DNA of 64,000 nt from assembly GCA_947447265.1 (NCBI GenBank), contig CANFKC010000013.1:1-64000 (forward strand). Direction: 5' to 3'. Position numbers and translations under genes: made by a program. This document shows, one piece after another, positions 1 to 64,000 of this stretch. Every line of letters begins with the position of its first letter. The stretch's first letter is position 1. The DNA is from Chitinophagaceae bacterium (GTDB lineage Bacteria; Bacteroidota; Bacteroidia; Chitinophagales; Chitinophagaceae). The notes under the pieces are model-generated. The model worked only from the letters and a program-made list of their open reading frames with translations, had not been told where the DNA came from and ran no database searches.

Positions 1-81
1 CTCCGGCTTGCCGGTTGTTGAGGCAAGCCTTTCTTTTAATTGAACATCTGTAAGATGATTTACCAACTGTAAGGTTCGCAT
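1..81 (-). CDS. N-terminal fragment of an unidentified protein (runs off the window)
   Basis: Reading the minus strand from an ATG at 81 gives 27 uninterrupted codons to the window edge, beginning MRTLQLVNHLTDVQLKERLA. A clear Shine-Dalgarno-like AGGGAG sits six bases before the ATG, unusually good for this genome, which supports this start. The fragment is too short to assign. A DNA-binding or transposase N-terminus is conceivable from the helical, charged character, but nothing seen proves it. Confidence 0.5.
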   Translation of the reverse strand, partial: MRTLQLVNHLTDVQLKERLASTTGKPE

Positions 82-188
82 AGCTCCCTATTTGAACCAA
101 AGATAGTAAATTATTATTTTAATAATTTTGATGGCGGTTTATTATGAAACTATCATTTCAATGGCTTTTTAGTTATAAGGCTGAATTA

Positions 189-746
189 TTATTCCCCGTC
201 TTCTTTTGCTGGTTTTTTGGTTGGCTTTTCTTCCGGCTCGTCAGCTTCTTCCTCATCGTCGCCATCTTCATCTTTCTTCTTTTTAACTGTGCTGCCTTTT
301 TTAGCAGTAGCTGGTTTGGCCTCAGGCTTTTCTTTCTCTTTTTCCGCAGTTTCTGCTTCAATTGCTTCCGCTGTTTTCTTCACCGTAGTTATCTTCCTGG
401 TTGCACGGTCAAATGTCAGTTCATACAGATTCACGCTGTTGTCGCCAATTTGCTGGGTAATAAAACCTGCGAATGTTTTTACATCATCTCCACCATCAAC
501 AGAATCAATGTTGGCAATAACCTTTACAACCTCTTTATTTTCCTTTTGTAATTTTGGTATCTTCTTTTTCTCATCGCTAAATTCTTTCAGGGCACTAATC
601 TGCTTGCGGAATTCCTTGTAGTCAGATTTTTCTTTTTGTTTCTCTTTTACTTCAGCCGAGGCATGCTTTACAGGTGGTACCTGGGCAAAACTAAGTGCCG
701 GGCAAATAAAGCAGAGTATAGCCAGTAATATGATTGCGTTTTTCAT
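189..746 (-). CDS. Secreted hypothetical protein with charged low-complexity tail
   Basis: The 185-residue product starts with a good Sec signal peptide (residues 1-21, ending LSFAQ). A Lys/Glu-rich, probably helical stretch follows (about 30-75), then a short beta-like segment (about 80-120), and a C-terminal third that is almost only Lys, Glu, Asp, Pro and Ala. I recognise no domain. It lies about 100 bases downstream of mreD on the same strand and could be read from the same transcript, but the gap leaves room for its own promoter. The acidic/basic tail suggests a flexible periplasmic protein; function unknown. Confidence 0.7.
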   Translation of the reverse strand: MKNAIILLAILCFICPALSFAQVPPVKHASAEVKEKQKEKSDYKEFRKQISALKEFSDEKKKIPKLQKENKEVVKVIANIDSVDGGDDVKTFAGFITQQIGDNSVNLYELTFDRATRKITTVKKTAEAIEAETAEKEKEKPEAKPATAKKGSTVKKKKDEDGDDEEEADEPEEKPTKKPAKEDGE

Positions 747-849
747 AGCCAGAAAAGTTATTTGTAAATTTCAGGTTTTTAACTGTAAAAAGTTAAATGG
801 TCAACAAAAAATAACAGCATAAAATGTGAAAATTCCCTGCCCGTTTTCT

Positions 850-1392
850 TTATGCCCTTGTCACTGTTTGGCGGGTAAAGAGCAATATATAAACGATAAC
901 AAAGAGCATTGAAGTAACCAGCGAAGCGCCGATTTTCAGCAGTAACGGACCGAAACCAGAAATACTCCACGATTCGATGGAAAAGAACACAATGTGGTGC
1001 AGCAATAGCAAGAAACCACTATACACGAGGAACGGTGTCCAGCCCATATTTTTTACAGAGGGTTGCTGGTTAATGTATTCTGATAGATTGCGCGGCATTA
1101 ATGCATTCAGTACGTTGGTGCGTAGGTAAGCTACCAGTAGTGTTGCTGCTGCGTGCATGCCTGCAGTGGTCATAAAAGCATCGACGGTAACGCCTAACGA
1201 GAAGCCAAGTACCAACAACACCCAAACCGGCGTTTCAAAGGGCAGGAGCAAAATAAATATAGGATAAATAAAAGGATTGAACAACGCACCTGCCGGGCTG
1301 GTAAACCAATGCAGGGTAATATTGTTGAGGATGAACACCTGCAACAATATTATGATACAAAAACGCAAAAAATTCTTTAAGTAAATGTTCAT
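850..1392 (-). CDS. mreD: Rod shape-determining protein MreD
   Basis: A 180-residue, very hydrophobic protein with about five membrane segments (near residues 8-28, 35-55, 58-80, 110-135 and 145-172), the expected size and topology for MreD. MreD is an inner-membrane partner of MreC and MreB in the elongasome that directs lateral peptidoglycan synthesis. Its ATG is three bases after the mreC stop, so the two are translationally linked. In many genomes mrdA (PBP2) and rodA follow mreD. Here the next genes are a secreted hypothetical and an unidentified fragment, so those partners must lie elsewhere or be absent from this cluster. The assignment rests on context plus topology, because MreD sequences are poorly conserved. 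Confidence 0.88.
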   Translation of the reverse strand: MNIYLKNFLRFCIIILLQVFILNNITLHWFTSPAGALFNPFIYPIFILLLPFETPVWVLLVLGFSLGVTVDAFMTTAGMHAAATLLVAYLRTNVLNALMPRNLSEYINQQPSVKNMGWTPFLVYSGFLLLLHHIVFFSIESWSISGFGPLLLKIGASLVTSMLFVIVYILLFTRQTVTRA

Positions 1393-1395
1393 CCT

Positions 1396-2253
1396 TTATT
1401 TTTTTGCGGGTAACTCCTCCAGTTGTTTTCTTTCTTCACTCATCAGGTTTTCAATAACGTAAACATACTGAAGGTTCCTGAAGTTGGTAGCAGGTGTAAG
1501 GTACAATTGTTGCTTGCCGTTCTTTTTGTTCAGCTCTACTTTCGCAACGCGGCCAATTAATACATCGGCCGGGAAGGTATTGCCATAAGGCGTGGTAAAC
1601 ACCGAATCGCCGCGCTTAATTTTAAGTTCCGGCGGCATATCCTTCATCATAAACACATCAGGGTGTTCATTATCCCAAACTGTCGATTTAAAGGTACCGT
1701 CTTTAAGCTTGGCGCTTACCTGTTGTTTATTACTGAGAATAGAAAGTATACTGGCGAAGTTAGCGGAGACGTATTCAACCCTGCCTACCAGGCCGGTGCT
1801 GGATATTACCGCCATGCCCTTGGTAATGCCCTGCTTTGCGCCCCTGTCAATAGTAATATAGTTGTTTATACCGTCAACCGAATTATTAATAACCTTGGCG
1901 GTACGGTAGCGGTAGTCAGCATACTTAACAATATGCACTGTGGTATCAGTATTCGTAAGTGCTTTGTGCACCATCGTATCTCTGAGGGTATCCAGTGTTG
2001 TGTACCGGTCAACGAGTTTGCGGAGTCTTACATTTTCAGAAAGCAAGGTATCATTCATCTTGCCCAGGTTAATATAGTACACAAGGTCAGTTTGCTTCTG
2101 GTAAGCAATACCAATGGCTGTGTTGGCTGAACTAACAAGATCATCGCCCTGCAGGGTGCGGGAGTGCGCTATAAGTATAAAGCATACGATTTCCAGCCCT
2201 ACAAATAATATGAGGTTAAAAAAACGGCGTATGATGAGAATAAAATTGCGCAC
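1396..2253 (-). CDS. mreC: Rod shape-determining protein MreC
   Basis: The 285-residue product has one N-terminal membrane anchor (about residues 8-28), then a coiled-coil stretch with heptad leucines (about 65-85, MNDTLLSENVRLRKLVDRYT), then the two small beta-barrels of the periplasmic MreC domain (TIDRGAKQGITKGMAVIS and GLVGRVEYV). MreC is the periplasmic scaffold linking MreB to the peptidoglycan synthases. Translation starts at GTG (2253). It follows mreB by about 135 bases and precedes mreD by 3. Length and motif order fit the family. Confidence 0.94.
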   Translation of the reverse strand: MRNFILIIRRFFNLILFVGLEIVCFILIAHSRTLQGDDLVSSANTAIGIAYQKQTDLVYYINLGKMNDTLLSENVRLRKLVDRYTTLDTLRDTMVHKALTNTDTTVHIVKYADYRYRTAKVINNSVDGINNYITIDRGAKQGITKGMAVISSTGLVGRVEYVSANFASILSILSNKQQVSAKLKDGTFKSTVWDNEHPDVFMMKDMPPELKIKRGDSVFTTPYGNTFPADVLIGRVAKVELNKKNGKQQLYLTPATNFRNLQYVYVIENLMSEERKQLEELPAKK

Positions 2254-2389
2254 GAAAAGACCCCCTCTGCTCCCGGCCCGCTTTTGGCGGCAAAGAGATG
2301 CTATTTTTTATTTTGAGAAAATATAATCATGTTCAGAACAAATGATACAATAGTATCCGCTACCCTTTTGGTAAAGTGCGGGAATACAA

Positions 2390-3421
2390 TTATTTCATAA
2401 GGAATGGCATACGAACAATGTTCTTTAACGCCATACCGGTGCCACGTACCACTGCACGCAGCGGATCTTCAGCTACATGTACCGGAAGCTTGATCTTGTG
2501 CGAAATACGCTTGTCAAGGCCCCTGAGCAACGCACCACCACCGGTGAGGTATAAACCACGGCGGTAAATATCTGCTGCAAGTTCAGGAGGTGTGCTTTCC
2601 AATGCCTTAAGTATCGCTTCCTCTATTTTAAAGATGGATTTATCGAGCGCTTCAGCAACTTCCTGGTACGACACCATAATTTGTTTTGGTATACCGGTAA
2701 CAAGGTCACGGCCGTTAACTGCAATATCATCCGGGGGATTGTCTAAATCTTTTAATGCAGAACCAACATGTATCTTGATCTGCTCAGCGGTACGCTCACC
2801 AATCATAAGACTGTGGTAGCGGCGCATAGCTTCCATAATATCGCCTGTGAACTCGTCACCCGCAATACGGATAGACTGATCGCAAACAATACCTGCAAGT
2901 GCAATAACTGATATACCGGTAGTACCGCCACCAATATCAATGATCATATTACCGGTAGGTTCTTCTACATCAATACCTATACCAAGGGCAGCGGCCATTG
3001 GTTCATGAATCATGAATACTTCTTTAGCACCCGCCATTTCGGCAGAGTGTCGAACAGCCCTTTTTTCAACTTCGGTAATGCTGCTCGGTATACAAATAAC
3101 CATGCGCAGGCTTGGTGGGAACATTGGTTTTTTAGGATAAACCAATTTTATCATTTCCCTCAGCATACCTTCTGCTGCGTTAAAGTCGGCAATTACACCA
3201 TCTTTAAGCGGACGTATAGTTTTAAGATTTTCGTGAGTTTTTTCATGCATCATCATAGCCTTCTTACCAACGGCTACAATTTTGTTTGTGGTACGGTCAA
3301 TTGCAACGATAGAAGGCTCGTCAACAACAACTTCGTCATTATGAATAATTAATGTATTAGCAGTGCCAAGGTCAATGGCAATTTCTTGCGTCAGAAATTT
3401 AAAAAAGCTCAAAAAGCTCAT
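2390..3421 (-). CDS. mreB: Rod shape-determining protein MreB, bacterial actin
   Basis: A 343-residue actin-like ATPase. Phosphate-1 loop DLGTANTLI lies near residue 17, phosphate-2 IIDIGGGTTGISVIAL near 160, and the adenosine motif LTGGGALLRGLD near 290. MreB forms membrane-bound filaments that steer cell-wall synthesis along the rod. The N-terminus (MSFLSFFKFLTQ) has the hydrophobic, amphipathic character expected for membrane binding. It is the first gene of mreBCD, with a TAnnTTTG promoter box about 75 bases upstream. The length is typical and no key residue is missing. Confidence 0.98.
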   Translation of the reverse strand: MSFLSFFKFLTQEIAIDLGTANTLIIHNDEVVVDEPSIVAIDRTTNKIVAVGKKAMMMHEKTHENLKTIRPLKDGVIADFNAAEGMLREMIKLVYPKKPMFPPSLRMVICIPSSITEVEKRAVRHSAEMAGAKEVFMIHEPMAAALGIGIDVEEPTGNMIIDIGGGTTGISVIALAGIVCDQSIRIAGDEFTGDIMEAMRRYHSLMIGERTAEQIKIHVGSALKDLDNPPDDIAVNGRDLVTGIPKQIMVSYQEVAEALDKSIFKIEEAILKALESTPPELAADIYRRGLYLTGGGALLRGLDKRISHKIKLPVHVAEDPLRAVVRGTGMALKNIVRMPFLMK

Positions 3422-3494
3422 TATAACGGGAATTTTATAATAATAGCGAAATGCGAAAAAATGTCGGTTCTTGGTATATACTATATACTCTGTG

Positions 3495-3521
3495 CAAAAT
3501 TATGTAAATAATACTGCCAAA
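3495..3521 (-). promoter_or_regulatory. Candidate mreB promoter (Bacteroidota type)
   Basis: On the minus strand a perfect TAnnTTTG box (TAATTTTG, 3502-3495) is preceded 15 bases upstream by TTTG (3521-3518). This matches the -7/-33 pattern known for Bacteroidota, although the spacer is a little short. It would give a leader of about 65 bases before mreB. Confidence 0.5.
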
Positions 3522-3685
3522 ATGGAATTATTATGCACTTAGAGCTAATTTTTATTTTTTTATTTGAAATAATAAAAATACAACATGTTTCTGATGGTTT
3601 AAATTTTTTACGCAGGCATTATTTTTCAAATTCGAAGGCTGTGTTTTTAACTTTTAGTTAGTAAAAATGGGATGAATGGATGAGG

Positions 3686-3722
3686 TTCGCCGTTGGTGAA
3701 GAGAACACCAACAACGGCGAAA
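3686..3722. repeat. Hairpin repeat, copy 1 of the ACACCAACAACGGCG family
   Basis: Two arms (TTCGCCGTTGGTG and CACCAACAACGGCGAA) can pair except for a 3-base bulge, around an AAGAGAA loop. The element shares GAACACCAACAACGGCG with copies near 20.8, 21.5, 22.4, 22.65, 23.2 and 28.15 kb. It lies 24 bases past the stop of the minus-strand gene at 3746, so it may act as a 3' hairpin or terminator. Confidence 0.75.
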
Positions 3723-3745
3723 AACGGATAGTACAGGCATCTTCA

Positions 3746-3955
3746 TCAATCTAATATCTCCGCATGATAACCACTCCGCCTTACTACATCGATAATAGTA
3801 TGGCAGGAAACGTTTTCACCGCAAACACGCAGTATCCTGTCGCAATCATCGAGGTCGAAATTGATGGATGCACCGGGATAATGATAAAGCAGTTCCTGCA
3901 CTATCAGGTCAGATTGCGCAACACTGGCTACGTCGGTTTTGAAAACTTCTATCAT
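3746..3955 (-). CDS. Small HMA-fold-like protein without the metal-binding CxxC
   Basis: A 69-residue protein (MIEVFKTDV...FDLDDCDRILRVCGEN...VVRRSGYHAEIL). The beta-alpha-beta-beta-alpha-beta pattern resembles heavy-metal-associated-domain proteins, but there is no CxxC, so copper-chaperone activity is unlikely. Similar short proteins with the FDLeDCDRILRV stretch are, to my knowledge, common in Bacteroidota. It is the last gene of a four-gene minus operon, 20 bases after the DoxX-like gene. The exact role is unknown. Confidence 0.7.
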   Translation of the reverse strand: MIEVFKTDVASVAQSDLIVQELLYHYPGASINFDLDDCDRILRVCGENVSCHTIIDVVRRSGYHAEILD

Positions 3956-3975
3956 GTAATTACAGGTTATAGTAA

Positions 3976-4308
3976 TCAGGCGCCCTTCATTCTTTTATGA
4001 TAGTAAATGTAAGACAAGCACAGGAACAACATTGGCAATACCATAAAAAATACCGGTGCTATAGGGTCTTGGCTGCCCGGCTGCATAGCAACCGCCAGCT
4101 GCGAATAAGCGGCACCAATAAGATCGAATGCCAGGCCGGCATAGGCCCATTCTTTTAACCGGGGAAAACCAGGAATAATTATAGCTATGCAACCCAATGC
4201 TTTTGCAACACCAATAAATGGCGTAAAATAAGGTGGGTAACCCAAATGGCTCATAAACTTCGCTGCCTCCGGGTGATTGATAATATCTGGTATGGCCGTA
4301 AAAAACAT
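3976..4308 (-). CDS. DoxX-like membrane protein
   Basis: The product has the DoxX/DoxD-like pattern of four membrane helices. The typical first-helix end FFTAIPDIINHPEAAKFMSH is followed by LGYPPYFTPFIGVAKALG, GLAFDLIGAAYSQ and a terminal helix before YYHKRMKG. The family includes small membrane oxidoreductase-like proteins of unclear function. From the ATG at 4308 the first helix is cut short. The same frame is open upstream and reads KKTNIIYWIITGIFAAF, a typical first helix, beginning after an ATT codon at 4362-4360. No ATG, GTG or TTG is placed to start there, so the true start may be the rare ATT, or the ATG at 4308 is used. Confidence 0.8.
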   Translation of the reverse strand: MFFTAIPDIINHPEAAKFMSHLGYPPYFTPFIGVAKALGCIAIIIPGFPRLKEWAYAGLAFDLIGAAYSQLAVAMQPGSQDPIAPVFFMVLPMLFLCLSYIYYHKRMKGA

Positions 4309-4414
4309 AAAAGCGGCAAAAATGCCGGTGATTATCCAATAAATAATGTTCGTCTTTTTAATGATTGATGGTATGTGTGTGTAAATATGATTTTGCTTGC
4401 CCGGGAAACATGCC

Positions 4415-4822
4415 CTATTTTATTTTCTTCACATTTTTTACTGCCGCTTTTTCCGCTGCCTTCGCTTCATTTTGCTTCACCCGCGCCACTACAATTTTTT
4501 TAATCAGGTTAAAAGGTATTGGTTTATCAAACGGAAAACGAATGGTGCCTTTTGAAACGTCCAGCCCTGCAAGTTCTTTAGCAAAAGTTGAGGTTATGGT
4601 TTCAGAATTGCCCGGATAAAATCCGCAATGATGCGTGTGCGCCGCAAAGTAAACCAGCGCGCCATGGTATTTGTAGGCCGGCATTCCATAGCTGATCACT
4701 TCTTCGGCTTCAGGCGCCGCTGCCTTAATGGTTGCACGCATTTGCTCCAGTATCTCCCGAACCGCCTTTGGTTCGGAGGCAATGTAAGTATCGACTGTTA
4801 CCTGATTGTTAGCTTTTTCCAT
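4415..4822 (-). CDS. DUF1801 (YdhG-like) domain protein
   Basis: The 135-residue protein carries the DUF1801 pattern: TVDTYIASEPKAVREILEQM, then EEVISYGMPAYKYHGALVYF and GFYPGNSETI, with a Lys/Ala-rich tail. Relatives include Bacillus YdhG, proposed as an iron chaperone, but most members are uncharacterised. The ATG at 4822 was preferred over a TTG at 4846 because the latter would run into the preceding gene, which ends at 4833. Second to last pairings in the operon suggest co-transcription with the DoxX-like and small HMA-like genes downstream. Confidence 0.82.
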   Translation of the reverse strand: MEKANNQVTVDTYIASEPKAVREILEQMRATIKAAAPEAEEVISYGMPAYKYHGALVYFAAHTHHCGFYPGNSETITSTFAKELAGLDVSKGTIRFPFDKPIPFNLIKKIVVARVKQNEAKAAEKAAVKNVKKIK

Positions 4823-4832
4823 AATTGGTTTG

Positions 4833-5243
4833 TTATTGGTCAGCAAGTCGCACCATGCACCTTACTTCAGTATTGCTAATATACCATTCTACGCAATAGC
4901 CATTCGGGTCAATGCCGGGCTGATGCAATAACTGCTGGAAGGCAATGCCAATTGCAGCGGTATCTTTCATATAGTCGTGAAGTATAACGCTTACGTAGGT
5001 GCCCTTGGGTACTACCATGGTTGGGCATCCCAATTTTTCACCTTCCCCGGAAAAGGCTTCTTCTGTAGCTGCTATATACTGTATAACACCATGTTCAGGT
5101 CGGGAAAGGCCAAGGTATTTTCTATCGGTCGTAAACGGAACCATAGCATGTAATTTTTGATGCGCCGCCAGTACGCCGGCAGGTAAGGATATTGCAGTCA
5201 CATAAAAGATGCTGATGTCGCTTTCTAACTTATAGCGTTCCAT
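4833..5243 (-). CDS. GyrI/effector-binding-like protein
   Basis: A 136-residue protein (MERYKLESDISIFYVTAISL...) whose central GEGEKLGCPTMVVPKGTYVS and final GYCVEWYISNTEVRCMV resemble the GyrI-like/AraC effector-binding (SRPBCC-like small-molecule-binding) fold. No DNA-binding domain is fused, so it is a stand-alone binding domain. It is the first gene of the four-gene minus operon ending at 3746. The natural ligand cannot be read from the sequence. Confidence 0.7.
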   Translation of the reverse strand: MERYKLESDISIFYVTAISLPAGVLAAHQKLHAMVPFTTDRKYLGLSRPEHGVIQYIAATEEAFSGEGEKLGCPTMVVPKGTYVSVILHDYMKDTAAIGIAFQQLLHQPGIDPNGYCVEWYISNTEVRCMVRLADQ

Positions 5244-5405
5244 ATCGGGTGCTGATTAACAGGTTGAATAAAGTGGTGAATTAACGTTACAAAATTACGC
5301 CCGGCCTATTAAAAATGTTAGTGTAATTACGACATTGTGAGGCGTAGTTTGCGACAATGCACAGCGCGCGAATAGCGTTTAACCCAAGTGCAGGATTGGC
5401 TAAGG

Positions 5406-7769
5406 TTATATGAATTTCACCTTAATTTCAATATTGGTATTCCTTCCTTTATCGTCAGAACACGATATTTTTAACAAGGAGGCATTAGCCGAAAAAAACA
5501 TTTTTTCATTAGCGGCCGAGGCCACGTAGAAGCGGTCGTTAATATACCAGTATACCTTTTTCACATCTCCGGCTACAATGCAGGAAAGTTGCAGTTTTTG
5601 CTGTTCCTTATTTTCAATGAGGTAGGTCATACCATTAGTGAGCGATGTTATGACAGGGGCCTGGCCGGGAAAGGTGCGGTTGCAAGCAGGGTTATGTGGC
5701 GGCAGCTTAGTATATGCCACACCAGATGCTTCATAGAAGCTGGCAAGCTCTGATGATATATTCGGCAGCATGCTTGTTTTATAGCCATTGGGTGGCAGGC
5801 AGTAAGTACAATAGCAAAACTTATCGTCGGCTGATGTCCATGTTTGTTTCAGGTGTTCGCATCTGTTGCTCCTGGATACGCCGGGGATATAATAGTCCAT
5901 CACCTGGTTGGTACAAAAATCATTAGGCACACAACCTGTTTCCGCACATACCAAACGGAAACCCAGCGCTGCGGGTGGTTCCAGCCATTCGTTAGCGGCA
6001 TCATGATCGATAGCATTGAACAACTGGAACAACAATGGCGTAGCGGTAGATGCACCGCTCAGATCCGGCACGCCTACGGCAGAAAAATTACCCAACCACA
6101 CCCCGATGGTATACCGCTTATTGTATCCCACACTCCAGGCATCCTTTCTGCCGTAAGATGTACCGGTTTTCCAGGCTATACGGGGTATACCCTGAGCCTC
6201 ATCGAACGCATTCGGAAGGTCGGGCCGGTGCAGTTCGCTCAGCACCTTGGTAAGCATGTAATTGGCGGCGGGTGAGAGTATAGCATAGCCATCCTTTTTC
6301 GATGTGTCTTTTCTAACACTTGCATTACCCGATGTTGCCGTTTTTTTTAATAATTCATATTGCAACGGGTAATACCTGCCATCGTTGGCAAATGATGCAT
6401 ATAATGCCGTAAGCTCATCGAGCCTGATGCCGCAGCCACCCAGTATGAGCGAAAGGCCCATCTTCTTTTTATTTTGCGCTATAGAGGCAAAGCCTGCCTG
6501 CGTAAGTACCCCTGCGAATTTATCTACGCTTTCTTCATCGAGCAGTTTTACTGCGGGTATGTTTAAAGAATGGCTCAGCGCATATTCGGCGGTAACATTG
6601 CCTTTAAAAGTACGGTCATAATTTTCCGGCGAATAGCCCTTAATACTGATGGGCACATCAGCGATAATTGTTTTGGGTGTTACCCAGCCACGGTCCATAC
6701 ACAAGCCATAGAGCAACGGCTTCAGGGTGCTGCCCGGCGAGCGCACCGCCCGCACTCCATCTACCTGCCCATAATGGAAGCGATCAGTAAAATCTGATGA
6801 GCCAACATAGGTGAGCACCTCATGGGTAACATTATCAACAACCAGCACTGCAGCATTATTGATGTTGTGCATTTTAAGCTGGTTCACATAATTGGTTACA
6901 ATCCCCTCCGCTTTCTGCTGCATTTTTTCATCGAGGGTAGTATGTATCTCCAGGTTGCCGGGATGCATTTTTTTTACCCGCATAGCGAATTGCGGCACGT
7001 TTGCCGGGGCGGCATGGCGGTATGCGGTAAGGGGTTCCTGCAGGGCATCATTAATAATACTTTCAGCGAAGAGCTGGTCTGCTTTAAAACGCAACAGCCA
7101 CTTGTTGCGCTGTTTTATAATGAGTGCGTTATCCTTACCCATAACCAGCGAATTTGGCCGGTTGGGTATAATACTGAGCGCAGTAATTTCGGCAAGCGAA
7201 AGGTGGTCAGGGGTCTTATTGAAATAGAGCAATGATGCGGCCTTTACACCGTCAATGTTGGAACCGTAGGGCACCAGGTTTAGATACAGCTGCAATATTT
7301 CATCCTTGCTATAGCGGAGTTCCAACTGCGTGGCACAGAACATCTCCAGGCATTTATTAAAGTAGGTACGCGGTTTTGGGCGCAGCATCCTGGCCACCTG
7401 CATAGTAATGGTAGAAGCGCCCGAAGTGCGTTTCAGGCTGAATATATTATTCACCAACGCCCTGCCAGCAGCCATGGGGTTAACGCCCATGTGCCGGTAA
7501 AAGTGGCGGTCTTCTTTATAAATAATGGCCTTCTTTAATTCAGGAGTTATTTCATCGAGCCTCGTAAACATGCGCCACTGGTGGTCTTTAGCCAGGTAAG
7601 CATGCAGCACTGTGCCATCCCGCGCCTCCACAACCTGTGCAAACGCAATATCAGTATTCACCGGCAATATACGCGCGAGCAAAAGAAAAACCAGTACCGC
7701 CGCAGCGGTACCGATCATTCCTTTTTTCAACTTTCTTTTTAAACGTGTTCTGAAATCACTCTTGTCCAT
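5406..7769 (-). CDS. pbpC: Penicillin-binding protein 1C (glycosyltransferase/transpeptidase)
   Basis: A 787-residue class A penicillin-binding protein. A cytoplasmic basic N-terminus and one membrane anchor (about 18-36) lead into the GT51 glycosyltransferase, with the catalytic Glu86 in EDRHFYRHMGV. The transpeptidase domain has SxxK at Ser347-Lys350 (SPGSTLKP), SxN at 401-403 (SLN) and the KTGTS motif. The C-terminus (from about residue 700) fits the BiPBP_C domain typical of PBP1C. It polymerises and crosslinks peptidoglycan. It lies 14 bases after the alpha-2-macroglobulin gene in the same operon, the arrangement known from E. coli yfhM-pbpC. All catalytic motifs are intact. Confidence 0.96.
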   Translation of the reverse strand: MDKSDFRTRLKRKLKKGMIGTAAAVLVFLLLARILPVNTDIAFAQVVEARDGTVLHAYLAKDHQWRMFTRLDEITPELKKAIIYKEDRHFYRHMGVNPMAAGRALVNNIFSLKRTSGASTITMQVARMLRPKPRTYFNKCLEMFCATQLELRYSKDEILQLYLNLVPYGSNIDGVKAASLLYFNKTPDHLSLAEITALSIIPNRPNSLVMGKDNALIIKQRNKWLLRFKADQLFAESIINDALQEPLTAYRHAAPANVPQFAMRVKKMHPGNLEIHTTLDEKMQQKAEGIVTNYVNQLKMHNINNAAVLVVDNVTHEVLTYVGSSDFTDRFHYGQVDGVRAVRSPGSTLKPLLYGLCMDRGWVTPKTIIADVPISIKGYSPENYDRTFKGNVTAEYALSHSLNIPAVKLLDEESVDKFAGVLTQAGFASIAQNKKKMGLSLILGGCGIRLDELTALYASFANDGRYYPLQYELLKKTATSGNASVRKDTSKKDGYAILSPAANYMLTKVLSELHRPDLPNAFDEAQGIPRIAWKTGTSYGRKDAWSVGYNKRYTIGVWLGNFSAVGVPDLSGASTATPLLFQLFNAIDHDAANEWLEPPAALGFRLVCAETGCVPNDFCTNQVMDYYIPGVSRSNRCEHLKQTWTSADDKFCYCTYCLPPNGYKTSMLPNISSELASFYEASGVAYTKLPPHNPACNRTFPGQAPVITSLTNGMTYLIENKEQQKLQLSCIVAGDVKKVYWYINDRFYVASAANEKMFFSANASLLKISCSDDKGRNTNIEIKVKFI

Positions 7770-7783
7770 GGCCTGTGCCGTTC

Positions 7784-10700
7784 TTAGCGCTCCGATACTT
7801 TTATAACACCCGCACCATTGTAAGAATGGTAATTACCATCGTACATCGCATCAGCCTGCACCGGGCCTAACTGGAAGTTACCCGGCGAAACAGCACGCAC
7901 CATATAGTAGAAATCTTTACGCTTGTTGCCAACTGATGTAAACATATTTATCCTGTCGTCGCGAACGTCAATGTAATCAGGCGTTGCGGCATCTTTTATC
8001 CATTCCATCTTCCGCATTTCAGTAAGGCGGGTATTTTCAACTTCAAAACCTGCCGGCAACATATCGGTAATCGCAACATTGTCAACGGTCCCATTGTAAG
8101 CAGTTTCAATAGAAAGGCGCACTACTACCAGGTCGTTCTGGCGGAAGGCCCTCATTTCGCGGCCATCCCTGTCAAAGAAGGTGCGGCGCACTTTCAGGTA
8201 GCTATCTTCTTCTTTATAGCTGCCATCTGCAGTAATGCCATCTACTTCCCAGAAGTAGTAATAATTGCCTTTGCCCTTTACCTGCACCGCAAGTGCATCG
8301 CCGGAATGACTTTTCATGTCTACTGTAACCGGTTGGCCGGTGGTGCTGCCAATAGTTTTGCCATTAGCAGTCACTGTAGCCGTAGCAGTGGTTTGATTAG
8401 CCGCACGCAGTACCTTACCCAATGCCAGCATACTGAACACATTTTCCTGCGTGCTGAGGTAGCGTTCTTTAGACAGTTGTTCTGATACCTGTTTAGCCAT
8501 TATGCCTACCTGGCTGTTGTTAGGGTCAATATCCATAAGTACCAACAGCGACAGCGCTTCATCCCTTATCTGAGAATAGAAGCTGCCATCAAAACAACGT
8601 ACCGGTATTTCACCACTAAAGGCAGGTGGCAATACATCTTTCGCCTGCGATGGCTGGCCCGAAAGCGCATAAGCTGCAGCGAGCAAATATTTGCCATCAA
8701 GCGTCAGCAGTTCTTTATGGGCTTTATAGTAATTCATGTCCGATTGCTGGGTTTGGCCAGCGAGCGCCAAAACATATAATGAATAGGCGATCTCCTCCGC
8801 TGCCACATCCTTCTTACTGTTTATATTGTAGAAGAAGGTGATGGTCTCTTTCTTGTATAATTTGTACTTCATGTACTGCTCCAGGCGGTCAATAGTATGC
8901 GCATTCACATCATAACCGGCCTTCCTGGCTTCTAAAAGGAAGTGGCAGGCATACACGCTACCCCACCAGCTTTCCTGGCCACCCTGCGGCCAATAAGAAA
9001 GCGCACCATTGCCCAGCTGCATAGACTGTAATTTATTAATGGCCTGGTGCACATTATAAGCCGGGTTAAGGTCTTTACCAGCATCGCTGTTCATACCTTT
9101 TACCAGATCCGCAAAATACAATTGCGGGAAGGCTGCCGATACCGTTTGTTCCACACAACCATAAGGGTAGCGTACCAGGTCGTTCAAATGCTTGCTGAAC
9201 TGGGTAAGCGGAGATTTTGTGACTACCAGTTTGCCCCTCACCGAGCTTGGTATAAGGTTGTTCTTCGCATCGATAGTTGTTGCTCTGTTTTCAGCGGCAA
9301 TACCATTGCCGGTTAATTTCTGCAATGATGCCGGTGGCCTTATGCTGATGTCGGTTTCGTTGATGAATGTTTCACCAAAGGCACGTACGGTAACGGTTAC
9401 CTTGCCTGCGCCAATAGAAGGTTGTACCACAATATTGTAGACGGCTCTCTGTTCGCGGTTGGCAGGTATCTGTATGGTTTGGGTAGCCTCGCCCTTAATA
9501 CCCAGCGGACCGGTAGTAGTTACGGTAATGGTAGCTGAAGTGCTTTTGTTGGTAGTATTGTTCAGCGATACACCCATAACAGTTTCATCTTTCGGAGTAA
9601 GGAAGCGCGGGAGTGCCGCGCTGATAACAATAGGGTCGGCCACCTTCATGTGGTTATCGCTGCTGCCGAAAGCTTTATTTTTATAAGCCAATGCCATTAC
9701 GCGCAGGTCGCCGCTGAATTGCGGTATATCAATATCATACTTTACACGGCCGCTTCCATCAGCCTGCCTTATACCGCTCCAGAAAGAAACGTTCTTTACC
9801 CTGTTTACGAACATAGGGTTGGTTCTGCCGCTTCCATCGTCGCTTCCATCACCACCGGTGCTGGAAAGCCTTGTTTTTATTTCAGGCATCAGCCATGGAT
9901 AAATATCGTAGCTATTCACGCTGAGGGCGACTTTCTGGTAGAAGAAATCAAACGGATCTGGTGTAGCAAAGTTCTTAACCTGCAATATGCCCTCATCTAC
10001 CGCTGCAATAGTTACGAATGCACCCGGGCTTGTTTTAACCGTGATGGTTTGTTTCGTTTTAGAGCGCGATTTTTCCACCATTGTTATAGCAACCGGCATG
10101 TCATAACTCTTATTGGTAACCCTTACTGATTTAAAACCATGGCCTACCGTGAGCGGCATATCGCTACCATCCATGGCCCTGAAGAGTGTGGCGGTTATGT
10201 ATACATTCGGCATGTGTGCTTCTTCTGCGCTGAACGATAGTGATGCCGATTTATTTTTTGTATTGAGGTAGTAATACTTGATCATGTGCTCGCGTTCCAG
10301 CGTAACCAGTATCCTGCCTTCGAATGGCGTAGTGAAAAGTGCATTTATTTTATCGCCGGTATTGTAATCTTTCTTGTCGGTTTTAATTTCCACATTGCCT
10401 TCGTTATTCACTTCGAAAGACGAATATTCTGTATCGCCCCAGCCATAGGCGTAGAACGTTTTAGCTACATAATTGTTGCTGCCGTTTATAAACACGCGTA
10501 CCTGGTATTCGCCACTTTGCGATGGGGTAAAACCATACATGGTGCCTACGCCCGATACCTGCATCTTCTGGTTCGATACTACCTGGTCTTCACTAACTGA
10601 AACGTAGCGGTAACTGCCACCATCCTGCTGTATTACGGTATGCCAGTGTTTTCTTATAACTGTAACCTGCACTTCGGCGTTTTGTGGTGTTCCGTTCTTA

Positions 10701-13180
10701 TCAAGCGCAATTAACCCCACCCGCGTAGGCGTGCTGGAAGATATATATTCCTGCTGGCTCTTCAGACCTACGAACAGTGGTTGTGTGTATACGGTAAAGT
10801 GTTCGTAACGGTGCAATGGTCTGCCTGTTTCATCAAATACGGTTGTCATAATATTGCCGTTCAGCATACCCGCGTCTGAGGCTACGCCATCCAGTTTAAA
10901 TACTTGTGTACCCGCGCCTTTATCGTCAGTTTTACTCTCGCGGCTATCTGTATTGAAATTGAACTCGTTGTTCATGTCAAACGTATAGTCGGGGAATTTT
11001 TCTGAAGAGAACGATGTTTTGGAAAGGTTCATTTCTGCATGATAATTTCTGCCGGCAGCCGGTGTGCCGAAAAGGTTATCGGCCTGTACCTGTAGGTTTA
11101 CATTTTCACCGGGCCTGTATTCTGTTTTATCCAGCTTCAGCGCTACTTTCATGCGGTCGGGCATAAACTCTTCCACGCTTATGTTGTAAGAATTGAGCAA
11201 TACATTATTGCCGGTAAAAACCTCAACAAGGTAGTTGCCGGTTAAGGCCGTAGGTGGCGGGTTAAAGCTTACTTCGCATGAGCCCTGCTCATTCAGTATT
11301 TTCTGCAGCATAGCGAATTCCTTACCATTAGGCATGCTCAGTTTAATTTTTACTGGCATATCCGGCTGCGGGTTCCATTGGTCGTTGCGTACAATGGTAC
11401 TCAGGTGTATCACTTCTCCGGGGCGATATAAATTACGCTCCGGGTATATCATGGCTATCAGTCCGGTTTCGCTAGGTATCCGGCCGCCAACATCAAAACG
11501 CGATGTGCCGATGCGGGCTTTATCGAACCAGACAAAAGTAAATTCCTCGCCCTTTTTAGCGGTTACCATGCCTATTTTGAAACCCGGCGCGGTAGCACCC
11601 ATATTTTTAAATACCGCTACCCCACTGCCATCGGTGGTTGCGCTATACACCTTTTGATTGGTGGTGCTTATGAACGAAATATTCACACCCGGCATTGCCT
11701 CGGTAGTGCGTATGGAATTGGTGAAGACATATATATTGTCGCGTTCCTCTTTTACAATTATACCAATATCAGAAATGGAAATGATTTTCGATTCCTGCAC
11801 CCAGTTATGCTCTTTTGAGCGCACCTGTACTACATAAACACCATTGTATCCCCTCAGCTTATCTTCGAAATCGAGGTGCAGGGTATGTGCTGCGTTCTGC
11901 TTCGGTAGTTTACTGGTTTCATAGGTTCTGTGGTAAATGGTATCACCCAGGTTTTCAGTGTCGAAATATTGGTAGCTTCCACCTTCATCATCATTGCTTT
12001 CATCATAATGGTAGCCACTATTGCTGCCGTTGCGCATAAAATGTTCCAGGTTGTTTTCGAACACCTTTATTACGCTCACTTCTACCTGACTTACGTTTAC
12101 AATATTCAGCTGAACGTTCTTATAACCGGCTGAAGAAAGGTACATGCCCTTATTGTTAATGAAGCTGATGGTTGGCTTTAACTTGCCGAAAGACACCTGC
12201 TCGGTATGATTGCTTTTCATTTTACCCCCGAACGCGCCTTCCAGCCCCTGGGAAATGGTCATGCTATACATTTGGCTAGCCAGCAATTTGCTGCTGTTTA
12301 TTATAAAGCCGCCATCGCTGAGGGTAACCTCAAACGGCACCTGCGGACTGATACTTATAGCAGCCTTCAGATTATTTTCCAGAACGGGTTGTGAGGTAGT
12401 TACGGTAATAATGCCTTCAGTACCGGTATGCTGCGCTGTAATGCTGGTTACTGACATATTATAGCGCGATGGTATGGCCGCAGTAAACGCGGTGTCTTTT
12501 ACTGAAGCGTATTTAGAGCCTACCACCGGTATGCCTTTGTCAAGGTTTATTTTAAGGGGTGTCTCCTCGTCTTTATCGTTCACGGGCATAAACTGCACCG
12601 AGAGCGTTTTACCATTTCCGGCATTTGAAGCGATAAGATTTAGGTTGTTGCCGCCGCTGCTTAGCTTCAGCTTGTTTGTCGCTTCAGCCAGATTTACTTC
12701 ATAATTGAAGGTCATATCCAGCTGCACTACGATGTTCGATACGTTGCTGCCCCGCGTCCAGGAAAGGTTGGCTGCGGTAACTTTCAGCGGTGCGGTATGG
12801 AAGTGGATAGCCCCTTTGTCATAACTCCATTTCTTTTTACTGTGCTCTACAATTTTGCTGGTCAGTTTTGCAGTATATTCAGTCCCGGGCAAAAAACCTT
12901 CCGCTGGCGAGAAGGAGAGTACATTGGCATTATTCCATTTAAACAGTCCTTTTACAGCCGGCTCAATTTCCATGTAAACAGTACTGTCCCATCGCCCCAG
13001 CATACTATCGGGATAGAGCTCTTTGTTGAAGGTGAAAAAGAGATTTTGCTGCTGCTCCACCTCCTCTTCAAAATTTTTGGTTACCTGAATATCATACTGG
13101 CTCGTTTTGCAGGCGTAGAGCATCACGCACAAAAAAAGGCAACCTATTGCGTAAATAGCTTGCCTACCGGAAGGTTTCAT
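7784..13180 (-). CDS. Bacterial alpha-2-macroglobulin lipoprotein (YfhM-like)
   Basis: A 1,798-residue protein with a lipoprotein signal (lipobox LYAC, Cys24), so it is anchored in the envelope. Repeated MG-type beta-sandwich domains fill the N-terminal two thirds, including PERNLYRPGEVIHLSTIVRN typical of MG2-type domains. The thioester motif is present as YGCVEQT, with Cys1342, and the surrounding alpha/alpha thioester domain (VHQAINKLQSMQLGNGALSYW) follows. Bacterial A2Ms are thought to trap attacking proteases covalently through the thioester. Coupling to pbpC suggests it protects the periplasm when the wall is breached. The gene is intact and of usual length. No promoter box could be identified in the 205-base gap shared with the divergent gene at 13386. 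Confidence 0.96.
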   Translation of the reverse strand: MKPSGRQAIYAIGCLFLCVMLYACKTSQYDIQVTKNFEEEVEQQQNLFFTFNKELYPDSMLGRWDSTVYMEIEPAVKGLFKWNNANVLSFSPAEGFLPGTEYTAKLTSKIVEHSKKKWSYDKGAIHFHTAPLKVTAANLSWTRGSNVSNIVVQLDMTFNYEVNLAEATNKLKLSSGGNNLNLIASNAGNGKTLSVQFMPVNDKDEETPLKINLDKGIPVVGSKYASVKDTAFTAAIPSRYNMSVTSITAQHTGTEGIITVTTSQPVLENNLKAAISISPQVPFEVTLSDGGFIINSSKLLASQMYSMTISQGLEGAFGGKMKSNHTEQVSFGKLKPTISFINNKGMYLSSAGYKNVQLNIVNVSQVEVSVIKVFENNLEHFMRNGSNSGYHYDESNDDEGGSYQYFDTENLGDTIYHRTYETSKLPKQNAAHTLHLDFEDKLRGYNGVYVVQVRSKEHNWVQESKIISISDIGIIVKEERDNIYVFTNSIRTTEAMPGVNISFISTTNQKVYSATTDGSGVAVFKNMGATAPGFKIGMVTAKKGEEFTFVWFDKARIGTSRFDVGGRIPSETGLIAMIYPERNLYRPGEVIHLSTIVRNDQWNPQPDMPVKIKLSMPNGKEFAMLQKILNEQGSCEVSFNPPPTALTGNYLVEVFTGNNVLLNSYNISVEEFMPDRMKVALKLDKTEYRPGENVNLQVQADNLFGTPAAGRNYHAEMNLSKTSFSSEKFPDYTFDMNNEFNFNTDSRESKTDDKGAGTQVFKLDGVASDAGMLNGNIMTTVFDETGRPLHRYEHFTVYTQPLFVGLKSQQEYISSSTPTRVGLIALDKNGTPQNAEVQVTVIRKHWHTVIQQDGGSYRYVSVSEDQVVSNQKMQVSGVGTMYGFTPSQSGEYQVRVFINGSNNYVAKTFYAYGWGDTEYSSFEVNNEGNVEIKTDKKDYNTGDKINALFTTPFEGRILVTLEREHMIKYYYLNTKNKSASLSFSAEEAHMPNVYITATLFRAMDGSDMPLTVGHGFKSVRVTNKSYDMPVAITMVEKSRSKTKQTITVKTSPGAFVTIAAVDEGILQVKNFATPDPFDFFYQKVALSVNSYDIYPWLMPEIKTRLSSTGGDGSDDGSGRTNPMFVNRVKNVSFWSGIRQADGSGRVKYDIDIPQFSGDLRVMALAYKNKAFGSSDNHMKVADPIVISAALPRFLTPKDETVMGVSLNNTTNKSTSATITVTTTGPLGIKGEATQTIQIPANREQRAVYNIVVQPSIGAGKVTVTVRAFGETFINETDISIRPPASLQKLTGNGIAAENRATTIDAKNNLIPSSVRGKLVVTKSPLTQFSKHLNDLVRYPYGCVEQTVSAAFPQLYFADLVKGMNSDAGKDLNPAYNVHQAINKLQSMQLGNGALSYWPQGGQESWWGSVYACHFLLEARKAGYDVNAHTIDRLEQYMKYKLYKKETITFFYNINSKKDVAAEEIAYSLYVLALAGQTQQSDMNYYKAHKELLTLDGKYLLAAAYALSGQPSQAKDVLPPAFSGEIPVRCFDGSFYSQIRDEALSLLVLMDIDPNNSQVGIMAKQVSEQLSKERYLSTQENVFSMLALGKVLRAANQTTATATVTANGKTIGSTTGQPVTVDMKSHSGDALAVQVKGKGNYYYFWEVDGITADGSYKEEDSYLKVRRTFFDRDGREMRAFRQNDLVVVRLSIETAYNGTVDNVAITDMLPAGFEVENTRLTEMRKMEWIKDAATPDYIDVRDDRINMFTSVGNKRKDFYYMVRAVSPGNFQLGPVQADAMYDGNYHSYNGAGVIKVSER

Positions 13181-13385
13181 AAAAGAGTGGAATTTGTAAT
13201 GAAAATAACGTACAAGTTTTACTTTATTGTATAAAAAGTAAAAAATATTTTTTCTTTTTGAGGTTTGGGTATTTTTGACTGTAAATTAATAGCTTTTTGA
13301 GTTTTTCACAGCAGCCTTAGCAAGAACAAAGTGTCGTTTTGTGCAATAAGAAAGCTTGCAGACGAACCCGCCATAATTATATTAC

Positions 13386-13949
13386 ATGAAGAAATTTGCC
13401 TTTGAAACCTATACCATCGAAATTTTCAATGATAACGACTACACTTCTGGGTCGGCAGATAATGTAAACCGATATGCCAACGAATATCACAGCGATATTG
13501 GATATTACCGCCCAAGTTCTCGGCATGGCATCCGGATCTACAACGATGAAACAGAAACCAATAGCTGTATCCTGCTAGGTTACGGCGGTGAAACGGCCAT
13601 TCATGAAAATTCGGCTTTGCTGGATGGCGACAGGTTGCTGGTTTGTTGTGGTGATGCTGTTTTTTGCCTTGGTGTACCCGAGTTAAACTTGCTATGGACG
13701 ACGCGAGCCGATGAGGTCACCGCTTTTCAGATATTTAAACCCGCGGTTGATTATATAGTTCATGGCGAACTTGCGATCTCCGGGCTCAACAGGGATGGCA
13801 AAATAAATTGGGAATTCAGTGGACGGGATATATTTGTAACCTTAGAAGGCCCCGACTCCTTTAAACTGGAACGCGACCATATTGTGCTCACCGACTTTGA
13901 GTACAATGTTTATAAGATTGACTTTAACGGTAGGAGTTTGCTAAGCTAA
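13386..13949 (+). CDS. Conserved hypothetical protein, beta-rich
   Basis: A 187-residue cytosolic-looking protein without a signal peptide or membrane segment. It begins MKKFAFETYTIEIFNDNDYT and contains many short beta-strand-like stretches (LLDGDRLLVCCGDAVFCLGV, INWEFSGRDIFVTLEG, HIVLTDFEYNVYKIDF), reminiscent of a partial beta-propeller or an immunity-type protein. No catalytic motif was seen. It stands alone on the plus strand, divergent from the alpha-2-macroglobulin and convergent with the photolyase gene. I do not recognise a named family. Confidence 0.75.
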   Translation: MKKFAFETYTIEIFNDNDYTSGSADNVNRYANEYHSDIGYYRPSSRHGIRIYNDETETNSCILLGYGGETAIHENSALLDGDRLLVCCGDAVFCLGVPELNLLWTTRADEVTAFQIFKPAVDYIVHGELAISGLNRDGKINWEFSGRDIFVTLEGPDSFKLERDHIVLTDFEYNVYKIDFNGRSLLS

Positions 13950-13973
13950 ATTCTGGTCTAACCCCTTTCGCCC

Positions 13974-15266
13974 CTATTTCAACGCCCGCTTATATTCCGT
14001 CAGGCACCTATCCCGAGATGCTTTTATATCTACTATAGGCCTATAGGTAAGCTGTTCAAATTCGGGTACCCATTTACGAATGTATTTTAGCTGAGGGTCA
14101 AATTTTTCAGTTTGCAGCTGTGGACTGAAAATACGGAAATAGGGCGCTGCATCGCAGCCGCTGCCAGCCGCCCACTGCCAGCCGCCGTTGTTGGCTGAAA
14201 GGTCGTAATCGAGCAGCTTTTCGGCAAAATAGGCTTCGCCCCAGCGCCAGTCGATCAGTAGGTTTTTGGTGAGGAAGCTGGCTACTATCATACGCACGCG
14301 GTTGTGCATAAAGCCCGTGGTGTTTAGTTCGCGCATGCCTGCATCAACAATGGCTACACCGGTTTTACCGGCGCACCATAGCTCAAACTCTTTTTCGTTA
14401 TTGCGCCATTGTATATTATCGTACTCCTTCTTAAATGAGCCTGCCACCACATGTGGGAAGTGCCAGAGTATCATCATGTAAAATTCCCGCCATATCAGCT
14501 CATTCAGTAAGGTAGCGTTGAGTGGCCCTGCCTGGGCTGCCAACTGCCGTATGCTTACTGTGCCAAACCGAAGGTGCAGGCTAAGCCGTGTAGTGCCTTT
14601 TACTGCCGGGAAATCGCGGGTGGTGTTATAGGTGGTGGCAATGCCTTCGTTCAGTTGGTCGGATGGTATGTCTATATCTGTTGGCTCAAAACCAATGTCC
14701 TGTAGTGTTGGTAACGCTAGGGGTGCATGTTGCACAAAATTGTGTACATATTTTTCAACGGGATACTGCTTCAGGTAAAATGGGTTCAGTTTTTCCTTCC
14801 ATTTTTTGCTGTAAGGGGTGTAGACGGTGTATGGCGTACCATTATCCTTCATCACCTCATCTTTTTCAAATATTACCTGGTCTTTATAAGTATGCAGGAG
14901 TATACCCTTTGTCGCTAGCAGTGTGCCAATATCCGCATCTCGTTGTTGTGCATATGGCTCGTAGTCGTGGTTGGTGTAGACCGCGCTGATGCTATACTGC
15001 TCCATCAATTGTTTAAATGCACCTTCAGGGTTGTCGTAAAAAACCTGTAAAGTACTTCCGGTTTTCACCAGTTCATCCTGCATTCCGTTCAGGGTCTGCA
15101 TAATAAAGTCTACCCGTTTATCCTGTTTGTTTTTCAGGTCGTCGAGTATGTTCTTATCCAGAATAAATATCGGCAGTACCGGCGCACCACCCTTCAAGGC
15201 ATGGTACAAACCGGCATTATCAAACAGCCGCAGGTCGCGGCGAAACCAGAATATGGAAATACTCAT
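13974..15266 (-). CDS. phrB: Deoxyribodipyrimidine photolyase (cryptochrome/photolyase family)
   Basis: A 430-residue flavoprotein. The N-terminal Rossmann-like antenna domain opens with SISIFWFRRDLRLFDNAGLY. The C-terminal FAD-binding domain has NELIWREFYMMILWHFP, then GMRELNTTGFMHNRVRM and LLDYDLSANNGGWQWAAGSG. These are signature stretches of class I CPD photolyases, which use blue light to split cyclobutane pyrimidine dimers. The Trp residues of the electron-transfer chain appear present (WRWGEAYF, GWQW). Cofactor choice (folate or deazaflavin) cannot be told. It is 11 bases downstream of the thioesterase gene. Confidence 0.95.
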   Translation of the reverse strand: MSISIFWFRRDLRLFDNAGLYHALKGGAPVLPIFILDKNILDDLKNKQDKRVDFIMQTLNGMQDELVKTGSTLQVFYDNPEGAFKQLMEQYSISAVYTNHDYEPYAQQRDADIGTLLATKGILLHTYKDQVIFEKDEVMKDNGTPYTVYTPYSKKWKEKLNPFYLKQYPVEKYVHNFVQHAPLALPTLQDIGFEPTDIDIPSDQLNEGIATTYNTTRDFPAVKGTTRLSLHLRFGTVSIRQLAAQAGPLNATLLNELIWREFYMMILWHFPHVVAGSFKKEYDNIQWRNNEKEFELWCAGKTGVAIVDAGMRELNTTGFMHNRVRMIVASFLTKNLLIDWRWGEAYFAEKLLDYDLSANNGGWQWAAGSGCDAAPYFRIFSPQLQTEKFDPQLKYIRKWVPEFEQLTYRPIVDIKASRDRCLTEYKRALK

Positions 15267-15277
15267 AATTGATGATG

Positions 15278-15808
15278 CTATTCTTTTACAAATAATGCCC
15301 TTAATTCGCCTGCGTCTTCGCTCTTCATTTTACCTGCCAAAATAAGACGCAACTGCCTGCGCCTAAGTGCGCCTTCAAACATTTTTTGCTCTTCTTCTGT
15401 TTCAGGCACTATTTCGGCTACTTTACGCGGACGGCTGTTGGGGTCTAAAGCCACAAAGGTCATGTACGCTTCATTGCTTATATATTTATACTGCGCTGAA
15501 AGGTCCTCACCCCAAACACGCAGGTACACCTCCATCGATGAGTTGAATGTGCGGGTAAGCTTGGCCTCAATAGTAAGTAAATTACCCAGCTTTATAGGGT
15601 TGGCAAATGAAAGGTTATCAACAGAAGCGGTTACAACCGGGCAATTACAATGTTTTTGCGAAGCGATTGCTGCCGCAATGTCCATCCAGTGCATCAGTTT
15701 GCCACCCATAAGGTTGCCCAGGGTGTTGGTGTCATTAGGTAGTACCAGTTCCGACATGATCACTACTGAATCTTGTGGCCTTTTAATTGGTAGTTCTTTT
15801 TGTGTCAT
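15278..15808 (-). CDS. Acyl-CoA thioesterase, hotdog fold
   Basis: The protein carries the YciA/BFIT-like signature NTLGNLMGGKLMHWMDIAAA near residues 28-50, where the Asn/Gly-Gly/Asp pattern forms the hotdog active site, and continues with NPIKLGNLLTIEAKLTRTFN and VYLRVWGEDL. It hydrolyses acyl-CoA thioesters in the cytosol. The C-terminal extension (EEEQKMFEGALRRRQLRLIL) is typical of the Bacteroidota members. Start ATG 15808 was chosen over TTG 15814. It is followed closely by the photolyase gene on the same strand. Confidence 0.9.
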   Translation of the reverse strand: MTQKELPIKRPQDSVVIMSELVLPNDTNTLGNLMGGKLMHWMDIAAAIASQKHCNCPVVTASVDNLSFANPIKLGNLLTIEAKLTRTFNSSMEVYLRVWGEDLSAQYKYISNEAYMTFVALDPNSRPRKVAEIVPETEEEQKMFEGALRRRQLRLILAGKMKSEDAGELRALFVKE

Positions 15809-15883
15809 AAGCAAAGTAATTGCATTTTTATTTCGTGCGGCATTAACAAATTCTATCTTGCCACGGTAAAAAACTATAGATGT

Positions 15884-17323
15884 TTACTGCATTAATTCTT
15901 CATAGGTCATAAAAGTATAAGGGTGGGCACTGTCTTGTCTGAAATATTGCGTAATGCTGCTGCCTGCATTGTTGGGCTGATAATACAATTGCACCTTTCG
16001 TGGATCCAACATTGCTTTTTTTAGCGTGGTATCCCAGGCATCCAGCAGGCAAAAGGTGCGCTGAGGCATTTCATTGTGCACAGCGCTCATGAGTATACTT
16101 TCTTCGGGCATAGCCCAATCGAGTATATAATTTTTACGTATATCTCCGGTTATAATAATTCCCAGTTTGGTGATTTCTTTTTTCTGCATCTGGCCAAGCA
16201 CCTGTTCCCTGAAATGGGTGCGCCACGCAAATTTAGGGTACGATACCCCTATGTAAACCAACCTTACCACGAACACCAGGCATAAAATTAAAAATGCATA
16301 ACGACTCTGTAGTTTTGGTAACAAGCTAAAGACAAAGGGCACAGCAATAATTACAGCCAGGCTAGCCCATTCACTTTCAATATGGAAAAGGAAGATTTCA
16401 CCACCCGCACTTTCGTTGGTATAAGTGAGCCCCATAATAATTATATAGCCCGCACATGCCACCAATACCCACGCCAGCAGCCGATAGGCTTTACTAAAAT
16501 AAAGAGCCACCAGCCCGGCACCAAAAACCAGCGATGCCACCCAATAAATGGCAAACATGCGTTTCACAAACTTTTTCACCACTTCAGCCTTTACGGCATG
16601 AGCGACGTCGCGGGGCGAAAAGTGGGTAACATTGTGTAAATGCTGCGCATCATAAGAAACCTGGTTTACTACCATGAATTTGGTAGCCACTATGCCGGCA
16701 ATACAGGCGGTTAGCACAACAGAGGTCCGCAGATCCCAATGCCAGTTATCTTTCTGTAGCCAGAAATAAACCCATAGAAACGACATAGGGATGATGACAA
16801 TAAAGTGCGTATAAAGCGTAACACCCGCCAGTGCAATGAAAACAGGGAGTAAGAAAGCCAATTTTGCGCCGCGCTCGCCCATGCGCAGTATTACGGCATA
16901 GAAAATAAACATCCACGCCAATGCCTGCTGAATTTCGTTATTGGTCCAGTAGTAGGTGTCGCTTACCAGCAAGGTATAGGTAAGTGCCATCAGTACGAGT
17001 AAACCATATTGCCGGCAACGGTAAACAATAATGCCGGCACAGAGGTAAAACAGGTTAAAGCTAAAGGCATAGCCTTTTATTATAGTGCTTACCGGCAAGT
17101 GCAACTTACCGCCCAACCAAGGCACTACCTGGGTTATAAAAGACCCATACCGATGCTCCTGTATGAAGAGACGGTTGTATTTAAGAATGTTGTAGGCTAT
17201 GTAAGAGGCATCGCAAAAGAATAGCCGTTCTTGCCAGGCAACAATGCCCCCGATAAATAATATCGCCAGCACAGCCAACCCCAGCAGCGATAATTTTTTA
17301 AGCGAGTTGGTATCCTGTGCCAT
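15884..17323 (-). CDS. Polytopic membrane protein of unknown function
   Basis: A 479-residue protein with roughly ten to eleven hydrophobic helices, then a soluble C-terminal part of about 90 residues (KKEITKLGIIITGDIRKNYI... to the end). The layout of many helices with a hydrophilic tail is that of GT-C type glycosyltransferases or oligosaccharide polymerases, but I see no conserved family motif, so this is only a possibility. ATG 17323 was preferred to an upstream TTG. It precedes the thioesterase gene by about 75 bases on the same strand. Confidence 0.75.
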   Translation of the reverse strand: MAQDTNSLKKLSLLGLAVLAILFIGGIVAWQERLFFCDASYIAYNILKYNRLFIQEHRYGSFITQVVPWLGGKLHLPVSTIIKGYAFSFNLFYLCAGIIVYRCRQYGLLVLMALTYTLLVSDTYYWTNNEIQQALAWMFIFYAVILRMGERGAKLAFLLPVFIALAGVTLYTHFIVIIPMSFLWVYFWLQKDNWHWDLRTSVVLTACIAGIVATKFMVVNQVSYDAQHLHNVTHFSPRDVAHAVKAEVVKKFVKRMFAIYWVASLVFGAGLVALYFSKAYRLLAWVLVACAGYIIIMGLTYTNESAGGEIFLFHIESEWASLAVIIAVPFVFSLLPKLQSRYAFLILCLVFVVRLVYIGVSYPKFAWRTHFREQVLGQMQKKEITKLGIIITGDIRKNYILDWAMPEESILMSAVHNEMPQRTFCLLDAWDTTLKKAMLDPRKVQLYYQPNNAGSSITQYFRQDSAHPYTFMTYEELMQ

Positions 17324-17677
17324 ATTCAATTTGCAACTACTAACGGGTAATTTCGGTAAATAGTATGATGCTTTCCACCACGTCTAAGTTTCACGCAAAG
17401 TCGCTAAGCCGCAGTTCACAGATCATTCAAGATTTCAAAGGCGCACTCATGCGTCACTAAATTTTGTTGAACGCTTTACTGCCGTTCCTGCCCTCTTTTG
17501 TTCCGATTACTATCGGAAAACCTCACAATAACATGGAACGTCGGTTTATCTCATACACCGCTCGTGAGATTGCTTCTCTTCGCTCGCAAAGACCGTACGC
17601 TTTATACCTGAGCGAAGCGAAGACATCAAATCTCCCCTTCTCTATGGGAGAAGGGGCTGGGGGATGAGGCTGCCGTT
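17324..17677. other. Intergenic region made of decayed dispersed repeats
   Basis: The gap between the polytopic protein and the end of carB contains at least three repeat-like pieces: CACGCAAAGTCGCTAAGCCG (about 17393-17412), TGAGATTGCTTCTCTTCGCT with CGCAAAGAC (about 17565-17592), and the hairpin repeat at 17634-17669. All three resemble short dispersed repeats that I recall from Bacteroidota genomes. No gene is supported here; an open frame through the pieces is not credible. Confidence 0.6.
17634..17669. repeat. Hairpin repeat downstream of carB
   Basis: CCCCTTCTC (17634-17642) and GAGAAGGGG (17648-17656) form a perfect 9-bp stem with a 5-base loop, followed by CTGGGGGATGAGG. It lies directly after the carB stop on the minus strand and may limit read-through. 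No T-tract follows on either strand, so it is not a standard intrinsic terminator. Confidence 0.65.
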
Positions 17678-20533
17678 TTACTTACTCAAGTGCATACTCC
17701 TTTCCTTATATAACTGGCGGAACCATGGGTCGCGCAGGTTTTTAATAAACCTTATCGCCTCGCCAGTGCTCTTCATTTCAGGCCCCAGTTCTTTATTTAC
17801 ATTCGGGAATTTGTTAAAGCTGAACACTGGCTCTTTCACGGCAAAACCTTCCAATTTCTTTTCAAATGTCAGGTCCTTCAGTTTTACTTCACCCATCATC
17901 ACTTTGGTGGCAATATTCAAATAAGGGATATTATAAGCCTTGGCAATAAATGGTGTTGTGCGGCTTGCACGAGGGTTAGCTTCTATCACATACACCTTGC
18001 CTTCTTTAATGGCATACTGTATGTTTATCAGTCCCCTTATGTTCAACCTCAAAGCAATCTTTTTGGCTATCTCGCTCATCTCTTCGACAATGAGCGGGCC
18101 CAGGTTAAACACCGGCAATAGCGCATGGCTATCACCACTATGTATACCGGCCGGCTCTATGTGCTCCATAATACCCATGATGTGCACACTTTCACCATCG
18201 CATATTGCATCTACTTCGGCTTCCTGGCAACGATCGAGGAAATGGTCGATGAGTATTTTATTACCCGGAAGGTGTTTCAGCAAGCTTACCACACCTTTTT
18301 CCAGTTCTTCGTCATTAATAACAATACGCATCCGCTGCCCACCCAATACATACGATGGGCGCACCAATACCGGGTAACCTACTTCTTTCGCTACTTCAAT
18401 AGCCTCATCGGTAGTATAAGCGGTACCGTAGTTAGGGTAAGGGATGTTCATTTCCTTAAGCATATCGCTGAAGCGGCCGCGGTCTTCTGCGATATCCATA
18501 TCATCAAACGATGTACCTACTATTTTTATGCCTTTTTCTGCCAGGCGCCTTGCCAGCTTCAGCGCCGTTTGGCCACCCAGCTGCACAATAACACCATAAG
18601 GTTGTTCGTGTTCTATTATTTCCCAAAGGTGCTCCCAATACACCGGTTCGAAGTACAGCTTATCTGCAATATCAAAGTCGGTTGATACGGTTTCAGGGTT
18701 GCAGTTCACCATTATGGCTTCGTAGCCGCAATCTTTAATAGCCAGCAGGCCGTGTGTGCAGCAGTAGTCAAACTCAATACCCTGGCCTATACGGTTAGGT
18801 CCTGAACCCAGCACAATTATTTTCTTCTTGGCGGTAACAATACTCTCATTGCTCTTTACCGCGCCCGCTGTTGGTACATTGGTCGGCTTTTGTTCGAAAG
18901 TACTGTAGAAATAAGGGGTCTTGGCTTCAAACTCTGCGCTGCAGGTATCTACCATTTTATAAACGCGGGTTACACCCAGGCCCTTCCTGTATTCGTAAAC
19001 TTCTTCGGCAGTGCAGTCTTTCAGCAATTCTGCTATCTGCTCATCGCTGAAGCCCATTTTCTTAGCTTCGAAAAGCTTTTCAACAGGCATGTTTTCAATA
19101 TGCTTGAACGCCTTTATTTCCAGCTCAAACTTAACGATGTCCTGAATCTGGTAAAGAAACCAGCGGTCAATTTGCGTAAGTTCTTTTATGGTTTTTATAG
19201 ATACACCCGCAGCTATCGCTTCCTTAATACGGAAGATACGGTCCCACGTTGGGCGCTTCAACGTATCAATGATTTCTTCCGGCCTTAAACGCTGCTGGCT
19301 GATGTAGCTTAAACCAGTTGCATTGTTTTCAAGGCTCTGGCAGGCTTTCTGCAACGCCTCGGTAAAAGTGCGGCCAATAGCCATTACTTCTCCTACCGAT
19401 TTCATCTGCAGGCCCAGGGTATCATCTGCCCCCTTGAACTTATCAAAGTTCCAGCGCGGCATTTTTACAATAACGTAATCGAGCGCAGGCTCAAAGTAAG
19501 CCGATGTGGTTTGGGTGATCTGGTTCTTCAGCTCATCCAGGTTATAACCAATGGCCAGTTTTGCGGCTATTTTAGCAATAGGGTAACCCGTTGCTTTAGA
19601 TGCGAGCGCCGATGAACGGCTTACACGCGGGTTAATTTCAATCGCTATTATTTCTTCGGTATCAGGGTTAAGGGCAAACTGCACATTACAACCGCCGGCA
19701 AAGTTGCCCAGGTCGCGCATCATAGCTATGGCAGTATTGCGCATGAGCTGGAAAGCAGTATCGCTCAGGGTCATGGCCGGGGCAACAGTAATACTGTCGC
19801 CGGTATGTATGCCCATTGGGTCGAAGTTTTCAACTGTACAAATGATAACCACATTATCATTCATATCGCGCAATAACTCCAGCTCAAATTCCTTCCAGCC
19901 CAGCATTGCTTTTTCTACTAGTACTTCATGCATTGGCGAAGCCGTGAGGCCGCGGTCCAGCGCTGCATCCAGCTCTTCTTTATGAAAAACTATACCACCT
20001 CCGCTACCGCCAAGCGTGAACGAAGGGCGTATAACTATTGGTAAACCAATTTCTTGCGCAAATTCTTTGCCTTCCAGCAGCGAGTTAGCCGTTTTGGCCT
20101 GTGCCACCGGCACACCCATCCTTATCATCCATTTGCGGAACAGTTCCCTGTCTTCCGCTTTATCGATGGCCTTGATATCAACGCCTATCAGTTTTACATT
20201 ATGTTTTTCCCAGATGCCCAGCTCGTCACCCTCTTTACAGAGGTTGAGCGCAGTTTGTCCGCCCATGGTAGGCAGTACGGCATCAATGTTATTTTCTTCC
20301 AGTATCTGCTCCAGGCTTTCCACGGTAAGCGGCAATAGGTAAACCTTATCAGCCATAATAGGGTCAGTCATTATGGTAGCGGGGTTGCTGTTAATGAGTA
20401 TCACCTCAATACCTTCTTCCCGAAGGCTTCTTGCAGCCTGTGAGCCGGAATAGTCAAATTCACAAGCTTGCCCGATGATGATGGGGCCAGAACCAATAAT
20501 AAGGACACTTTTAATGGAAAGATCGCGCGGCAT
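17678..20533 (-). CDS. carB: Carbamoyl-phosphate synthase, large subunit
   Basis: A 951-residue synthetase with two homologous halves. The first begins near residue 10 ([20 protein letters not shown]), with ATP-grasp residues through [20 protein letters not shown]. The second begins near residue 568 ([20 protein letters not shown]) and runs to [19 protein letters not shown]. It joins bicarbonate, glutamine-derived ammonia and two ATP into carbamoyl phosphate for arginine and pyrimidine synthesis. The protein ends just after the second ATP-grasp ([14 protein letters not shown]), about 120 residues shorter than the 1,073-residue E. coli enzyme. The C-terminal MGS allosteric domain is therefore missing, which I believe is usual in this phylum. 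carA is not adjacent. Confidence 0.97.
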
Positions 20534-20589
20534 TAATTTGGATTAAAATAATGAAAATTCAAATGACAGGCGATGAGCTGATATAAGAA

Positions 20590-20618
20590 TCGGGCTCAAC
20601 GCCCGGGGTGCAAAAGTA
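20590..20618 (-). promoter_or_regulatory. Candidate carB promoter with 5' leader hairpin
   Basis: A perfect TAnnTTTG box (TACTTTTG, minus strand, 20618-20611) is followed within about 6 bases by CGGGC-GTTGA-GCCCG, a 5-bp stem that would sit at the extreme 5' end of the transcript. A matching -33 element was not found. The predicted leader is about 70 bases. Confidence 0.4.
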
Positions 20619-20730
20619 AGAAAAATTTGATTGGGAAGGATGGGGTATTGAGAATGATTTTGTGAATCACATGAGTAGTAATTATAAATCGTAGGGGCTA
20701 TCCCTTGCGGTCGCCCTGGTTTTTGTTTAC

Positions 20731-20810
20731 TATGCTTATTGGTTACGGTGAATAGAATACGTCCCGGTGGTTGCTGGTGAGAACACCAACAACGCGGAAA
20801 AAAATACATA
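20731..20810 (+). repeat. Long copy of the hairpin repeat family (copy 2)
   Basis: It shares about 70 bases with the copies at 21424 and 22614: a leading part GGTTACGGTGAATAGAATAC, then CCCGGTGG, then the hairpin GCTGGTGAGAACACCAAC and a purine-rich end. It lies between carB and the first small lipoprotein gene. Confidence 0.8.
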
Positions 20811-20895
20811 GATTTGATAGCCCGGCTAATAATATCATTTGACTCAGTTCAGAAGAATTGGACACTTATCTAAAAATAAAACTGAATAATTGATC

Positions 20896-21357
20896 ATGAA
20901 AACTATTTATCTGCTGTTGTTTCTAATACTAAATATTTCTTGCGTACCAAAAGAAAGTATAAAACATATCTACATTTTACCTGAGAATTTTCAAGGCGTT
21001 GTTGTTATATTTTACGACCAAAAAGATGGAGAAAATATTGAGTACACTAAAGATGGGAATATCATTTTTAAAATTGGTGCGAATGGTATACTAAAAACCA
21101 AAATGGAATTCACGCCTACTGATGCGAAAAACAATGAATTTTGGTATCCTGAAAAAAAGCTAATTCCCTACAGGCAGGACGTGGGTTTGTTAAATGATTC
21201 TATAAGTGCTGGAGGGTTGCATTACGGGAAACTCTATAAAGAGCTTAACGGAACGCCTGTACTGTTCGAAATGACATACATTTCCAATAAACAGAATATC
21301 GATAGTCTAGCGAATGCAGGAGAAAGTATGAACTTGTTAAGCCTGCTGCATTTATGA
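20896..21357 (+). CDS. Small lipoprotein, possibly DUF6843-like
   Basis: The 153-residue protein begins with a lipoprotein signal (MKTIYLLLFLILNISC, Cys16). The mature part starts KHIYILPENFQGVVVIFYDQ, which resembles the DUF6843 opening (tyrosine/proline-rich, followed by a GxVxIxY strand). This match is from memory and uncertain. The rest is beta-rich with no catalytic motif. ATG 20896 was preferred to a TTG six bases upstream. The gene is AT-rich compared with carB and is flanked on both sides by copies of the hairpin repeat, suggesting an accessory locus. Confidence 0.7.
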   Translation: MKTIYLLLFLILNISCVPKESIKHIYILPENFQGVVVIFYDQKDGENIEYTKDGNIIFKIGANGILKTKMEFTPTDAKNNEFWYPEKKLIPYRQDVGLLNDSISAGGLHYGKLYKELNGTPVLFEMTYISNKQNIDSLANAGESMNLLSLLHL

Positions 21358-21423
21358 AGAGAACCGTCTGAAATCTCCTTTTTTTAGGCTCCATTTATCC
21401 ACTATGCTCACCAACAACTGCGT

Positions 21424-21494
21424 AATGCTTATTGGTTACGATGAATAGAATACGCCCGGGTGGTAGTTGGTGAGAACACCAACAACGGCAAAAT
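21424..21494 (+). repeat. Long copy of the hairpin repeat family (copy 3)
   Basis: ATGCTTATTGGTTACGATGA starts a stretch nearly identical to copy 2 and ends in GTTGGTGAGAACACCAACAA. The hairpin here is perfect: GTTGGTG-AGAA-CACCAAC. A partial additional piece (CTCACCAACAACTGCG, about 21407-21422) lies immediately before it. Confidence 0.85.
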
Positions 21495-21519
21495 AGCAGT
21501 AAAATAATTTTAGACGAAA

Positions 21520-21993
21520 TTGAAAGACACTTTAGGTATCTTGAAAGAAGAGAGGCAAAAAACAAAGTCCGGCATAAATAGCATACTAATAATGTGCGTG
21601 TTATGTATTATGCTCGGCTCTTGTGACAATGCAATTCCTGCCAAGTACGCAGTTTACAAACTGGCCTATTATGATTCCTCGTGTTCGGAAATCTATGAAT
21701 TTTTCGGGACAAGGGAGGTATATCTTATCACATACCCCAATGGAACATATAAGTTCTCACCACATAATAGCAAGTTTTATCCATATGAAGGGAAATATCA
21801 GGAAGCCGCAGAATGGGATGCTCATGTTAGTACGACGTTTTATTTAAATAATGGTGATATACAAACGGCTGCTGCAATATCTTTGAGAATTGATAGCGCT
21901 TCAAAAAAATGCAATATTTATTTTTTTGAGCCAACGGAATACCTAGATTCTTTTCTTCGGTCGCATCCTCTCGGGGCATCTAAAAATTTATGA
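21520..21993 (+). CDS. Small AT-rich lipoprotein, unknown family
   Basis: The frame opens at TTG 21520. A second TTG at 21541 or the ATG at 21592 could instead begin translation, since the lipoprotein signal is LIMCVLCIMLGSC followed by DNAIPAKYAVYK. The mature domain (about 120 residues) is rich in Tyr and Phe with beta-strand character and ends in a soluble tail. No family recognised. The stop overlaps the start of the next lipoprotein gene (ATGA), so the two are translationally coupled. Likely an outer-membrane-anchored accessory protein. Confidence 0.6.
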   Translation: MKDTLGILKEERQKTKSGINSILIMCVLCIMLGSCDNAIPAKYAVYKLAYYDSSCSEIYEFFGTREVYLITYPNGTYKFSPHNSKFYPYEGKYQEAAEWDAHVSTTFYLNNGDIQTAAAISLRIDSASKKCNIYFFEPTEYLDSFLRSHPLGASKNL

Positions 21994-22388
21994 TCAAAAT
22001 GAAAAATAGAGTTTTGTTGTTGCTCATTTGTGTGCTTTGTTCCTGTAAAAGCAGATTTGAAAAGGATTTGGTAGGTGTATATACAATAACGGAATGCGAA
22101 TTAAAGAATCCCAAAAAGAGCGCACCACACATCACATTGGACATGAAAAGTGACATGACATTCAAATTTTCCGGCGATGTTATGGCAGAAGGCAAATGGC
22201 GGGTATTAAGTGGTATGGATAACGATGAAATTGAATTGAGTATAGGTAAATGCTTTTGTGAAGCAGTTGTTTTTGCAAATGCAGATTCGGCTATAATTTC
22301 CGCCTCTGATTTTTCGAATTGGTTTAGCCGGTGTATTTATATTGATTCAAATATAGATTTCATATCGTTTAAATGCAGTAGAAAATAA
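21990..22388 (+). CDS. Small lipoprotein, lipocalin-like size, unknown family
   Basis: A 132-residue product starting at the ATG that overlaps the previous stop. An ATG three codons later (MKNRVLLLLICVLCSC) is an alternative. The lipobox LCSC puts the lipid on Cys19. The mature part reads LVGVYTITECELKN, then LDMKSDMTFKFSGDVMAEGKW, a pattern of short strands seen in small lipocalin-like lipoproteins. Ligand and role unknown. It forms a two-gene unit with 21520. Confidence 0.7.
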   Translation: MIKMKNRVLLLLICVLCSCKSRFEKDLVGVYTITECELKNPKKSAPHITLDMKSDMTFKFSGDVMAEGKWRVLSGMDNDEIELSIGKCFCEAVVFANADSAIISASDFSNWFSRCIYIDSNIDFISFKCSRK

Positions 22389-22401
22389 AAAAATGAACAT
22401 T

Positions 22402-22430
22402 CCGCCATGTTGGTGTTCTCAACCATCTGC
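22402..22430 (-). repeat. Hairpin repeat copy 4, opposite orientation
   Basis: CCGCCATGTTGGTGTTCTCA is the reverse complement of the repeat core. It begins 13 bases after the stop codon of the lipoprotein gene, the same relative orientation to the preceding gene as the copies after 3746, 22686 and 28171. Confidence 0.7.
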
Positions 22431-22448
22431 CCCCCCCTTTTGTCAACT

Positions 22449-22540
22449 CTATCTTTGTCATGCTGACGAAGGAAGCATCTACGCTAAGAGGCTATGTGGG
22501 TAAAAGATGTCTCGTACCTCGACATGACAAAGTAAGGGAG
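22449..22540. repeat. 92-bp dispersed repeat, copy 1
   Basis: CTATCTTTGTCATGCTGACG opens a 92-base element whose second copy is at 28681-28772. By eye about ten bases differ. The ends are complementary (CTTTGTCATG and CATGACAAAG), so the element can fold on itself. Confidence 0.85.
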
Positions 22541-22613
22541 ACGAAATTCTACTTGCCTCCTTTATCTGTATTCTTTTATAGATGACGCTCTGTTTTCAGC
22601 TGTCGCGTGCGAA

Positions 22614-22680
22614 CTGGTTGCGATGAATAGAATACATCCCGGTGGTAGTGGGTGAGAACACCAACAACGGCGGAAAAATA
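22614..22680 (+). repeat. Long copy of the hairpin repeat family (copy 5)
   Basis: TGGTTGCGATGAATAGAATA leads into CCCGGTGGTAGTGGGTGAGA and ACACCAACAACGGCGGAAAA. It ends 6 bases before the stop codon position of the SUKH gene, on its 3' side. Confidence 0.85.
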
Positions 22681-22685
22681 ATATT

Positions 22686-23153
22686 CTATAGATATTTACA
22701 TTTAACTGTCTTCAATGCCTTGCCTCTAATCTCCGGTTCACAAAGGACTTGTATTAATGAAGAAATTTTCAAGAAGTCCTGAATCTCATAGCACTCATTA
22801 TAATAGTACACTAGTGGGTCATCTTCCTTTGTATCTGTGTAAAAATATAAGAACTGATATCCATGATGCCCCCAAAAAACAAAAGTGTTGTCAGGAAGTG
22901 TTTGCCGATTGTTTTCTTTTAATATTCCGTTTGCATAGTCTTTAAGTTCAAATAACCAGGAATACTCATAGTCACTACCAACTTCATAATCTATAGCACC
23001 GTGCCCAAGTAACATAAGGAAAGCTCTATATGCACTCGGTAGCGTTATTTGATAGTGCTGTTCTAATTGCGCTATTTCATCAATGGCGCAGCCTTTCAGG
23101 CCTGTATGCTTCTCTCTGAAAAAAACTATCATTTCAGAAATGCTCTGTATCAT
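22686..23153 (-). CDS. SMI1/KNR4 (SUKH) family protein
   Basis: The 155-residue protein has the SUKH core: AIDEIAQLEQHYQITLPSAY, then FLMLLGHGAIDYEVG, SWLFELKDYA and FVFWGHHGYQFLYFY. SUKH proteins in bacteria are best known as immunity proteins that neutralise secreted or contact-dependent toxins, though some have other roles. ATG 23153 was chosen. A longer reading from TTG 23204 would translate the intergenic hairpin repeat at 23163-23196. No toxin gene is adjacent, so it looks like an orphan immunity gene in an accessory island. Confidence 0.85.
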   Translation of the reverse strand: MIQSISEMIVFFREKHTGLKGCAIDEIAQLEQHYQITLPSAYRAFLMLLGHGAIDYEVGSDYEYSWLFELKDYANGILKENNRQTLPDNTFVFWGHHGYQFLYFYTDTKEDDPLVYYYNECYEIQDFLKISSLIQVLCEPEIRGKALKTVKCKYL

Positions 23154-23162
23154 ACTTTGTTT

Positions 23163-23196
23163 ATTTTCCGCCGTTGTTGGTGTTCTCTCCAACAAC
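23163..23196 (-). repeat. Hairpin repeat copy 6
   Basis: TTTTCCGCCGTTGTTGGTGT with TCTCTCCAACAAC forms GTTGTTGG/CCAACAAC arms. It lies between the end of yoeB and the start of the SUKH gene, and would be within the SUKH leader if the two were co-transcribed. Confidence 0.8.
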
Positions 23197-23212
23197 GAAA
23201 TCAATATTCAGG

Positions 23213-23473
23213 CTATTGATAATGAAATCTCATCGAAACAATCTCTATTTCGTCAGTTGCAACCCGATAAACCAGCCTGTGTTCTTTTGTTATTCTCCTT
23301 GACCAGCATCCGGCTAATTTGTATTTTAGAGCTTCTGGCTTGCCTATACCAGAAAACGGGTGTTGCTCTATATCATCAAGGAGGGCTGAGATACGACTCA
23401 TGGCTTTGAGGTCGCCTGATCGCTTCCAGAATTGAATATCTTCCTGTGCTTTAGCCGAATAGGTTATTTCCAC
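23213..23473 (-). CDS. yoeB: Txe/YoeB family toxin (mRNA interferase)
   Basis: An 86-residue RelE-superfamily toxin that closely follows E. coli YoeB, with the block HPFSGIGKPEALKYKLAG followed by CWSRRITKEHRLVYRV and the end MRFHYQ. Residues equivalent to the catalytic set are present: Glu47, Arg66, His84 and the adjacent Tyr85. YoeB cuts mRNA at the ribosome A site when freed from its antitoxin. Translation starts at GTG 23473, overlapping the antitoxin end by 10 bases, so the antitoxin is made first. The gene is intact and presumably active. Confidence 0.93.
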   Translation of the reverse strand: MEITYSAKAQEDIQFWKRSGDLKAMSRISALLDDIEQHPFSGIGKPEALKYKLAGCWSRRITKEHRLVYRVATDEIEIVSMRFHYQ

Positions 23474-23688
23474 AGGTCTTTTGTTTTTATTGCTTTTTTA
23501 TTGCCGTTATTCAATTCATCAATACTTTGCAGCAAGTGTTTACTGTTAGCCTCTGTTGAAAGCAAGTATTCTGTTTCTGATTTTCCGGCATATTTTTTTA
23601 ATATCGCCTTCACCTTTTTTAAAGCATCCTCACTATCAGTACTCAGTAATAGCTGCATTAGTTCCAGTTTTTCCGCCTGTACATTCAT
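23464..23688 (-). CDS. Antitoxin partner of YoeB
   Basis: A 74-residue, largely helical and charged protein directly upstream of yoeB and overlapping it. The N-terminus MNVQAEKLELMQLLLSTDSE, followed by AKKVKAIL-like helices, resembles the short Bacteroidota antitoxins paired with Txe/YoeB and RelE toxins. It lacks the classic YefM Phd fold signature. The C-terminal half (NNGNKKAIKTKDLWK) is the likely toxin-wrapping segment. The assignment depends mainly on the overlap and gene order. Confidence 0.85.
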   Translation of the reverse strand: MNVQAEKLELMQLLLSTDSEDALKKVKAILKKYAGKSETEYLLSTEANSKHLLQSIDELNNGNKKAIKTKDLWK

Positions 23689-23693
23689 AAAAA

Positions 23694-23701
23694 CAAATTT
23701 A
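23694..23701 (-). promoter_or_regulatory. Candidate TA promoter abutting the start codon
   Basis: TAAATTTG (perfect TAnnTTTG on the minus strand) lies only five bases before the antitoxin ATG at 23688. Transcription would then begin at about the start codon, implying a leaderless mRNA. No good -33 element was seen. Confidence 0.4.
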
Positions 23702-23721
23702 GGGCAATTTTAGACTATTTT

Positions 23722-23743
23722 AAAAAATCACCGGCTCCGGTGA
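23722..23743 (-). terminator. Second terminator-like hairpin after the BNR/LamG gene
   Basis: TCACCGG and CCGGTGA form a palindrome (23728-23743) followed on the minus strand by six T. It lies 11 bases past the first terminator of the same gene and just before the TA promoter. Confidence 0.6.
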
Positions 23744-23753
23744 AATAGTTATT

Positions 23754-23787
23754 AAAAAAACAGGGGCTGAAAAACCGTCAGCCCCTG
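23754..23787 (-). terminator. Intrinsic terminator of the BNR/LamG gene
   Basis: CAGGGGCTGA (23761-23770) pairs perfectly with TCAGCCCCTG (23778-23787) around a 7-base loop, followed on the minus strand by seven T. It is 26 bases after the stop codon at 23813. Confidence 0.9.
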
Positions 23788-23812
23788 CAAAATAAAATGT
23801 GTTAGATAATAC

Positions 23813-26800
23813 CTACTCTACCAAGAACTTCCGTGTCGCTGTTTCAGCACCAGAAATTTCGATGGTTACGAAATAAATGCCGGTGGCAAGTTTCGGTAAG
23901 TGAATCAGCTCGGTATTGTTTTTGAGGTCCAGCCTGTCTTGCAGGCGGGTTATTACCGTACCGGTTTCGCTGGTTATGGTAAAAGTTGCCGGAGTGCCGG
24001 TAGTGCCAGCTAAACCAATATCCAGTTTCAGCCATTCCCTGCATGGATTAGGGTAGGCGTCAGATATGGTTACGGTATTCTTGTTGGCGTTAACTACGCC
24101 AGTGTTGTAATGTGTGGTATCATCATTCACTATCACGAACTGGCTGTTAAACGCTGTTACACCGCTGGTTGCTTTCCAGGTAAGGCTGCTGCCGGTTGCG
24201 GCATAGTTGAGCGTGCATGCGCTATCCAGCTCAGCACCCCAGGTATTACCAAAATCTCCGGTAGCCCTTTTGTATAAACGGAAGTCGCCCGCATGGTAAC
24301 CGGGATACAAAATGCGCAACTTGCTCAGCACAATGCTATCGGGTGTAGTAAAGGTTGGGTTAGTGCCATAGTTATTCAATACAAAATACCCCTTAACTAT
24401 CGGGCGTGCATCAGGTTTAGTATCAGGGTTGCTGTTCAGGTGAAAGGCTACTACTTCCCCGTCAGGGTAGGTGCCGCCCGTTGGCAGGTGCAGCTTTACA
24501 TCGGCTGCAGAAAGGTCGTTAAGGCCGGCGCTGTTCACCGCTGTATCGCGCAACACAACACCCGTTGCTACCGGCGCTGTAGAAGGAACTATGTTGGTTG
24601 ATGGCACTGTTGCACTAAAGTTATTCTTCACATCATACAGGCTGCCACTCAGCGGGTCATACTGGTTAAACTGGTAGTACTTAATGAGGCCGGTTTCAGT
24701 TGCGGGATTGGTAATCAGGTGCATTTTTTCGCGCACCTCTTTCTGGCTCAGTGCATAGTTAAATATCTTCACCTCGTCTATCTTGCCATCAAATTTTGAA
24801 CCCTGTCCATTATGGCAGTCGTAGTTTATGATGAATGGCGATTGTGACAGATCTATAACCGGCATTGGTGAATAACTATTCACTGTATCGCCAACACCAT
24901 TCAGGTATATCACCACACCATTGGGGCTATAAGTAAGCACCACATAGTTCCACTTTGTGCTGTCGCAAATAAGGGTGCTGCTGTTACCATAATTCACCAA
25001 GCTATCTGTATAGCAGAGTTTAAGGTTCGGAGTGTATCCGCTGAAGGTAAAGCCAAAACCAAAGCCATAACCATTAGAACCCGGGTAGGCCGGATGCGAA
25101 ACGATCTGTGAAAAACTGCTCTGATTGCCCTTAGGCTGTATCCATGCCGAAATAGAGAAGTTGTTGCTGTTAATATTGGCTGTGCCAAGGTTGACTGTTT
25201 GCGAGGTTTTATTGAGCTGCAGGCAAAGGCCGGCCACTGTATCGGGTGCACAATGGTCGTCTGATACGTATATCATGCTATCTACAGTACGGGTATGTGT
25301 TTGCCCTGCAGAGTTGGTAACGGTAAGCGTAACAGCGTAGTAACCCGGACCAGGATAAATTACCTGCGGTGTGCGCACACTGGTGCTGCTCACCCATACT
25401 GAACCAGGGAAAGACCACGTGCGCGTAGCACCGGTGTAGTTTACCATAGAGTAATCGAAGAAATTAACGGTATCGCGGGCGCAGCCTACATACTGCCTGT
25501 CGGCCATTGGTTGTGCAACTGGTGCGCCAGTTACTGAAAGCGGCGATTCCCATACACTGCTGTTGCCGCAAAGGCGCAGCTTACTATCGCGGTAGAAGAC
25601 TAGTGCACCTTCCCGGGCTTCCAGACCAGCCGGAAGGCCTGAGCTGAAATCGGTCCAGTCGCTCATTGCGGAGTCCCTGTAGTATACTTTAGATGGGCGC
25701 GAATTGGTTATGGCATAAAGGCCGTGGTTGCTGCCGCCATGAAACTGCAGGAACGAAATAGCCTTGCCAGATAGTACCGAACCGGTATAATTTACCCAGC
25801 TGCTACCGCCGTTGGTCGATTTAAATACTTTGTTACCTGCCGCAGCCTGCGCCATACAAAAATAAACCTCGTCCTCATTGAGTGGGTTTACAGCTATATC
25901 GGTATTGTAGAACGACCAGCTAACCGGCAGGGTAAGCTGCGCCCAGGTTGCGCCTGAATTGGTAGTTTTATAAACGCCGTTTTTCGCGCATACATACATT
26001 ACCGATGGTTTGCTGCGGGCTATTTCAAAGCGCCATACCTTGTTGTTATTGCCAAAATTGTGCAACGCTGTGTAAGATGCGCCAGAATTGGTGGTTTTCC
26101 ATAAAATGCTGTCCATACCCAGATAAAAGACATTAGAATAGCGTGGGTCTATTACCAGCTTACTCGAAAAAAGTCCGTAATAATCATCCTGCGGCCACAT
26201 GGTATTTGGCACATCAGGATTGTTGTACTGTATAGTGCCGGAAAGCGCGGCAGGTATTTTTAGGTTACCGATATCTCTGAAGCCAGTAATACCCGAACGA
26301 CCGTGGTATACATGCCCGGTTGCCGATTCGCCTCCACCCAGCGATAGCGCCTGGCCACCGGTATAGGTTTCTGCTATCGCGGCATTACCATTATGGTATC
26401 TGCCACCCACCACAATATCTTCATCCCATCCCTGTCCAAAGCCCCAGTAATCTGCGCTCCTCAGGCCGTTGTCGCGTACTGCCCAGTTACTTGTATTCGT
26501 AAAAAAGTCAGAAGAATAATTAACACCACCATCTGTAGCAATGTAGGCATCTCCGCCCTTAGCTATAGCGCACTGCATATCAGGGTGCAAGCCAAAAGTA
26601 CCATGGTAACCACCCAGCGGACTGAAGTTAACTCCGCCATCTGTTGATTTGTAAGAGGTGGTAGTACCCACTATTACGTGGTTGGCATTAGTAGGCGATA
26701 CCACAATACCGAGGTCATAATAACCTTGCCCGTTGGACATGCCCAGACCTGTTGATACATTACTGCCCGTGAGCCCGGTAGTGGTCGATGTCACTGTCGT

Positions 26801-27961
26801 ATCCCAGGTTGCGCCCCTGTTCGTGCTTTTAATAACGCATGGCGGCGACGATGAGCCTATATTCACGCAGTACACTACATTCGATCCCGCAGGCGTTACA
26901 CCCAGCCTTGCGCCTGATGTATTGGTTGCAGCTAAGGTGCTGCTGGTTACATTAGCGAATGTTGCACCGGCATCCGTAGAGCGCAACAGAACAATCAGGT
27001 TAGCGCTGGTAGAACCTACTGCGTAAACCGTATCAGGATTTGTTGGATTTAAAACCACGTCGAATAATGTACCGGTTACTGTACTACCCGAAGCGGCTGT
27101 CCAGGTGCTGCCATTGTCATTACTGTAGTAGATGGTAGTACTACCTGTAATAACAATACGTCCGGTATTCGGGTTTATGGCGATGGCATTGGCTGCCCCG
27201 CCGGTATAAGAACTGAGTACCGACCATCCGGCTCCGCCTGTTGTGGTTTTCAGCAATACGCTGGAGCGGCTATCGTAGGTATAAACAATATTGTCGTTAT
27301 GCGGGTCCACCGTAATAGAACGCGAGCCGCAACTATACATGGTATCGCTGACAGATACCCAGTGCAGACCCTTATCGCTGGTGCGGAAGAGTGTGCCGGG
27401 TTCGCTGGCAGCATACAAAACAGATGGGTTCGATGGTGCGAGTGCTATACGGTAAATGTTAGCCTGGTAGTTCTTTAGCGCAGCGCCGGGTTTGTATGTC
27501 TGCGTTGGCCCTAATATCGTCCAGTTGGCCGATGCAGTTGTTTTCGATGCCGCGCCAGTGGCCTTGCCGCAGCGCTGGTTCTGCATTGAATTCAGTAATT
27601 GTTGCTTGTGGTAGCCGGTATCAAATTTAATACTGCCATCTTCTTGTATAAATGGGGCCATATTGTTGCGCCAGCGTATATAGGCTGTCATGTAAGGCTC
27701 TTCATTGAAATCCGCGTCGGGTTCGCCTGGTTCACCAACCCTTTTTTCCCGTTCCACTTCTTCACTGCCCTTGTAAACCTGTATCAGCGAATCGATGGTA
27801 TATACATTGGGGTGCGACCAGTTGGTCTGCTGTACCCATTTCGGCACCGGAAGGTCATAAGGTAGATCAAATGGCGGCTTTGCCTGCTGTCCCCGGGCGG
27901 GCGAAATAATTGCGGAAAGGCAAAACATCGCAATACCCGTGCAAAATAATCGAGCTCTCAT
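23813..27961 (-). CDS. T9SS-secreted protein with BNR repeats, PKD and LamG domains
   Basis: A 1,382-residue exported protein. Signal peptide residues 1-25 (MRARLFCTGIAMFCLSAIIS...), chosen as the start; an ATG 48 bases upstream would only add a tail. About residues 150-800 form sialidase-like propellers with repeated Asp-box motifs (STNGGSSW, TTNSGATW, STDAGATF, SNDNGSTW). A PKD domain (about 825-900, RTWSFPGSVWVSS then YYAVTLTVTNSAGQ) and a LamG/concanavalin-like domain (about 915-1080, FSISAWIQPKGNQSSF) follow. The C-terminus (about 1295-1382, YPNPCREWLKLDI to ATRKFLVE) is a type A T9SS sorting domain. Such proteins are surface-attached or released binding proteins or hydrolases. No hydrolase active site was identified. 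Confidence 0.9.
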   Translation of the reverse strand: MRARLFCTGIAMFCLSAIISPARGQQAKPPFDLPYDLPVPKWVQQTNWSHPNVYTIDSLIQVYKGSEEVEREKRVGEPGEPDADFNEEPYMTAYIRWRNNMAPFIQEDGSIKFDTGYHKQQLLNSMQNQRCGKATGAASKTTASANWTILGPTQTYKPGAALKNYQANIYRIALAPSNPSVLYAASEPGTLFRTSDKGLHWVSVSDTMYSCGSRSITVDPHNDNIVYTYDSRSSVLLKTTTGGAGWSVLSSYTGGAANAIAINPNTGRIVITGSTTIYYSNDNGSTWTAASGSTVTGTLFDVVLNPTNPDTVYAVGSTSANLIVLLRSTDAGATFANVTSSTLAATNTSGARLGVTPAGSNVVYCVNIGSSSPPCVIKSTNRGATWDTTVTSTTTGLTGSNVSTGLGMSNGQGYYDLGIVVSPTNANHVIVGTTTSYKSTDGGVNFSPLGGYHGTFGLHPDMQCAIAKGGDAYIATDGGVNYSSDFFTNTSNWAVRDNGLRSADYWGFGQGWDEDIVVGGRYHNGNAAIAETYTGGQALSLGGGESATGHVYHGRSGITGFRDIGNLKIPAALSGTIQYNNPDVPNTMWPQDDYYGLFSSKLVIDPRYSNVFYLGMDSILWKTTNSGASYTALHNFGNNNKVWRFEIARSKPSVMYVCAKNGVYKTTNSGATWAQLTLPVSWSFYNTDIAVNPLNEDEVYFCMAQAAAGNKVFKSTNGGSSWVNYTGSVLSGKAISFLQFHGGSNHGLYAITNSRPSKVYYRDSAMSDWTDFSSGLPAGLEAREGALVFYRDSKLRLCGNSSVWESPLSVTGAPVAQPMADRQYVGCARDTVNFFDYSMVNYTGATRTWSFPGSVWVSSTSVRTPQVIYPGPGYYAVTLTVTNSAGQTHTRTVDSMIYVSDDHCAPDTVAGLCLQLNKTSQTVNLGTANINSNNFSISAWIQPKGNQSSFSQIVSHPAYPGSNGYGFGFGFTFSGYTPNLKLCYTDSLVNYGNSSTLICDSTKWNYVVLTYSPNGVVIYLNGVGDTVNSYSPMPVIDLSQSPFIINYDCHNGQGSKFDGKIDEVKIFNYALSQKEVREKMHLITNPATETGLIKYYQFNQYDPLSGSLYDVKNNFSATVPSTNIVPSTAPVATGVVLRDTAVNSAGLNDLSAADVKLHLPTGGTYPDGEVVAFHLNSNPDTKPDARPIVKGYFVLNNYGTNPTFTTPDSIVLSKLRILYPGYHAGDFRLYKRATGDFGNTWGAELDSACTLNYAATGSSLTWKATSGVTAFNSQFVIVNDDTTHYNTGVVNANKNTVTISDAYPNPCREWLKLDIGLAGTTGTPATFTITSETGTVITRLQDRLDLKNNTELIHLPKLATGIYFVTIEISGAETATRKFLVE

Positions 27962-28129
27962 ATCTAAATCTTTCAGGATAAACGATAAGTAGATAAATAA
28001 TTTACTCATCTCAATAATCTGCTAACTTACATTTTTTTGCTCAAATCAGGATATTTGCCGTTGTTATAGCAGAGGTAGCGCTAAAATAGATGGAGATAAG
28101 ATTTGTTATGCCCGATAAGATTTTTTTGC

Positions 28130-28162
28130 TTGGTAGTGAGTACACCAACTACGGCGGAGACA
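28130..28162 (+). repeat. Hairpin repeat copy 7, diverged
   Basis: TTGGTAGTGAGTACACCAAC followed by TACGGCGGAGA matches the family core with several changes. It is within 10 bases of the stop codon of the 28171 gene, on its 3' side. Confidence 0.65.
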
Positions 28163-28170
28163 ACAAGTTG

Positions 28171-28647
28171 CTATTCTAAATAACCCCAATTTTCTGCTTC
28201 CTCTAAATAGCAATTAATCAAATCGTCAAGCGATAATAATTTTGAGTACACAGTCTTGATATGATAGTCTTCATTGAGGCTGAACAATTTCAAAACAAAT
28301 TCCAACATAAACATAGCATTATCACAAGTAAGACTGAAGATCGGATAATAGGATACATTGTTATGTTTAACAGGAAACGGGCCGTCCTCCCTGTGAATTT
28401 CTTCGTCCGGCATTAAAAAAATATCAATGTAATCTTCCGAATCATAATCATAGCCCGAATCATTTTCTTTTTTTAGTTCCCCTTCCCAAGTCCTACCATA
28501 CTTTATCAAAAGATTGGGTCTAACACTAACGTCATCATAGAGGTTGGTCCCAAAACTATATCTGTAACAGAAAAGTGCATCTACCAGGCGACTTACATTG
28601 CCACTTGCAGATAATGGTGTGTTTGTAACAATGTATACTGAATCCAT
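28171..28647 (-). CDS. Acidic hypothetical protein, possible immunity-type
   Basis: A 158-residue soluble, acidic protein (MDSVYIVTNTPLSASGNVSR ... LEEAENWGYLE) with aromatic-rich strands, clusters of Asp/Glu (SGYDYDSEDYIDIF, MPDEEIHREDG) and a helical C-terminus. No signal peptide. I recognise no family. Its small size, acidity, AT-rich sequence and flanking by both repeat families near SUKH and TA genes are compatible with an orphan immunity protein, but that is only inferred from context. Confidence 0.6.
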   Translation of the reverse strand: MDSVYIVTNTPLSASGNVSRLVDALFCYRYSFGTNLYDDVSVRPNLLIKYGRTWEGELKKENDSGYDYDSEDYIDIFLMPDEEIHREDGPFPVKHNNVSYYPIFSLTCDNAMFMLEFVLKLFSLNEDYHIKTVYSKLLSLDDLINCYLEEAENWGYLE

Positions 28648-28680
28648 AACAAATTACGCTTAAACCTGTTTTTGAGTGCT

Positions 28681-28772
28681 CTATCTTTGTCATGCTGACG
28701 AAGGAAGCATCTATATCAAGAGGGTATGTGGGTGAAAGATGTCTCATACCTCGAGATGACAAAGCAAGAGAG
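28681..28772. repeat. 92-bp dispersed repeat, copy 2
   Basis: Same length and about 89 percent identical by eye to 22449-22540, in the same orientation on the plus strand, with the same complementary ends. It lies just past the end of the higA-like gene. Confidence 0.85.
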
Positions 28773-28783
28773 AAGAAACTACC

Positions 28784-29230
28784 CTAAGCCGCTTCCATAT
28801 CCTTTCTCGTATTCATAACACTTGCGTTTTTCAGTTGGGCATTGATTGGGGAAATAAGCTTGTACGGCCTGTTGAAGGCCTCCTGCGATAGTTTGAACAA
28901 TTCAGCCAGTTTACGAATAATATCTTTTGAAAATCCCTTTTTGTAGTTTACAATATCAGATACCAGGCCGGGGCTTACTTTAAGAGCCAAAGCCAAGTCA
29001 ACAGACTTTAAATTATGGTCTTTCATTAAAGATCGCAGTAAGGCAACCGGATCTAGTTCGTTAAACATATTATGTTGTTCATCCCATTTTTCAATAAGCA
29101 ATGTAAGCAGTGCAATCTCATCTTTTATGTCTTTGTTTTTACCTTTTGAGAAAAGTAACTCTTCCAGTACCTTACAATATTCGTCATACTGTTTTTCCGT
29201 AGCGATAACTTTATATTTCAACGTCGCCAT
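28784..29230 (-). CDS. higA: HigA-type antitoxin with XRE helix-turn-helix
   Basis: A 148-residue protein. The N-terminal helical region (residues 5-60) contains EKQYDEYCKVLEELLFSK, typical of Bacteroidota HigA-like antitoxins. A helix-turn-helix follows at about 68-115 (LKSVDLALALKVSPGLVSDI, then NYKKGFSKDIIRKLAELF). It would bind and neutralise the toxin encoded 11 bases upstream and repress the shared promoter. Toxin-first order is usual for higBA. The C-terminal tail (SVMNTRKDMEAA) is unstructured. Confidence 0.9.
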   Translation of the reverse strand: MATLKYKVIATEKQYDEYCKVLEELLFSKGKNKDIKDEIALLTLLIEKWDEQHNMFNELDPVALLRSLMKDHNLKSVDLALALKVSPGLVSDIVNYKKGFSKDIIRKLAELFKLSQEAFNRPYKLISPINAQLKNASVMNTRKDMEAA

Positions 29231-29241
29231 AAGTATAGGTT

Positions 29242-29574
29242 TTAATAAATATTGATTGAATATTGTTTCCCGTCAGCACAAATCTTATCATACTCGGCAT
29301 GTGTGCCAATCCAGCATACAAATAGATGTACTTCACTTTCGCCAAAGGAATACTTGCAGATCATTCTGAAATTATTGCCACCAATGTCAAAAACAATTTT
29401 AAGGCATCTTTTTCCTAACAGATCGGCTGTTCTGAATGTTTTATTTATGTCAGTCGGTTTCTCCCAATCTGCTTTTTTAATTTTTGAAAGCCAATCCTCA
29501 AAAGAAATTTTGCTTCCCACGTTTTGAGTGGCAAATACCCTGATCGTTTTTTCCTTTATCAGATGAATTTTCAT
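29242..29574 (-). CDS. higB: HigB-type toxin (RelE superfamily mRNA interferase)
   Basis: A 110-residue protein of the HigB_toxin type: SFEDWLSKIKKADWEKPTDI, then RCLKIVFDIGGNNFRMICKY and VHLFVCWIGTHAEYDKI. The conserved tail GTHAEYDKI is characteristic. Relatives cleave mRNA on the ribosome. It begins the higBA pair, with a long perfect inverted repeat upstream as a likely operator. The gene appears intact. Confidence 0.9.
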   Translation of the reverse strand: MKIHLIKEKTIRVFATQNVGSKISFEDWLSKIKKADWEKPTDINKTFRTADLLGKRCLKIVFDIGGNNFRMICKYSFGESEVHLFVCWIGTHAEYDKICADGKQYSINIY

Positions 29575-29580
29575 GCAAAT

Positions 29581-29624
29581 TAGACATTTTTAGACATAAA
29601 AATTCACAAAGCGTGAATTTTTAT
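29581..29624. promoter_or_regulatory. Candidate higBA operator: 12-bp inverted repeat and TAGACAT direct repeats
   Basis: ATAAAAATTCAC (29596-29607) and GTGAATTTTTAT (29613-29624) are perfect complements around AAAGC. TAGACAT occurs twice, ten bases apart (29581 and 29591). The site begins 7 bases before the higB ATG and could bind HigA. It could also serve as a terminator for the gene ending at 29687. Confidence 0.5.
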
Positions 29625-29686
29625 GGCAAGCTTGGCGGTATTGGTAGCTTAATTCGCCCGAGCCGTAGCTATGCAAGATACCATTA

Positions 29687-31069
29687 TCACCTGTCACCAA
29701 TCCCGATATCAATGGTCCCTTCTGCAACAAGGTTATGGCGGCCTTTTATAATAATTTTATTGGCGCCTGCAGCTAGTTTGTATTTCAAAGTTATTTCATT
29801 GGCAGTAATGGTTAGCTTTTTCTTCATTTGGCTTACTCCCTTTGCGTCGAAACATTCTACGGTCATTTCCTGGCCTTTTAATGCGTCGGGAAAATGCAAC
29901 AACAATTCTTTGTCGGCATAGGCTATGGTTACTTCTTCTTTTAATATTACCGGTGCTCCCGCAATCTCGGGCTCTACAGGGCTATTGCCCGTGGTATTTT
30001 GGGTAACTTCCAGGTCTATCATCACCGGGTATTTATTTGACATCTGGTATATCGCCTGCAGTACGTCAGTTGGTGCTGATGTATTGATATGCGAATTTTT
30101 ATTGAGAACAGATACTTTATAGCGTTGACCGTCATTGCCTATAGTACGGTAACTGTTGGGAATGTATTTAATGTAGTTAGTGTTATTCACTATCCATGAT
30201 GAAATGAAAATATGGTCGTACCAGTTTTTGCCACCTCCGCCGGAGCCGCAGGTATTGGGCACTGCAGCTGATTCGCGGGTTGAGGTAGTAAAATACCTGG
30301 TAAATTTGCCGTCATGGTCCCAGTCGGCCGGGTACTTAAAAACCCGATCAGGATAAAATGGCGGATCGTAAAATGTAAAGCCGGTATCTTCCGGTGCAGT
30401 TAATTCCTTGTAAAAACCTTCTTTCGAATTGCGCACATTAAAATCGCCCAGGTTAATGTGGTTACCCAGTCGTTTAAAGTGTTGTTTAATGCTGGTCATT
30501 TCGCCTTTTATCTGCATCTCCCTCACATCATCAAAATCGTCTCCCGATTTATCGTGGTTGGGGGTTATGTAGAGAAACGTAGTATCGTGAGTGGATGCCA
30601 GTGAGGGGTCTTTGTAATACAGTTTATAGGTATTCATATCAATACCGTTTACGTAACTGGCAACAAGCGAGGAAAACCCCAGTTTGCGCTGGTCGTAAAA
30701 AACCATGCAAATATTATTTGAGAGTGCGGTATTCGTAAACGGGCAATAGGCATACCGAGAGGGGTATGCTGCATTTACTGCGAACTGCAGAATAGAATCG
30801 GCAAAGCCATAAGGCGCATCGCCGGTTTTATCGGTGGGCGACATTTTTATAGCAGCCATTTTTTCCAGCGAAAGGATATCAGGATTGGTATGGCTAACTA
30901 TAGTTTTAAGGTAGTTATTGTAGTTAGCTGTAGGGCCCTGGCAGCCATTACCATAGTATAGCACATTGTATGCCATTACCCGCAGGGTATCTTTTTGCGC
31001 GAATACTGCCAGCGAAGGGATAAATAAAAAGGAAAGTGAAAAGAGTACTTTATTAAATGACTGCCTCAT
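29687..31069 (-). CDS. Secreted endonuclease/exonuclease/phosphatase-family protein
   Basis: A 460-residue exported protein (signal peptide residues 1-24, ending AVFAQ). The EEP fold is shown by RVMAYNVLYYG near 30, the Glu in PDILSLEKMA, the catalytic-type Asp-Asn in NLGDFNVRN, and the terminal Asp-His in NWYDHIFIS. EEP enzymes cut phosphodiesters (DNA, lipids) or phosphoesters. A C-terminal beta-domain of about 85 residues (from ILKEEVTIAYADKELLL) sits where its neighbour has a T9SS signal, but its last residues (TIDIGIGDR) lack the usual basic ending. Paralogue of the next upstream gene, 19 bases away. Confidence 0.85.
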   Translation of the reverse strand: MRQSFNKVLFSLSFLFIPSLAVFAQKDTLRVMAYNVLYYGNGCQGPTANYNNYLKTIVSHTNPDILSLEKMAAIKMSPTDKTGDAPYGFADSILQFAVNAAYPSRYAYCPFTNTALSNNICMVFYDQRKLGFSSLVASYVNGIDMNTYKLYYKDPSLASTHDTTFLYITPNHDKSGDDFDDVREMQIKGEMTSIKQHFKRLGNHINLGDFNVRNSKEGFYKELTAPEDTGFTFYDPPFYPDRVFKYPADWDHDGKFTRYFTTSTRESAAVPNTCGSGGGGKNWYDHIFISSWIVNNTNYIKYIPNSYRTIGNDGQRYKVSVLNKNSHINTSAPTDVLQAIYQMSNKYPVMIDLEVTQNTTGNSPVEPEIAGAPVILKEEVTIAYADKELLLHFPDALKGQEMTVECFDAKGVSQMKKKLTITANEITLKYKLAAGANKIIIKGRHNLVAEGTIDIGIGDR

Positions 31070-31088
31070 GTTGCTTTAATTACTATCG

Positions 31089-32450
31089 TTACTGTTTTAC
31101 AATCATTTGTTTGGTGAGCTGTCCTTCATCACTGGATACTTCGACAAAGTAAATGCCGGGCATTACTTCAAAAGGTAACTGCATTTGTTGCGAATTTACG
31201 ACGACTTTTTTTTGAAGCACAGCCCGGCCCATAACGTCAGTTACAGTTAAGAGGTGTTCCGCGTCCATATAAGATGGATCAAAATTAAGCGTGAGTGTGC
31301 TGCCTGTAGGGTTAGCTATGGTTACTACCGGTTTATCAGCATTTATTGAATTTACACCAACCGGCGATAGGTCAACCACAACATCAGTCATTACCGGGTA
31401 TTTATTCGACATCTGGAATAGTGCACTGATGACGGCTGCAGGCGCAGCAGTGTTCGTAGGCATATCGTTAATTGAGATGCTGGTGCGGAGGCCATCGTTA
31501 CCCAGGGTTTTGTAACTGTGTGGCACATAGCTGATTCGTTGGGTATTATTAATAATGGAACCTGAAAGAAAAAGATGATCGTACCACGATTTTCCGCCCC
31601 CGCTGGTGCCGCAGGAATTAGGTACACTACCCGACTGCCGTGTTGAAGTAGTAAGGCAACTGGCATAAGATGACGGATTGTTGTCCCAGTCAGCAGGGTA
31701 AGTAAAAGTAGCGTCAGGGTAAAATGGCGGGTCGTAGAATTTGAATGCCGCATTAGCCGGCGCTACCAGGGCCTGATAGCAGGCTTCCATGCTATTGTGG
31801 GTGTTAAAATCGCCCATGTTTATCATATTGGGAAGCTGGGTAAATTTCGTTTGTATGGCAGCCATTTCCCCGGCAATTTGTGCAGCCCTTGCCGCGGCAT
31901 TGCTGCTGCTGCTGCCTGAGACAGTATGGTTGAGTGTGACATAAAGGAAAATGGTATCGTGCGTGGTTGCCAGTGTTGGTGACAGATAGTAGAGTTTGTA
32001 GGTATTGAAGTCGTTTACATTAATGTAGGACGAGGTGATACCTGCAAAACCCAGTTTTTGTTTGTTGTAAAATAAGATGGCCATATCATCGGCCGCCGAA
32101 GTATTGGTATAAGTGCAGTAAGCATATTTGTTGGGGAAGGCAGCATTGAGCGCATACTGAAGAATGGAATCGGCAAAGCCTGCTGGCGCTGTGCCGGAGT
32201 GGTCGCCGCTATACATGGGAATCGATGCCATTTTTTCAAGCCCGAGTACATCGGGGCTGGCATAACTGACAATGGTTTTAAGGTAATTGTGGTAGGTGCT
32301 GTGCGGCCCCTGGCATGCCGGCCGGTCTCCATAATACAGTACATTGTAAGCCATAACATGCAGGGTATCATGTTGCGCCAGGGCAACTCCGGTATTTAAC
32401 AAAGCACTCCAGAAGAGGAGTGCTTTTATATTTTTTGTGAAGTATTTCAT
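31089..32450 (-). CDS. T9SS-secreted endonuclease/exonuclease/phosphatase-family protein
   Basis: A 453-residue paralogue of the 29687 protein. Signal peptide 1-21 (MKYFTKNIKALLFWSALLNT...LAQ), with ATG 32450 preferred over an upstream TTG. EEP motifs: HVMAYNVLYYGD, DVLGLEKMAS, NMGDFNTHN and SWYDHLFLS, so the catalytic residues look complete. A type A T9SS sorting domain ends the protein (GSTLTLNFDPSYM ... TKQMIVKQ). Presumably a surface phosphodiesterase or nuclease. It lies between the lipoprotein gene and its paralogue with short gaps, consistent with one transcript. Confidence 0.9.
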   Translation of the reverse strand: MKYFTKNIKALLFWSALLNTGVALAQHDTLHVMAYNVLYYGDRPACQGPHSTYHNYLKTIVSYASPDVLGLEKMASIPMYSGDHSGTAPAGFADSILQYALNAAFPNKYAYCTYTNTSAADDMAILFYNKQKLGFAGITSSYINVNDFNTYKLYYLSPTLATTHDTIFLYVTLNHTVSGSSSSNAAARAAQIAGEMAAIQTKFTQLPNMINMGDFNTHNSMEACYQALVAPANAAFKFYDPPFYPDATFTYPADWDNNPSSYASCLTTSTRQSGSVPNSCGTSGGGKSWYDHLFLSGSIINNTQRISYVPHSYKTLGNDGLRTSISINDMPTNTAAPAAVISALFQMSNKYPVMTDVVVDLSPVGVNSINADKPVVTIANPTGSTLTLNFDPSYMDAEHLLTVTDVMGRAVLQKKVVVNSQQMQLPFEVMPGIYFVEVSSDEGQLTKQMIVKQ

Positions 32451-32474
32451 ATTCAAGTATACCAATGGTTTAAT

Positions 32475-33098
32475 TTATCTCGCGAGTGCATCGACAGTAA
32501 TGTTATCATATCTGTTATTGCCACCAGAAGTATCTGCAATAGAGTTAGAAAACTTAATTGCAAAATATGGATTGTTATCGCATTTAGGTATGGCAGAAAA
32601 ATCAATGGAATACTGCGTCCATACGGTTGTAAGGGTTATGCTGGTAGCTGCCAGATCGGTTGAAATAAAGTTGGTGCCGTCAACCGTATAAGAGATATTG
32701 TTGGATGCTGGTCCGCTGTTTGATTTTTGTACCGCAAACTGAAGTATAGGTTGTTTGTAGCCCACGGTAGGCACATGCAGTACCCATGAATAAAATGGGT
32801 TCCTCACCCTGAGGCCGGTACCCGAATCGGCGCCCCTCCTGGTGTTAAGTGTACTCCCTGGCGATACTGCATCAGTGTAACCATTGGTTGCAAAATTGAA
32901 CGAAATGTGACCGTTGCCAATAGTGGTGTCAGGAATAGATAATGAAGCAGAATCAGTGCCTGTGTTGAAACTCCAGTAATGAATGAGTTTGCGGTCGCCT
33001 AATACAACCGGGCCAGTTGACGCGGTTTGTACCCTGTCTTTTACGCAGGAAGAAAGGGAAATGACAACCAAAGAAACAAATAGCAAATATGATTTCAT
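32475..33098 (-). CDS. Surface lipoprotein related to the 35182 product
   Basis: A 207-residue lipoprotein (signal MKSYLLFVSLVVISLSSC, lipid on Cys18). The mature part contains KLIHYWSFNTGTDSA, matching KLIHYWNFNSYTMAD in the 35182 protein, and later GLRVRNPFYSWVLHVPTVGY and NNRYDNITVDAL, also shared. Both look like one jelly-roll/carbohydrate-binding-like domain, here lipid-anchored and without a T9SS signal. Ligand unknown. Located between the porin and the EEP genes. Confidence 0.8.
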   Translation of the reverse strand: MKSYLLFVSLVVISLSSCVKDRVQTASTGPVVLGDRKLIHYWSFNTGTDSASLSIPDTTIGNGHISFNFATNGYTDAVSPGSTLNTRRGADSGTGLRVRNPFYSWVLHVPTVGYKQPILQFAVQKSNSGPASNNISYTVDGTNFISTDLAATSITLTTVWTQYSIDFSAIPKCDNNPYFAIKFSNSIADTSGGNNRYDNITVDALAR

Positions 33099-33137
33099 AA
33101 ACTTGTTGTTGATGTTGAAAAATGATTTGTGGAAGGG

Positions 33138-34367
33138 TTAAAATACGATCTGGTAACCAACGCGAATCTGGTCAGTATAATGCAGAGGGTTTTGTACTTT
33201 GTCTTCAGTCAACGGCTTGTAATACTCTATTTTAAACACCGAATTGAAGCCGCTTACTTTGTAAGCGTAAGCCAGGTATAACCACTCCTGTGTACCCGGG
33301 TAAAGGTCGTTAGCATTAAAACCCTCGTACATAGCAGAGAATACCGAATGTTTTTTCTCCCAGTTGTAGTTAAGGCCGGCATTAAGGCCACCTGCGTTTA
33401 CAACATTGTTGTTTTTAGAACGTGTTGTACTGTTATATAAACCATCTAAAGTGTCAGTTGGTTTTAATTGCAGCATGTGCCCTTCAACTGTTGCTGAAAA
33501 CCCTTTGAATTTGACTATACCATCGAAGCCATAGGCCAGGCGTTTGCCGCTGATAACTCGGATGCCGTATGCGCCGGATGCATCGGGCGCATCAACGTTT
33601 ATTGATGAACCTTTTGGTTGTGTTTTATCAGCATAACGGGCATTTGCCGCTATTCTGAAAACAGGGGTAGGGGAGTTTTCCTGGTCAATAATGTGGTATT
33701 TCATTTTTGCAGGGTATGAAAACTCTGCACGGCCTATATATTCAAATGTGCCACTGGCGTCGTTGCCATATTGGAAGAAGTTTTCGCCCATGCCGCTGAA
33801 AGCGCCGGCATACAGGTTAATACGGTCTTTCATAAAGCGGTAATTCAGTGCCAGTCCGAAATCCCTTCTTGAAAACAGGTCGCCACCGTAAAGATTGGCA
33901 TGGCTCCAGTAAGGTGTGCCCCATACTTCGCTCATTGAGCCCTGTGAATAAGGTACTTTATCGTAACCGAATTTAATGTGTACCGGCCAGCCTTTGTATT
34001 GTATATAAGCGGCTTTTATGCCAGAATTAGCCGGATTAGCGGTATTATTGGTTGCAGCAGCACTAACAAGATCTATAAGGCTTATATGAAATTCGTATAC
34101 GAATTTGCTGGCTGTTTTGCCCAAAAAATCCATATCGAAATCTTTTACGCCCCAGCCATTGTGGCTTTTTTTCAGGTAGTTGGAATCATCTTTAAGTATG
34201 CGTGTTTCATAAAACCCTGAAACACGTCCGCCAATCTGCAACGTATTTGCTTCAGAACTTAATGTGAATTGACTGGCTGAAGGGTTATCAGCAAACTCTG
34301 AGAACTGCGCTTCCGCTGTAGTGCCCAGTGACACCGCAACAAGCGTAAAAAGTAGTAGTTTTTTCAT
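33138..34367 (-). CDS. Outer-membrane porin, Porin_O_P-like
   Basis: A 409-residue protein with a signal peptide (1-20, ending AEAQ), then many alternating amphipathic strands ending in VGYQIVF with a terminal Phe, as in beta-barrel outer-membrane proteins. Stretches such as IQYKGWPVHIKFGYDKVPYS and FSRRDFGLALNYRFMKDRIN fit the phosphate-selective porin O/P family. The family name reflects OprO/OprP of Pseudomonas; substrate specificity here is not shown by the sequence. It lies three bases after the SdiA-regulated-like gene, in the surface-protein operon. Confidence 0.85.
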   Translation of the reverse strand: MKKLLLFTLVAVSLGTTAEAQFSEFADNPSASQFTLSSEANTLQIGGRVSGFYETRILKDDSNYLKKSHNGWGVKDFDMDFLGKTASKFVYEFHISLIDLVSAAATNNTANPANSGIKAAYIQYKGWPVHIKFGYDKVPYSQGSMSEVWGTPYWSHANLYGGDLFSRRDFGLALNYRFMKDRINLYAGAFSGMGENFFQYGNDASGTFEYIGRAEFSYPAKMKYHIIDQENSPTPVFRIAANARYADKTQPKGSSINVDAPDASGAYGIRVISGKRLAYGFDGIVKFKGFSATVEGHMLQLKPTDTLDGLYNSTTRSKNNNVVNAGGLNAGLNYNWEKKHSVFSAMYEGFNANDLYPGTQEWLYLAYAYKVSGFNSVFKIEYYKPLTEDKVQNPLHYTDQIRVGYQIVF

Positions 34368-34370
34368 TAT

Positions 34371-35102
34371 CTATTGTATTGTTGGTAGTTGTTTAAAAAA
34401 GTAAAGGCGTTGCATATCATCTGATGTTATGCTGATGTTACTGCTGTCATCAAACATAAAACCTTCAGGATTCAGCACATTAATCTGGTAGTATGCTTTT
34501 GCTTCGTAGTTGACAGGGTCACATTTTATTATACAGGCGTCGAGGTTACTGAGCAGGTATAGGTTGCCTTTGTGCCAGCGGGCCCCGGAAATATCTCTTA
34601 CACCCTTAAACGGGTAACGGGCAATTTCTTTAAAATCGGTTGTATATTCAACAATTACAATCGGTTGCTGCGATACGAGTAGGAAACACTGCTTGGTAGC
34701 GTTGTAGGCTATTGATTCGAAAGCCCTGTTCATTGCGCCGCCCCAGGAAACCGGGAAAACTTTTACCAGAGAAAGGTCGCTTTTACGGTATTGATAAACT
34801 TTGCGGGGTGTTTCGTCAGACACATATATAAAACTATCTTTTACTTCTACCCCTTCAAAATCCTGGCCTTCTTCTTTTGCCTTTTTTATGATGTTGCCTT
34901 GCCGGTCGCACTCAAATAATTTACCATGGTCGCTTACAATAAAGCAATGGCCGGTGGCACTATCGTAAACAATATCTGAGGGTTCCGGTATGCCTTTCAG
35001 GCTTTTCCAGTCAGCGAATTTAAATTTGGTATGGGCCAGTTCTTTCTTTCCAGAAGAAATAAGTAGAAGAGCAACGGCTAAAAGGGCAATAAGTTTGCGC
35101 AT
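34371..35102 (-). CDS. SdiA-regulated-like beta-propeller protein
   Basis: A 243-residue protein with an N-terminal hydrophobic signal, then propeller-like repeats typical of the SdiA-regulated/phytase-like family: GIPEPSDIVYDSATGHCFIV, EGQDFEGVEVKDSFIYVSDE and ARWHKGNLYLLSNLDACIIK. The signal ends LLISSGKKE. A lipobox Cys would be expected where Gly stands (GGA codon), so it is probably not lipidated. First gene of the operon that continues through the porin. Function unproven; some members are extracellular phosphatase-like. Confidence 0.8.
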   Translation of the reverse strand: MRKLIALLAVALLLISSGKKELAHTKFKFADWKSLKGIPEPSDIVYDSATGHCFIVSDHGKLFECDRQGNIIKKAKEEGQDFEGVEVKDSFIYVSDETPRKVYQYRKSDLSLVKVFPVSWGGAMNRAFESIAYNATKQCFLLVSQQPIVIVEYTTDFKEIARYPFKGVRDISGARWHKGNLYLLSNLDACIIKCDPVNYEAKAYYQINVLNPEGFMFDDSSNISITSDDMQRLYFFKQLPTIQ

Positions 35103-35137
35103 TGCAATAAATGTGCTGGAAGGTGTTAGACATTAAA

Positions 35138-35170
35138 AATTAATGGGTTGCCACCGGCAACCCATTAATT
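35138..35170 (-). terminator. Strong terminator after the 35182 gene
   Basis: AATTAATGGGTTGCC and GGCAACCCATTAATT form a perfect 15-bp stem with a 3-base loop, followed on the minus strand by five T. It separates the 35182 gene from the SdiA-regulated-like operon. Confidence 0.88.
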
Positions 35171-35181
35171 AAAAAATTTAT

Positions 35182-36117
35182 TTATTGTTTAATAAACTTC
35201 AGGTTTGTGCTTTGGCCGGTATTGTTGTCGCGAATGTTAACGAGATACAATCCGCTAACCAGGTTAGCAACGTCCAGATTGAAATTTTGATTTGTTGCAG
35301 TAGCTTCCATAATACGCTTTCCGGCAATATCGGAGATAGTTACAACTGCAGTACCGTTTATAGAAGTAGTGATATTCAGTGTATTTGCAACCGGGTTTGG
35401 TGCTAATGTTACTACAGGCGCAGGTATTGTGTTCAATGCTACACCTGCAACTGCAATAGAGTCACCTTCAAGACTAACGTTGTCAAACCTGTTATTGCCC
35501 TTGCTGCCGGTATCATTACCATTGAAGGTAATTTTAAATACGAGCTTAGCGTTATTATTTACAGTGGTATCGGTTGTAAACGTCACTGTCGTGCGGTGGT
35601 AAATTAACCATGCAGAATCAGACGCCATAGATAAGCCAGACGTTTTCCAGGTAGCGCCGCTATCAGTGCTATAAGAGAACATTTGGTGTAATTGGCCTTT
35701 AGTAACGCTTGATGATTGTGAAGCGTAAGTAAGCTTGATATTTTTATAGTTTGTAGTAGGCACGTAGAACAACATATTGATGCTGTCGCTAGGGTTGCGG
35801 ACACGAAGCGCAATACCAGCTGCAGCACTCATGCGTAAGTTTACCGTATCATAGTCTGTTGCAATCGGATAGATGGAATCTATTTTAGAAACCCACATAC
35901 TAGATGTGCCTGGTTTTTTTGCAATAAGAATTTTAGCCTTATTCACATCAATTGTAGAAAAATCAGCGGAGATACCGGCAATATCGTGGGTGGCTGTAAA
36001 GGAGTCAGCCATGGTATAACTATTAAAATTCCAATAGTGTATCAGTTTGCTTTGCGCGTTGGTTTTTGAAATAGATGCGAGTACGCAGCACAATAAAAGT
36101 AGAGTTCTTGATTTCAT
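35182..36117 (-). CDS. T9SS-secreted jelly-roll-like protein
   Basis: A 311-residue exported protein (signal MKSRTLLLLCCVLASISKTNAQ). ATG 36117 was chosen, since the longer reading from 36147 only adds a tail. The central domain (about 25-215) holds KLIHYWNFNSYTMAD, AAAGIALRVRNPSDSINMLF and GNNRFDNVSLEG, shared with the lipoprotein at 32475. A type A T9SS sorting domain (about 235-311, VVTLAPNPVANTLNITTS to NLKFIKQ) completes it. It is the upstream gene of the surface cluster, but a strong terminator separates it from the rest, and it diverges from the giant gene at 36335. Confidence 0.85.
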   Translation of the reverse strand: MKSRTLLLLCCVLASISKTNAQSKLIHYWNFNSYTMADSFTATHDIAGISADFSTIDVNKAKILIAKKPGTSSMWVSKIDSIYPIATDYDTVNLRMSAAAGIALRVRNPSDSINMLFYVPTTNYKNIKLTYASQSSSVTKGQLHQMFSYSTDSGATWKTSGLSMASDSAWLIYHRTTVTFTTDTTVNNNAKLVFKITFNGNDTGSKGNNRFDNVSLEGDSIAVAGVALNTIPAPVVTLAPNPVANTLNITTSINGTAVVTISDIAGKRIMEATATNQNFNLDVANLVSGLYLVNIRDNNTGQSTNLKFIKQ

Positions 36118-36215
36118 TATTTTTTTCTGCAAAAAAACGATGGGCATGTTATGGGAACATTAAATAATTGTGAACGAATAAATAATTCAAGCCCCAGACA
36201 ACCTCCCCTTAACAA

Positions 36216-36275
36216 GCCAATAACAAAATGCGTGCCAATAACAAATCAATAGGTAAATGGTTACAATTCGGTAAC
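36216..36275. promoter_or_regulatory. Direct and inverted repeats between two divergent T9SS genes
   Basis: GCCAATAACAAA occurs at 36216-36227 and again at 36234-36245, a period of 18 bases. GTTAC-AATTCG-GTAAC (36260-36275) is an inverted repeat. They lie between the divergent 36117 and 36335 starts and could be regulator-binding sites. A weak -7-like GATTTTTG (36309-36316) precedes the giant gene. Confidence 0.35.
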
Positions 36276-36334
36276 ATGTAAATAGGCATTTGGTAATATT
36301 GATAAAGGATTTTTGCACCTCAAAAGTCCCTTTT

Positions 36335-39300
36335 ATGAAGAAATTTTTACAATCAACAGGTAGGAGATCGTTTTTTATGGTGGGTTTGTTACTGTTACTG
36401 CCGTTTTTTGCAAACCGCTCTTATGGGCAAACCAACCCTACTGCGCAGTCAATACCGTATACGCAGGCATTTACCGGTGTTACAACCACTTATCCTGCCG
36501 GCTGGCAAGGGTGGACCTCTGCATTTGCGGTAAGCAATAACGAGGGACAGCAAGTGCTTCCGATGACTGCAGACAAAACTATGATTAGTGGTAACAATTC
36601 AAGTACCACCAATAGTGTATATTCATTTAGTAACAACATCGGACTGCTTAATTCGGGCTCTGCGATGAATGCCCTTTGTCTTGCCGTTGTTACTACCGGC
36701 AGTTCTAATATACGGGTCGTATACGATGCTGCCACACAGGGGCAAACGTCTGCTGGTCGTATCGATAAATTTGCACTTCAATACAGGGTAGGTACATCGG
36801 GCAACTTTACCGACGTTAATGGAACTACCTACCAGAATAATGCAAGTGCTACAACATCAGGTTCGACGGCAAGCAATGTAGTAACTATTAGCGTTATTCT
36901 TCCTGCGGCATGTAACAACCAATCAGTTGTGCAGCTTCGCTGGATATATCAGGACATGAGCGGAAGCGGCGGTCGCCCATCGTTTTCAATTGATAACGTT
37001 TCTGTATCAGCGGTTACGCTTACTAATTTCTACTCTAAATCATCAGGCAACCTTGATGCTACGGGAACATGGGGTACTAATACCAACGGTACGGGTACTG
37101 CTCCTTCAGATTTCACAACAGTTAACCAGGTTTTCCACATTGCGAACTCAAACTCAGGCGGCATTAGCGGTTCGAACTGGACGGTTTCAGGCCTCGGCTC
37201 AAAAGTAATTGTCGATTCATCAGATCTTACTATTTCTTCTTCTAAGCCAATAATTGCCCTTATTGATGTTGCGGCTAATAGAACACTGACCTTAAGCAAC
37301 ACTACGTTGCCGACTTTTGGCGAACTGAGTTCAGCCGGAACAGTAAAATTCAGTAGTCTGTCCTACACTGCATCCAGTGTTCTTCCCAACTCTACGGTAT
37401 TCGGCGGCGTAATTTTTGATAATACGTCGGTGTTGCCAGCAACCAATTCTGCACCTTTCTTATTTACAGGTAATTTTACACTTCAGAATTCAGCATCATT
37501 CTATGGCGGCGATACGACTGCTTCTGGTACAGGCTACAACCTTATTGTATTAGGCAGTGCTAACCAAACGATTACAGGGAACAACCTCATTTTAGCTTGC
37601 AGGAATTTCTCGGTAAATGACAATAACAGTACAGCTAACCCTACAAAAGCAGGAACGCTTTCACTTGCCAGCAACACAAACCTCTACGTATGTAATTCTA
37701 TAACTACTCAAATATCAACAGCAGGCAATGCATTCTCTGACGGAGGCAATACCATTAAAGTATATAACAACATTTCTATGGGGGGTGCTTCAGCTGGTTA
37801 TAACTTAACCGGTACCATGAGTGCTAACATTATTACGTCAGGCACGTTAAATATTAGGGGCTACACTGCAGGCGCAGCTTCCAGTACAATTGTTGCCGCA
37901 CCGGTTTTTAAAAATATCAACATTAATTCTACTGGTACTGCGGTTGTAGCATTTTGTCCAACAACGGGTGCCAATACTTATACCATCGGCGGCAACTTTA
38001 ATGTTGCAGGTGTCGGCACAGGTGCTATCAACTTTGGTGGCAATACTATACAGATAGGCGGCAACTTTACCTACGTGCCAACAAGTAACGTAATTACGTT
38101 TACTGGAAGTACAGTTCAATTCAACGGTGCTGCGGCTCAAAACTATAGTTCTAATGTAGCGACAACAGGTAATGCATTTGTTAACCTGACCATGAATAAC
38201 ACCAATGGTTTGACTTTATTCAGCCCCCTTACGGTTTCAGGAGTACTTACATTAACATCAGGAAAAATAAGAACGCTTTCTAACACCATGTTACTTACGA
38301 GCACAACCGCGGGTAACGTTTCAGGCGGTAGCAGTACTTCTTATGTAAACGGTGCATTATCTAAAGTTGTTCCTTCGGCTGGAGCAACCCGTATGTTATT
38401 TGAAGTTGGTGATACAACGTATTCGCCGGTGACACTGGGACTAAATGCAAGTGCTACTGCCGGTACAATTAAAGTAAGGTCCGCCTATGGATCTCATCCA
38501 CAGATCGTGGGTGCTGGGATTAACCCCACAACTATGACCAACCGTTACTGGAGTATTAATCTGACAGCTGTTACCGCAGGTGCTTACCCTATGTTGGACA
38601 CCTTCAGCTATAGCACGGGTGATATTAACGGTGGTTCAAATACCGGCTTTATAGTTAGGCGATATGACAATACCGCTGCAACCTGGTCAACTGTAAGCAC
38701 GGTAGCTAACTATACTACTCTGCCAAGCCCTTTAATGCCTAACGGTACATCGGCAGCCGGCCAGGCAACGACAACCGCTACAATAGATTACGTGGCAGGT
38801 AAGACATATCCGGTGCCGACAATAAGTTCGGTAAGCCCTAATACAGGAAATCCTGGCTCGGGTGGATCTGGCACTGCAGTAACCATTACCGGTACAAACT
38901 TTAATACTACTGCGGGGAATAACGTGGTATACTTTGGCGCAACGAAAGCTACTGTATCATCGGTAACTGGTAGTACAATACTTAATGTAACTGTGCCGAT
39001 TGGCGCTACATACGCTTCGGTATCAGTAACCAATATTGCTGCCGGGCTTTCCGCATATTACAATCCACCGTTTAAGCCTTCATTTAATAACGCAGGCTTT
39101 ATTGCTGATACTATCAACATTAAACCTAAAGTAGACTTTAACAGCACTACTGCTAACAGCAGCCCGTATGGCGGTGCTATAGGCGACATTGATGGTGACG
39201 GAAAAGCTGACCTTGTTGTAAACAATGTAGACAGTTCGTCAGTATCTATCTTCCTTAATACAAGCTCTGGCGGTACTATTAATACAGGTTCCTTTACACT

Positions 39301-42300
39301 GTATTCAAGAATTGCTATCAGCTCCAAGCCTAACAATGTGAAACTTGCAGATATCGATGGAGATGGCAAGCTGGATATTGTTTGTGCAATAAATAATAAT
39401 ACCAATGTAGCGATTGTAAGAAATACCACAACTTCAACTGGTAGCCCAACTTTTGCATCAGTAAGCACGGCATCACTTGCTACTATTCAGGCAGTAGTAG
39501 CTATCGCAGATTTTGACGGAGATGGTAAGGCCGATATAGCTGTGACACTTCCGGGAACAAGTGCGGTAGGTATCCTACTGAATACTTCAAGTATAGGCGC
39601 TATCAGCTTTGCTGCTGTAGTTAACGTTGCTGCTGGTTCTGCACCAAACGGTGTAGCTACTGCTGATTTTAATGGTGATAATCGTACAGATATTGTGGCT
39701 GTTAATGCAGGCGGCAATAGCGTATCTGTTTTCCAGAATAACTCAACTTCGGGTTCGTTATCTTTTGGTAGTGCAGTTACTCTTTCAACAGGTAGCGCAC
39801 CAATTGATGTGCAGACCGCTGATATAGATGCAGATGGGAAAATGGATATTTTATTCACCAATAGCTCCGACGCTACTTTCTCAGTTATCCGTAACCAATA
39901 CACATCAGGTGCTATTGTTTCGGGTTCATTCGCTTCAAGGGTTAACTTTACAACCGGCACAGGCACTACTGGCCTTGCGGTTGCAGACCTTAACGGCGAT
40001 AGCAAACTGGATGTTGTAGTTTCTAATGCAGCAAATACAATTTCTGTTTTCCGTAATACTACTACCGGCTCAACACCTGCATTTACGACAAAAGTTGACT
40101 ATGCAACCGGCAGCGGCCCTACAACAGTAACACTTGGCGACCTTGATGGCGACAAGTTTACTGACATAGTAGTAGGTAATAAGAACGACCGTACCGTATC
40201 AGTTTTTGAAAACTATCCATTACCATACGTACCCGCTATAACAGGCGCAACATCATTATGTGCAGATTCCACAGCTACACTTGCAGATAGCTTGACTGGT
40301 GGAATATGGGCCAGCAGCGCAACCGGAATTGCAACAATCAATCCGACAACGGGTGTAGTTACAGGAATTTCTGCGGGAGTTTCGACCATAAGCTACTCAA
40401 TAGTGGCTGGTGGCGATACCAATTATGTAACCAGATCAATTACAGTAAATGCGCATCCGACAGTGGGTAGCATTACGGGTACTACAACAGTTTGCCCGTC
40501 GGTATCATCAACACTATCTTCTTCATTTTCTGGTGGCACTGGCACCTGGAGCAGCAGCGCAACATCAATTGCAACTATTAATCCGACTACAGGAGTAATG
40601 ACAGGTGTTGCTGGGGGAACTGCGACCATTACCTTTACAGTAACAGGCGCATGCGGAACAGTATTTACTACAACAACAGCTACAGTAACCACGTCTCCAT
40701 CAGCGGGTACCATAACAGGAACTACAACAGTTTGCACCGGCGCAACTACTACATTAAGTGACGGTATTGCAGGCGGCGTTTGGAGCAGCAGTGCTGCCGG
40801 AGTTGCTACAGTTGACGCATCGGGCGTTGTTACTGGTGTAACAGCAGGTTCAGCAACAATTTCTTATACCGTTACCAACAGTTGCGGAACAGCAACAGCA
40901 TCAGCCTCGGTTACAGTAAATACAGTCCCTTCGGCACCTGCGTCCATAACAGGTACAACTACTTTGTGTGCCACAACTACCAGCACGCTGAGCGATGCTA
41001 CAGGCGGTGGTACGTGGAGCAGCAGCGCAACATCAATAGCAACAGTCGATGCATCAGGTGTTGTAACAGGTGTAGCCGGCGGAACAGTAACCATATCATA
41101 TACCGTTACCAACAGTTGCGGCAGCACTTCTGCTACAACAACTGTAACTATCAATCCTTTACCAACTACACCGGCAGCAATTACCGGAACAACTACAGTT
41201 TGTACTGCAGCGACTACAACATTAGCTGATACAACCTCAGGCGCTACCTGGAGCAGCAGTGCAACAGGAATAGCAACAGTTGACGCATCTGGTGTAGTTA
41301 CCGGCGTGGCTGTTGGTACCGTAACCATATCGTATACCGTTACCAACAGTTGCGGCAGTTCATCTGCTACTGCAACTGTTACCGTTATCACAACACCATC
41401 AACACCGGCTGCAATTACCGGTACAACAACTGTTTGTACTTCAGCTACAACAACACTAGCTGACGCAACAAGTGGCGGTACCTGGAGCAGCAGTGCTACA
41501 GGCGTGGCAACAATTGATGCATCGGGTGTGGTAACCGGCCTTACAGTTGGTTCTGCAACTATAACTTACACTGTAAGTAACACATGCGGTTCAGCATTTA
41601 ATACTACTTCGGTTACCGTAATAACTATACCGGCAACACCTGCAGCCATTACGGGTACAACAACAGTATGTACAGCAGCAAGCACAACATTAGCATCAAC
41701 TACCAGTGGTGGTACCTGGAGCAGCAGCGCAAGCGGTGTCGCTACGGTTAACCCATCAACTGGTGCGGTAACCGGCGTAACTGTGGGTTCTGCAACTATA
41801 ACTTATACAGTTTCTAATAGCTGTGGTAGTGCTTTTGTAACTACATCAGTAACCGTGAATACCGTTCCTGCTACACCTGCTTCAATAACAGGTACTACAA
41901 CAGTTGCAATAGCTGCAACTACTACTTTAAGCGATGCGACTAGCGGTGGCGCATGGACAAGCAGTGCAACATCAATAGCTACCATATCATCAGGTGGGGT
42001 TGTTACTGGTGTGGCTGCAGGTTCTGCAACTATCACTTATACAGTAACTAATGCATGCGGATCAGCCTTTACTACAGCAAGTGTAACAATTACATCTGGC
42101 AGTTATACTGCCGGCAACCTGGTAGTACTAAAAACTATCGGTACAACAAGTGCTTCAACTGCTATCAGGCTGATGGAACTTTCAACAGCAGGTTCAGTTG
42201 TCGATTCAGTTTCTTTACCAACAAGCGGTGGTTCACAGATCACTATGAGTGGTAGTGCTACTTCAGAAGGCTTCCTTTCATTATCAGGTGAAAAAGACAG

Positions 42301-45300
42301 GATAATAGTAACAGGCTATGATGCAACAACAGGTGTGGCATCTATTGCCGGTACAGCATCAGCCTCTACTAACCGTGTTATCGGTTCTGTAACGTATACA
42401 AAATCGTTCGCGAGAAATTTTGCGCAGAGCGTTTATTCAGCAAATAATATAAGGGGTGGTACCGCTTACAACGGCTTCTATTTTGCTACTGGTTCTAATA
42501 CCGGTGCAATCAGGATGAATGATGCTGCTACGTTAAGCAGCACATCGACCAACCAGCGCTCGATGGCTATATTTAATGGTTGCCTTTACTATGCAGTTGC
42601 TGCAGGTACCGGCGTTCGTGGTATTTACCAGATAGGTACAGGCATTTCATCTGCTACCGGGCAGACGGCTACACAAATCGCCAACCAGGCAAGTTCCGGT
42701 GGTGCGGAATCGTTCTCTATAAGCCCGGATGGCAATATCCTTTACATTGCTGACGGAACTAATGGTATTGTGAAATTTACAAGAACGGGTGGTGCGGGCA
42801 GCTTTACAGCAGCAAGCTATACCGTTTACGCAACTACTTGCGGCGGTATTACTGTTGACTACACAACTACCAACCCGACAATATATACTACACTGGCATC
42901 AGGTACATCACTGGTAAAATTCCAGGATGCGGGAAGTACTGTTTCGTCGGTGTCTACAATATATACAGCACCAGCTGGCACATTGCTTCGTGGTGTGGTT
43001 TTTGCTCCAACTGCTGATGCGACCGTTACCGCAACTGCAGCTTCGGTATGCAGCGGTGGCAGCACTACGGTTACGTTTAGGGGTAACCCACACGCTACCG
43101 TTACCTATAATATTAACGGTGGCACAAGCCAGACGATAGTAATAGACTCGGCAACAGGTACTGCATCAGTTTCTACAGGAACAATAAGCTCGCCTGCCAC
43201 TTACAACCTCGTAAACATTATAGTACCATCAGGAACCAAAACATTGTCTGGTTCTACTACCATCAATATATTAACAGCGCCGGTAGTGCCTGCAATAACC
43301 GGTACAACAACCGTTTGCGCTGGCGCAACAACTGCATTAGCTGATACAGCAACAGGTGGTACCTGGAGCAGCGCCACTACAGCGGTGGCTACAGTAAATG
43401 CATCAGGCGTTGTTTCTGGCGTTTCTGGCGGCACATCAGTAATCTCTTATTCAAAAACAAACAGCTGTGGTACTACAGTAGTTACAACTACTGTTACCGT
43501 AACACCATTGCCTGTTGTTGCACCGGTAACGGGCGCAACAACATTGTGCTCGGGCGCAACAACTACCCTGGCCGACACGACCAGCGGCGGTACCTGGAGC
43601 AGCAGCGCTACAGGTATTGCTACCGTTGATGCCTCAGGCGTAGTTTATGGCGTATCTGCAGGTTCTGTTACTATTACGTATACCGTTACCAACAGTTGCG
43701 GCTCAGCATATTCAACGCTTACCCTTACTGTTAACTCAGGTCCGGTTGTAGGCGCAGTTACAGGCACTACTGCTATATGCACGGGTTCAACATCAACGCT
43801 GGCTGATACAACAGCAGGTGGTACATGGACCAGCAGCGCAACTGCAATTGCAACAGTTAGTGCTTCAGGCGTAGTAACCGGCGTTACGGCAGGTTCTGCT
43901 ACTATATCTTATACAGTTACCAATTCTTGCGGTTCTACAACTCAAACAGCCTCGGTTACAGTAACAGCCACCCCGACAGTAGGTGCAATAACAGGCCCTT
44001 CAACAGTGTGCGTTACGGGCACGATATCATTAAGCGATACTACTGCAGGTGGAACCTGGTCTAGCAGCGCAACATCAATAGCTACTGTAAATGCTACAGG
44101 TAACGTTTATGGCGTGGCTGTAGGTAGCACTACTATTTCGTATGGTGTCGTTACATCTTGCGGAACTATTTATGCAACGAGCACTGTCAGCGTCATTACA
44201 GCGCCAACCATCGGAGCCATTACTGGTGCCACGCATGTTTGTACTTCCGCAACAACAACACTCAGCGATACCACACTCTTCGGTACATGGACGAGCAGCG
44301 CACCATCGGTAGCGAGCATAAACTCATCGACCGGTGTAGTTACCGGTGTAAGCGCAGGAACTGCAACTATCACTTATTCGGTAGGCAGTGCGTGTGGCAC
44401 TTCAATAGTTACTTATCCGGATACTGTATTTGCTTCACCTTCGGTATCAGCTATTACTGGTGTTACTCCAATTATTGTTGGCCAGATCATCACTGCTGCT
44501 GATGCTACATCGGGTGGTACCTGGAGCGTTGCATCGGGTACAATTGCCAATATCAGTTCTGGTGGTGTCATCACCGGCCTTGCTGGCGGTACAACTACAG
44601 TATCTTACACAATTACCAATGCGTGCGGTTCAGCGGTAGCTACAGCATCATTAACTGTGAGTGCTGCAATGGGTGCAGGTAACATAGCTGTTTTACAGGC
44701 TAACGATACAACAGCAAATGGTTCTACCATTTCAATAGTAGAATACGGCACAACTGCTGGTTCTCCATTAAATACATTTACATTGCCTTCAACAGGTGCA
44801 AGCCCAAGGCTGGTAATGAGTGGTACTGCAAGCTCAGAAGGTAGTATGTCGCTCGATTCTGAACGTACGCACATTATATTACCGGGTTATGATACCACAG
44901 CCGGAACAACAGCTGTAGCAAGTAATGGCAGCGTGTTCAGGGCAATATTCTCCATGTTACCTACCGGTGCAGCGAGCAATGTTGTTAAATTGTCTCAGAC
45001 ACTTGTTTACAATACTAATAATTTCCGTGGTGCTACAGCAGCAGGTACAAAGTACTTTGGTGCGGGTACTGCAAGCACAGCGGCGCGTGGTGGCGTACAA
45101 TACATGGTAGGCACAACCTCGTCCACACAGGTTACTGCTACCACTACTAACGTAAGAACAGCACAGGTATTTAATGGTCAGCTTTACTACTCAACAGGTA
45201 GCGGTACAGTAGGTGTTTATGCAGTAGGAACCGGCGTACCAACCACCAGCGGCAACACATCGACCTTAATTAATAGCACCGGTTCACTTACAAGCCCTTA

Positions 45301-48300
45301 TGGTTTTTCTGTAAGCCCAGATGCAAATACGCTATACGTAGCTGATGATGCGCAAGGCATCTACAGGTTTACCAGGAGCGGTGGTACAGGTACTTTCGCT
45401 TCTGCAACACAGATCAATGCACTGAAATGCCGTGGTATTGCAGTTGACTACACTACTACACCGTATACCATTTATGCTACTACAGCAACTGGAACTAAAT
45501 TGTGTACTTCCTGTAACCCATACAGCGATTCATTAATAAAGATCGTTGATGGTGGTGCCGGTTCATCATATACACTTTTAGCGGCTGCGCCTGTTGGTAA
45601 AAACTTCAGGGGCGTAAGCTTTACACCTACACCAAAGGCTAGCATCACAGTAACTTCTGGCTTTGTGTGCTCAGGTTCAAGCGATACCGTTATTATATAC
45701 GGTAACCCAGGTGCAACAGTTAACTATTCTGTTAACGGCACTCCAACTTCAACTACTATAGATGGTAGTGGCAGGAAGCTGCTTGCATCAGTATACACCA
45801 ATGCAACATCGGGTGTTGTTTCTAATACTTATGTGCTAACCAGCATCGTTACTTCATTAGGTACATTCACTGCATCAGGCAGTGCTAATATAAACGTTAA
45901 CCCGGCGTTGGTAGCTGCAATTACCGGTACTTCTACTATTTGTAATGGCGATAGCATTACTGTGGCCGTAACCGGTGGCACCCCTGGTGCTGTTGTTACG
46001 CTTAGCCCAGGTGCTGCAACATTTACATTAAATGGTTCAGGTAACGGCAGCGTGCGCATAGCACCATCAGCTACAACCACATACACAGCTACTGTATCGC
46101 TAAGCGGATGTACGGCTTCTGCTACAGGTAGCGTTATTATCACGGTAAATCCGTTACCAACAGCAAGCATCAGCGGAACAACTTCAATATTCCTTGGTGC
46201 AAGTACGAGTATAGTATTTACAGGTACCCCAGGAGCAGTTGTTTATTATACATCTACCGGTGGCTCTACCACAGATAGTGTTACACTTGATGGTTCAGGC
46301 AACTATTCACTGACCGTAACACCAACAGGTACTACTACATATTCACTGATCAGCGTACGGTCTACATTGGGCTGCACAACGGCTGCAACCGGTAGTGCAA
46401 TAGTAACGGTAACTGCATTGCCATACGCAAATATCATCGGCACTGCAACAATATGCGCCGGTGCATCTACGAATATTATCATAAGCGGAACACCGGGTGC
46501 ATCGGTAGTTTATACTTACGGTTCATTTACTGATAGCGTGGTACTTTCCGCTTCAGGTTTCGATACCATCTCGGTTACTCCACTTACTACTACTACCTAT
46601 ACGTTAACACACATCCGTACTTCGTCTTACTCCGGTACTTTATCGGGCAGCATTACCGTTACTGTAGTTCCAACAGTTACCGCAGGTACGCTTTCGGGTG
46701 CTACAACAATTTGTGCAGCAGATACCAGTGTTATCTATTCAAGTACTACAGGTGGTGGCGCATGGTCAACAAGTGCTTCTTCTGTAGCATCAGTTAATAC
46801 CGCTACTGGACGCATTTACGCTGTTAGTGCAGGTACAGCAACTATTACTTACATTGTATCTAACAGTTGTTTTGCTGATACCGCGAGGAGAACAGTAACA
46901 ATTAATCCGTTACCAACTGCAACTATAAGCGGTACTACATCTATAATGCTGGGCGCCAGCACACCGGTTATATTTGCCGGTACAGCTAATGCTACGGTAA
47001 CTTATACTATTAATGGTGGTTCGCCTTTAACCGTTACTCTTAATGCTTCGGGTGCCGATACACTGGTTGTTTCACCAACTGTTACTTCAACATATGCATT
47101 AGTAAGTGTTACTTCAACAGCAGGTTGTACAAGTGCTGTTTCAGGTAATGCAGTAGTAACTGTAGTAACGCCATTCAGCAAGGGTAATCTGGTTGTATTA
47201 AGGCCGGAAGCCAGCACTAATAACGCAACTAACGTTTCTGTTGTACAATATGATACGTCGGGTACATTGGTAAGCGTTACAGCTATTCCATCAACAGGCG
47301 CTTCAAAATTAACAATAAGCGGTACTGCAACTTCTGAAGGTCTTATCTCACTTTCCGCAGAAAGGGACAGGCTGGTACTGGTTGGTTATGATGTTGCATT
47401 GGGTACAACCGGTAGCGTAACTGGTATAGCTGCTAACAGGGTTATTGGTACATTAAATCCACTAACTACATTCACCCGTAACTTCTCACAGAACGTTTAT
47501 TCAGGAAACAATATCCGCAGTGGTCTTGCATACGATACGAATTTAGTAGCAGGTGGTGCCAATACCGGACTTATGTTAATGAATAATGGTACTACCAATA
47601 TTTCAAGTACGGTAACGAATACCCGTTATCTCCAGGTTTATAATGGTCAGCTTTATTTCTCAACAGGTAGTGCTACGTTAGGTATTTACCGTGTGGGCAG
47701 TGTTCTGCCAACAACTGCTGGTACAACTGCAGTAAACGTAGCACGTACAGGAACGGGTACAAGCCCTTATGGCTTCTCTATAAGCCCTGACGGATTGAGC
47801 CTGTTTGTTGCTGATGATGGCGCGACTCGTGGTATCCGTAAGTTTACAAGGGCCAGCACAAGTGATACTTTCTTGTTAGCTTATACAGTATTGTCTAACC
47901 CATGCGTAGGTGTGGCTGTTGACTACTCTGTTTCTCCTTATATAGTATATGCTACTACCAGGGGATCGGGATCAGGCGTGACTGCTGTTGACTCATTGAT
48001 AAAAATGCGTGATGGTGCAGGTGCAACCCTAACCAGGTTAGCTACTTCACCAACAGGTAATCCGTTCCGTGGTCTTGCGTTTGCTCCTGCTGCTTATGGT
48101 AGCGTTGCATTAGCTGGTGCTGCATCAATTTGTAACGGTGCAAGCAGTTCTATCAACTTCATCGGCAATCCTTATGGTAAAATTAAGTATCACGTTAACG
48201 CAGGTACTATACAAACCGCTACATTAGATTCTACAGGTTCAGTAACTATTACCACCGGCGCATTGAGCACTACTACGGGAACAGTTACCACATATACTTA

Positions 48301-51300
48301 TGCACTGGATTCTATATTGAACCCATCGGGCTATACTGCTCTTACAGGTACAGCAGTGGTAACGGTTAATCCAACACCGGTTATTACTGCTATCACATCA
48401 TCGTCTGATACACTTTGTGCTGGTGGTACATTATCGTTCACAGCAACAACAGTTACCGGTTCTGGTGGTGTTATCCATTATGCATGGAGTGGACCTTCGG
48501 CCTTCGCTTCAACATTGGCCAATCCGTCAATCACTACTACATTGGCTTCAGCTGGTGTTTATTCATTGGTGGTTACTGACACCACTACAGGTTGTGTTAG
48601 TGGCACTAATACATCAAACGCCATTGTAGTTAACGGTCTGCCAACTGCGGGTACTATTACAGCTACACCAGCATCAACATGCGTAGGTTCATTAATTACA
48701 CTTACAGAAACTGGTACTATCTCAGGCACCGGTACCCTCGTATCTTATAACTGGTCAGGTCCTGGTGGCTACAGCCATACCGGAACATCAGCTACTGATA
48801 CCTTCACTGCTCCATCAACAGCATATTCAGGTGTGTATAGCCTTACGGTAACATACAGCGGCGCTGGTTGCACCAGTGGTGCAGTAGTTAGTTCTGCAAT
48901 AACCGTAAATGCTGCGCCTACAGCTTATTCCGTAACAGGTGGTGGCGCTTATTGCGGTACTACCGGTGTAGCAATTGGTTTAAGCAGTTCAGATACCGGC
49001 GTAAGTTACCAGTTATACTTTGGTGCAAGCACAGCGGGTTCGCCCGTTGCTGGTACTGGTAGCGCAATTAGTTTTGGTGCTTACACAGGTATTGGCACCT
49101 ACACAGTTATGGCAACAGGTCCGGGAGGTTGCAGCGCAGTTGCAATGACCGGTAGCGCAACTATTGCAGACTATACAGTCGGCATTACTGTAGGCGCTAA
49201 CCCTAGTGTTTGCCAGCCAACTTCAAGTGCTACATTATCTTATTCTTCGCCAACAGGCAGCCCTTCCACTTATAGCATAGTATGGAATACAAGGGCGCTC
49301 GCCGATGGTTTCAGCAATGTGAGCGGTGCAACACTGGGTGCAACCATTCCATTGTCAATACCAACAGGTGCTGATACTGTTTACGGTGCTACTATTACTG
49401 TATCAAACGGTACTTGTACCAGCGTTGGTTACAACCCTACTTTAACTGTATATGCGCATCCGACAGCTACTATTACATCAGCAGTTGCACCGTGCTCTGG
49501 CTATGCTACCAACGTAGTATTTACAGGTACGCCACGCGCTACTATTACCTACAGGGTTGATGGTGGTTCATCATCGACAGCTGCACTGTCATCTGCAGGT
49601 ACTTATTCATTAGGAACAGGTGCTATAACATCAGCGCATACCTATTATCTGCTCGACGCACATAACCCGGTTTGCTCTACAACGCTTACTGATTCTATTA
49701 TTGTTACCCCAATACCAATGCATTGGGTAGGTGGCACCAGCACAGACTGGAATACTGCCAGCAACTGGTCATGTGGTTTTGTACCAGGCGCGGGTGATGA
49801 TGTTACTATTGATACGGGTACTGCAAACAGGCCGTCAATTGCTACATCCGGAACCGGCACTGTAAGAAGCCTGACGCTTATTGCAACCGCAAGGGTTACA
49901 TTAAATTCAGGCGCTATCTTAAACGTTAAGGGTAACATGGTTAATAACGGTACAATTACAGGTGCAGGTAAAGTGAAGCTGAACAATACATCGGCGCAAA
50001 CTATAACAGGTATCGGTACCGTAAACAATCTGAACCTTAACAACAGTGCAGGTGCAACAATTGGTTCTGCGTCAAGGGTAACGGTGAAAGGCATACTTTC
50101 AGTTACGACGGGTGCATTGGCAACCGGTGATAGCCTGGTATTATATGCTGATTCGGCAGCTACAGCAAGGGTTGATTCATTACCAGCTGGTGCCAGCATT
50201 ACTGGTCAGGCTAAAGTTATGGTATATGTTCCGGGCGGTCGTCGTGCGTATCGTTTCTGGTCACATCCGTTCAGCAACTACATTGGTCTGAGCCAGGTTC
50301 AAAACTATATTGATGTAACAGGTGCAGGTGGTTCCGGCAATGGCTTCACTACTACGGCATCAAACGCTCCTTCAGCATTCAGGTACAACCCGCTTGTAGG
50401 TAATTCAGCTTTAGGTTCCGATCCTGGATGGAGGCCATTTACAAGTGCGTTTACAACAGCGGACAGTAACAGGTTGCACCGTTATCAAGGTATGAGGTTA
50501 TTCTTCAGGGGTGCGAAAGACAGCGGCTTAGGTTATACACCTTATACGCCACAGGCGGTAAGCGTGGCACAATGGGGTACTTTAAACCAGGGCACACAAA
50601 CAGTTACTTTAAGTAAGGGTTCTTCTTCCGGCCAGGATTACAACATGATCGGTAACCCTTATGCTTCTCCGGTTGATATCGGTACTGTAATACACAATGC
50701 ATTGGTTGCAGGTACTGTGGTAGGTCCGTCTTACTTCGTATGGAACCCGTCACTGGGCGCTGCAGGTCAGTTCCAGGCGCAGTTCATCAATACAACAACT
50801 GCAGTGCCTTACTATATCCAGGCTTGTAATTCTTTCCAGGTTCATGCCGCATACAATGGTAGCACGCTGACCTTTAACGAGAATAATAAGGGTGCAACAC
50901 CAACTGCTAACTTGTTTAAAGCTGCTCCGGAATATATCTCTCTTAAGGTTTATGATGCCAACTACCATCCTTATGATATGTTGTATGTTCAGTTCAATGA
51001 GAATGCAACTGACGATGTTGATAGCAGCATTGATGCAACCAAGCCTTTCGGTGGTGCTGACCTGAATTTCTATAGTCTTACTAACGATGAGCACAAGATG
51101 ATAATTGATGCCCGTAAGTATGATACGGATAAGGTTATTCCATTGGGTATAACTGCGCAACACGCACAGGACTATATCATTAAGGCAGAAACAGTTGCTT
51201 TACCAACAGGTGGCGAACTGTATCTGCATGACAAACTGCTGAAGCAATATGTGAAATTAGACCAGGGTGCTGAGTACAGGTTTGCAATAAACAGCAACCT

Positions 51301-51616
51301 GACTACACAGGGCAACAACAGGTTCGAATTGACTATGAAGCCAGCTCCTGCAGCACCATCGGTGCCAGTGCTTAAGGTAGCCATGACACCAAACCCTGCA
51401 ACTGATGAAGTTCAGATCAGCTTCACACAGAGTGCAAGCGAAAATGTTGCTGTTCGTTTACTTGATCTTTCTGGTGTAAGTGTTTACAATAAAGATCTGG
51501 GTATACAGCAGAATGGTTCTGTAACAGTGCCACTAAGCAAATTTGCTGCAGGTATTTATATGGTTGAATTGACTTCAGGTAATCAGAAAGTTGTTCAGCG
51601 TTTAATTAAAGAATAG
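36335..51616 (+). CDS. Giant T9SS-secreted multidomain surface protein (5,093 residues)
   Basis: Begins with a signal peptide (MKKFLQSTGRRSFFMVGLLL...), ATG 36335 preferred over TTG 36290. Order: beta-rich N-terminal region (to about 820), IPT/TIG domain (about 826-910), seven FG-GAP/VCBS units (about 950-1290; e.g. DIDGDGKADLVV, DLDGDKFTDIVV), eight Ig-like Big_2-type repeats (1302-1926), propeller-like module A (1927-2227), six more Ig-like repeats (2321-2779), module B (2782-3100), further Ig-like domains, module C (3617-3922), more Ig-like domains, a WVGGTSTDWNTASNWSCG beta-helix-like region (from about 4462), and a type A T9SS sorting domain (about 5011-5093, MTPNPATDEVQ to QRLIKE). Thr/Ser-rich throughout. 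Likely a huge adhesin or matrix protein. The frame is unbroken over 15 kb. Confidence 0.93.
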   Translation: MKKFLQSTGRRSFFMVGLLLLLPFFANRSYGQTNPTAQSIPYTQAFTGVTTTYPAGWQGWTSAFAVSNNEGQQVLPMTADKTMISGNNSSTTNSVYSFSNNIGLLNSGSAMNALCLAVVTTGSSNIRVVYDAATQGQTSAGRIDKFALQYRVGTSGNFTDVNGTTYQNNASATTSGSTASNVVTISVILPAACNNQSVVQLRWIYQDMSGSGGRPSFSIDNVSVSAVTLTNFYSKSSGNLDATGTWGTNTNGTGTAPSDFTTVNQVFHIANSNSGGISGSNWTVSGLGSKVIVDSSDLTISSSKPIIALIDVAANRTLTLSNTTLPTFGELSSAGTVKFSSLSYTASSVLPNSTVFGGVIFDNTSVLPATNSAPFLFTGNFTLQNSASFYGGDTTASGTGYNLIVLGSANQTITGNNLILACRNFSVNDNNSTANPTKAGTLSLASNTNLYVCNSITTQISTAGNAFSDGGNTIKVYNNISMGGASAGYNLTGTMSANIITSGTLNIRGYTAGAASSTIVAAPVFKNININSTGTAVVAFCPTTGANTYTIGGNFNVAGVGTGAINFGGNTIQIGGNFTYVPTSNVITFTGSTVQFNGAAAQNYSSNVATTGNAFVNLTMNNTNGLTLFSPLTVSGVLTLTSGKIRTLSNTMLLTSTTAGNVSGGSSTSYVNGALSKVVPSAGATRMLFEVGDTTYSPVTLGLNASATAGTIKVRSAYGSHPQIVGAGINPTTMTNRYWSINLTAVTAGAYPMLDTFSYSTGDINGGSNTGFIVRRYDNTAATWSTVSTVANYTTLPSPLMPNGTSAAGQATTTATIDYVAGKTYPVPTISSVSPNTGNPGSGGSGTAVTITGTNFNTTAGNNVVYFGATKATVSSVTGSTILNVTVPIGATYASVSVTNIAAGLSAYYNPPFKPSFNNAGFIADTINIKPKVDFNSTTANSSPYGGAIGDIDGDGKADLVVNNVDSSSVSIFLNTSSGGTINTGSFTLYSRIAISSKPNNVKLADIDGDGKLDIVCAINNNTNVAIVRNTTTSTGSPTFASVSTASLATIQAVVAIADFDGDGKADIAVTLPGTSAVGILLNTSSIGAISFAAVVNVAAGSAPNGVATADFNGDNRTDIVAVNAGGNSVSVFQNNSTSGSLSFGSAVTLSTGSAPIDVQTADIDADGKMDILFTNSSDATFSVIRNQYTSGAIVSGSFASRVNFTTGTGTTGLAVADLNGDSKLDVVVSNAANTISVFRNTTTGSTPAFTTKVDYATGSGPTTVTLGDLDGDKFTDIVVGNKNDRTVSVFENYPLPYVPAITGATSLCADSTATLADSLTGGIWASSATGIATINPTTGVVTGISAGVSTISYSIVAGGDTNYVTRSITVNAHPTVGSITGTTTVCPSVSSTLSSSFSGGTGTWSSSATSIATINPTTGVMTGVAGGTATITFTVTGACGTVFTTTTATVTTSPSAGTITGTTTVCTGATTTLSDGIAGGVWSSSAAGVATVDASGVVTGVTAGSATISYTVTNSCGTATASASVTVNTVPSAPASITGTTTLCATTTSTLSDATGGGTWSSSATSIATVDASGVVTGVAGGTVTISYTVTNSCGSTSATTTVTINPLPTTPAAITGTTTVCTAATTTLADTTSGATWSSSATGIATVDASGVVTGVAVGTVTISYTVTNSCGSSSATATVTVITTPSTPAAITGTTTVCTSATTTLADATSGGTWSSSATGVATIDASGVVTGLTVGSATITYTVSNTCGSAFNTTSVTVITIPATPAAITGTTTVCTAASTTLASTTSGGTWSSSASGVATVNPSTGAVTGVTVGSATITYTVSNSCGSAFVTTSVTVNTVPATPASITGTTTVAIAATTTLSDATSGGAWTSSATSIATISSGGVVTGVAAGSATITYTVTNACGSAFTTASVTITSGSYTAGNLVVLKTIGTTSASTAIRLMELSTAGSVVDSVSLPTSGGSQITMSGSATSEGFLSLSGEKDRIIVTGYDATTGVASIAGTASASTNRVIGSVTYTKSFARNFAQSVYSANNIRGGTAYNGFYFATGSNTGAIRMNDAATLSSTSTNQRSMAIFNGCLYYAVAAGTGVRGIYQIGTGISSATGQTATQIANQASSGGAESFSISPDGNILYIADGTNGIVKFTRTGGAGSFTAASYTVYATTCGGITVDYTTTNPTIYTTLASGTSLVKFQDAGSTVSSVSTIYTAPAGTLLRGVVFAPTADATVTATAASVCSGGSTTVTFRGNPHATVTYNINGGTSQTIVIDSATGTASVSTGTISSPATYNLVNIIVPSGTKTLSGSTTINILTAPVVPAITGTTTVCAGATTALADTATGGTWSSATTAVATVNASGVVSGVSGGTSVISYSKTNSCGTTVVTTTVTVTPLPVVAPVTGATTLCSGATTTLADTTSGGTWSSSATGIATVDASGVVYGVSAGSVTITYTVTNSCGSAYSTLTLTVNSGPVVGAVTGTTAICTGSTSTLADTTAGGTWTSSATAIATVSASGVVTGVTAGSATISYTVTNSCGSTTQTASVTVTATPTVGAITGPSTVCVTGTISLSDTTAGGTWSSSATSIATVNATGNVYGVAVGSTTISYGVVTSCGTIYATSTVSVITAPTIGAITGATHVCTSATTTLSDTTLFGTWTSSAPSVASINSSTGVVTGVSAGTATITYSVGSACGTSIVTYPDTVFASPSVSAITGVTPIIVGQIITAADATSGGTWSVASGTIANISSGGVITGLAGGTTTVSYTITNACGSAVATASLTVSAAMGAGNIAVLQANDTTANGSTISIVEYGTTAGSPLNTFTLPSTGASPRLVMSGTASSEGSMSLDSERTHIILPGYDTTAGTTAVASNGSVFRAIFSMLPTGAASNVVKLSQTLVYNTNNFRGATAAGTKYFGAGTASTAARGGVQYMVGTTSSTQVTATTTNVRTAQVFNGQLYYSTGSGTVGVYAVGTGVPTTSGNTSTLINSTGSLTSPYGFSVSPDANTLYVADDAQGIYRFTRSGGTGTFASATQINALKCRGIAVDYTTTPYTIYATTATGTKLCTSCNPYSDSLIKIVDGGAGSSYTLLAAAPVGKNFRGVSFTPTPKASITVTSGFVCSGSSDTVIIYGNPGATVNYSVNGTPTSTTIDGSGRKLLASVYTNATSGVVSNTYVLTSIVTSLGTFTASGSANINVNPALVAAITGTSTICNGDSITVAVTGGTPGAVVTLSPGAATFTLNGSGNGSVRIAPSATTTYTATVSLSGCTASATGSVIITVNPLPTASISGTTSIFLGASTSIVFTGTPGAVVYYTSTGGSTTDSVTLDGSGNYSLTVTPTGTTTYSLISVRSTLGCTTAATGSAIVTVTALPYANIIGTATICAGASTNIIISGTPGASVVYTYGSFTDSVVLSASGFDTISVTPLTTTTYTLTHIRTSSYSGTLSGSITVTVVPTVTAGTLSGATTICAADTSVIYSSTTGGGAWSTSASSVASVNTATGRIYAVSAGTATITYIVSNSCFADTARRTVTINPLPTATISGTTSIMLGASTPVIFAGTANATVTYTINGGSPLTVTLNASGADTLVVSPTVTSTYALVSVTSTAGCTSAVSGNAVVTVVTPFSKGNLVVLRPEASTNNATNVSVVQYDTSGTLVSVTAIPSTGASKLTISGTATSEGLISLSAERDRLVLVGYDVALGTTGSVTGIAANRVIGTLNPLTTFTRNFSQNVYSGNNIRSGLAYDTNLVAGGANTGLMLMNNGTTNISSTVTNTRYLQVYNGQLYFSTGSATLGIYRVGSVLPTTAGTTAVNVARTGTGTSPYGFSISPDGLSLFVADDGATRGIRKFTRASTSDTFLLAYTVLSNPCVGVAVDYSVSPYIVYATTRGSGSGVTAVDSLIKMRDGAGATLTRLATSPTGNPFRGLAFAPAAYGSVALAGAASICNGASSSINFIGNPYGKIKYHVNAGTIQTATLDSTGSVTITTGALSTTTGTVTTYTYALDSILNPSGYTALTGTAVVTVNPTPVITAITSSSDTLCAGGTLSFTATTVTGSGGVIHYAWSGPSAFASTLANPSITTTLASAGVYSLVVTDTTTGCVSGTNTSNAIVVNGLPTAGTITATPASTCVGSLITLTETGTISGTGTLVSYNWSGPGGYSHTGTSATDTFTAPSTAYSGVYSLTVTYSGAGCTSGAVVSSAITVNAAPTAYSVTGGGAYCGTTGVAIGLSSSDTGVSYQLYFGASTAGSPVAGTGSAISFGAYTGIGTYTVMATGPGGCSAVAMTGSATIADYTVGITVGANPSVCQPTSSATLSYSSPTGSPSTYSIVWNTRALADGFSNVSGATLGATIPLSIPTGADTVYGATITVSNGTCTSVGYNPTLTVYAHPTATITSAVAPCSGYATNVVFTGTPRATITYRVDGGSSSTAALSSAGTYSLGTGAITSAHTYYLLDAHNPVCSTTLTDSIIVTPIPMHWVGGTSTDWNTASNWSCGFVPGAGDDVTIDTGTANRPSIATSGTGTVRSLTLIATARVTLNSGAILNVKGNMVNNGTITGAGKVKLNNTSAQTITGIGTVNNLNLNNSAGATIGSASRVTVKGILSVTTGALATGDSLVLYADSAATARVDSLPAGASITGQAKVMVYVPGGRRAYRFWSHPFSNYIGLSQVQNYIDVTGAGGSGNGFTTTASNAPSAFRYNPLVGNSALGSDPGWRPFTSAFTTADSNRLHRYQGMRLFFRGAKDSGLGYTPYTPQAVSVAQWGTLNQGTQTVTLSKGSSSGQDYNMIGNPYASPVDIGTVIHNALVAGTVVGPSYFVWNPSLGAAGQFQAQFINTTTAVPYYIQACNSFQVHAAYNGSTLTFNENNKGATPTANLFKAAPEYISLKVYDANYHPYDMLYVQFNENATDDVDSSIDATKPFGGADLNFYSLTNDEHKMIIDARKYDTDKVIPLGITAQHAQDYIIKAETVALPTGGELYLHDKLLKQYVKLDQGAEYRFAINSNLTTQGNNRFELTMKPAPAAPSVPVLKVAMTPNPATDEVQISFTQSASENVAVRLLDLSGVSVYNKDLGIQQNGSVTVPLSKFAAGIYMVELTSGNQKVVQRLIKE
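40238..42111 (+). repeat. Block of eight tandem Ig-like coding repeats, about 234-bp period
   Basis: Unit starts, each reading ITG, lie at 40238, 40472, 40712, 40946, 41180, 41414, 41648 and 41885. Each unit has TVC near the start, GTWSSSATGIATVDASGVVTG-like centre and SCG near the end. Codon choice differs between units, so they are not recent copies. The last unit lacks the first Cys (TTTVAIAATTT). Confidence 0.9.
42113..43015 (+). repeat. Propeller-like module A within the giant gene
   Basis: First of three paralogous modules; the others are at 44678-45633 and 47183-48100. Shared landmarks: GN-(L/I)-(V/A)-VL at the start, SGSATSEGFLSLSGEKDRII, NNIRGGTAY, SISPDGNILYIADG, VDYTT and a final FRG/LRG-V-x-FAP. 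Confidence 0.85.
43295..44670 (+). repeat. Block of six tandem Ig-like coding repeats, about 231-bp period
   Basis: Unit starts at 43295, 43526, 43757, 43988, 44219 and 44453. The same Cys pair pattern as the first block holds for five units; the sixth (ITGVTPIIVGQIITAAD) again lacks the first Cys, just before propeller-like module B. Confidence 0.9.
44678..45633 (+). repeat. Propeller-like module B within the giant gene
   Basis: Paralogue of module A: GNIAVLQANDTTANGS, SGTASSEGSMSLDSERTHII, NNFRGATAAG, SVSPDANTLYVADD, AVDYTTTPYTIYATT and FRGVSFTPT. Confidence 0.85.
47183..48100 (+). repeat. Propeller-like module C within the giant gene
   Basis: Paralogue of modules A and B: GNLVVLRPEASTNNAT, SGTATSEGLISLSAERDRLV, NNIRSGLAYD, SISPDGLSLFVADDG, AVDYSVSPYIVYATT and FRGLAFAPA. 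Confidence 0.85.
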
Positions 51617-51953
51617 GGTTTAAGTTTAAGTTTAGTGAAGGGTGCCTCAAAAGGGCACCTTTTTGCTTTACTGCATGGGGTATTTGAATAATAACCTTTA
51701 CGATTTATGATTGTAAATCCTAAATGTATGTATATGTGGAACTGCTCAGCAAGACAGAGGCAAGATAAAACAGCAATATATCTGGCCACATGCCCGCTAT
51801 CAATCGAAAGAAGCACCCCCCTCCCGCAAAATATTTCCCGCCGCACGCAACCCTTTTTTCCAAACCGGCATTTAATATGTTGTAGCGGTTGTGGACTGAG
51901 TTGTATAAAAGGCATAATTTTAATATGGCAACCTTAAACCTGTTGTAGCATAC
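51617..51953. other. Intergenic region between the giant gene and the sigma factor
   Basis: This 337-base gap has the giant gene's terminator at its start and an AT-rich upstream region for the sigma factor, including TAATTTTA (51925-51932), one base off the -7 consensus. TGTTGTAGC occurs twice (about 51881 and 51940). No convincing gene. Confidence 0.6.
51638..51664 (+). terminator. Intrinsic terminator of the giant gene
   Basis: GGTGCC (51641-51646) and GGCACC (51654-51659) form a stem extended by A-T and G-T pairs, followed by CTTTTT. It begins 22 bases after the stop codon. Confidence 0.85.
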
Positions 51954-52523
51954 TTGAAAGATGAAGTACTAAATAGTGCGGACGAACAGTACCTGGTGAA
52001 ATGTTGTCAAAACAACAGTCCATCGGCACAGAAAGTGCTCTACAATATGCATGTAGAAAGCATGATGATACTGTGCCTGCGCTATATAGTGAATCAGGAA
52101 GATGCCAGGGAAGTGCTGATGGATGGTTTTCTGAATTTCTTTAAGCACATAAAAACTTTTACCTACCAGGGCGAAGGCAGCGTAAAGGCATGGCTAAAGA
52201 AAATTGTGGTTAACCAGTGCCTTATGCACCTGAGAAAGCGGCAGCCATTTTTTATACAAGCAAAAGAATTTGAGCAGTATGATACGGTTGGAACCGATGA
52301 CGATGTACTCGGCCATCTGAGTGTAAAAGAGATAATTAAGCTGGTGCATAGTTTACCCGATGGTTACCGGGCCGTTTTCAACCTCTATGTTTTTGAGGGG
52401 AAAAACCACCGCGAAATTGGTGAACTGCTGGCAATATCGGAAAACACATCGAAGTCACAATTGCATAGGGCACGTACAATGCTCAGAGAAAAACTATTAC
52501 AGGAAGCTAAAATCAATTATTAA
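51954..52523 (+). CDS. ECF-type RNA polymerase sigma factor
   Basis: A 189-residue sigma-70 family protein. Region 2 is at about 20-90 (VLYNMHVESMMILCLRYIVN, then EVLMDGFLNFFKHIKTF) and region 4 at about 125-180 (LPDGYRAVFNLYVFEGKNHR, then EIGELLAISENTSKSQLHRA), the usual ECF layout. It would direct polymerase to a dedicated set of promoters. Translation starts at TTG 51954; no nearer ATG is in frame. Its stop overlaps the next start by one base, so it is coupled with a membrane protein that is the probable anti-sigma partner. It lies right after the giant surface-protein gene; control of that gene is possible but untested. Confidence 0.92.
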   Translation: MKDEVLNSADEQYLVKCCQNNSPSAQKVLYNMHVESMMILCLRYIVNQEDAREVLMDGFLNFFKHIKTFTYQGEGSVKAWLKKIVVNQCLMHLRKRQPFFIQAKEFEQYDTVGTDDDVLGHLSVKEIIKLVHSLPDGYRAVFNLYVFEGKNHREIGELLAISENTSKSQLHRARTMLREKLLQEAKINY

Positions 52524-53425
52524 TGGCATCGGGTTTAAATGAATCGCTGAACGACAAATTGGAACAAGCATCTTTGAAAGAACTGATGCCGGGCTTTGAC
52601 AAGGATTTAGAATGGAATACACTTTCTAAAAAACTGCACCCTCCGAAAGTTGGTATACAGAATAAGGTAAGCAGTATTGCAGCTGCGGTACTTGCGATAC
52701 TGTTTTGCGGTGGTGGCCTTACCTGGTTAATTCGCCAGCCACATTTCGCCGCAAAAGACGTGATAGCTATACATACTGATACGGTAAAAGACCCTATGCA
52801 CGAATGGATAAAGAGCGCTGTAATTAGCGAGCCAGAGGATAGCATACAAATAGCTAAGCCGGTGGAAGAAAAAGTGCAGCCATTGAAAATAAAAACAGTT
52901 CCGGCACCTAAACCGCAAGCCATAAACAACGATAATATCGTCACAACAACACAGCCTGTTGTAGCCAGTGCAGTGCAGCCGAAACGCCACATTGACAAGA
53001 AGCGGATGGATGAGCTTTTCGAATACTACCGCACCAAAGAATTTATATGTAACAGCACGCCATGTCCATTGCAGATATGCATACTACAAACCATCCGCTG
53101 CAAAAATGAGGCGCCGTCAGAGATTGCAACCTGCAGTACTATTGAGCCTGACCAGGCCGGACAATTAAAATATAAAGTGAACAATAGCACCCACGATTGT
53201 AATGTGTCGGTTGATGAAATAAGAATAACCCGTGTGAATACCGGTGAAACCATTGTACTGAATGCCAATTCAAAACCCTCAACCGCGCAAGACCTCTTCG
53301 ATTATATAACCTGTGAAAAAGAGGGCGACCTGCTAACCGGCATTTTTAAAACAGATTGCAATAAAAATACAACCAGTCAGAACATCACTATAGATAAAGG
53401 CTACGGTAATTTCATAATTAAGTAG
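52523..53425 (+). CDS. Single-pass membrane protein, probable anti-sigma partner, Cys-rich outside
   Basis: A 300-residue protein with a cytosolic part of about 45 residues (LNESLNDKLEQASLKELMPG, which could contact a sigma factor), one membrane helix (about 48-70), a Pro/Lys/Val-rich linker (about 95-150) and a C-terminal periplasmic domain with about eight Cys (FICNSTPCPLQICILQTIRC, then later TCS, DC, TCEK and DCNK). No zinc-binding anti-sigma motif is visible. The one-base overlap with the sigma gene is the main argument for the partnership. The Cys-rich domain could sense redox or a ligand. Confidence 0.7.
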   Translation: MASGLNESLNDKLEQASLKELMPGFDKDLEWNTLSKKLHPPKVGIQNKVSSIAAAVLAILFCGGGLTWLIRQPHFAAKDVIAIHTDTVKDPMHEWIKSAVISEPEDSIQIAKPVEEKVQPLKIKTVPAPKPQAINNDNIVTTTQPVVASAVQPKRHIDKKRMDELFEYYRTKEFICNSTPCPLQICILQTIRCKNEAPSEIATCSTIEPDQAGQLKYKVNNSTHDCNVSVDEIRITRVNTGETIVLNANSKPSTAQDLFDYITCEKEGDLLTGIFKTDCNKNTTSQNITIDKGYGNFIIK

Positions 53426-53475
53426 CCGACGCAAGAATTTTCCATCAATTTAATAACCAAAATCAACTAACGATT

Positions 53476-53961
53476 ATGAAAAGAGTAATCATGTCCGTAC
53501 TATGCCTTGCTGTGAGCATGGCTGCGGTAAAAGCACAAGACCACAAAGCCCCGATTGTAAACGCTCCAACCGCTCAGCAGGCGCCGCAAACAGAAGCCGT
53601 AGACCCGAATGCTGGCGTCTTTAAGTTTAAAGAAGAAACGCACAACTATGGCACAGTGCCGGAGGGCCCCAAAGCGGAATGCGATTTTGAATTCACAAAT
53701 ACCGGTAAAAAGCCAATAAGCATCAGCAATGCTGCAGGGTCATGCGGTTGCACGGTGCCACAGTGGCCACACGAACCGATTATGCCAGGTAAGAAGGGAG
53801 TGATACATGTAAGCTATAATACTGAGGGCAGGTCAGGAAGAATAAGTAAGACAGTTACGATTTCATCTGACGCGCAGCAAAAAACTATGGTGCTATCCAT
53901 AACTGGTGACGTTACACCGAAAGCAGCAGTAGCAAAGACACCGGAGACAAAAGCGAACTAA
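53476..53961 (+). CDS. Secreted DUF1573 protein
   Basis: A 161-residue exported protein (signal residues 1-20, ending AVKAQ). The DUF1573 domain spans about 50-145, with FKFKEETHNYGTVPEG, then CDFEFTNTGKKPISISNAAG, SCGCTVPQWP and IHVSYNTEGRSGRISKTVTI. The domain is an Ig-like fold, very common in Bacteroidota periplasms, with no known enzymatic role. It lies 50 bases after the probable anti-sigma gene and ends in a strong terminator. Confidence 0.9.
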   Translation: MKRVIMSVLCLAVSMAAVKAQDHKAPIVNAPTAQQAPQTEAVDPNAGVFKFKEETHNYGTVPEGPKAECDFEFTNTGKKPISISNAAGSCGCTVPQWPHEPIMPGKKGVIHVSYNTEGRSGRISKTVTISSDAQQKTMVLSITGDVTPKAAVAKTPETKAN

Positions 53962-53987
53962 GCAGCAATTCTTCTAACTACTCAATT

Positions 53988-54034
53988 ATCGGGCACAAAA
54001 ACTGTATGAACCAGTTTAGTGCCCGATTTTGTTT
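53988..54034 (+). terminator. Terminator after the DUF1573 gene
   Basis: ATCGGGCAC (53988-53996) pairs perfectly with GTGCCCGAT (54019-54027), with a nested AAACTG/CAGTTT stem, followed by TTTGTTT. Confidence 0.85.
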
Positions 54035-54141
54035 CAGATATGTAGCCCGATAGTGGTTAAAAAGACCGGTAATTTTAAATGCCGCATATAATTATAGCTT
54101 GCTTATGTGTACTTTTATTCTGTTTTAAACAACCCGGTTAA

Positions 54142-56247
54142 ATGAGATCAATTATTAAACAATCAAAATGGGCTATTCCAGCCATAGCGTTCATGAGTGT
54201 ACAATTGCTTACAACAGGCTGCAAAAGCGGTGGCGACACTTCAAAAGCCAAAACCGATAGTACTGCAACTGCGGCAGACGGTTACGACAGCACTTTTAAG
54301 GTAGAAGCACAGGCGTTCGGCGACCTGCAAACGCTACGTTACCAGATACCCGGCTTTAACAGCCTGAGCCTGCAACAAAAACAATTATCATACTACCTGT
54401 ATGAAGCAGCGCTTTGCGGTCGGGATATGATATATGACATGAAGAGCAAGCATGGTATACTATTGCGTAAGACAATAGAAGCTATGTACGGCAGCTACAA
54501 GGGCGATAAGGCTAATCCTGACTGGAAGAAGTTTGAAGACTATTGCGGTCGCTTCTGGTTCAGCAACGGCAACCATCACCATTACAGCAATGAAAAATTC
54601 ATCCCGGAATGTTCGTTTGAATATTTTACAAGTGTAGTAAAGGCTTGCGATACAGCACAATTACCAAAACAAGCCGGTGAAAGTGTTGATGCGTTTATAG
54701 CCCGTATTAAACCAATAGTATTCGACCCTAAGTTTGAACCAAAGGTAGTAGACCAGAGGCCGAATATCGATAACATTGCCAACTCATCTAACAACTTCTA
54801 TGAAGGGGTAACTCAAAAAGAAGTGGAAGCCTTCTATGCTAATTTCGATACCAAGGGTAATGCACCTTCATGGGGCTTAAACAGCAAAGTGGTAAAAGAG
54901 AATGGCAAAATAGTGGAGAAGACCTGGAAGAGCGGCGGCATGTATGGTGCGGCAATTGATAAAATTGTAGGTTGGTTACAAAAAGCATCAGCAGTTGCTG
55001 AAAATGCAGAACAAAAGCAAGCGCTCGATCTGCTGGTTAAATACTACCAGACCGGTGACCTTAAAACATGGGATGATTACAGCATTGCATGGGTTAAAGA
55101 CCTGAAATCGCGCATTGATGTGGTGAATGGCTTTATTGAAGTGTATCTGGATGCTATTGGCAAAAAGGGTAGCTTCGAAAGTACCGTATCTATGAAAGAT
55201 ATGGAAGAAACCAAGCGTATTGAAGCGATAGCTAAAGAGGCGCAGTGGTTTGAAGACCACTCTCCTATTATGAAGGAGCATAAAAAAGATACGGTTAAAG
55301 GTATTACCGCTAAGGCTATCACGGTAATAGTAGAGTGCGGTGATGCTGCACCGAGCACGCCTATCGGTATTAACCTGCCGAATGCTGACTGGGTACGCAA
55401 GGATCATGGTTCAAAATCAGTTTCGTTAACCAACATCATTCATTCTTACAATGTTGTAGGCGCTAAAAGCGGCGTGGTTGATGAGTTTGCTATCAGCGAT
55501 GAGGTAAAAGCACGTATGAAGAAATACGGTGGCCTTGCATCTGACCTGCATACCGATATGCATGAGTGTATTGGCCATGCAAGCGGTAAGATTAATGCCG
55601 GTGTTGAAACAACTGACAAAACATTAAAGAACTACGCCAGCTGCCTGGAAGAAGCCCGTGCTGACCTGGTTGGCCTGTACTTTATAATGGATCAGAAGCT
55701 GATAGACATCAAGGTAATGCCTGATATGGACGTTGCTAAAGCTGCTTACGACAACTACATGATGAACGGCCTGATGACCCAGCTTACCCGCCTGAAACCA
55801 GGGGAACAACTGGAAGAAGCGCATATGCGTAACCGTGCGTTGATTGCGCATTGGGCATTTGAAAAAGGTGCTAAGGATAAAGTAACTGAATTGGTGAAAA
55901 AGGATGGCAAAACCTATGTACAGGTTAACGATTACGCCAAGCTGCGTGTATTGTTCGGCGACTTACTTAAAGAAATACAGCGCATTAAATCAGAAGGCGA
56001 TTTCAAGGCTGGTAAAAATCTGGTTGAAAACTATGGCGTAAAAGTGGATAAAGAACTGCATAAAGAAATACTGGAGCGCTTTGCGAAATTGGGCATTAAG
56101 CCATACCGTGGCTTCATACAGCCTAAATTGGTGCCTGTAATGAATGGTACAGAAATTAAAGATGTAAAGGTGGAATACCCTGATAACTTCTTTAACCAGA
56201 TGATGGAATACGGCAAAAACTACGGCTATCTGCCGGTAGTTAACTAA
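54142..56247 (+). CDS. Dipeptidyl peptidase III-like lipoprotein (peptidase M49)
   Basis: A 701-residue zinc peptidase with a lipoprotein signal (LLTTGC, Cys27). The M49 zinc motif HExxGH is at 474-479 (HECIGH) and the second zinc site is near 503 (EEARADLVGLYF), the expected spacing. DPP III removes dipeptides from peptide N-termini. Eukaryotic forms are cytosolic, while this one is envelope-anchored, as several Bacteroidota homologues are. It is of typical length with active-site residues intact. The gene stands alone with a short hairpin terminator just downstream. Confidence 0.93.
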   Translation: MRSIIKQSKWAIPAIAFMSVQLLTTGCKSGGDTSKAKTDSTATAADGYDSTFKVEAQAFGDLQTLRYQIPGFNSLSLQQKQLSYYLYEAALCGRDMIYDMKSKHGILLRKTIEAMYGSYKGDKANPDWKKFEDYCGRFWFSNGNHHHYSNEKFIPECSFEYFTSVVKACDTAQLPKQAGESVDAFIARIKPIVFDPKFEPKVVDQRPNIDNIANSSNNFYEGVTQKEVEAFYANFDTKGNAPSWGLNSKVVKENGKIVEKTWKSGGMYGAAIDKIVGWLQKASAVAENAEQKQALDLLVKYYQTGDLKTWDDYSIAWVKDLKSRIDVVNGFIEVYLDAIGKKGSFESTVSMKDMEETKRIEAIAKEAQWFEDHSPIMKEHKKDTVKGITAKAITVIVECGDAAPSTPIGINLPNADWVRKDHGSKSVSLTNIIHSYNVVGAKSGVVDEFAISDEVKARMKKYGGLASDLHTDMHECIGHASGKINAGVETTDKTLKNYASCLEEARADLVGLYFIMDQKLIDIKVMPDMDVAKAAYDNYMMNGLMTQLTRLKPGEQLEEAHMRNRALIAHWAFEKGAKDKVTELVKKDGKTYVQVNDYAKLRVLFGDLLKEIQRIKSEGDFKAGKNLVENYGVKVDKELHKEILERFAKLGIKPYRGFIQPKLVPVMNGTEIKDVKVEYPDNFFNQMMEYGKNYGYLPVVN

Positions 56248-56269
56248 ACTACAGCATAATCACTACAAG

Positions 56270-56300
56270 AAAGGCGTAGCAGCAATGTTGCGCCTTTTTT
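56270..56300 (+). terminator. Terminator of the M49 peptidase gene
   Basis: AAAGGCG (56270-56276) pairs with CGCCTTT (56291-56297) around a nested TAGCAGCAATGTTG, followed by T. A near-copy lies at 58029-58058, beyond the ATPase gene. Confidence 0.8.
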
Positions 56301-56315
56301 GCATAGTGTCAAACC

Positions 56316-56419
56316 TATACTCAGCCAAAACTCACTTTATTTTATGGGTTTTGGCTGAGTATATTTTTTATTATACTCAGCCAAAACTGCTATTTTTTCA
56401 TTAGTTTTGGCTGAGTATA
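56316..56419 (+). repeat. Two inverted-repeat units upstream of the AAA ATPase
   Basis: Unit 1 (56316-56363) and unit 2 (56372-56419) each have TATACTCAGCCAAAAC, a 16-base spacer, then GTTTTGGCTGAGTATA, perfect complements. The two spacers differ. Unit 2's spacer creates TAGTTTTG (56402-56409), a perfect -7 box about 20 bases before the ATPase ATG, while unit 1 has GGGTTTTG there. The right arm overlaps the box, so a bound regulator would block transcription. There is a third unit at 57908. Confidence 0.9.
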
Positions 56420-56428
56420 ACTGATATT

Positions 56429-57865
56429 ATGGAGCAACTTGTAGGCAGGGAGCACGAAAAAATGTTGCTCGACAGAGCATTTAAATCGCCGGAAGCGGAG
56501 CTAGTAGCGATATTTGGCAGGCGAAGAGTAGGAAAAACATTTCTCGTTCGTTCGGTATACGAAGGCAAGATGCTGTTTGAGTTTTCGGGTGTTCATCATG
56601 CGTCACTGGCAGAACAGTTACTGAGTTTTAGCTTAGCCTTAAAGAACGTTGCCGGAGATAAAACTTCAGATGCGAAGCTTACAAGTTGGATAGAGGCATT
56701 TCATTTGCTGGCGAGATATTTGACACCTAAACTAAAGAACAAAAGAGGTGTTGTGTTTTTAGATGAGCTTCCCTGGCTTCAGACGCCCAAGTCGGGCTTT
56801 CTCGGCGCTTTTGAGCATTTCTGGAATAGTTGGGCTTCCCGGCAGCCAAACCTGGTTGTAGTTATTTGTGGGTCGGCTGCATCGTGGATGATACAAAAAA
56901 TAGTGAATAACAGAGGAGGGCTGCATAACAGGATAACTCAGAAGATAAGGTTGATGCCGTTTGATCTTAATGAAACGGAAGAGTACCTGAAAAGCCTGAA
57001 GGTAAATATAGATAGATACCAGGTATTGCAATTATACATGGCTATGGGTGGGATTCCTCAATACCTGAAGTCGGTAAGAACAGGGGAGAGCGCAACACAG
57101 GCAATTGACAGGATATGCTTTGCAAAAGATGGTGTTCTTAAAGATGAGTTCAATAATATTTTCACTTCTTTATTTGATAATGCAGAACAACATATCGCTA
57201 TTATTAAGGCGTTGTCCGTTACGCGTAAAGGCCTTAACCGTACAGAAATAATCCTTAGCTGCGGGCTATCATCCGGGGGAACGGCAACAAAATTATTGGA
57301 AGAGTTAGTGGAGTCTGGATTTATCACTCCGTACATACCGTTTGATAGAAGTGTGAAAGAGAGTATTTACAAACTCTCGGACGAGTATTCTCTTTTTTAT
57401 TTGAAGTTTATGCAAAAAAGCCGGTTTACGGGAGATGGGACCTGGCTTAAGCTGTCAACTGGCCCTTCATGGAGTAGCTGGAGCGGCATCGCTTTTGAAG
57501 GGATTTGCCAAAAGCATGTACAGCAAATCAAGAAGGCTCTCGGAATAGCCGGGGTGCTTACAACAGAGTCGGTATGGAGATATGCATCGAAAGGTGAGGA
57601 GCAGGGAACACAAATTGATTTATTGATAGACCGTACCGACCATTGCATAAATATCTGTGAAATGAAGTATACACTTTCGTCGTTTTCTATTGACAAGAGG
57701 TATGCTGCGGAACTGAAGAATAAGCTGGCTGTTTTCAGAGAAAAGGCGAAAACAAACAAAGCGCTGTTTCTTACAATGATTACTACTTATGGTATCAGGC
57801 AGAACATTTATTATACCGGGTTGGTACAAAACGAGATTACGATGGACGCTTTATTTGACAAGTAA
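56429..57865 (+). CDS. AAA ATPase with C-terminal DUF234 nuclease-like domain
   Basis: A 478-residue protein of the archaeal-type ATPase family. Walker A is GRRRVGKT (30-37) and Walker B VVFLDELPW (108-116), then GSAASWMIQKIVNNRGGL, and a helical region with LDAL-like winged segments (about 255-310). The C-terminal DUF234 domain, a PD-(D/E)xK-like fold, reads GTQIDLLIDR then CINICEMKYT at about 393-415. Both ATPase and nuclease-type residues appear present. Biological role unknown; such genes are abundant and patchy across bacteria and archaea. It starts 10 bases after the second inverted-repeat unit, with no Shine-Dalgarno. Confidence 0.9.
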   Translation: MEQLVGREHEKMLLDRAFKSPEAELVAIFGRRRVGKTFLVRSVYEGKMLFEFSGVHHASLAEQLLSFSLALKNVAGDKTSDAKLTSWIEAFHLLARYLTPKLKNKRGVVFLDELPWLQTPKSGFLGAFEHFWNSWASRQPNLVVVICGSAASWMIQKIVNNRGGLHNRITQKIRLMPFDLNETEEYLKSLKVNIDRYQVLQLYMAMGGIPQYLKSVRTGESATQAIDRICFAKDGVLKDEFNNIFTSLFDNAEQHIAIIKALSVTRKGLNRTEIILSCGLSSGGTATKLLEELVESGFITPYIPFDRSVKESIYKLSDEYSLFYLKFMQKSRFTGDGTWLKLSTGPSWSSWSGIAFEGICQKHVQQIKKALGIAGVLTTESVWRYASKGEEQGTQIDLLIDRTDHCINICEMKYTLSSFSIDKRYAAELKNKLAVFREKAKTNKALFLTMITTYGIRQNIYYTGLVQNEITMDALFDK

Positions 57866-57907
57866 TTTGGTAGTTTTTAAGATAAAATAGCATCTCACTT
57901 CAAAACC

Positions 57908-57955
57908 TATACTCAGCCAAAACTCACTTTATTTTATGGGTTTTGGCTGATTATA
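57908..57955 (+). repeat. Third inverted-repeat unit, downstream of the ATPase
   Basis: Arms TATACTCAGCCAAAAC and GTTTTGGCTGATTATA (one base changed), with a 16-base spacer identical to that of upstream unit 1. It leads straight into ACTGATATT and an ATG, the same nine bases that precede the real ATPase start. Confidence 0.92.
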
Positions 57956-57964
57956 ACTGATATT

Positions 57965-58033
57965 ATGGAGCAACTTGCAAGCAATGAGCATTGAGGTAAA
58001 CTTCTTGATAGCGCATTAACATCCCGGGAAAGC
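57965..58033 (+). pseudogene. Decayed 5' end of a second AAA ATPase gene
   Basis: The frame reads MEQLASNEH, then a TGA stop (57992-57994), then GKLLDSALTSRES. It aligns without gaps to residues 1-23 of the ATPase (MEQLVGREH, E, KMLLDRAFKSPEA). The match then stops at the terminator copy at 58029. This is a remnant of a related, not identical, gene copy that lost nearly all of its body. Confidence 0.8.
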
Positions 58034-58058
58034 GTAGCAGCAATGTTGCGCCTTTTTT
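58029..58058 (+). terminator. Near-copy of the M49 peptidase terminator
   Basis: AAAGCGTAGCAGCAATGTTG then CGCCTTTTTTT, differing from 56270-56300 by one missing G in the left arm. Directly joined to the ATPase remnant. Confidence 0.75.
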
Positions 58059-58115
58059 TGTAAAAATTGGGTGGATGCTCCGACAGCGCGTGGAGTTTAA
58101 TTGGCTTGCGGCACG

Positions 58116-59318
58116 TTACTTCAAATAAAAGGTTTTCTCAGCAACAACTTTAACGCTGTTATCGGGGTATGCAGCCCGAATGTTATAAAACCTCACGCTG
58201 TCTCCGGGTTTAAGGCTAATTGCTAAATTTCGGTATTGAAGCGTACTCAGGGTACTTTTACATTTTACGGTAGAACGTTTTCCCGCAATCATGAAATCAA
58301 CATCGAAGGCAAGGATTGTGTAAATCAAGTGGCGATTCTGTCTCCGGGGACCAAGCTTATGGTACAACCGCAAGGGAATTTCGCTTCCGAAAGAATTGAC
58401 ACTTTGTGTGTCATTTGCTGTTTCCCTAATATATATTGTGGGGTCCGGAATATTTTCAACCACAAAAGGCTTGGTAAATGCAATTGTTGTATCACCCAGA
58501 CCTGCGGTTTTCCTGATAGCTACCGTAACGCTTGTCGCTTTAGTCGTCGGTTTTACGCCATAATATCCGGCATCCGGTAGTTTACGCACTGTTGCATTGT
58601 CAGCTGTAAGGAAGTATCTCAAGTTGTCAGCTTTCGTTATATCCAGCCTGATAATGTTATAGATGCCCTTGTATAAAACTTTTGATGTCGTATCTAAAAT
58701 GGAACTTACTTCGTCGTAACTGTAGCTTATTTTATTGGAGTCGTTTTCAACCATGTTAAACCGGCTAAACAAAATTTCATGTACCGGCGACTTTTGTAAA
58801 AACATATGTAATTGCAACTCTAACTCTTCTATGTAAAGATCTGGTGCGATATGCAAAAAGCGCCTGTAATCAGTAATACCCCCAATAAGATCAGCAAGTT
58901 TCAATGTGCCCTGGCCGTGACCACCATATGCGAAATGTGCCAGGCTAACGGTAGATTCATCTAAAAGCGGAAGTTCAAATTCATCGCCAGCTCCTATACC
59001 GATATATTCGAATTCGTTAATGAGGTTGTTAGTTTTGCTAAAGAAAATCACCTCCTTTTGCCCCACCCTATACTCAACTGATCTGGATGCACAAGTCCAG
59101 TTGTAAAAGCGTCTAACGGCTATCGTCCCTGATTTTATCTCTCCAAAAATTCTTTGTTTTACATTCAACCATACAAAATCTTCGTCCAGTTTCACGATCT
59201 CGCCCACCACGCAGTTTTGAGACAGGTCAATTTCTGTGCGCAGGGGTATTATATCATATATTGCGCTGGCTGTAAAAGAAAGGGTGAGGCTACACAATAA
59301 AACGAGCATGAATTTCAT
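58116..59318 (-). CDS. Secreted protein with GldM-like C-terminal domain
   Basis: A 400-residue exported protein (signal 1-19, MKFMLVLLCSLTLSFTASA). N-terminal half: a beta-rich domain (DLSQNCVVGEIVKLDEDFVW, FYNWTCASRSVEYRVGQ) and a helical part (LYIEELELQLHMFLQ). From about residue 250, the pattern GYYGVKPTTKATSVTVAI, then PFVVENIPDPTIYI, and a final KPGDSVRFYNIRAAYPDNSV resembles the C-terminal domain of GldM, a T9SS motor protein. This is by eye. The rest of GldM (its membrane helix and long helical domain) is absent. Unknown function; isolated between the ATPase cassette and the 59522 gene. Confidence 0.7.
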   Translation of the reverse strand: MKFMLVLLCSLTLSFTASAIYDIIPLRTEIDLSQNCVVGEIVKLDEDFVWLNVKQRIFGEIKSGTIAVRRFYNWTCASRSVEYRVGQKEVIFFSKTNNLINEFEYIGIGAGDEFELPLLDESTVSLAHFAYGGHGQGTLKLADLIGGITDYRRFLHIAPDLYIEELELQLHMFLQKSPVHEILFSRFNMVENDSNKISYSYDEVSSILDTTSKVLYKGIYNIIRLDITKADNLRYFLTADNATVRKLPDAGYYGVKPTTKATSVTVAIRKTAGLGDTTIAFTKPFVVENIPDPTIYIRETANDTQSVNSFGSEIPLRLYHKLGPRRQNRHLIYTILAFDVDFMIAGKRSTVKCKSTLSTLQYRNLAISLKPGDSVRFYNIRAAYPDNSVKVVAEKTFYLK

Positions 59319-59511
59319 AGGGAGCGATTTTCAACTGGCGGGCAGTTCTTATATCAATATCAAATATAAGCATTTCGTTGCAGGGCGATATAGCGGGAAA
59401 TAGGCTGGAATATGGCAATGATAACGGCCACACCTAATTGCATACTACACAAGTTAGTGGTCACATGTTCATTACACATAGCTACAACATATATTTTTGA
59501 AGAAAAAAAGC

Positions 59512-59519
59512 TATATTTG
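59512..59519 (+). promoter_or_regulatory. TATATTTG box immediately before the 59522 reading frame
   Basis: A perfect TAnnTTTG box ends two bases before the ATG at 59522. If real, transcription would begin within the frame, favouring a later start such as ATG 59540. Confidence 0.3.
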
Positions 59520-59521
59520 TG

Positions 59522-59728
59522 ATGAGAAAACCAACTATTATGCTTGCTGCCAAACAACTTGACGATGAAATTGCCGAACATCTTGCCCAACTGAATATCC
59601 AGCAAAAGCAAATAGTATTGGTTGTGCTAAAAACAATGTCAGGTCAGAACAGCATAGCTAATATCAACAATACCCGCGGTACAGAAAGTATTGGTTTGGG
59701 AGGGTTGAAGAGAGAGAAGGTGAATTAA
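59522..59728 (+). CDS. Small hypothetical protein, possibly antitoxin-like
   Basis: A 68-residue frame (or 62 from ATG 59540, or one residue longer from GTG 59519). AAKQLDDEIAEHLAQLN, then IQQKQIVLVVLKTMSG is a two-helix pattern reminiscent of the N-termini of short Bacteroidota antitoxins, without the rest of such a protein. The tail (NTRGTESIGLGGLKREKVN) looks unstructured. No toxin gene follows. It may be a remnant or a chance frame. Confidence 0.4.
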   Translation: MRKPTIMLAAKQLDDEIAEHLAQLNIQQKQIVLVVLKTMSGQNSIANINNTRGTESIGLGGLKREKVN

Positions 59729-59830
59729 CTTTACTCAAGCAATGCCACATTAATTAAGGCTGTCAATTAGATATCTTTTATTTTTATCGATTATTAAAGA
59801 TATTCTAGCCTTTTAAGATTTTCTTCTCCT

Positions 59831-59858
59831 TTTGCCAATTTGGTAATACTTATATTTG
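59831..59858 (+). promoter_or_regulatory. Candidate promoter of the BatA-domain gene
   Basis: TTTG (59831-59834), 16 bases, then TATATTTG (59851-59858), a perfect -7 box. It ends four bases before the GTG start at 59863, so the transcript would have almost no leader. Confidence 0.5.
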
Positions 59859-59862
59859 TCCG

Positions 59863-61890
59863 GTGAGTTTTCTATATCCTCTTTTTTTAGCGGCCGGGGC
59901 ACTTTTGGCCATACCTGTATTGATACACTTGTTCAATTTGCGCAAGTACAAAACGGTATTGTTCCCGCACACCCGTTTTCTGAAAAATATTCAACTGAAC
60001 AGCCGTAAGCAATCGCAGGTAAGGTACAAGTGGTTGCTTATTATGCGCCTGCTTTTCATGACGCTGCTGATACTCGCATTCGCGCAGCCATTTTTCAACA
60101 ACCATAATAAAGAAACCGGTAACAAACTACAGCTCATTTACATAGATAATTCTTACAGCATGAGCGTTAAGAAGGGCGCGCGCACCATGCTGGATATTGC
60201 TAAAGAAACCGCAGCCAAACAGGTAAAATACGCCAAACCCGGTACTCGTTTTTTGTTACTAACTAACGATAAACCTACCAGTTTTCGTGCAGAACCTGCC
60301 GATAAAGTATATAATGAAATTAATTCGCTCGACTTTACACCCGCAACCAAAACTGTTGGCCAGGTAGTAGCATTGGCACAAGGCATGGTGCAGAATGAAG
60401 CACTGCCGGGCGGCGACCTCTTTTATTATTCCGATTTCCAGCAGAACGCTTTTCAGGCATTGCCCGACAAAGCGCAAATGAAAAATATCACTTTCTATGG
60501 TTTACCAGTTCAGGCTGATGAGCCGCAGGATGTGTATATCGATACCGCATTCCTGGCGATGCCTGTATTACAGGTGGGTAAAAATAACAGTGTTGTGGTG
60601 CATACCCGTTTAGGTGGGAAAGCCATAAAAGATGAAGTGGTGCTGCAACTATCCATAAACGGACAGGTAAAAAGCGCGGCAACCCTCAATTTTGCTGATA
60701 AGAAAGAGAGCATCGATACGCTCTCCTTTCAGGTGAATGATGCGAACTGGCAGCAGCTGAAACTTACTGTAAATGACGCGTTAGTTCGGTTTGATGATAC
60801 TTTCCGGATAACAGCCCGCAGTGCTTCCAGCCTTTCGGTACTGGTGCTTAACGAAGGGCAGATCAATCCTTATTTACAGGCTGCTTTCCGCGCTTACAAC
60901 GGTTTCAGGCTTAACCAGCTCGATGTTACTACCGCGCCTAAAGAGTGGAACAATTACAACCTGGTTATTTTTAACGGCATTACTAAAATAGATGAAGCTA
61001 CAGCCAAAGGCATTAAGAATGCGCTTATACAAGGGCAGAGCATCTGCATTTTCCCCGGTAAAACAGCCAACATCCAGGCACTTAATGAAGGCTTAAAACA
61101 AATTGGCGACATTACCATAACCGGCATCGATACCGCGGTGCAAACCGCGAGCACCTTGCAACAAGGCAGCGCTTTAGTAAAAGACCTATTTGAGAAGATA
61201 CCTGACAATGTGCAGCTACCTGTAGCTAACTGGCACTATAACATTACCGCAGGCCTGAACGCCAATCAGCAATCAGTTTTAAGCTTCCGCAATGGCGATC
61301 CGTTACTGGCGCGTTATAATCCGCTTCGCGGACAATTGTATATCTGCGCTACATCAGCCGACCTGCAGTCAGGTAATTTCCCGGGCAGTTATTTCTTTGC
61401 CCCGTTCCTTTACCAGATGGCTATGCAAAGCGGCAGCAGCAATATTTATGCAGTTACAGTAGGCGCCCAACAGCCGGTTTACCTGCCGATGGCTGAAATT
61501 ACAGAACGCAATACGGTGCATATACTCGCTAAAGGTGTGGATGTTATTCCACCACAGCGCCCTAATGGTGCGGGCCTTGACGTATTTATTGACCAGGCCG
61601 TGCAACAGCCGGGTTTCTACCAGCTTTCAGCTGTGGGCAGCGATACCACAATAGTGGGTGTTAACCAGGATAAACATGAATCGCAACTGGAGTACCGGAA
61701 CATCAGTTCGCTGAAAAGTGAATGGAAGGGCGACAATGTAAAATGGCCGGATATGAGCCAGGGCAGCAACATTAAAGCAAGCGCAGCCAGCGACTTCCCA
61801 TTATGGAAATTGTGTGTGCTGCTGGCGCTGGTAATGTTATTTGTGGAGACCTGGTTGCTGGCAAGAGTACAAAAACCTGCTACTGCTTAG
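59863..61890 (+). CDS. BatA-domain membrane protein
   Basis: A 675-residue protein. N-terminal BatA domain: SFLYPLFLAAGALLAIPVLI, then HLFNLRKYKTVLFPHTRFLK, with two membrane helices (about 6-25 and 58-78). A VWA-like domain follows (about 90-260, LQLIYIDNSYSMSVKKGART, lacking a full DxSxS metal site), then a long extracytoplasmic domain with glutamine-amidotransferase-like spacing (YNLVIFNGI, about 350-400) and one C-terminal membrane helix (about 645-665). Start GTG 59863 fits homologues. The family is linked to aerotolerance (Bat) operons, but other Bat genes are not seen here. It precedes a dihydroorotase-like gene by about 210 bases, an order I recall as conserved in Bacteroidota. Confidence 0.88.
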   Translation: MSFLYPLFLAAGALLAIPVLIHLFNLRKYKTVLFPHTRFLKNIQLNSRKQSQVRYKWLLIMRLLFMTLLILAFAQPFFNNHNKETGNKLQLIYIDNSYSMSVKKGARTMLDIAKETAAKQVKYAKPGTRFLLLTNDKPTSFRAEPADKVYNEINSLDFTPATKTVGQVVALAQGMVQNEALPGGDLFYYSDFQQNAFQALPDKAQMKNITFYGLPVQADEPQDVYIDTAFLAMPVLQVGKNNSVVVHTRLGGKAIKDEVVLQLSINGQVKSAATLNFADKKESIDTLSFQVNDANWQQLKLTVNDALVRFDDTFRITARSASSLSVLVLNEGQINPYLQAAFRAYNGFRLNQLDVTTAPKEWNNYNLVIFNGITKIDEATAKGIKNALIQGQSICIFPGKTANIQALNEGLKQIGDITITGIDTAVQTASTLQQGSALVKDLFEKIPDNVQLPVANWHYNITAGLNANQQSVLSFRNGDPLLARYNPLRGQLYICATSADLQSGNFPGSYFFAPFLYQMAMQSGSSNIYAVTVGAQQPVYLPMAEITERNTVHILAKGVDVIPPQRPNGAGLDVFIDQAVQQPGFYQLSAVGSDTTIVGVNQDKHESQLEYRNISSLKSEWKGDNVKWPDMSQGSNIKASAASDFPLWKLCVLLALVMLFVETWLLARVQKPATA

Positions 61891-62029
61891 CAGCGTAGTT
61901 GCAATAGAAAAGCCTCATTACTACCCCTTTCAACAAGGCAAACGCATTAAAATGTATACATCCCTTCGGGATTTACCTTGAAACTGATTGTTTTTATTGG
62001 TTTGTTATGCCCGTTTCAAAACCACCCCC

Positions 62030-62056
62030 TTGTTTTCAATAATAGTGATAACTTTG
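62030..62056 (+). promoter_or_regulatory. Candidate promoter of the dihydroorotase-like gene
   Basis: TTG (62030-62032), 16 bases, then TAACTTTG (62049-62056), a perfect TAnnTTTG box. The leader to the ATG at 62103 would be about 40 bases. Confidence 0.5.
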
Positions 62057-62102
62057 TTACCAATAATTTTCCTCATTACGCATTAAAATAAACACGCACA
62101 AA

Positions 62103-63410
62103 ATGCAGGTGCTGATAAACAAGGTCAGGGTACTGGATAAGCAATCGGATTTTAACGATAAGGTTGTTGATATCACTATTACCGATGGTACGATCGTTAC
62201 TATTACAGAACAAAATAAGAAATCGGCAAAAACTGCCCCATCTATAGTGGCCGAGGGTAAAGAAGTGTGGAAAGGCAATGCGGGAGAAGAACTGCTGGTT
62301 TCCAACGGATGGGTAGATGTGTTTGCTGATTACCGCGAACCAGGGCTGGAGCATAAAGAAACAATAGCAACCGGGCTTTCCGCTGCTGCTGCCGGAGGTT
62401 TCACTGATGTATTGCTCTTACCTAATACACAACCTGCAGTAAGTTCAAAGTCCGTAATACAATTCGTGCTGGGTAAGGCTATAGGCAATGTCGTTTCCCT
62501 TCATGCTTTGGGAACAGTGACTGCTAATGCAGAAGGCAAGGAACTGGCGGAAATGATGGATATGTATGCCAACGGCGCTACGGCCTTTACTGATGGCTGG
62601 AAACCCATTCAGAACGCTAACCTGATGCTTAAGGCACTGGAGTATGTTAAGGCGTTTGGCGGAACTGTTTTACAAATGCCTGTTGATGCACCGCTGGCCG
62701 CCGGCGGGCTCATGAACGAGGGCGCTGTTTCAACCGCTTTAGGGATGCCCGGCATCCCCTTGCTTGCCGAAACCCTTATGCTCTATCGCGATATTGAATT
62801 GCTGCGTTATACAAATTCCAAATTACACATTACCGGTATTTCTTCCGCAGTAGCTGTGGAGATGATACGTAAAGCGAAAAAGGAAAAATTGAACATCAGT
62901 TGTTCGGTAACGCCTTACCACCTGGCGCTTACTGAAGATATGCTGAATACCTATGACAGCGCTTACAAAGTAACACCACCACTAAGAAGCGAAGCAGACA
63001 GGCTTGCTTTAATAAAGGGCCTGGAAGATGGTACTATTGATTGCATTGCTACACACCACCGCCCGCACGAATGGGATGCAAAAACCAAGGAGTTTGAATA
63101 TGCTGCTGATGGCATGGCTGTGCAGGAAATTGCTTTTAATATAGTTTGGGATACCCTAAAAGATTACCTTAGTATAGAAAGAATAACGGAAGTACTTGCA
63201 GAAGCACCAAGGAAGTTATTCGGACTGAAGACCGATGCGATAGCAAAGGGCGGCGTGGCTTCCTTAACCTTGTTTTCGGCGACAGGAAAGCATACGCTTA
63301 CAACAGCTAGCAAAAAATCTGCGGCAATGAATAATCCGTTCATCGGGAAAGCATTAGCAGGTGCGGTTATTGGTATTTTTAACAACAGCAAACTCAATTT
63401 AAATAAATAA
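62103..63410 (+). CDS. Dihydroorotase-like protein, probably catalytically inactive
   Basis: A 435-residue amidohydrolase-superfamily protein that follows dihydroorotase throughout: DYREPGLEHKETIATGLSAA, LLLPNTQPAV, TPPLRSEADRLALIKGLEDG. However the metal ligands are gone. The usual DxHxH reads DVFAD (His to Phe and Asp), the region of the usual HxED reads PVDA, the HVS-region His is Gly (HITGISS), and the catalytic Asp of ATDHAPH is His (ATHHRPH). It therefore probably does not hydrolyse dihydroorotate, although substrate-site residues remain. Inactive homologues (PyrC'/PyrX-like) serve as structural partners of aspartate carbamoyltransferase in some bacteria; that is a hypothesis here. Confidence 0.88.
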   Translation: MQVLINKVRVLDKQSDFNDKVVDITITDGTIVTITEQNKKSAKTAPSIVAEGKEVWKGNAGEELLVSNGWVDVFADYREPGLEHKETIATGLSAAAAGGFTDVLLLPNTQPAVSSKSVIQFVLGKAIGNVVSLHALGTVTANAEGKELAEMMDMYANGATAFTDGWKPIQNANLMLKALEYVKAFGGTVLQMPVDAPLAAGGLMNEGAVSTALGMPGIPLLAETLMLYRDIELLRYTNSKLHITGISSAVAVEMIRKAKKEKLNISCSVTPYHLALTEDMLNTYDSAYKVTPPLRSEADRLALIKGLEDGTIDCIATHHRPHEWDAKTKEFEYAADGMAVQEIAFNIVWDTLKDYLSIERITEVLAEAPRKLFGLKTDAIAKGGVASLTLFSATGKHTLTTASKKSAAMNNPFIGKALAGAVIGIFNNSKLNLNK

Positions 63411-63412
63411 TT

Positions 63413-63961
63413 ATGGAAGCAGCAACATCGGCAGCGAGAAGTAAAATGGCCGCAGTTTATGGGCTTATTCTCGGTATTTTTTATATGGTTATTGCTACAC
63501 TAGCTTTTTCGCAGGTGGGTAGCGTGGTACTATTTTATGGTATAAAAATTGGAGGTTACGTTTTATTTCTTGTCTTTCTGGGCATATTAGCTGCAAGATT
63601 AAAGAAGGAAAATGGTGGCTATATTTCCTTCAAAGAAATTTACGGAGCCATATTCATTATGGTACTGATTGCGGGTATAATGTACTTTATTTACAATTTT
63701 GTATACATGCAGTATATTGACAAGCAGTATGTATTTAAGTTGAAGACAGCAATGCTTAGCTGGATGGAAAAGTTTAATACGCCGGAAGAATCGCTCAATA
63801 AAACGTCTCAGGCATTTGATAAACAAATAGAGGAATCGAAAAAATTCAACCTGACCAATAATTTGTTAGGCATATGTTCCAATTTACTTTGGGATAGTTT
63901 GGTAGGGCTACTGATAGCTTTGATTGTTAGAAAGGAAAAGCCTGAATTTGAATCTCAATAA
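63413..63961 (+). CDS. DUF4199 membrane protein
   Basis: A 182-residue protein with membrane helices at about 13-33, 40-60, 80-98 and 145-170. A conserved LKKENGGYISFKEIYGAIF motif lies after the second helix, as in DUF4199. The family has no known function and is largely restricted to Bacteroidota. It starts two bases after the dihydroorotase-like stop, so the two genes form an operon. Confidence 0.88.
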   Translation: MEAATSAARSKMAAVYGLILGIFYMVIATLAFSQVGSVVLFYGIKIGGYVLFLVFLGILAARLKKENGGYISFKEIYGAIFIMVLIAGIMYFIYNFVYMQYIDKQYVFKLKTAMLSWMEKFNTPEESLNKTSQAFDKQIEESKKFNLTNNLLGICSNLLWDSLVGLLIALIVRKEKPEFESQ

Positions 63962-64000
63962 AGTAAATTTCCCCCACTTATAAAAACAGGCCCCATAACA

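Follow-up and report, generated by a model that had tools for sequence, protein, structure and literature searches.

Three short palindromic units surround an ATPase gene near one end of the window, the 64,000-nucleotide stretch of Chitinophagaceae DNA analysed here, and the locus raises the question of what these units do. An initial annotation had proposed that they are either an autoregulatory operator of the gene or the ends of a mobile ATPase cassette. The reading we favour, with a probability of about 0.7 and on the strength of sequence comparisons, is that the upstream units are autoregulatory promoter-operators of PDC-S27, a single-gene candidate defence system to which the ATPase belongs.

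Repeats, remnant and terminators at the locus

Re-examination of the sequence found the three units, a remnant beginning at a second start codon and a duplicated terminator where the initial annotation had located them. The upstream M49 peptidase gene has a terminator-like hairpin (T, 56,271–56,300, + strand), and behind it lie two units of 48 bp each, the distal R1 (56,316–56,363) and the proximal R2 (56,372–56,419), the proposed promoter-operator, to which homologous units exist in relatives. The arms of R1 are TATACTCAGCCAAAAC and GTTTTGGCTGAGTATA. The PDC-S27 gene, encoding 478 amino acids, occupies 56,429–57,865 on the + strand, and the third 48-bp unit, R3 (57,908–57,955), lies 42 bp 3′ of its stop codon. 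The description of the arms as perfect is accurate for R1 and R2, in which 16-bp arms enclose 16-nt spacers, whereas R3 has one arm mismatch. Half-sites with up to three mismatches occur six times in the window against an expectation of 0.83, a number reached in none of 100 shuffled sequences, and in the organism's own genome the exact half-site is confined to this locus.

R3 and R1 agree at 47 of 48 positions, the spacer being the same throughout, and R3 has the right flank of R2, ACTGATATTATGGAGCAACTTG. To judge from these identities, R3 looks like a recombinant of R1 and R2, behind which a second ATPase copy began. As the initial annotation had pointed out, the nine bases preceding the gene's ATG recur 3′ of R3 and are again followed by an ATG; identity extends for 22 nt past the unit. 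The decayed N-terminal remnant that begins here (57,965–58,028, + strand) comprises some 22 codons with a stop at codon 10, and its in-frame identity to the gene falls sharply after about codon 4. It joins T′ (58,029–58,058, + strand), which matches T at 29 of 30 positions, at a point of short similarity. T has just two copies in the 5.06-Mb genome, which rules it out as a dispersed genomic repeat.

The initial annotation also reasoned that the arms seem constrained, the remnant having diverged further than the repeats. This reasoning fails here, since the non-conserved spacer and 5′ leader of R3 are as identical as its arms, which points to a recent copy or to gene conversion. It is the comparison across homologues, described below, that demonstrates constraint on the arms.

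Family and domain structure of the protein

The sequence of the window protein places it firmly in PDC-S27: it matches the family profile (PADLOC PDLC04984) with an E-value of 2.2e-204, residues 1–476 aligning with positions 1–473 of 474. PDC-S27 has been described as a candidate single-gene phage-defence family in which an ATPase is fused to a PD-(D/E)XK domain; it has thousands of copies in bacteria and archaea and is among the commoner candidate defence genes (PMC12988326). The window gene agrees with this description over its full length and has the same fusion. Of the original designation, AAA/DUF234 ATPase, the ATPase part is borne out by matches to ATPase_2 (PF01637; 44.7 bits against a Pfam gathering threshold of 33.2) and AAA_14; DUF234 (PF03008) must be dropped, there being no Pfam match to it in the protein at E-values up to 10.

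An AlphaFold model (pLDDT 94.9) predicts an AAA+/STAND ATPase domain at residues 1–235 or thereabouts, a winged helix at about 252–316 and a PD-(D/E)XK nuclease domain at about 346–476, the core of which has the predicted topology alpha-beta-beta-beta-alpha-beta. The Walker A and B motifs and residues E357, D404, E411 and K413 are invariant in 77 homologues, and D397 is present in at least 90% of these sequences. Structure comparison reveals that residues 1–327 share the fold of the archaeal Walker-type ATPases 2qen (Z 20.3) and 2fna (Z 19.8), with rmsd values of 3.3–3.4 Å; the next matches are the ATPases of plant resistosomes and CED-4. PDC-S27 differs from such STAND/NLR-like ATPases in that its C-terminal part is a nuclease and a long sensor-repeat domain is absent. 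Because the comparisons with PDB structures mostly cover residues 1–336, the nuclease assignment rests on the invariant residues and the predicted topology. There is no evident defence island around the window copy. Our hypothesis is that the gene encodes a self-repressed defence nuclease, with phage defence as its candidate role.

Palindromic units in relatives and the promoter box

An exact search for the unit in 84,980 species genomes returned only three contigs. In two of them the unit lies directly upstream of a homologue (63% and 61% identical), one of these contigs having five units. The third contig represents the second homologue's locus in another genome, from which the gene has gone. 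The unit is, then, found beside ATPase genes in other genomes. Homologues from the genus, with identities of 57–76%, have without exception two to five units ahead of the ATG, and in one of them a matched change is present in both arms (CCATAAC/GTTATGG). A paralogue in the same genome (60% identical) is preceded by two units with arms unlike those of the window gene.

The comparison was widened to 90 homologous loci from the phylum (Bacteroidota) and class, which include some close orthologues and so do not give fully independent counts. When the 150 bp preceding the start codon were scanned for inverted repeats without reference to any motif, 67 of the 90 had a significant palindrome (shuffle p ≤0.01), the mean arm score, out of 14, being 12.8 upstream and 10.8 downstream. 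Among control genes of the PDC-S01 family, 3 of 24 have a significant palindrome (mean arm score 11.2), and a general trait of ATPase-nuclease defence genes is thus unsupported for PDC-S01. A few PDC-S01 genes (L218, L221, L237 and L238) do have palindromes around the promoter, so that occasional self-operators may exist in related families of ATPase-nucleases.

The gap between the cores GCCAAA and TTTGGC is 19 bp in 39 pairs and 20 bp in 29, that is, in 68 of 72 pairs. So fixed a spacing suits a protein that contacts a pair of half-sites a defined distance apart along the DNA. In other lineages the layout is the same and the arms differ, for instance GCGGAA or GGCTATAAG; about one-quarter of the homologues are without a significant unit, as are several plasmid-borne and archaeal relatives. 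The perfection of the inverted repeats, together with the position of some 3′ units just after the stop codon, might bring to mind transcribed stem-loops serving as terminators, insulators or antisense targets. However, a core-to-core loop held at 19–20 nt fits the helical spacing of DNA and not the folding of RNA, the letters of the arms are conserved across loci beyond what pairing alone would call for, the proximal unit lies across the promoter and mostly upstream of the predicted transcription start, and the 3′ units that were inspected have no T-run. We regard a function at the RNA level as very improbable.

Specificity was assessed in 395 genomes of the class with a pattern consisting of one TATA end and two cores. 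Among the matches listed, 41 of 50 pattern units adjoin a PDC-S27 gene, 39 of them within 600 bp of a known one and two more on closer inspection; this rules out a widespread repeat family. Five of the remaining nine have no second TATA end, fitting the control rate of four, and the other four represent three orphan loci.

Several individual loci deserve mention. A perfect orphan unit (L196/L251, genome G916) is separated by about 420 bp from the point where a different ATPase gene begins; this gene reads like an AAA_14/DUF4143 protein, and there is no PDC-S27 relative nearby. The distant relatives L033 and L034 (24–25% identical) have a tighter palindrome directly before the start, with half-sites resembling TATACTC/GAGTATA, a hint that within the arm the TATACT end predates the GCCAAA core. 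Units of the GGCGGAATATA type are present upstream of the plasmid relatives L132 (Butyrivibrio fibrisolvens; Bacillota) and L131 (Emticicia oligotrophica), and a repeated palindromic sequence of the TAGCCTATTTT type lies just upstream of a haloarchaeal relative, L138, on a plasmid of Natronorubrum aibiense. The plasmid copies of Segatella, Phocaeicola, Malaciobacter and Desulfosarcina have no obvious unit.

For the primary sigma factor of Bacteroidota, the −7 box is TAnnTTTG (PMC9723704, PMC7366714). A match, TAGTTTTG (56,402–56,409, + strand), spans the end of the spacer and the right arm of R2; R1 and R3 are without the box. Of 46 proximal 5′ units, 42 contain the box in sense orientation, in most cases reaching from the spacer into the right arm, and 2 contain it in antisense; in 39 its position is the same as in R2. 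The box suggests a promoter within R2 and, if it is taken to be −12 to −5, a transcription start near 56,414, some 15 bp before the ATG. R3, having no −7 box, is unlikely to drive transcription of the remnant.

Units 3′ of the gene are found at 20 loci by the GCCAAA core, and at about 26 by arm matching. They lie some 0–130 bp after the stop codon, overlapping it in some loci, and 7 of the 20 contain the −7 box. At the 13 loci compared, a gene's own 5′ and 3′ arms match one another better than they match the arms of other loci (0 of 20,000 permutations). Moreover, the distance between operators tracks the distance between proteins (Mantel r 0.43; 0 of 5,000 permutations). Part of this covariation is shared ancestry, since r drops to 0.22 for pairs more than 30% apart. 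Likeness of the arms within a palindrome can also be maintained by mutation-correcting template switching.

Units on both sides of the gene, of which those at the 3′ end retain the arms and mostly not the promoter box, and a nuclease whose active-site residues are invariant would also be consistent with sites that the PD-(D/E)XK domain itself recognises or senses, as self-marks, decoys or an activation switch, with regulation secondary. Against this, the frequency of the −7 box in the proximal units and the narrow range in which these units are positioned, some 10 bp ahead of the start, speak for control of transcription, and units so rare elsewhere in the genome would make poor self-marks. 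We consider recognition by the nuclease an improbable primary function.

The operator proposal of the initial annotation is, by contrast with these readings, well supported by the location of the units, their fixed geometry, the embedded −7 box, the covariation with the protein and the near-exclusive association with one family. The protein probably binds the units itself, as indicated indirectly by the winged helix of the model, by the covariation and by that association; an unlinked regulator could do so too, although nothing else is conserved at the loci. We envisage that the winged helix, in a dimer or in an AAA+/STAND oligomer, would grip two half-sites some 25–26 bp apart, so that the bound protein would cover the −7 box and the transcription start and repress its own gene. 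Arrays of units would raise cooperativity. The unit behind the gene, present at about one-fifth to one-quarter of loci, might be an extra site for looping or bracketing, or have another function; simple autorepression does not need the 3′ units, most of which are without the promoter box. Infection, or loss of the repressor, would induce the gene, and the ATPase-gated nuclease would then cut DNA.

In toxin–antitoxin type operators and RptR-like repressors of defence islands (PMC12255303), a palindrome likewise overlaps the promoter and the repressor is likely to be encoded at the locus. Here, however, the presumed repressor is the effector itself, an ATPase-nuclease with no separate regulator, and loci of the window type are further set apart by their arrays, by half-sites spaced far from one another and by an additional site behind the gene. 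A search of open-access papers yielded no report of palindromic sites at these genes and no mention of a promoter-operator or 3′ unit of this kind. A conserved cognate DNA site at most Bacteroidota PDC-S27 promoters offers a handle on the family, as a binding ligand, as the basis of a reporter and as a means of finding relics, and makes it testable that an NLR-like ATPase-nuclease represses itself. The additional 3′ unit in many lineages is unexplained by ordinary autorepression and bears on the question of whether the gene is mobile.

Transfer, relics and mobility

The gene is patchy in its distribution: 48 of 395 genomes of the class have it, and host families are dispersed over its tree, with 38 changes against a minimum of 18. 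It follows that horizontal transfer is frequent. It is possible that the gene and its units form a mobile cassette, in which the units would be the termini, or else the target, of a compact element moved or homed between sites by the ATPase-nuclease. In keeping with this second proposal of the initial annotation, many relatives are bracketed: matching units flank the gene at about 20–26 loci. Gene and units also occur in different flanks, homology ending at or near the units; for close homologues (88–92% amino acid identity), the upstream DNA is common only out to the units (L023 and L031; L013 and L072). At the window locus, the cassette is surrounded by the 30-bp T/T′ duplication, which may have arisen as a target duplication or within a tandem one.

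Two known systems invite comparison. REP/RAYT elements (REPtrons) consist of a single gene bracketed by short palindromes, a likeness that PDC-S27 shares; unlike them, it is without an HUH Y1 tyrosine transposase, its units are not dispersed repeats and its copy number is low. The Tn7 protein TnsA is a PD-(D/E)XK nuclease, as is the C-terminal domain of PDC-S27, and the ATPase domain is similar in sequence to the transposition regulator VchTnsC (E 4e-6). In contrast to Tn7, PDC-S27 has the nuclease fused to the ATPase and has no defined ends, and in the annotation of the neighbourhoods no TnsB-type DDE transposase was noticed.

Other observations speak against movement of a cassette. Pfam, PADLOC and the model identify only the ATPase, winged helix and PD-(D/E)XK domains in the protein, with no transposase catalytic domain, and there is no DDE, HUH or tyrosine recombinase. 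Most genomes have one to three copies. At the empty sites corresponding to L016 (G547, G504 and G570), a comparison within one genus of 65 genomes, the flanking convergent genes abut, and neither a unit nor a target duplication is present. The additional DNA of L016 extends past the units by about 50 bp on the upstream side and 100 bp on the downstream side, so that the breakpoints in this well-sampled genus lie off the units. In L022 and L024, downstream homology continues about 50 bp past the unit. A viral origin was rejected, as neither relatives nor units were found in viral contigs.

The remnants and orphan arrays, furthermore, resemble deletions. G290 and G241 keep the units alone, while G496 and G406 keep a unit together with 23 or 36 N-terminal codons; by their sequence these leftovers look like deletion relics, that of G496 being the same kind of arm-to-arm deletion as R3. 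Since the relics in other genomes look like deletions, the block of R3, remnant and T′ in the window is most simply read as what remains of a second copy after local duplication and a deletion with short microhomology. Overall, we judge the mobile cassette unlikely. Slightly less likely again is its fullest form, in which PDC-S27 genes and their cognate palindromes would be minimal self-propagating cassettes, the ATPase-gated nuclease recognising both end units and moving or homing the gene between genomes without a classical recombinase, while the gene doubles as a host defence gene and the ends as promoter-operator.

At the window's own locus the downstream genes differ in every member of the genus, which makes an empty-site comparison there uninformative. 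In three species of the genus (L057, L058 and the window, 54,142–57,865), the PDC-S27 gene lies 0.2–2.7 kb downstream of the same M49 peptidase gene, in the same orientation and with different intervening genes. Further upstream in the window, a single open frame of 5108 amino acids (36,290–51,616, + strand) contains many repeated domains; its C-terminus reads like a secretion sorting signal, and the product is probably a giant surface protein.
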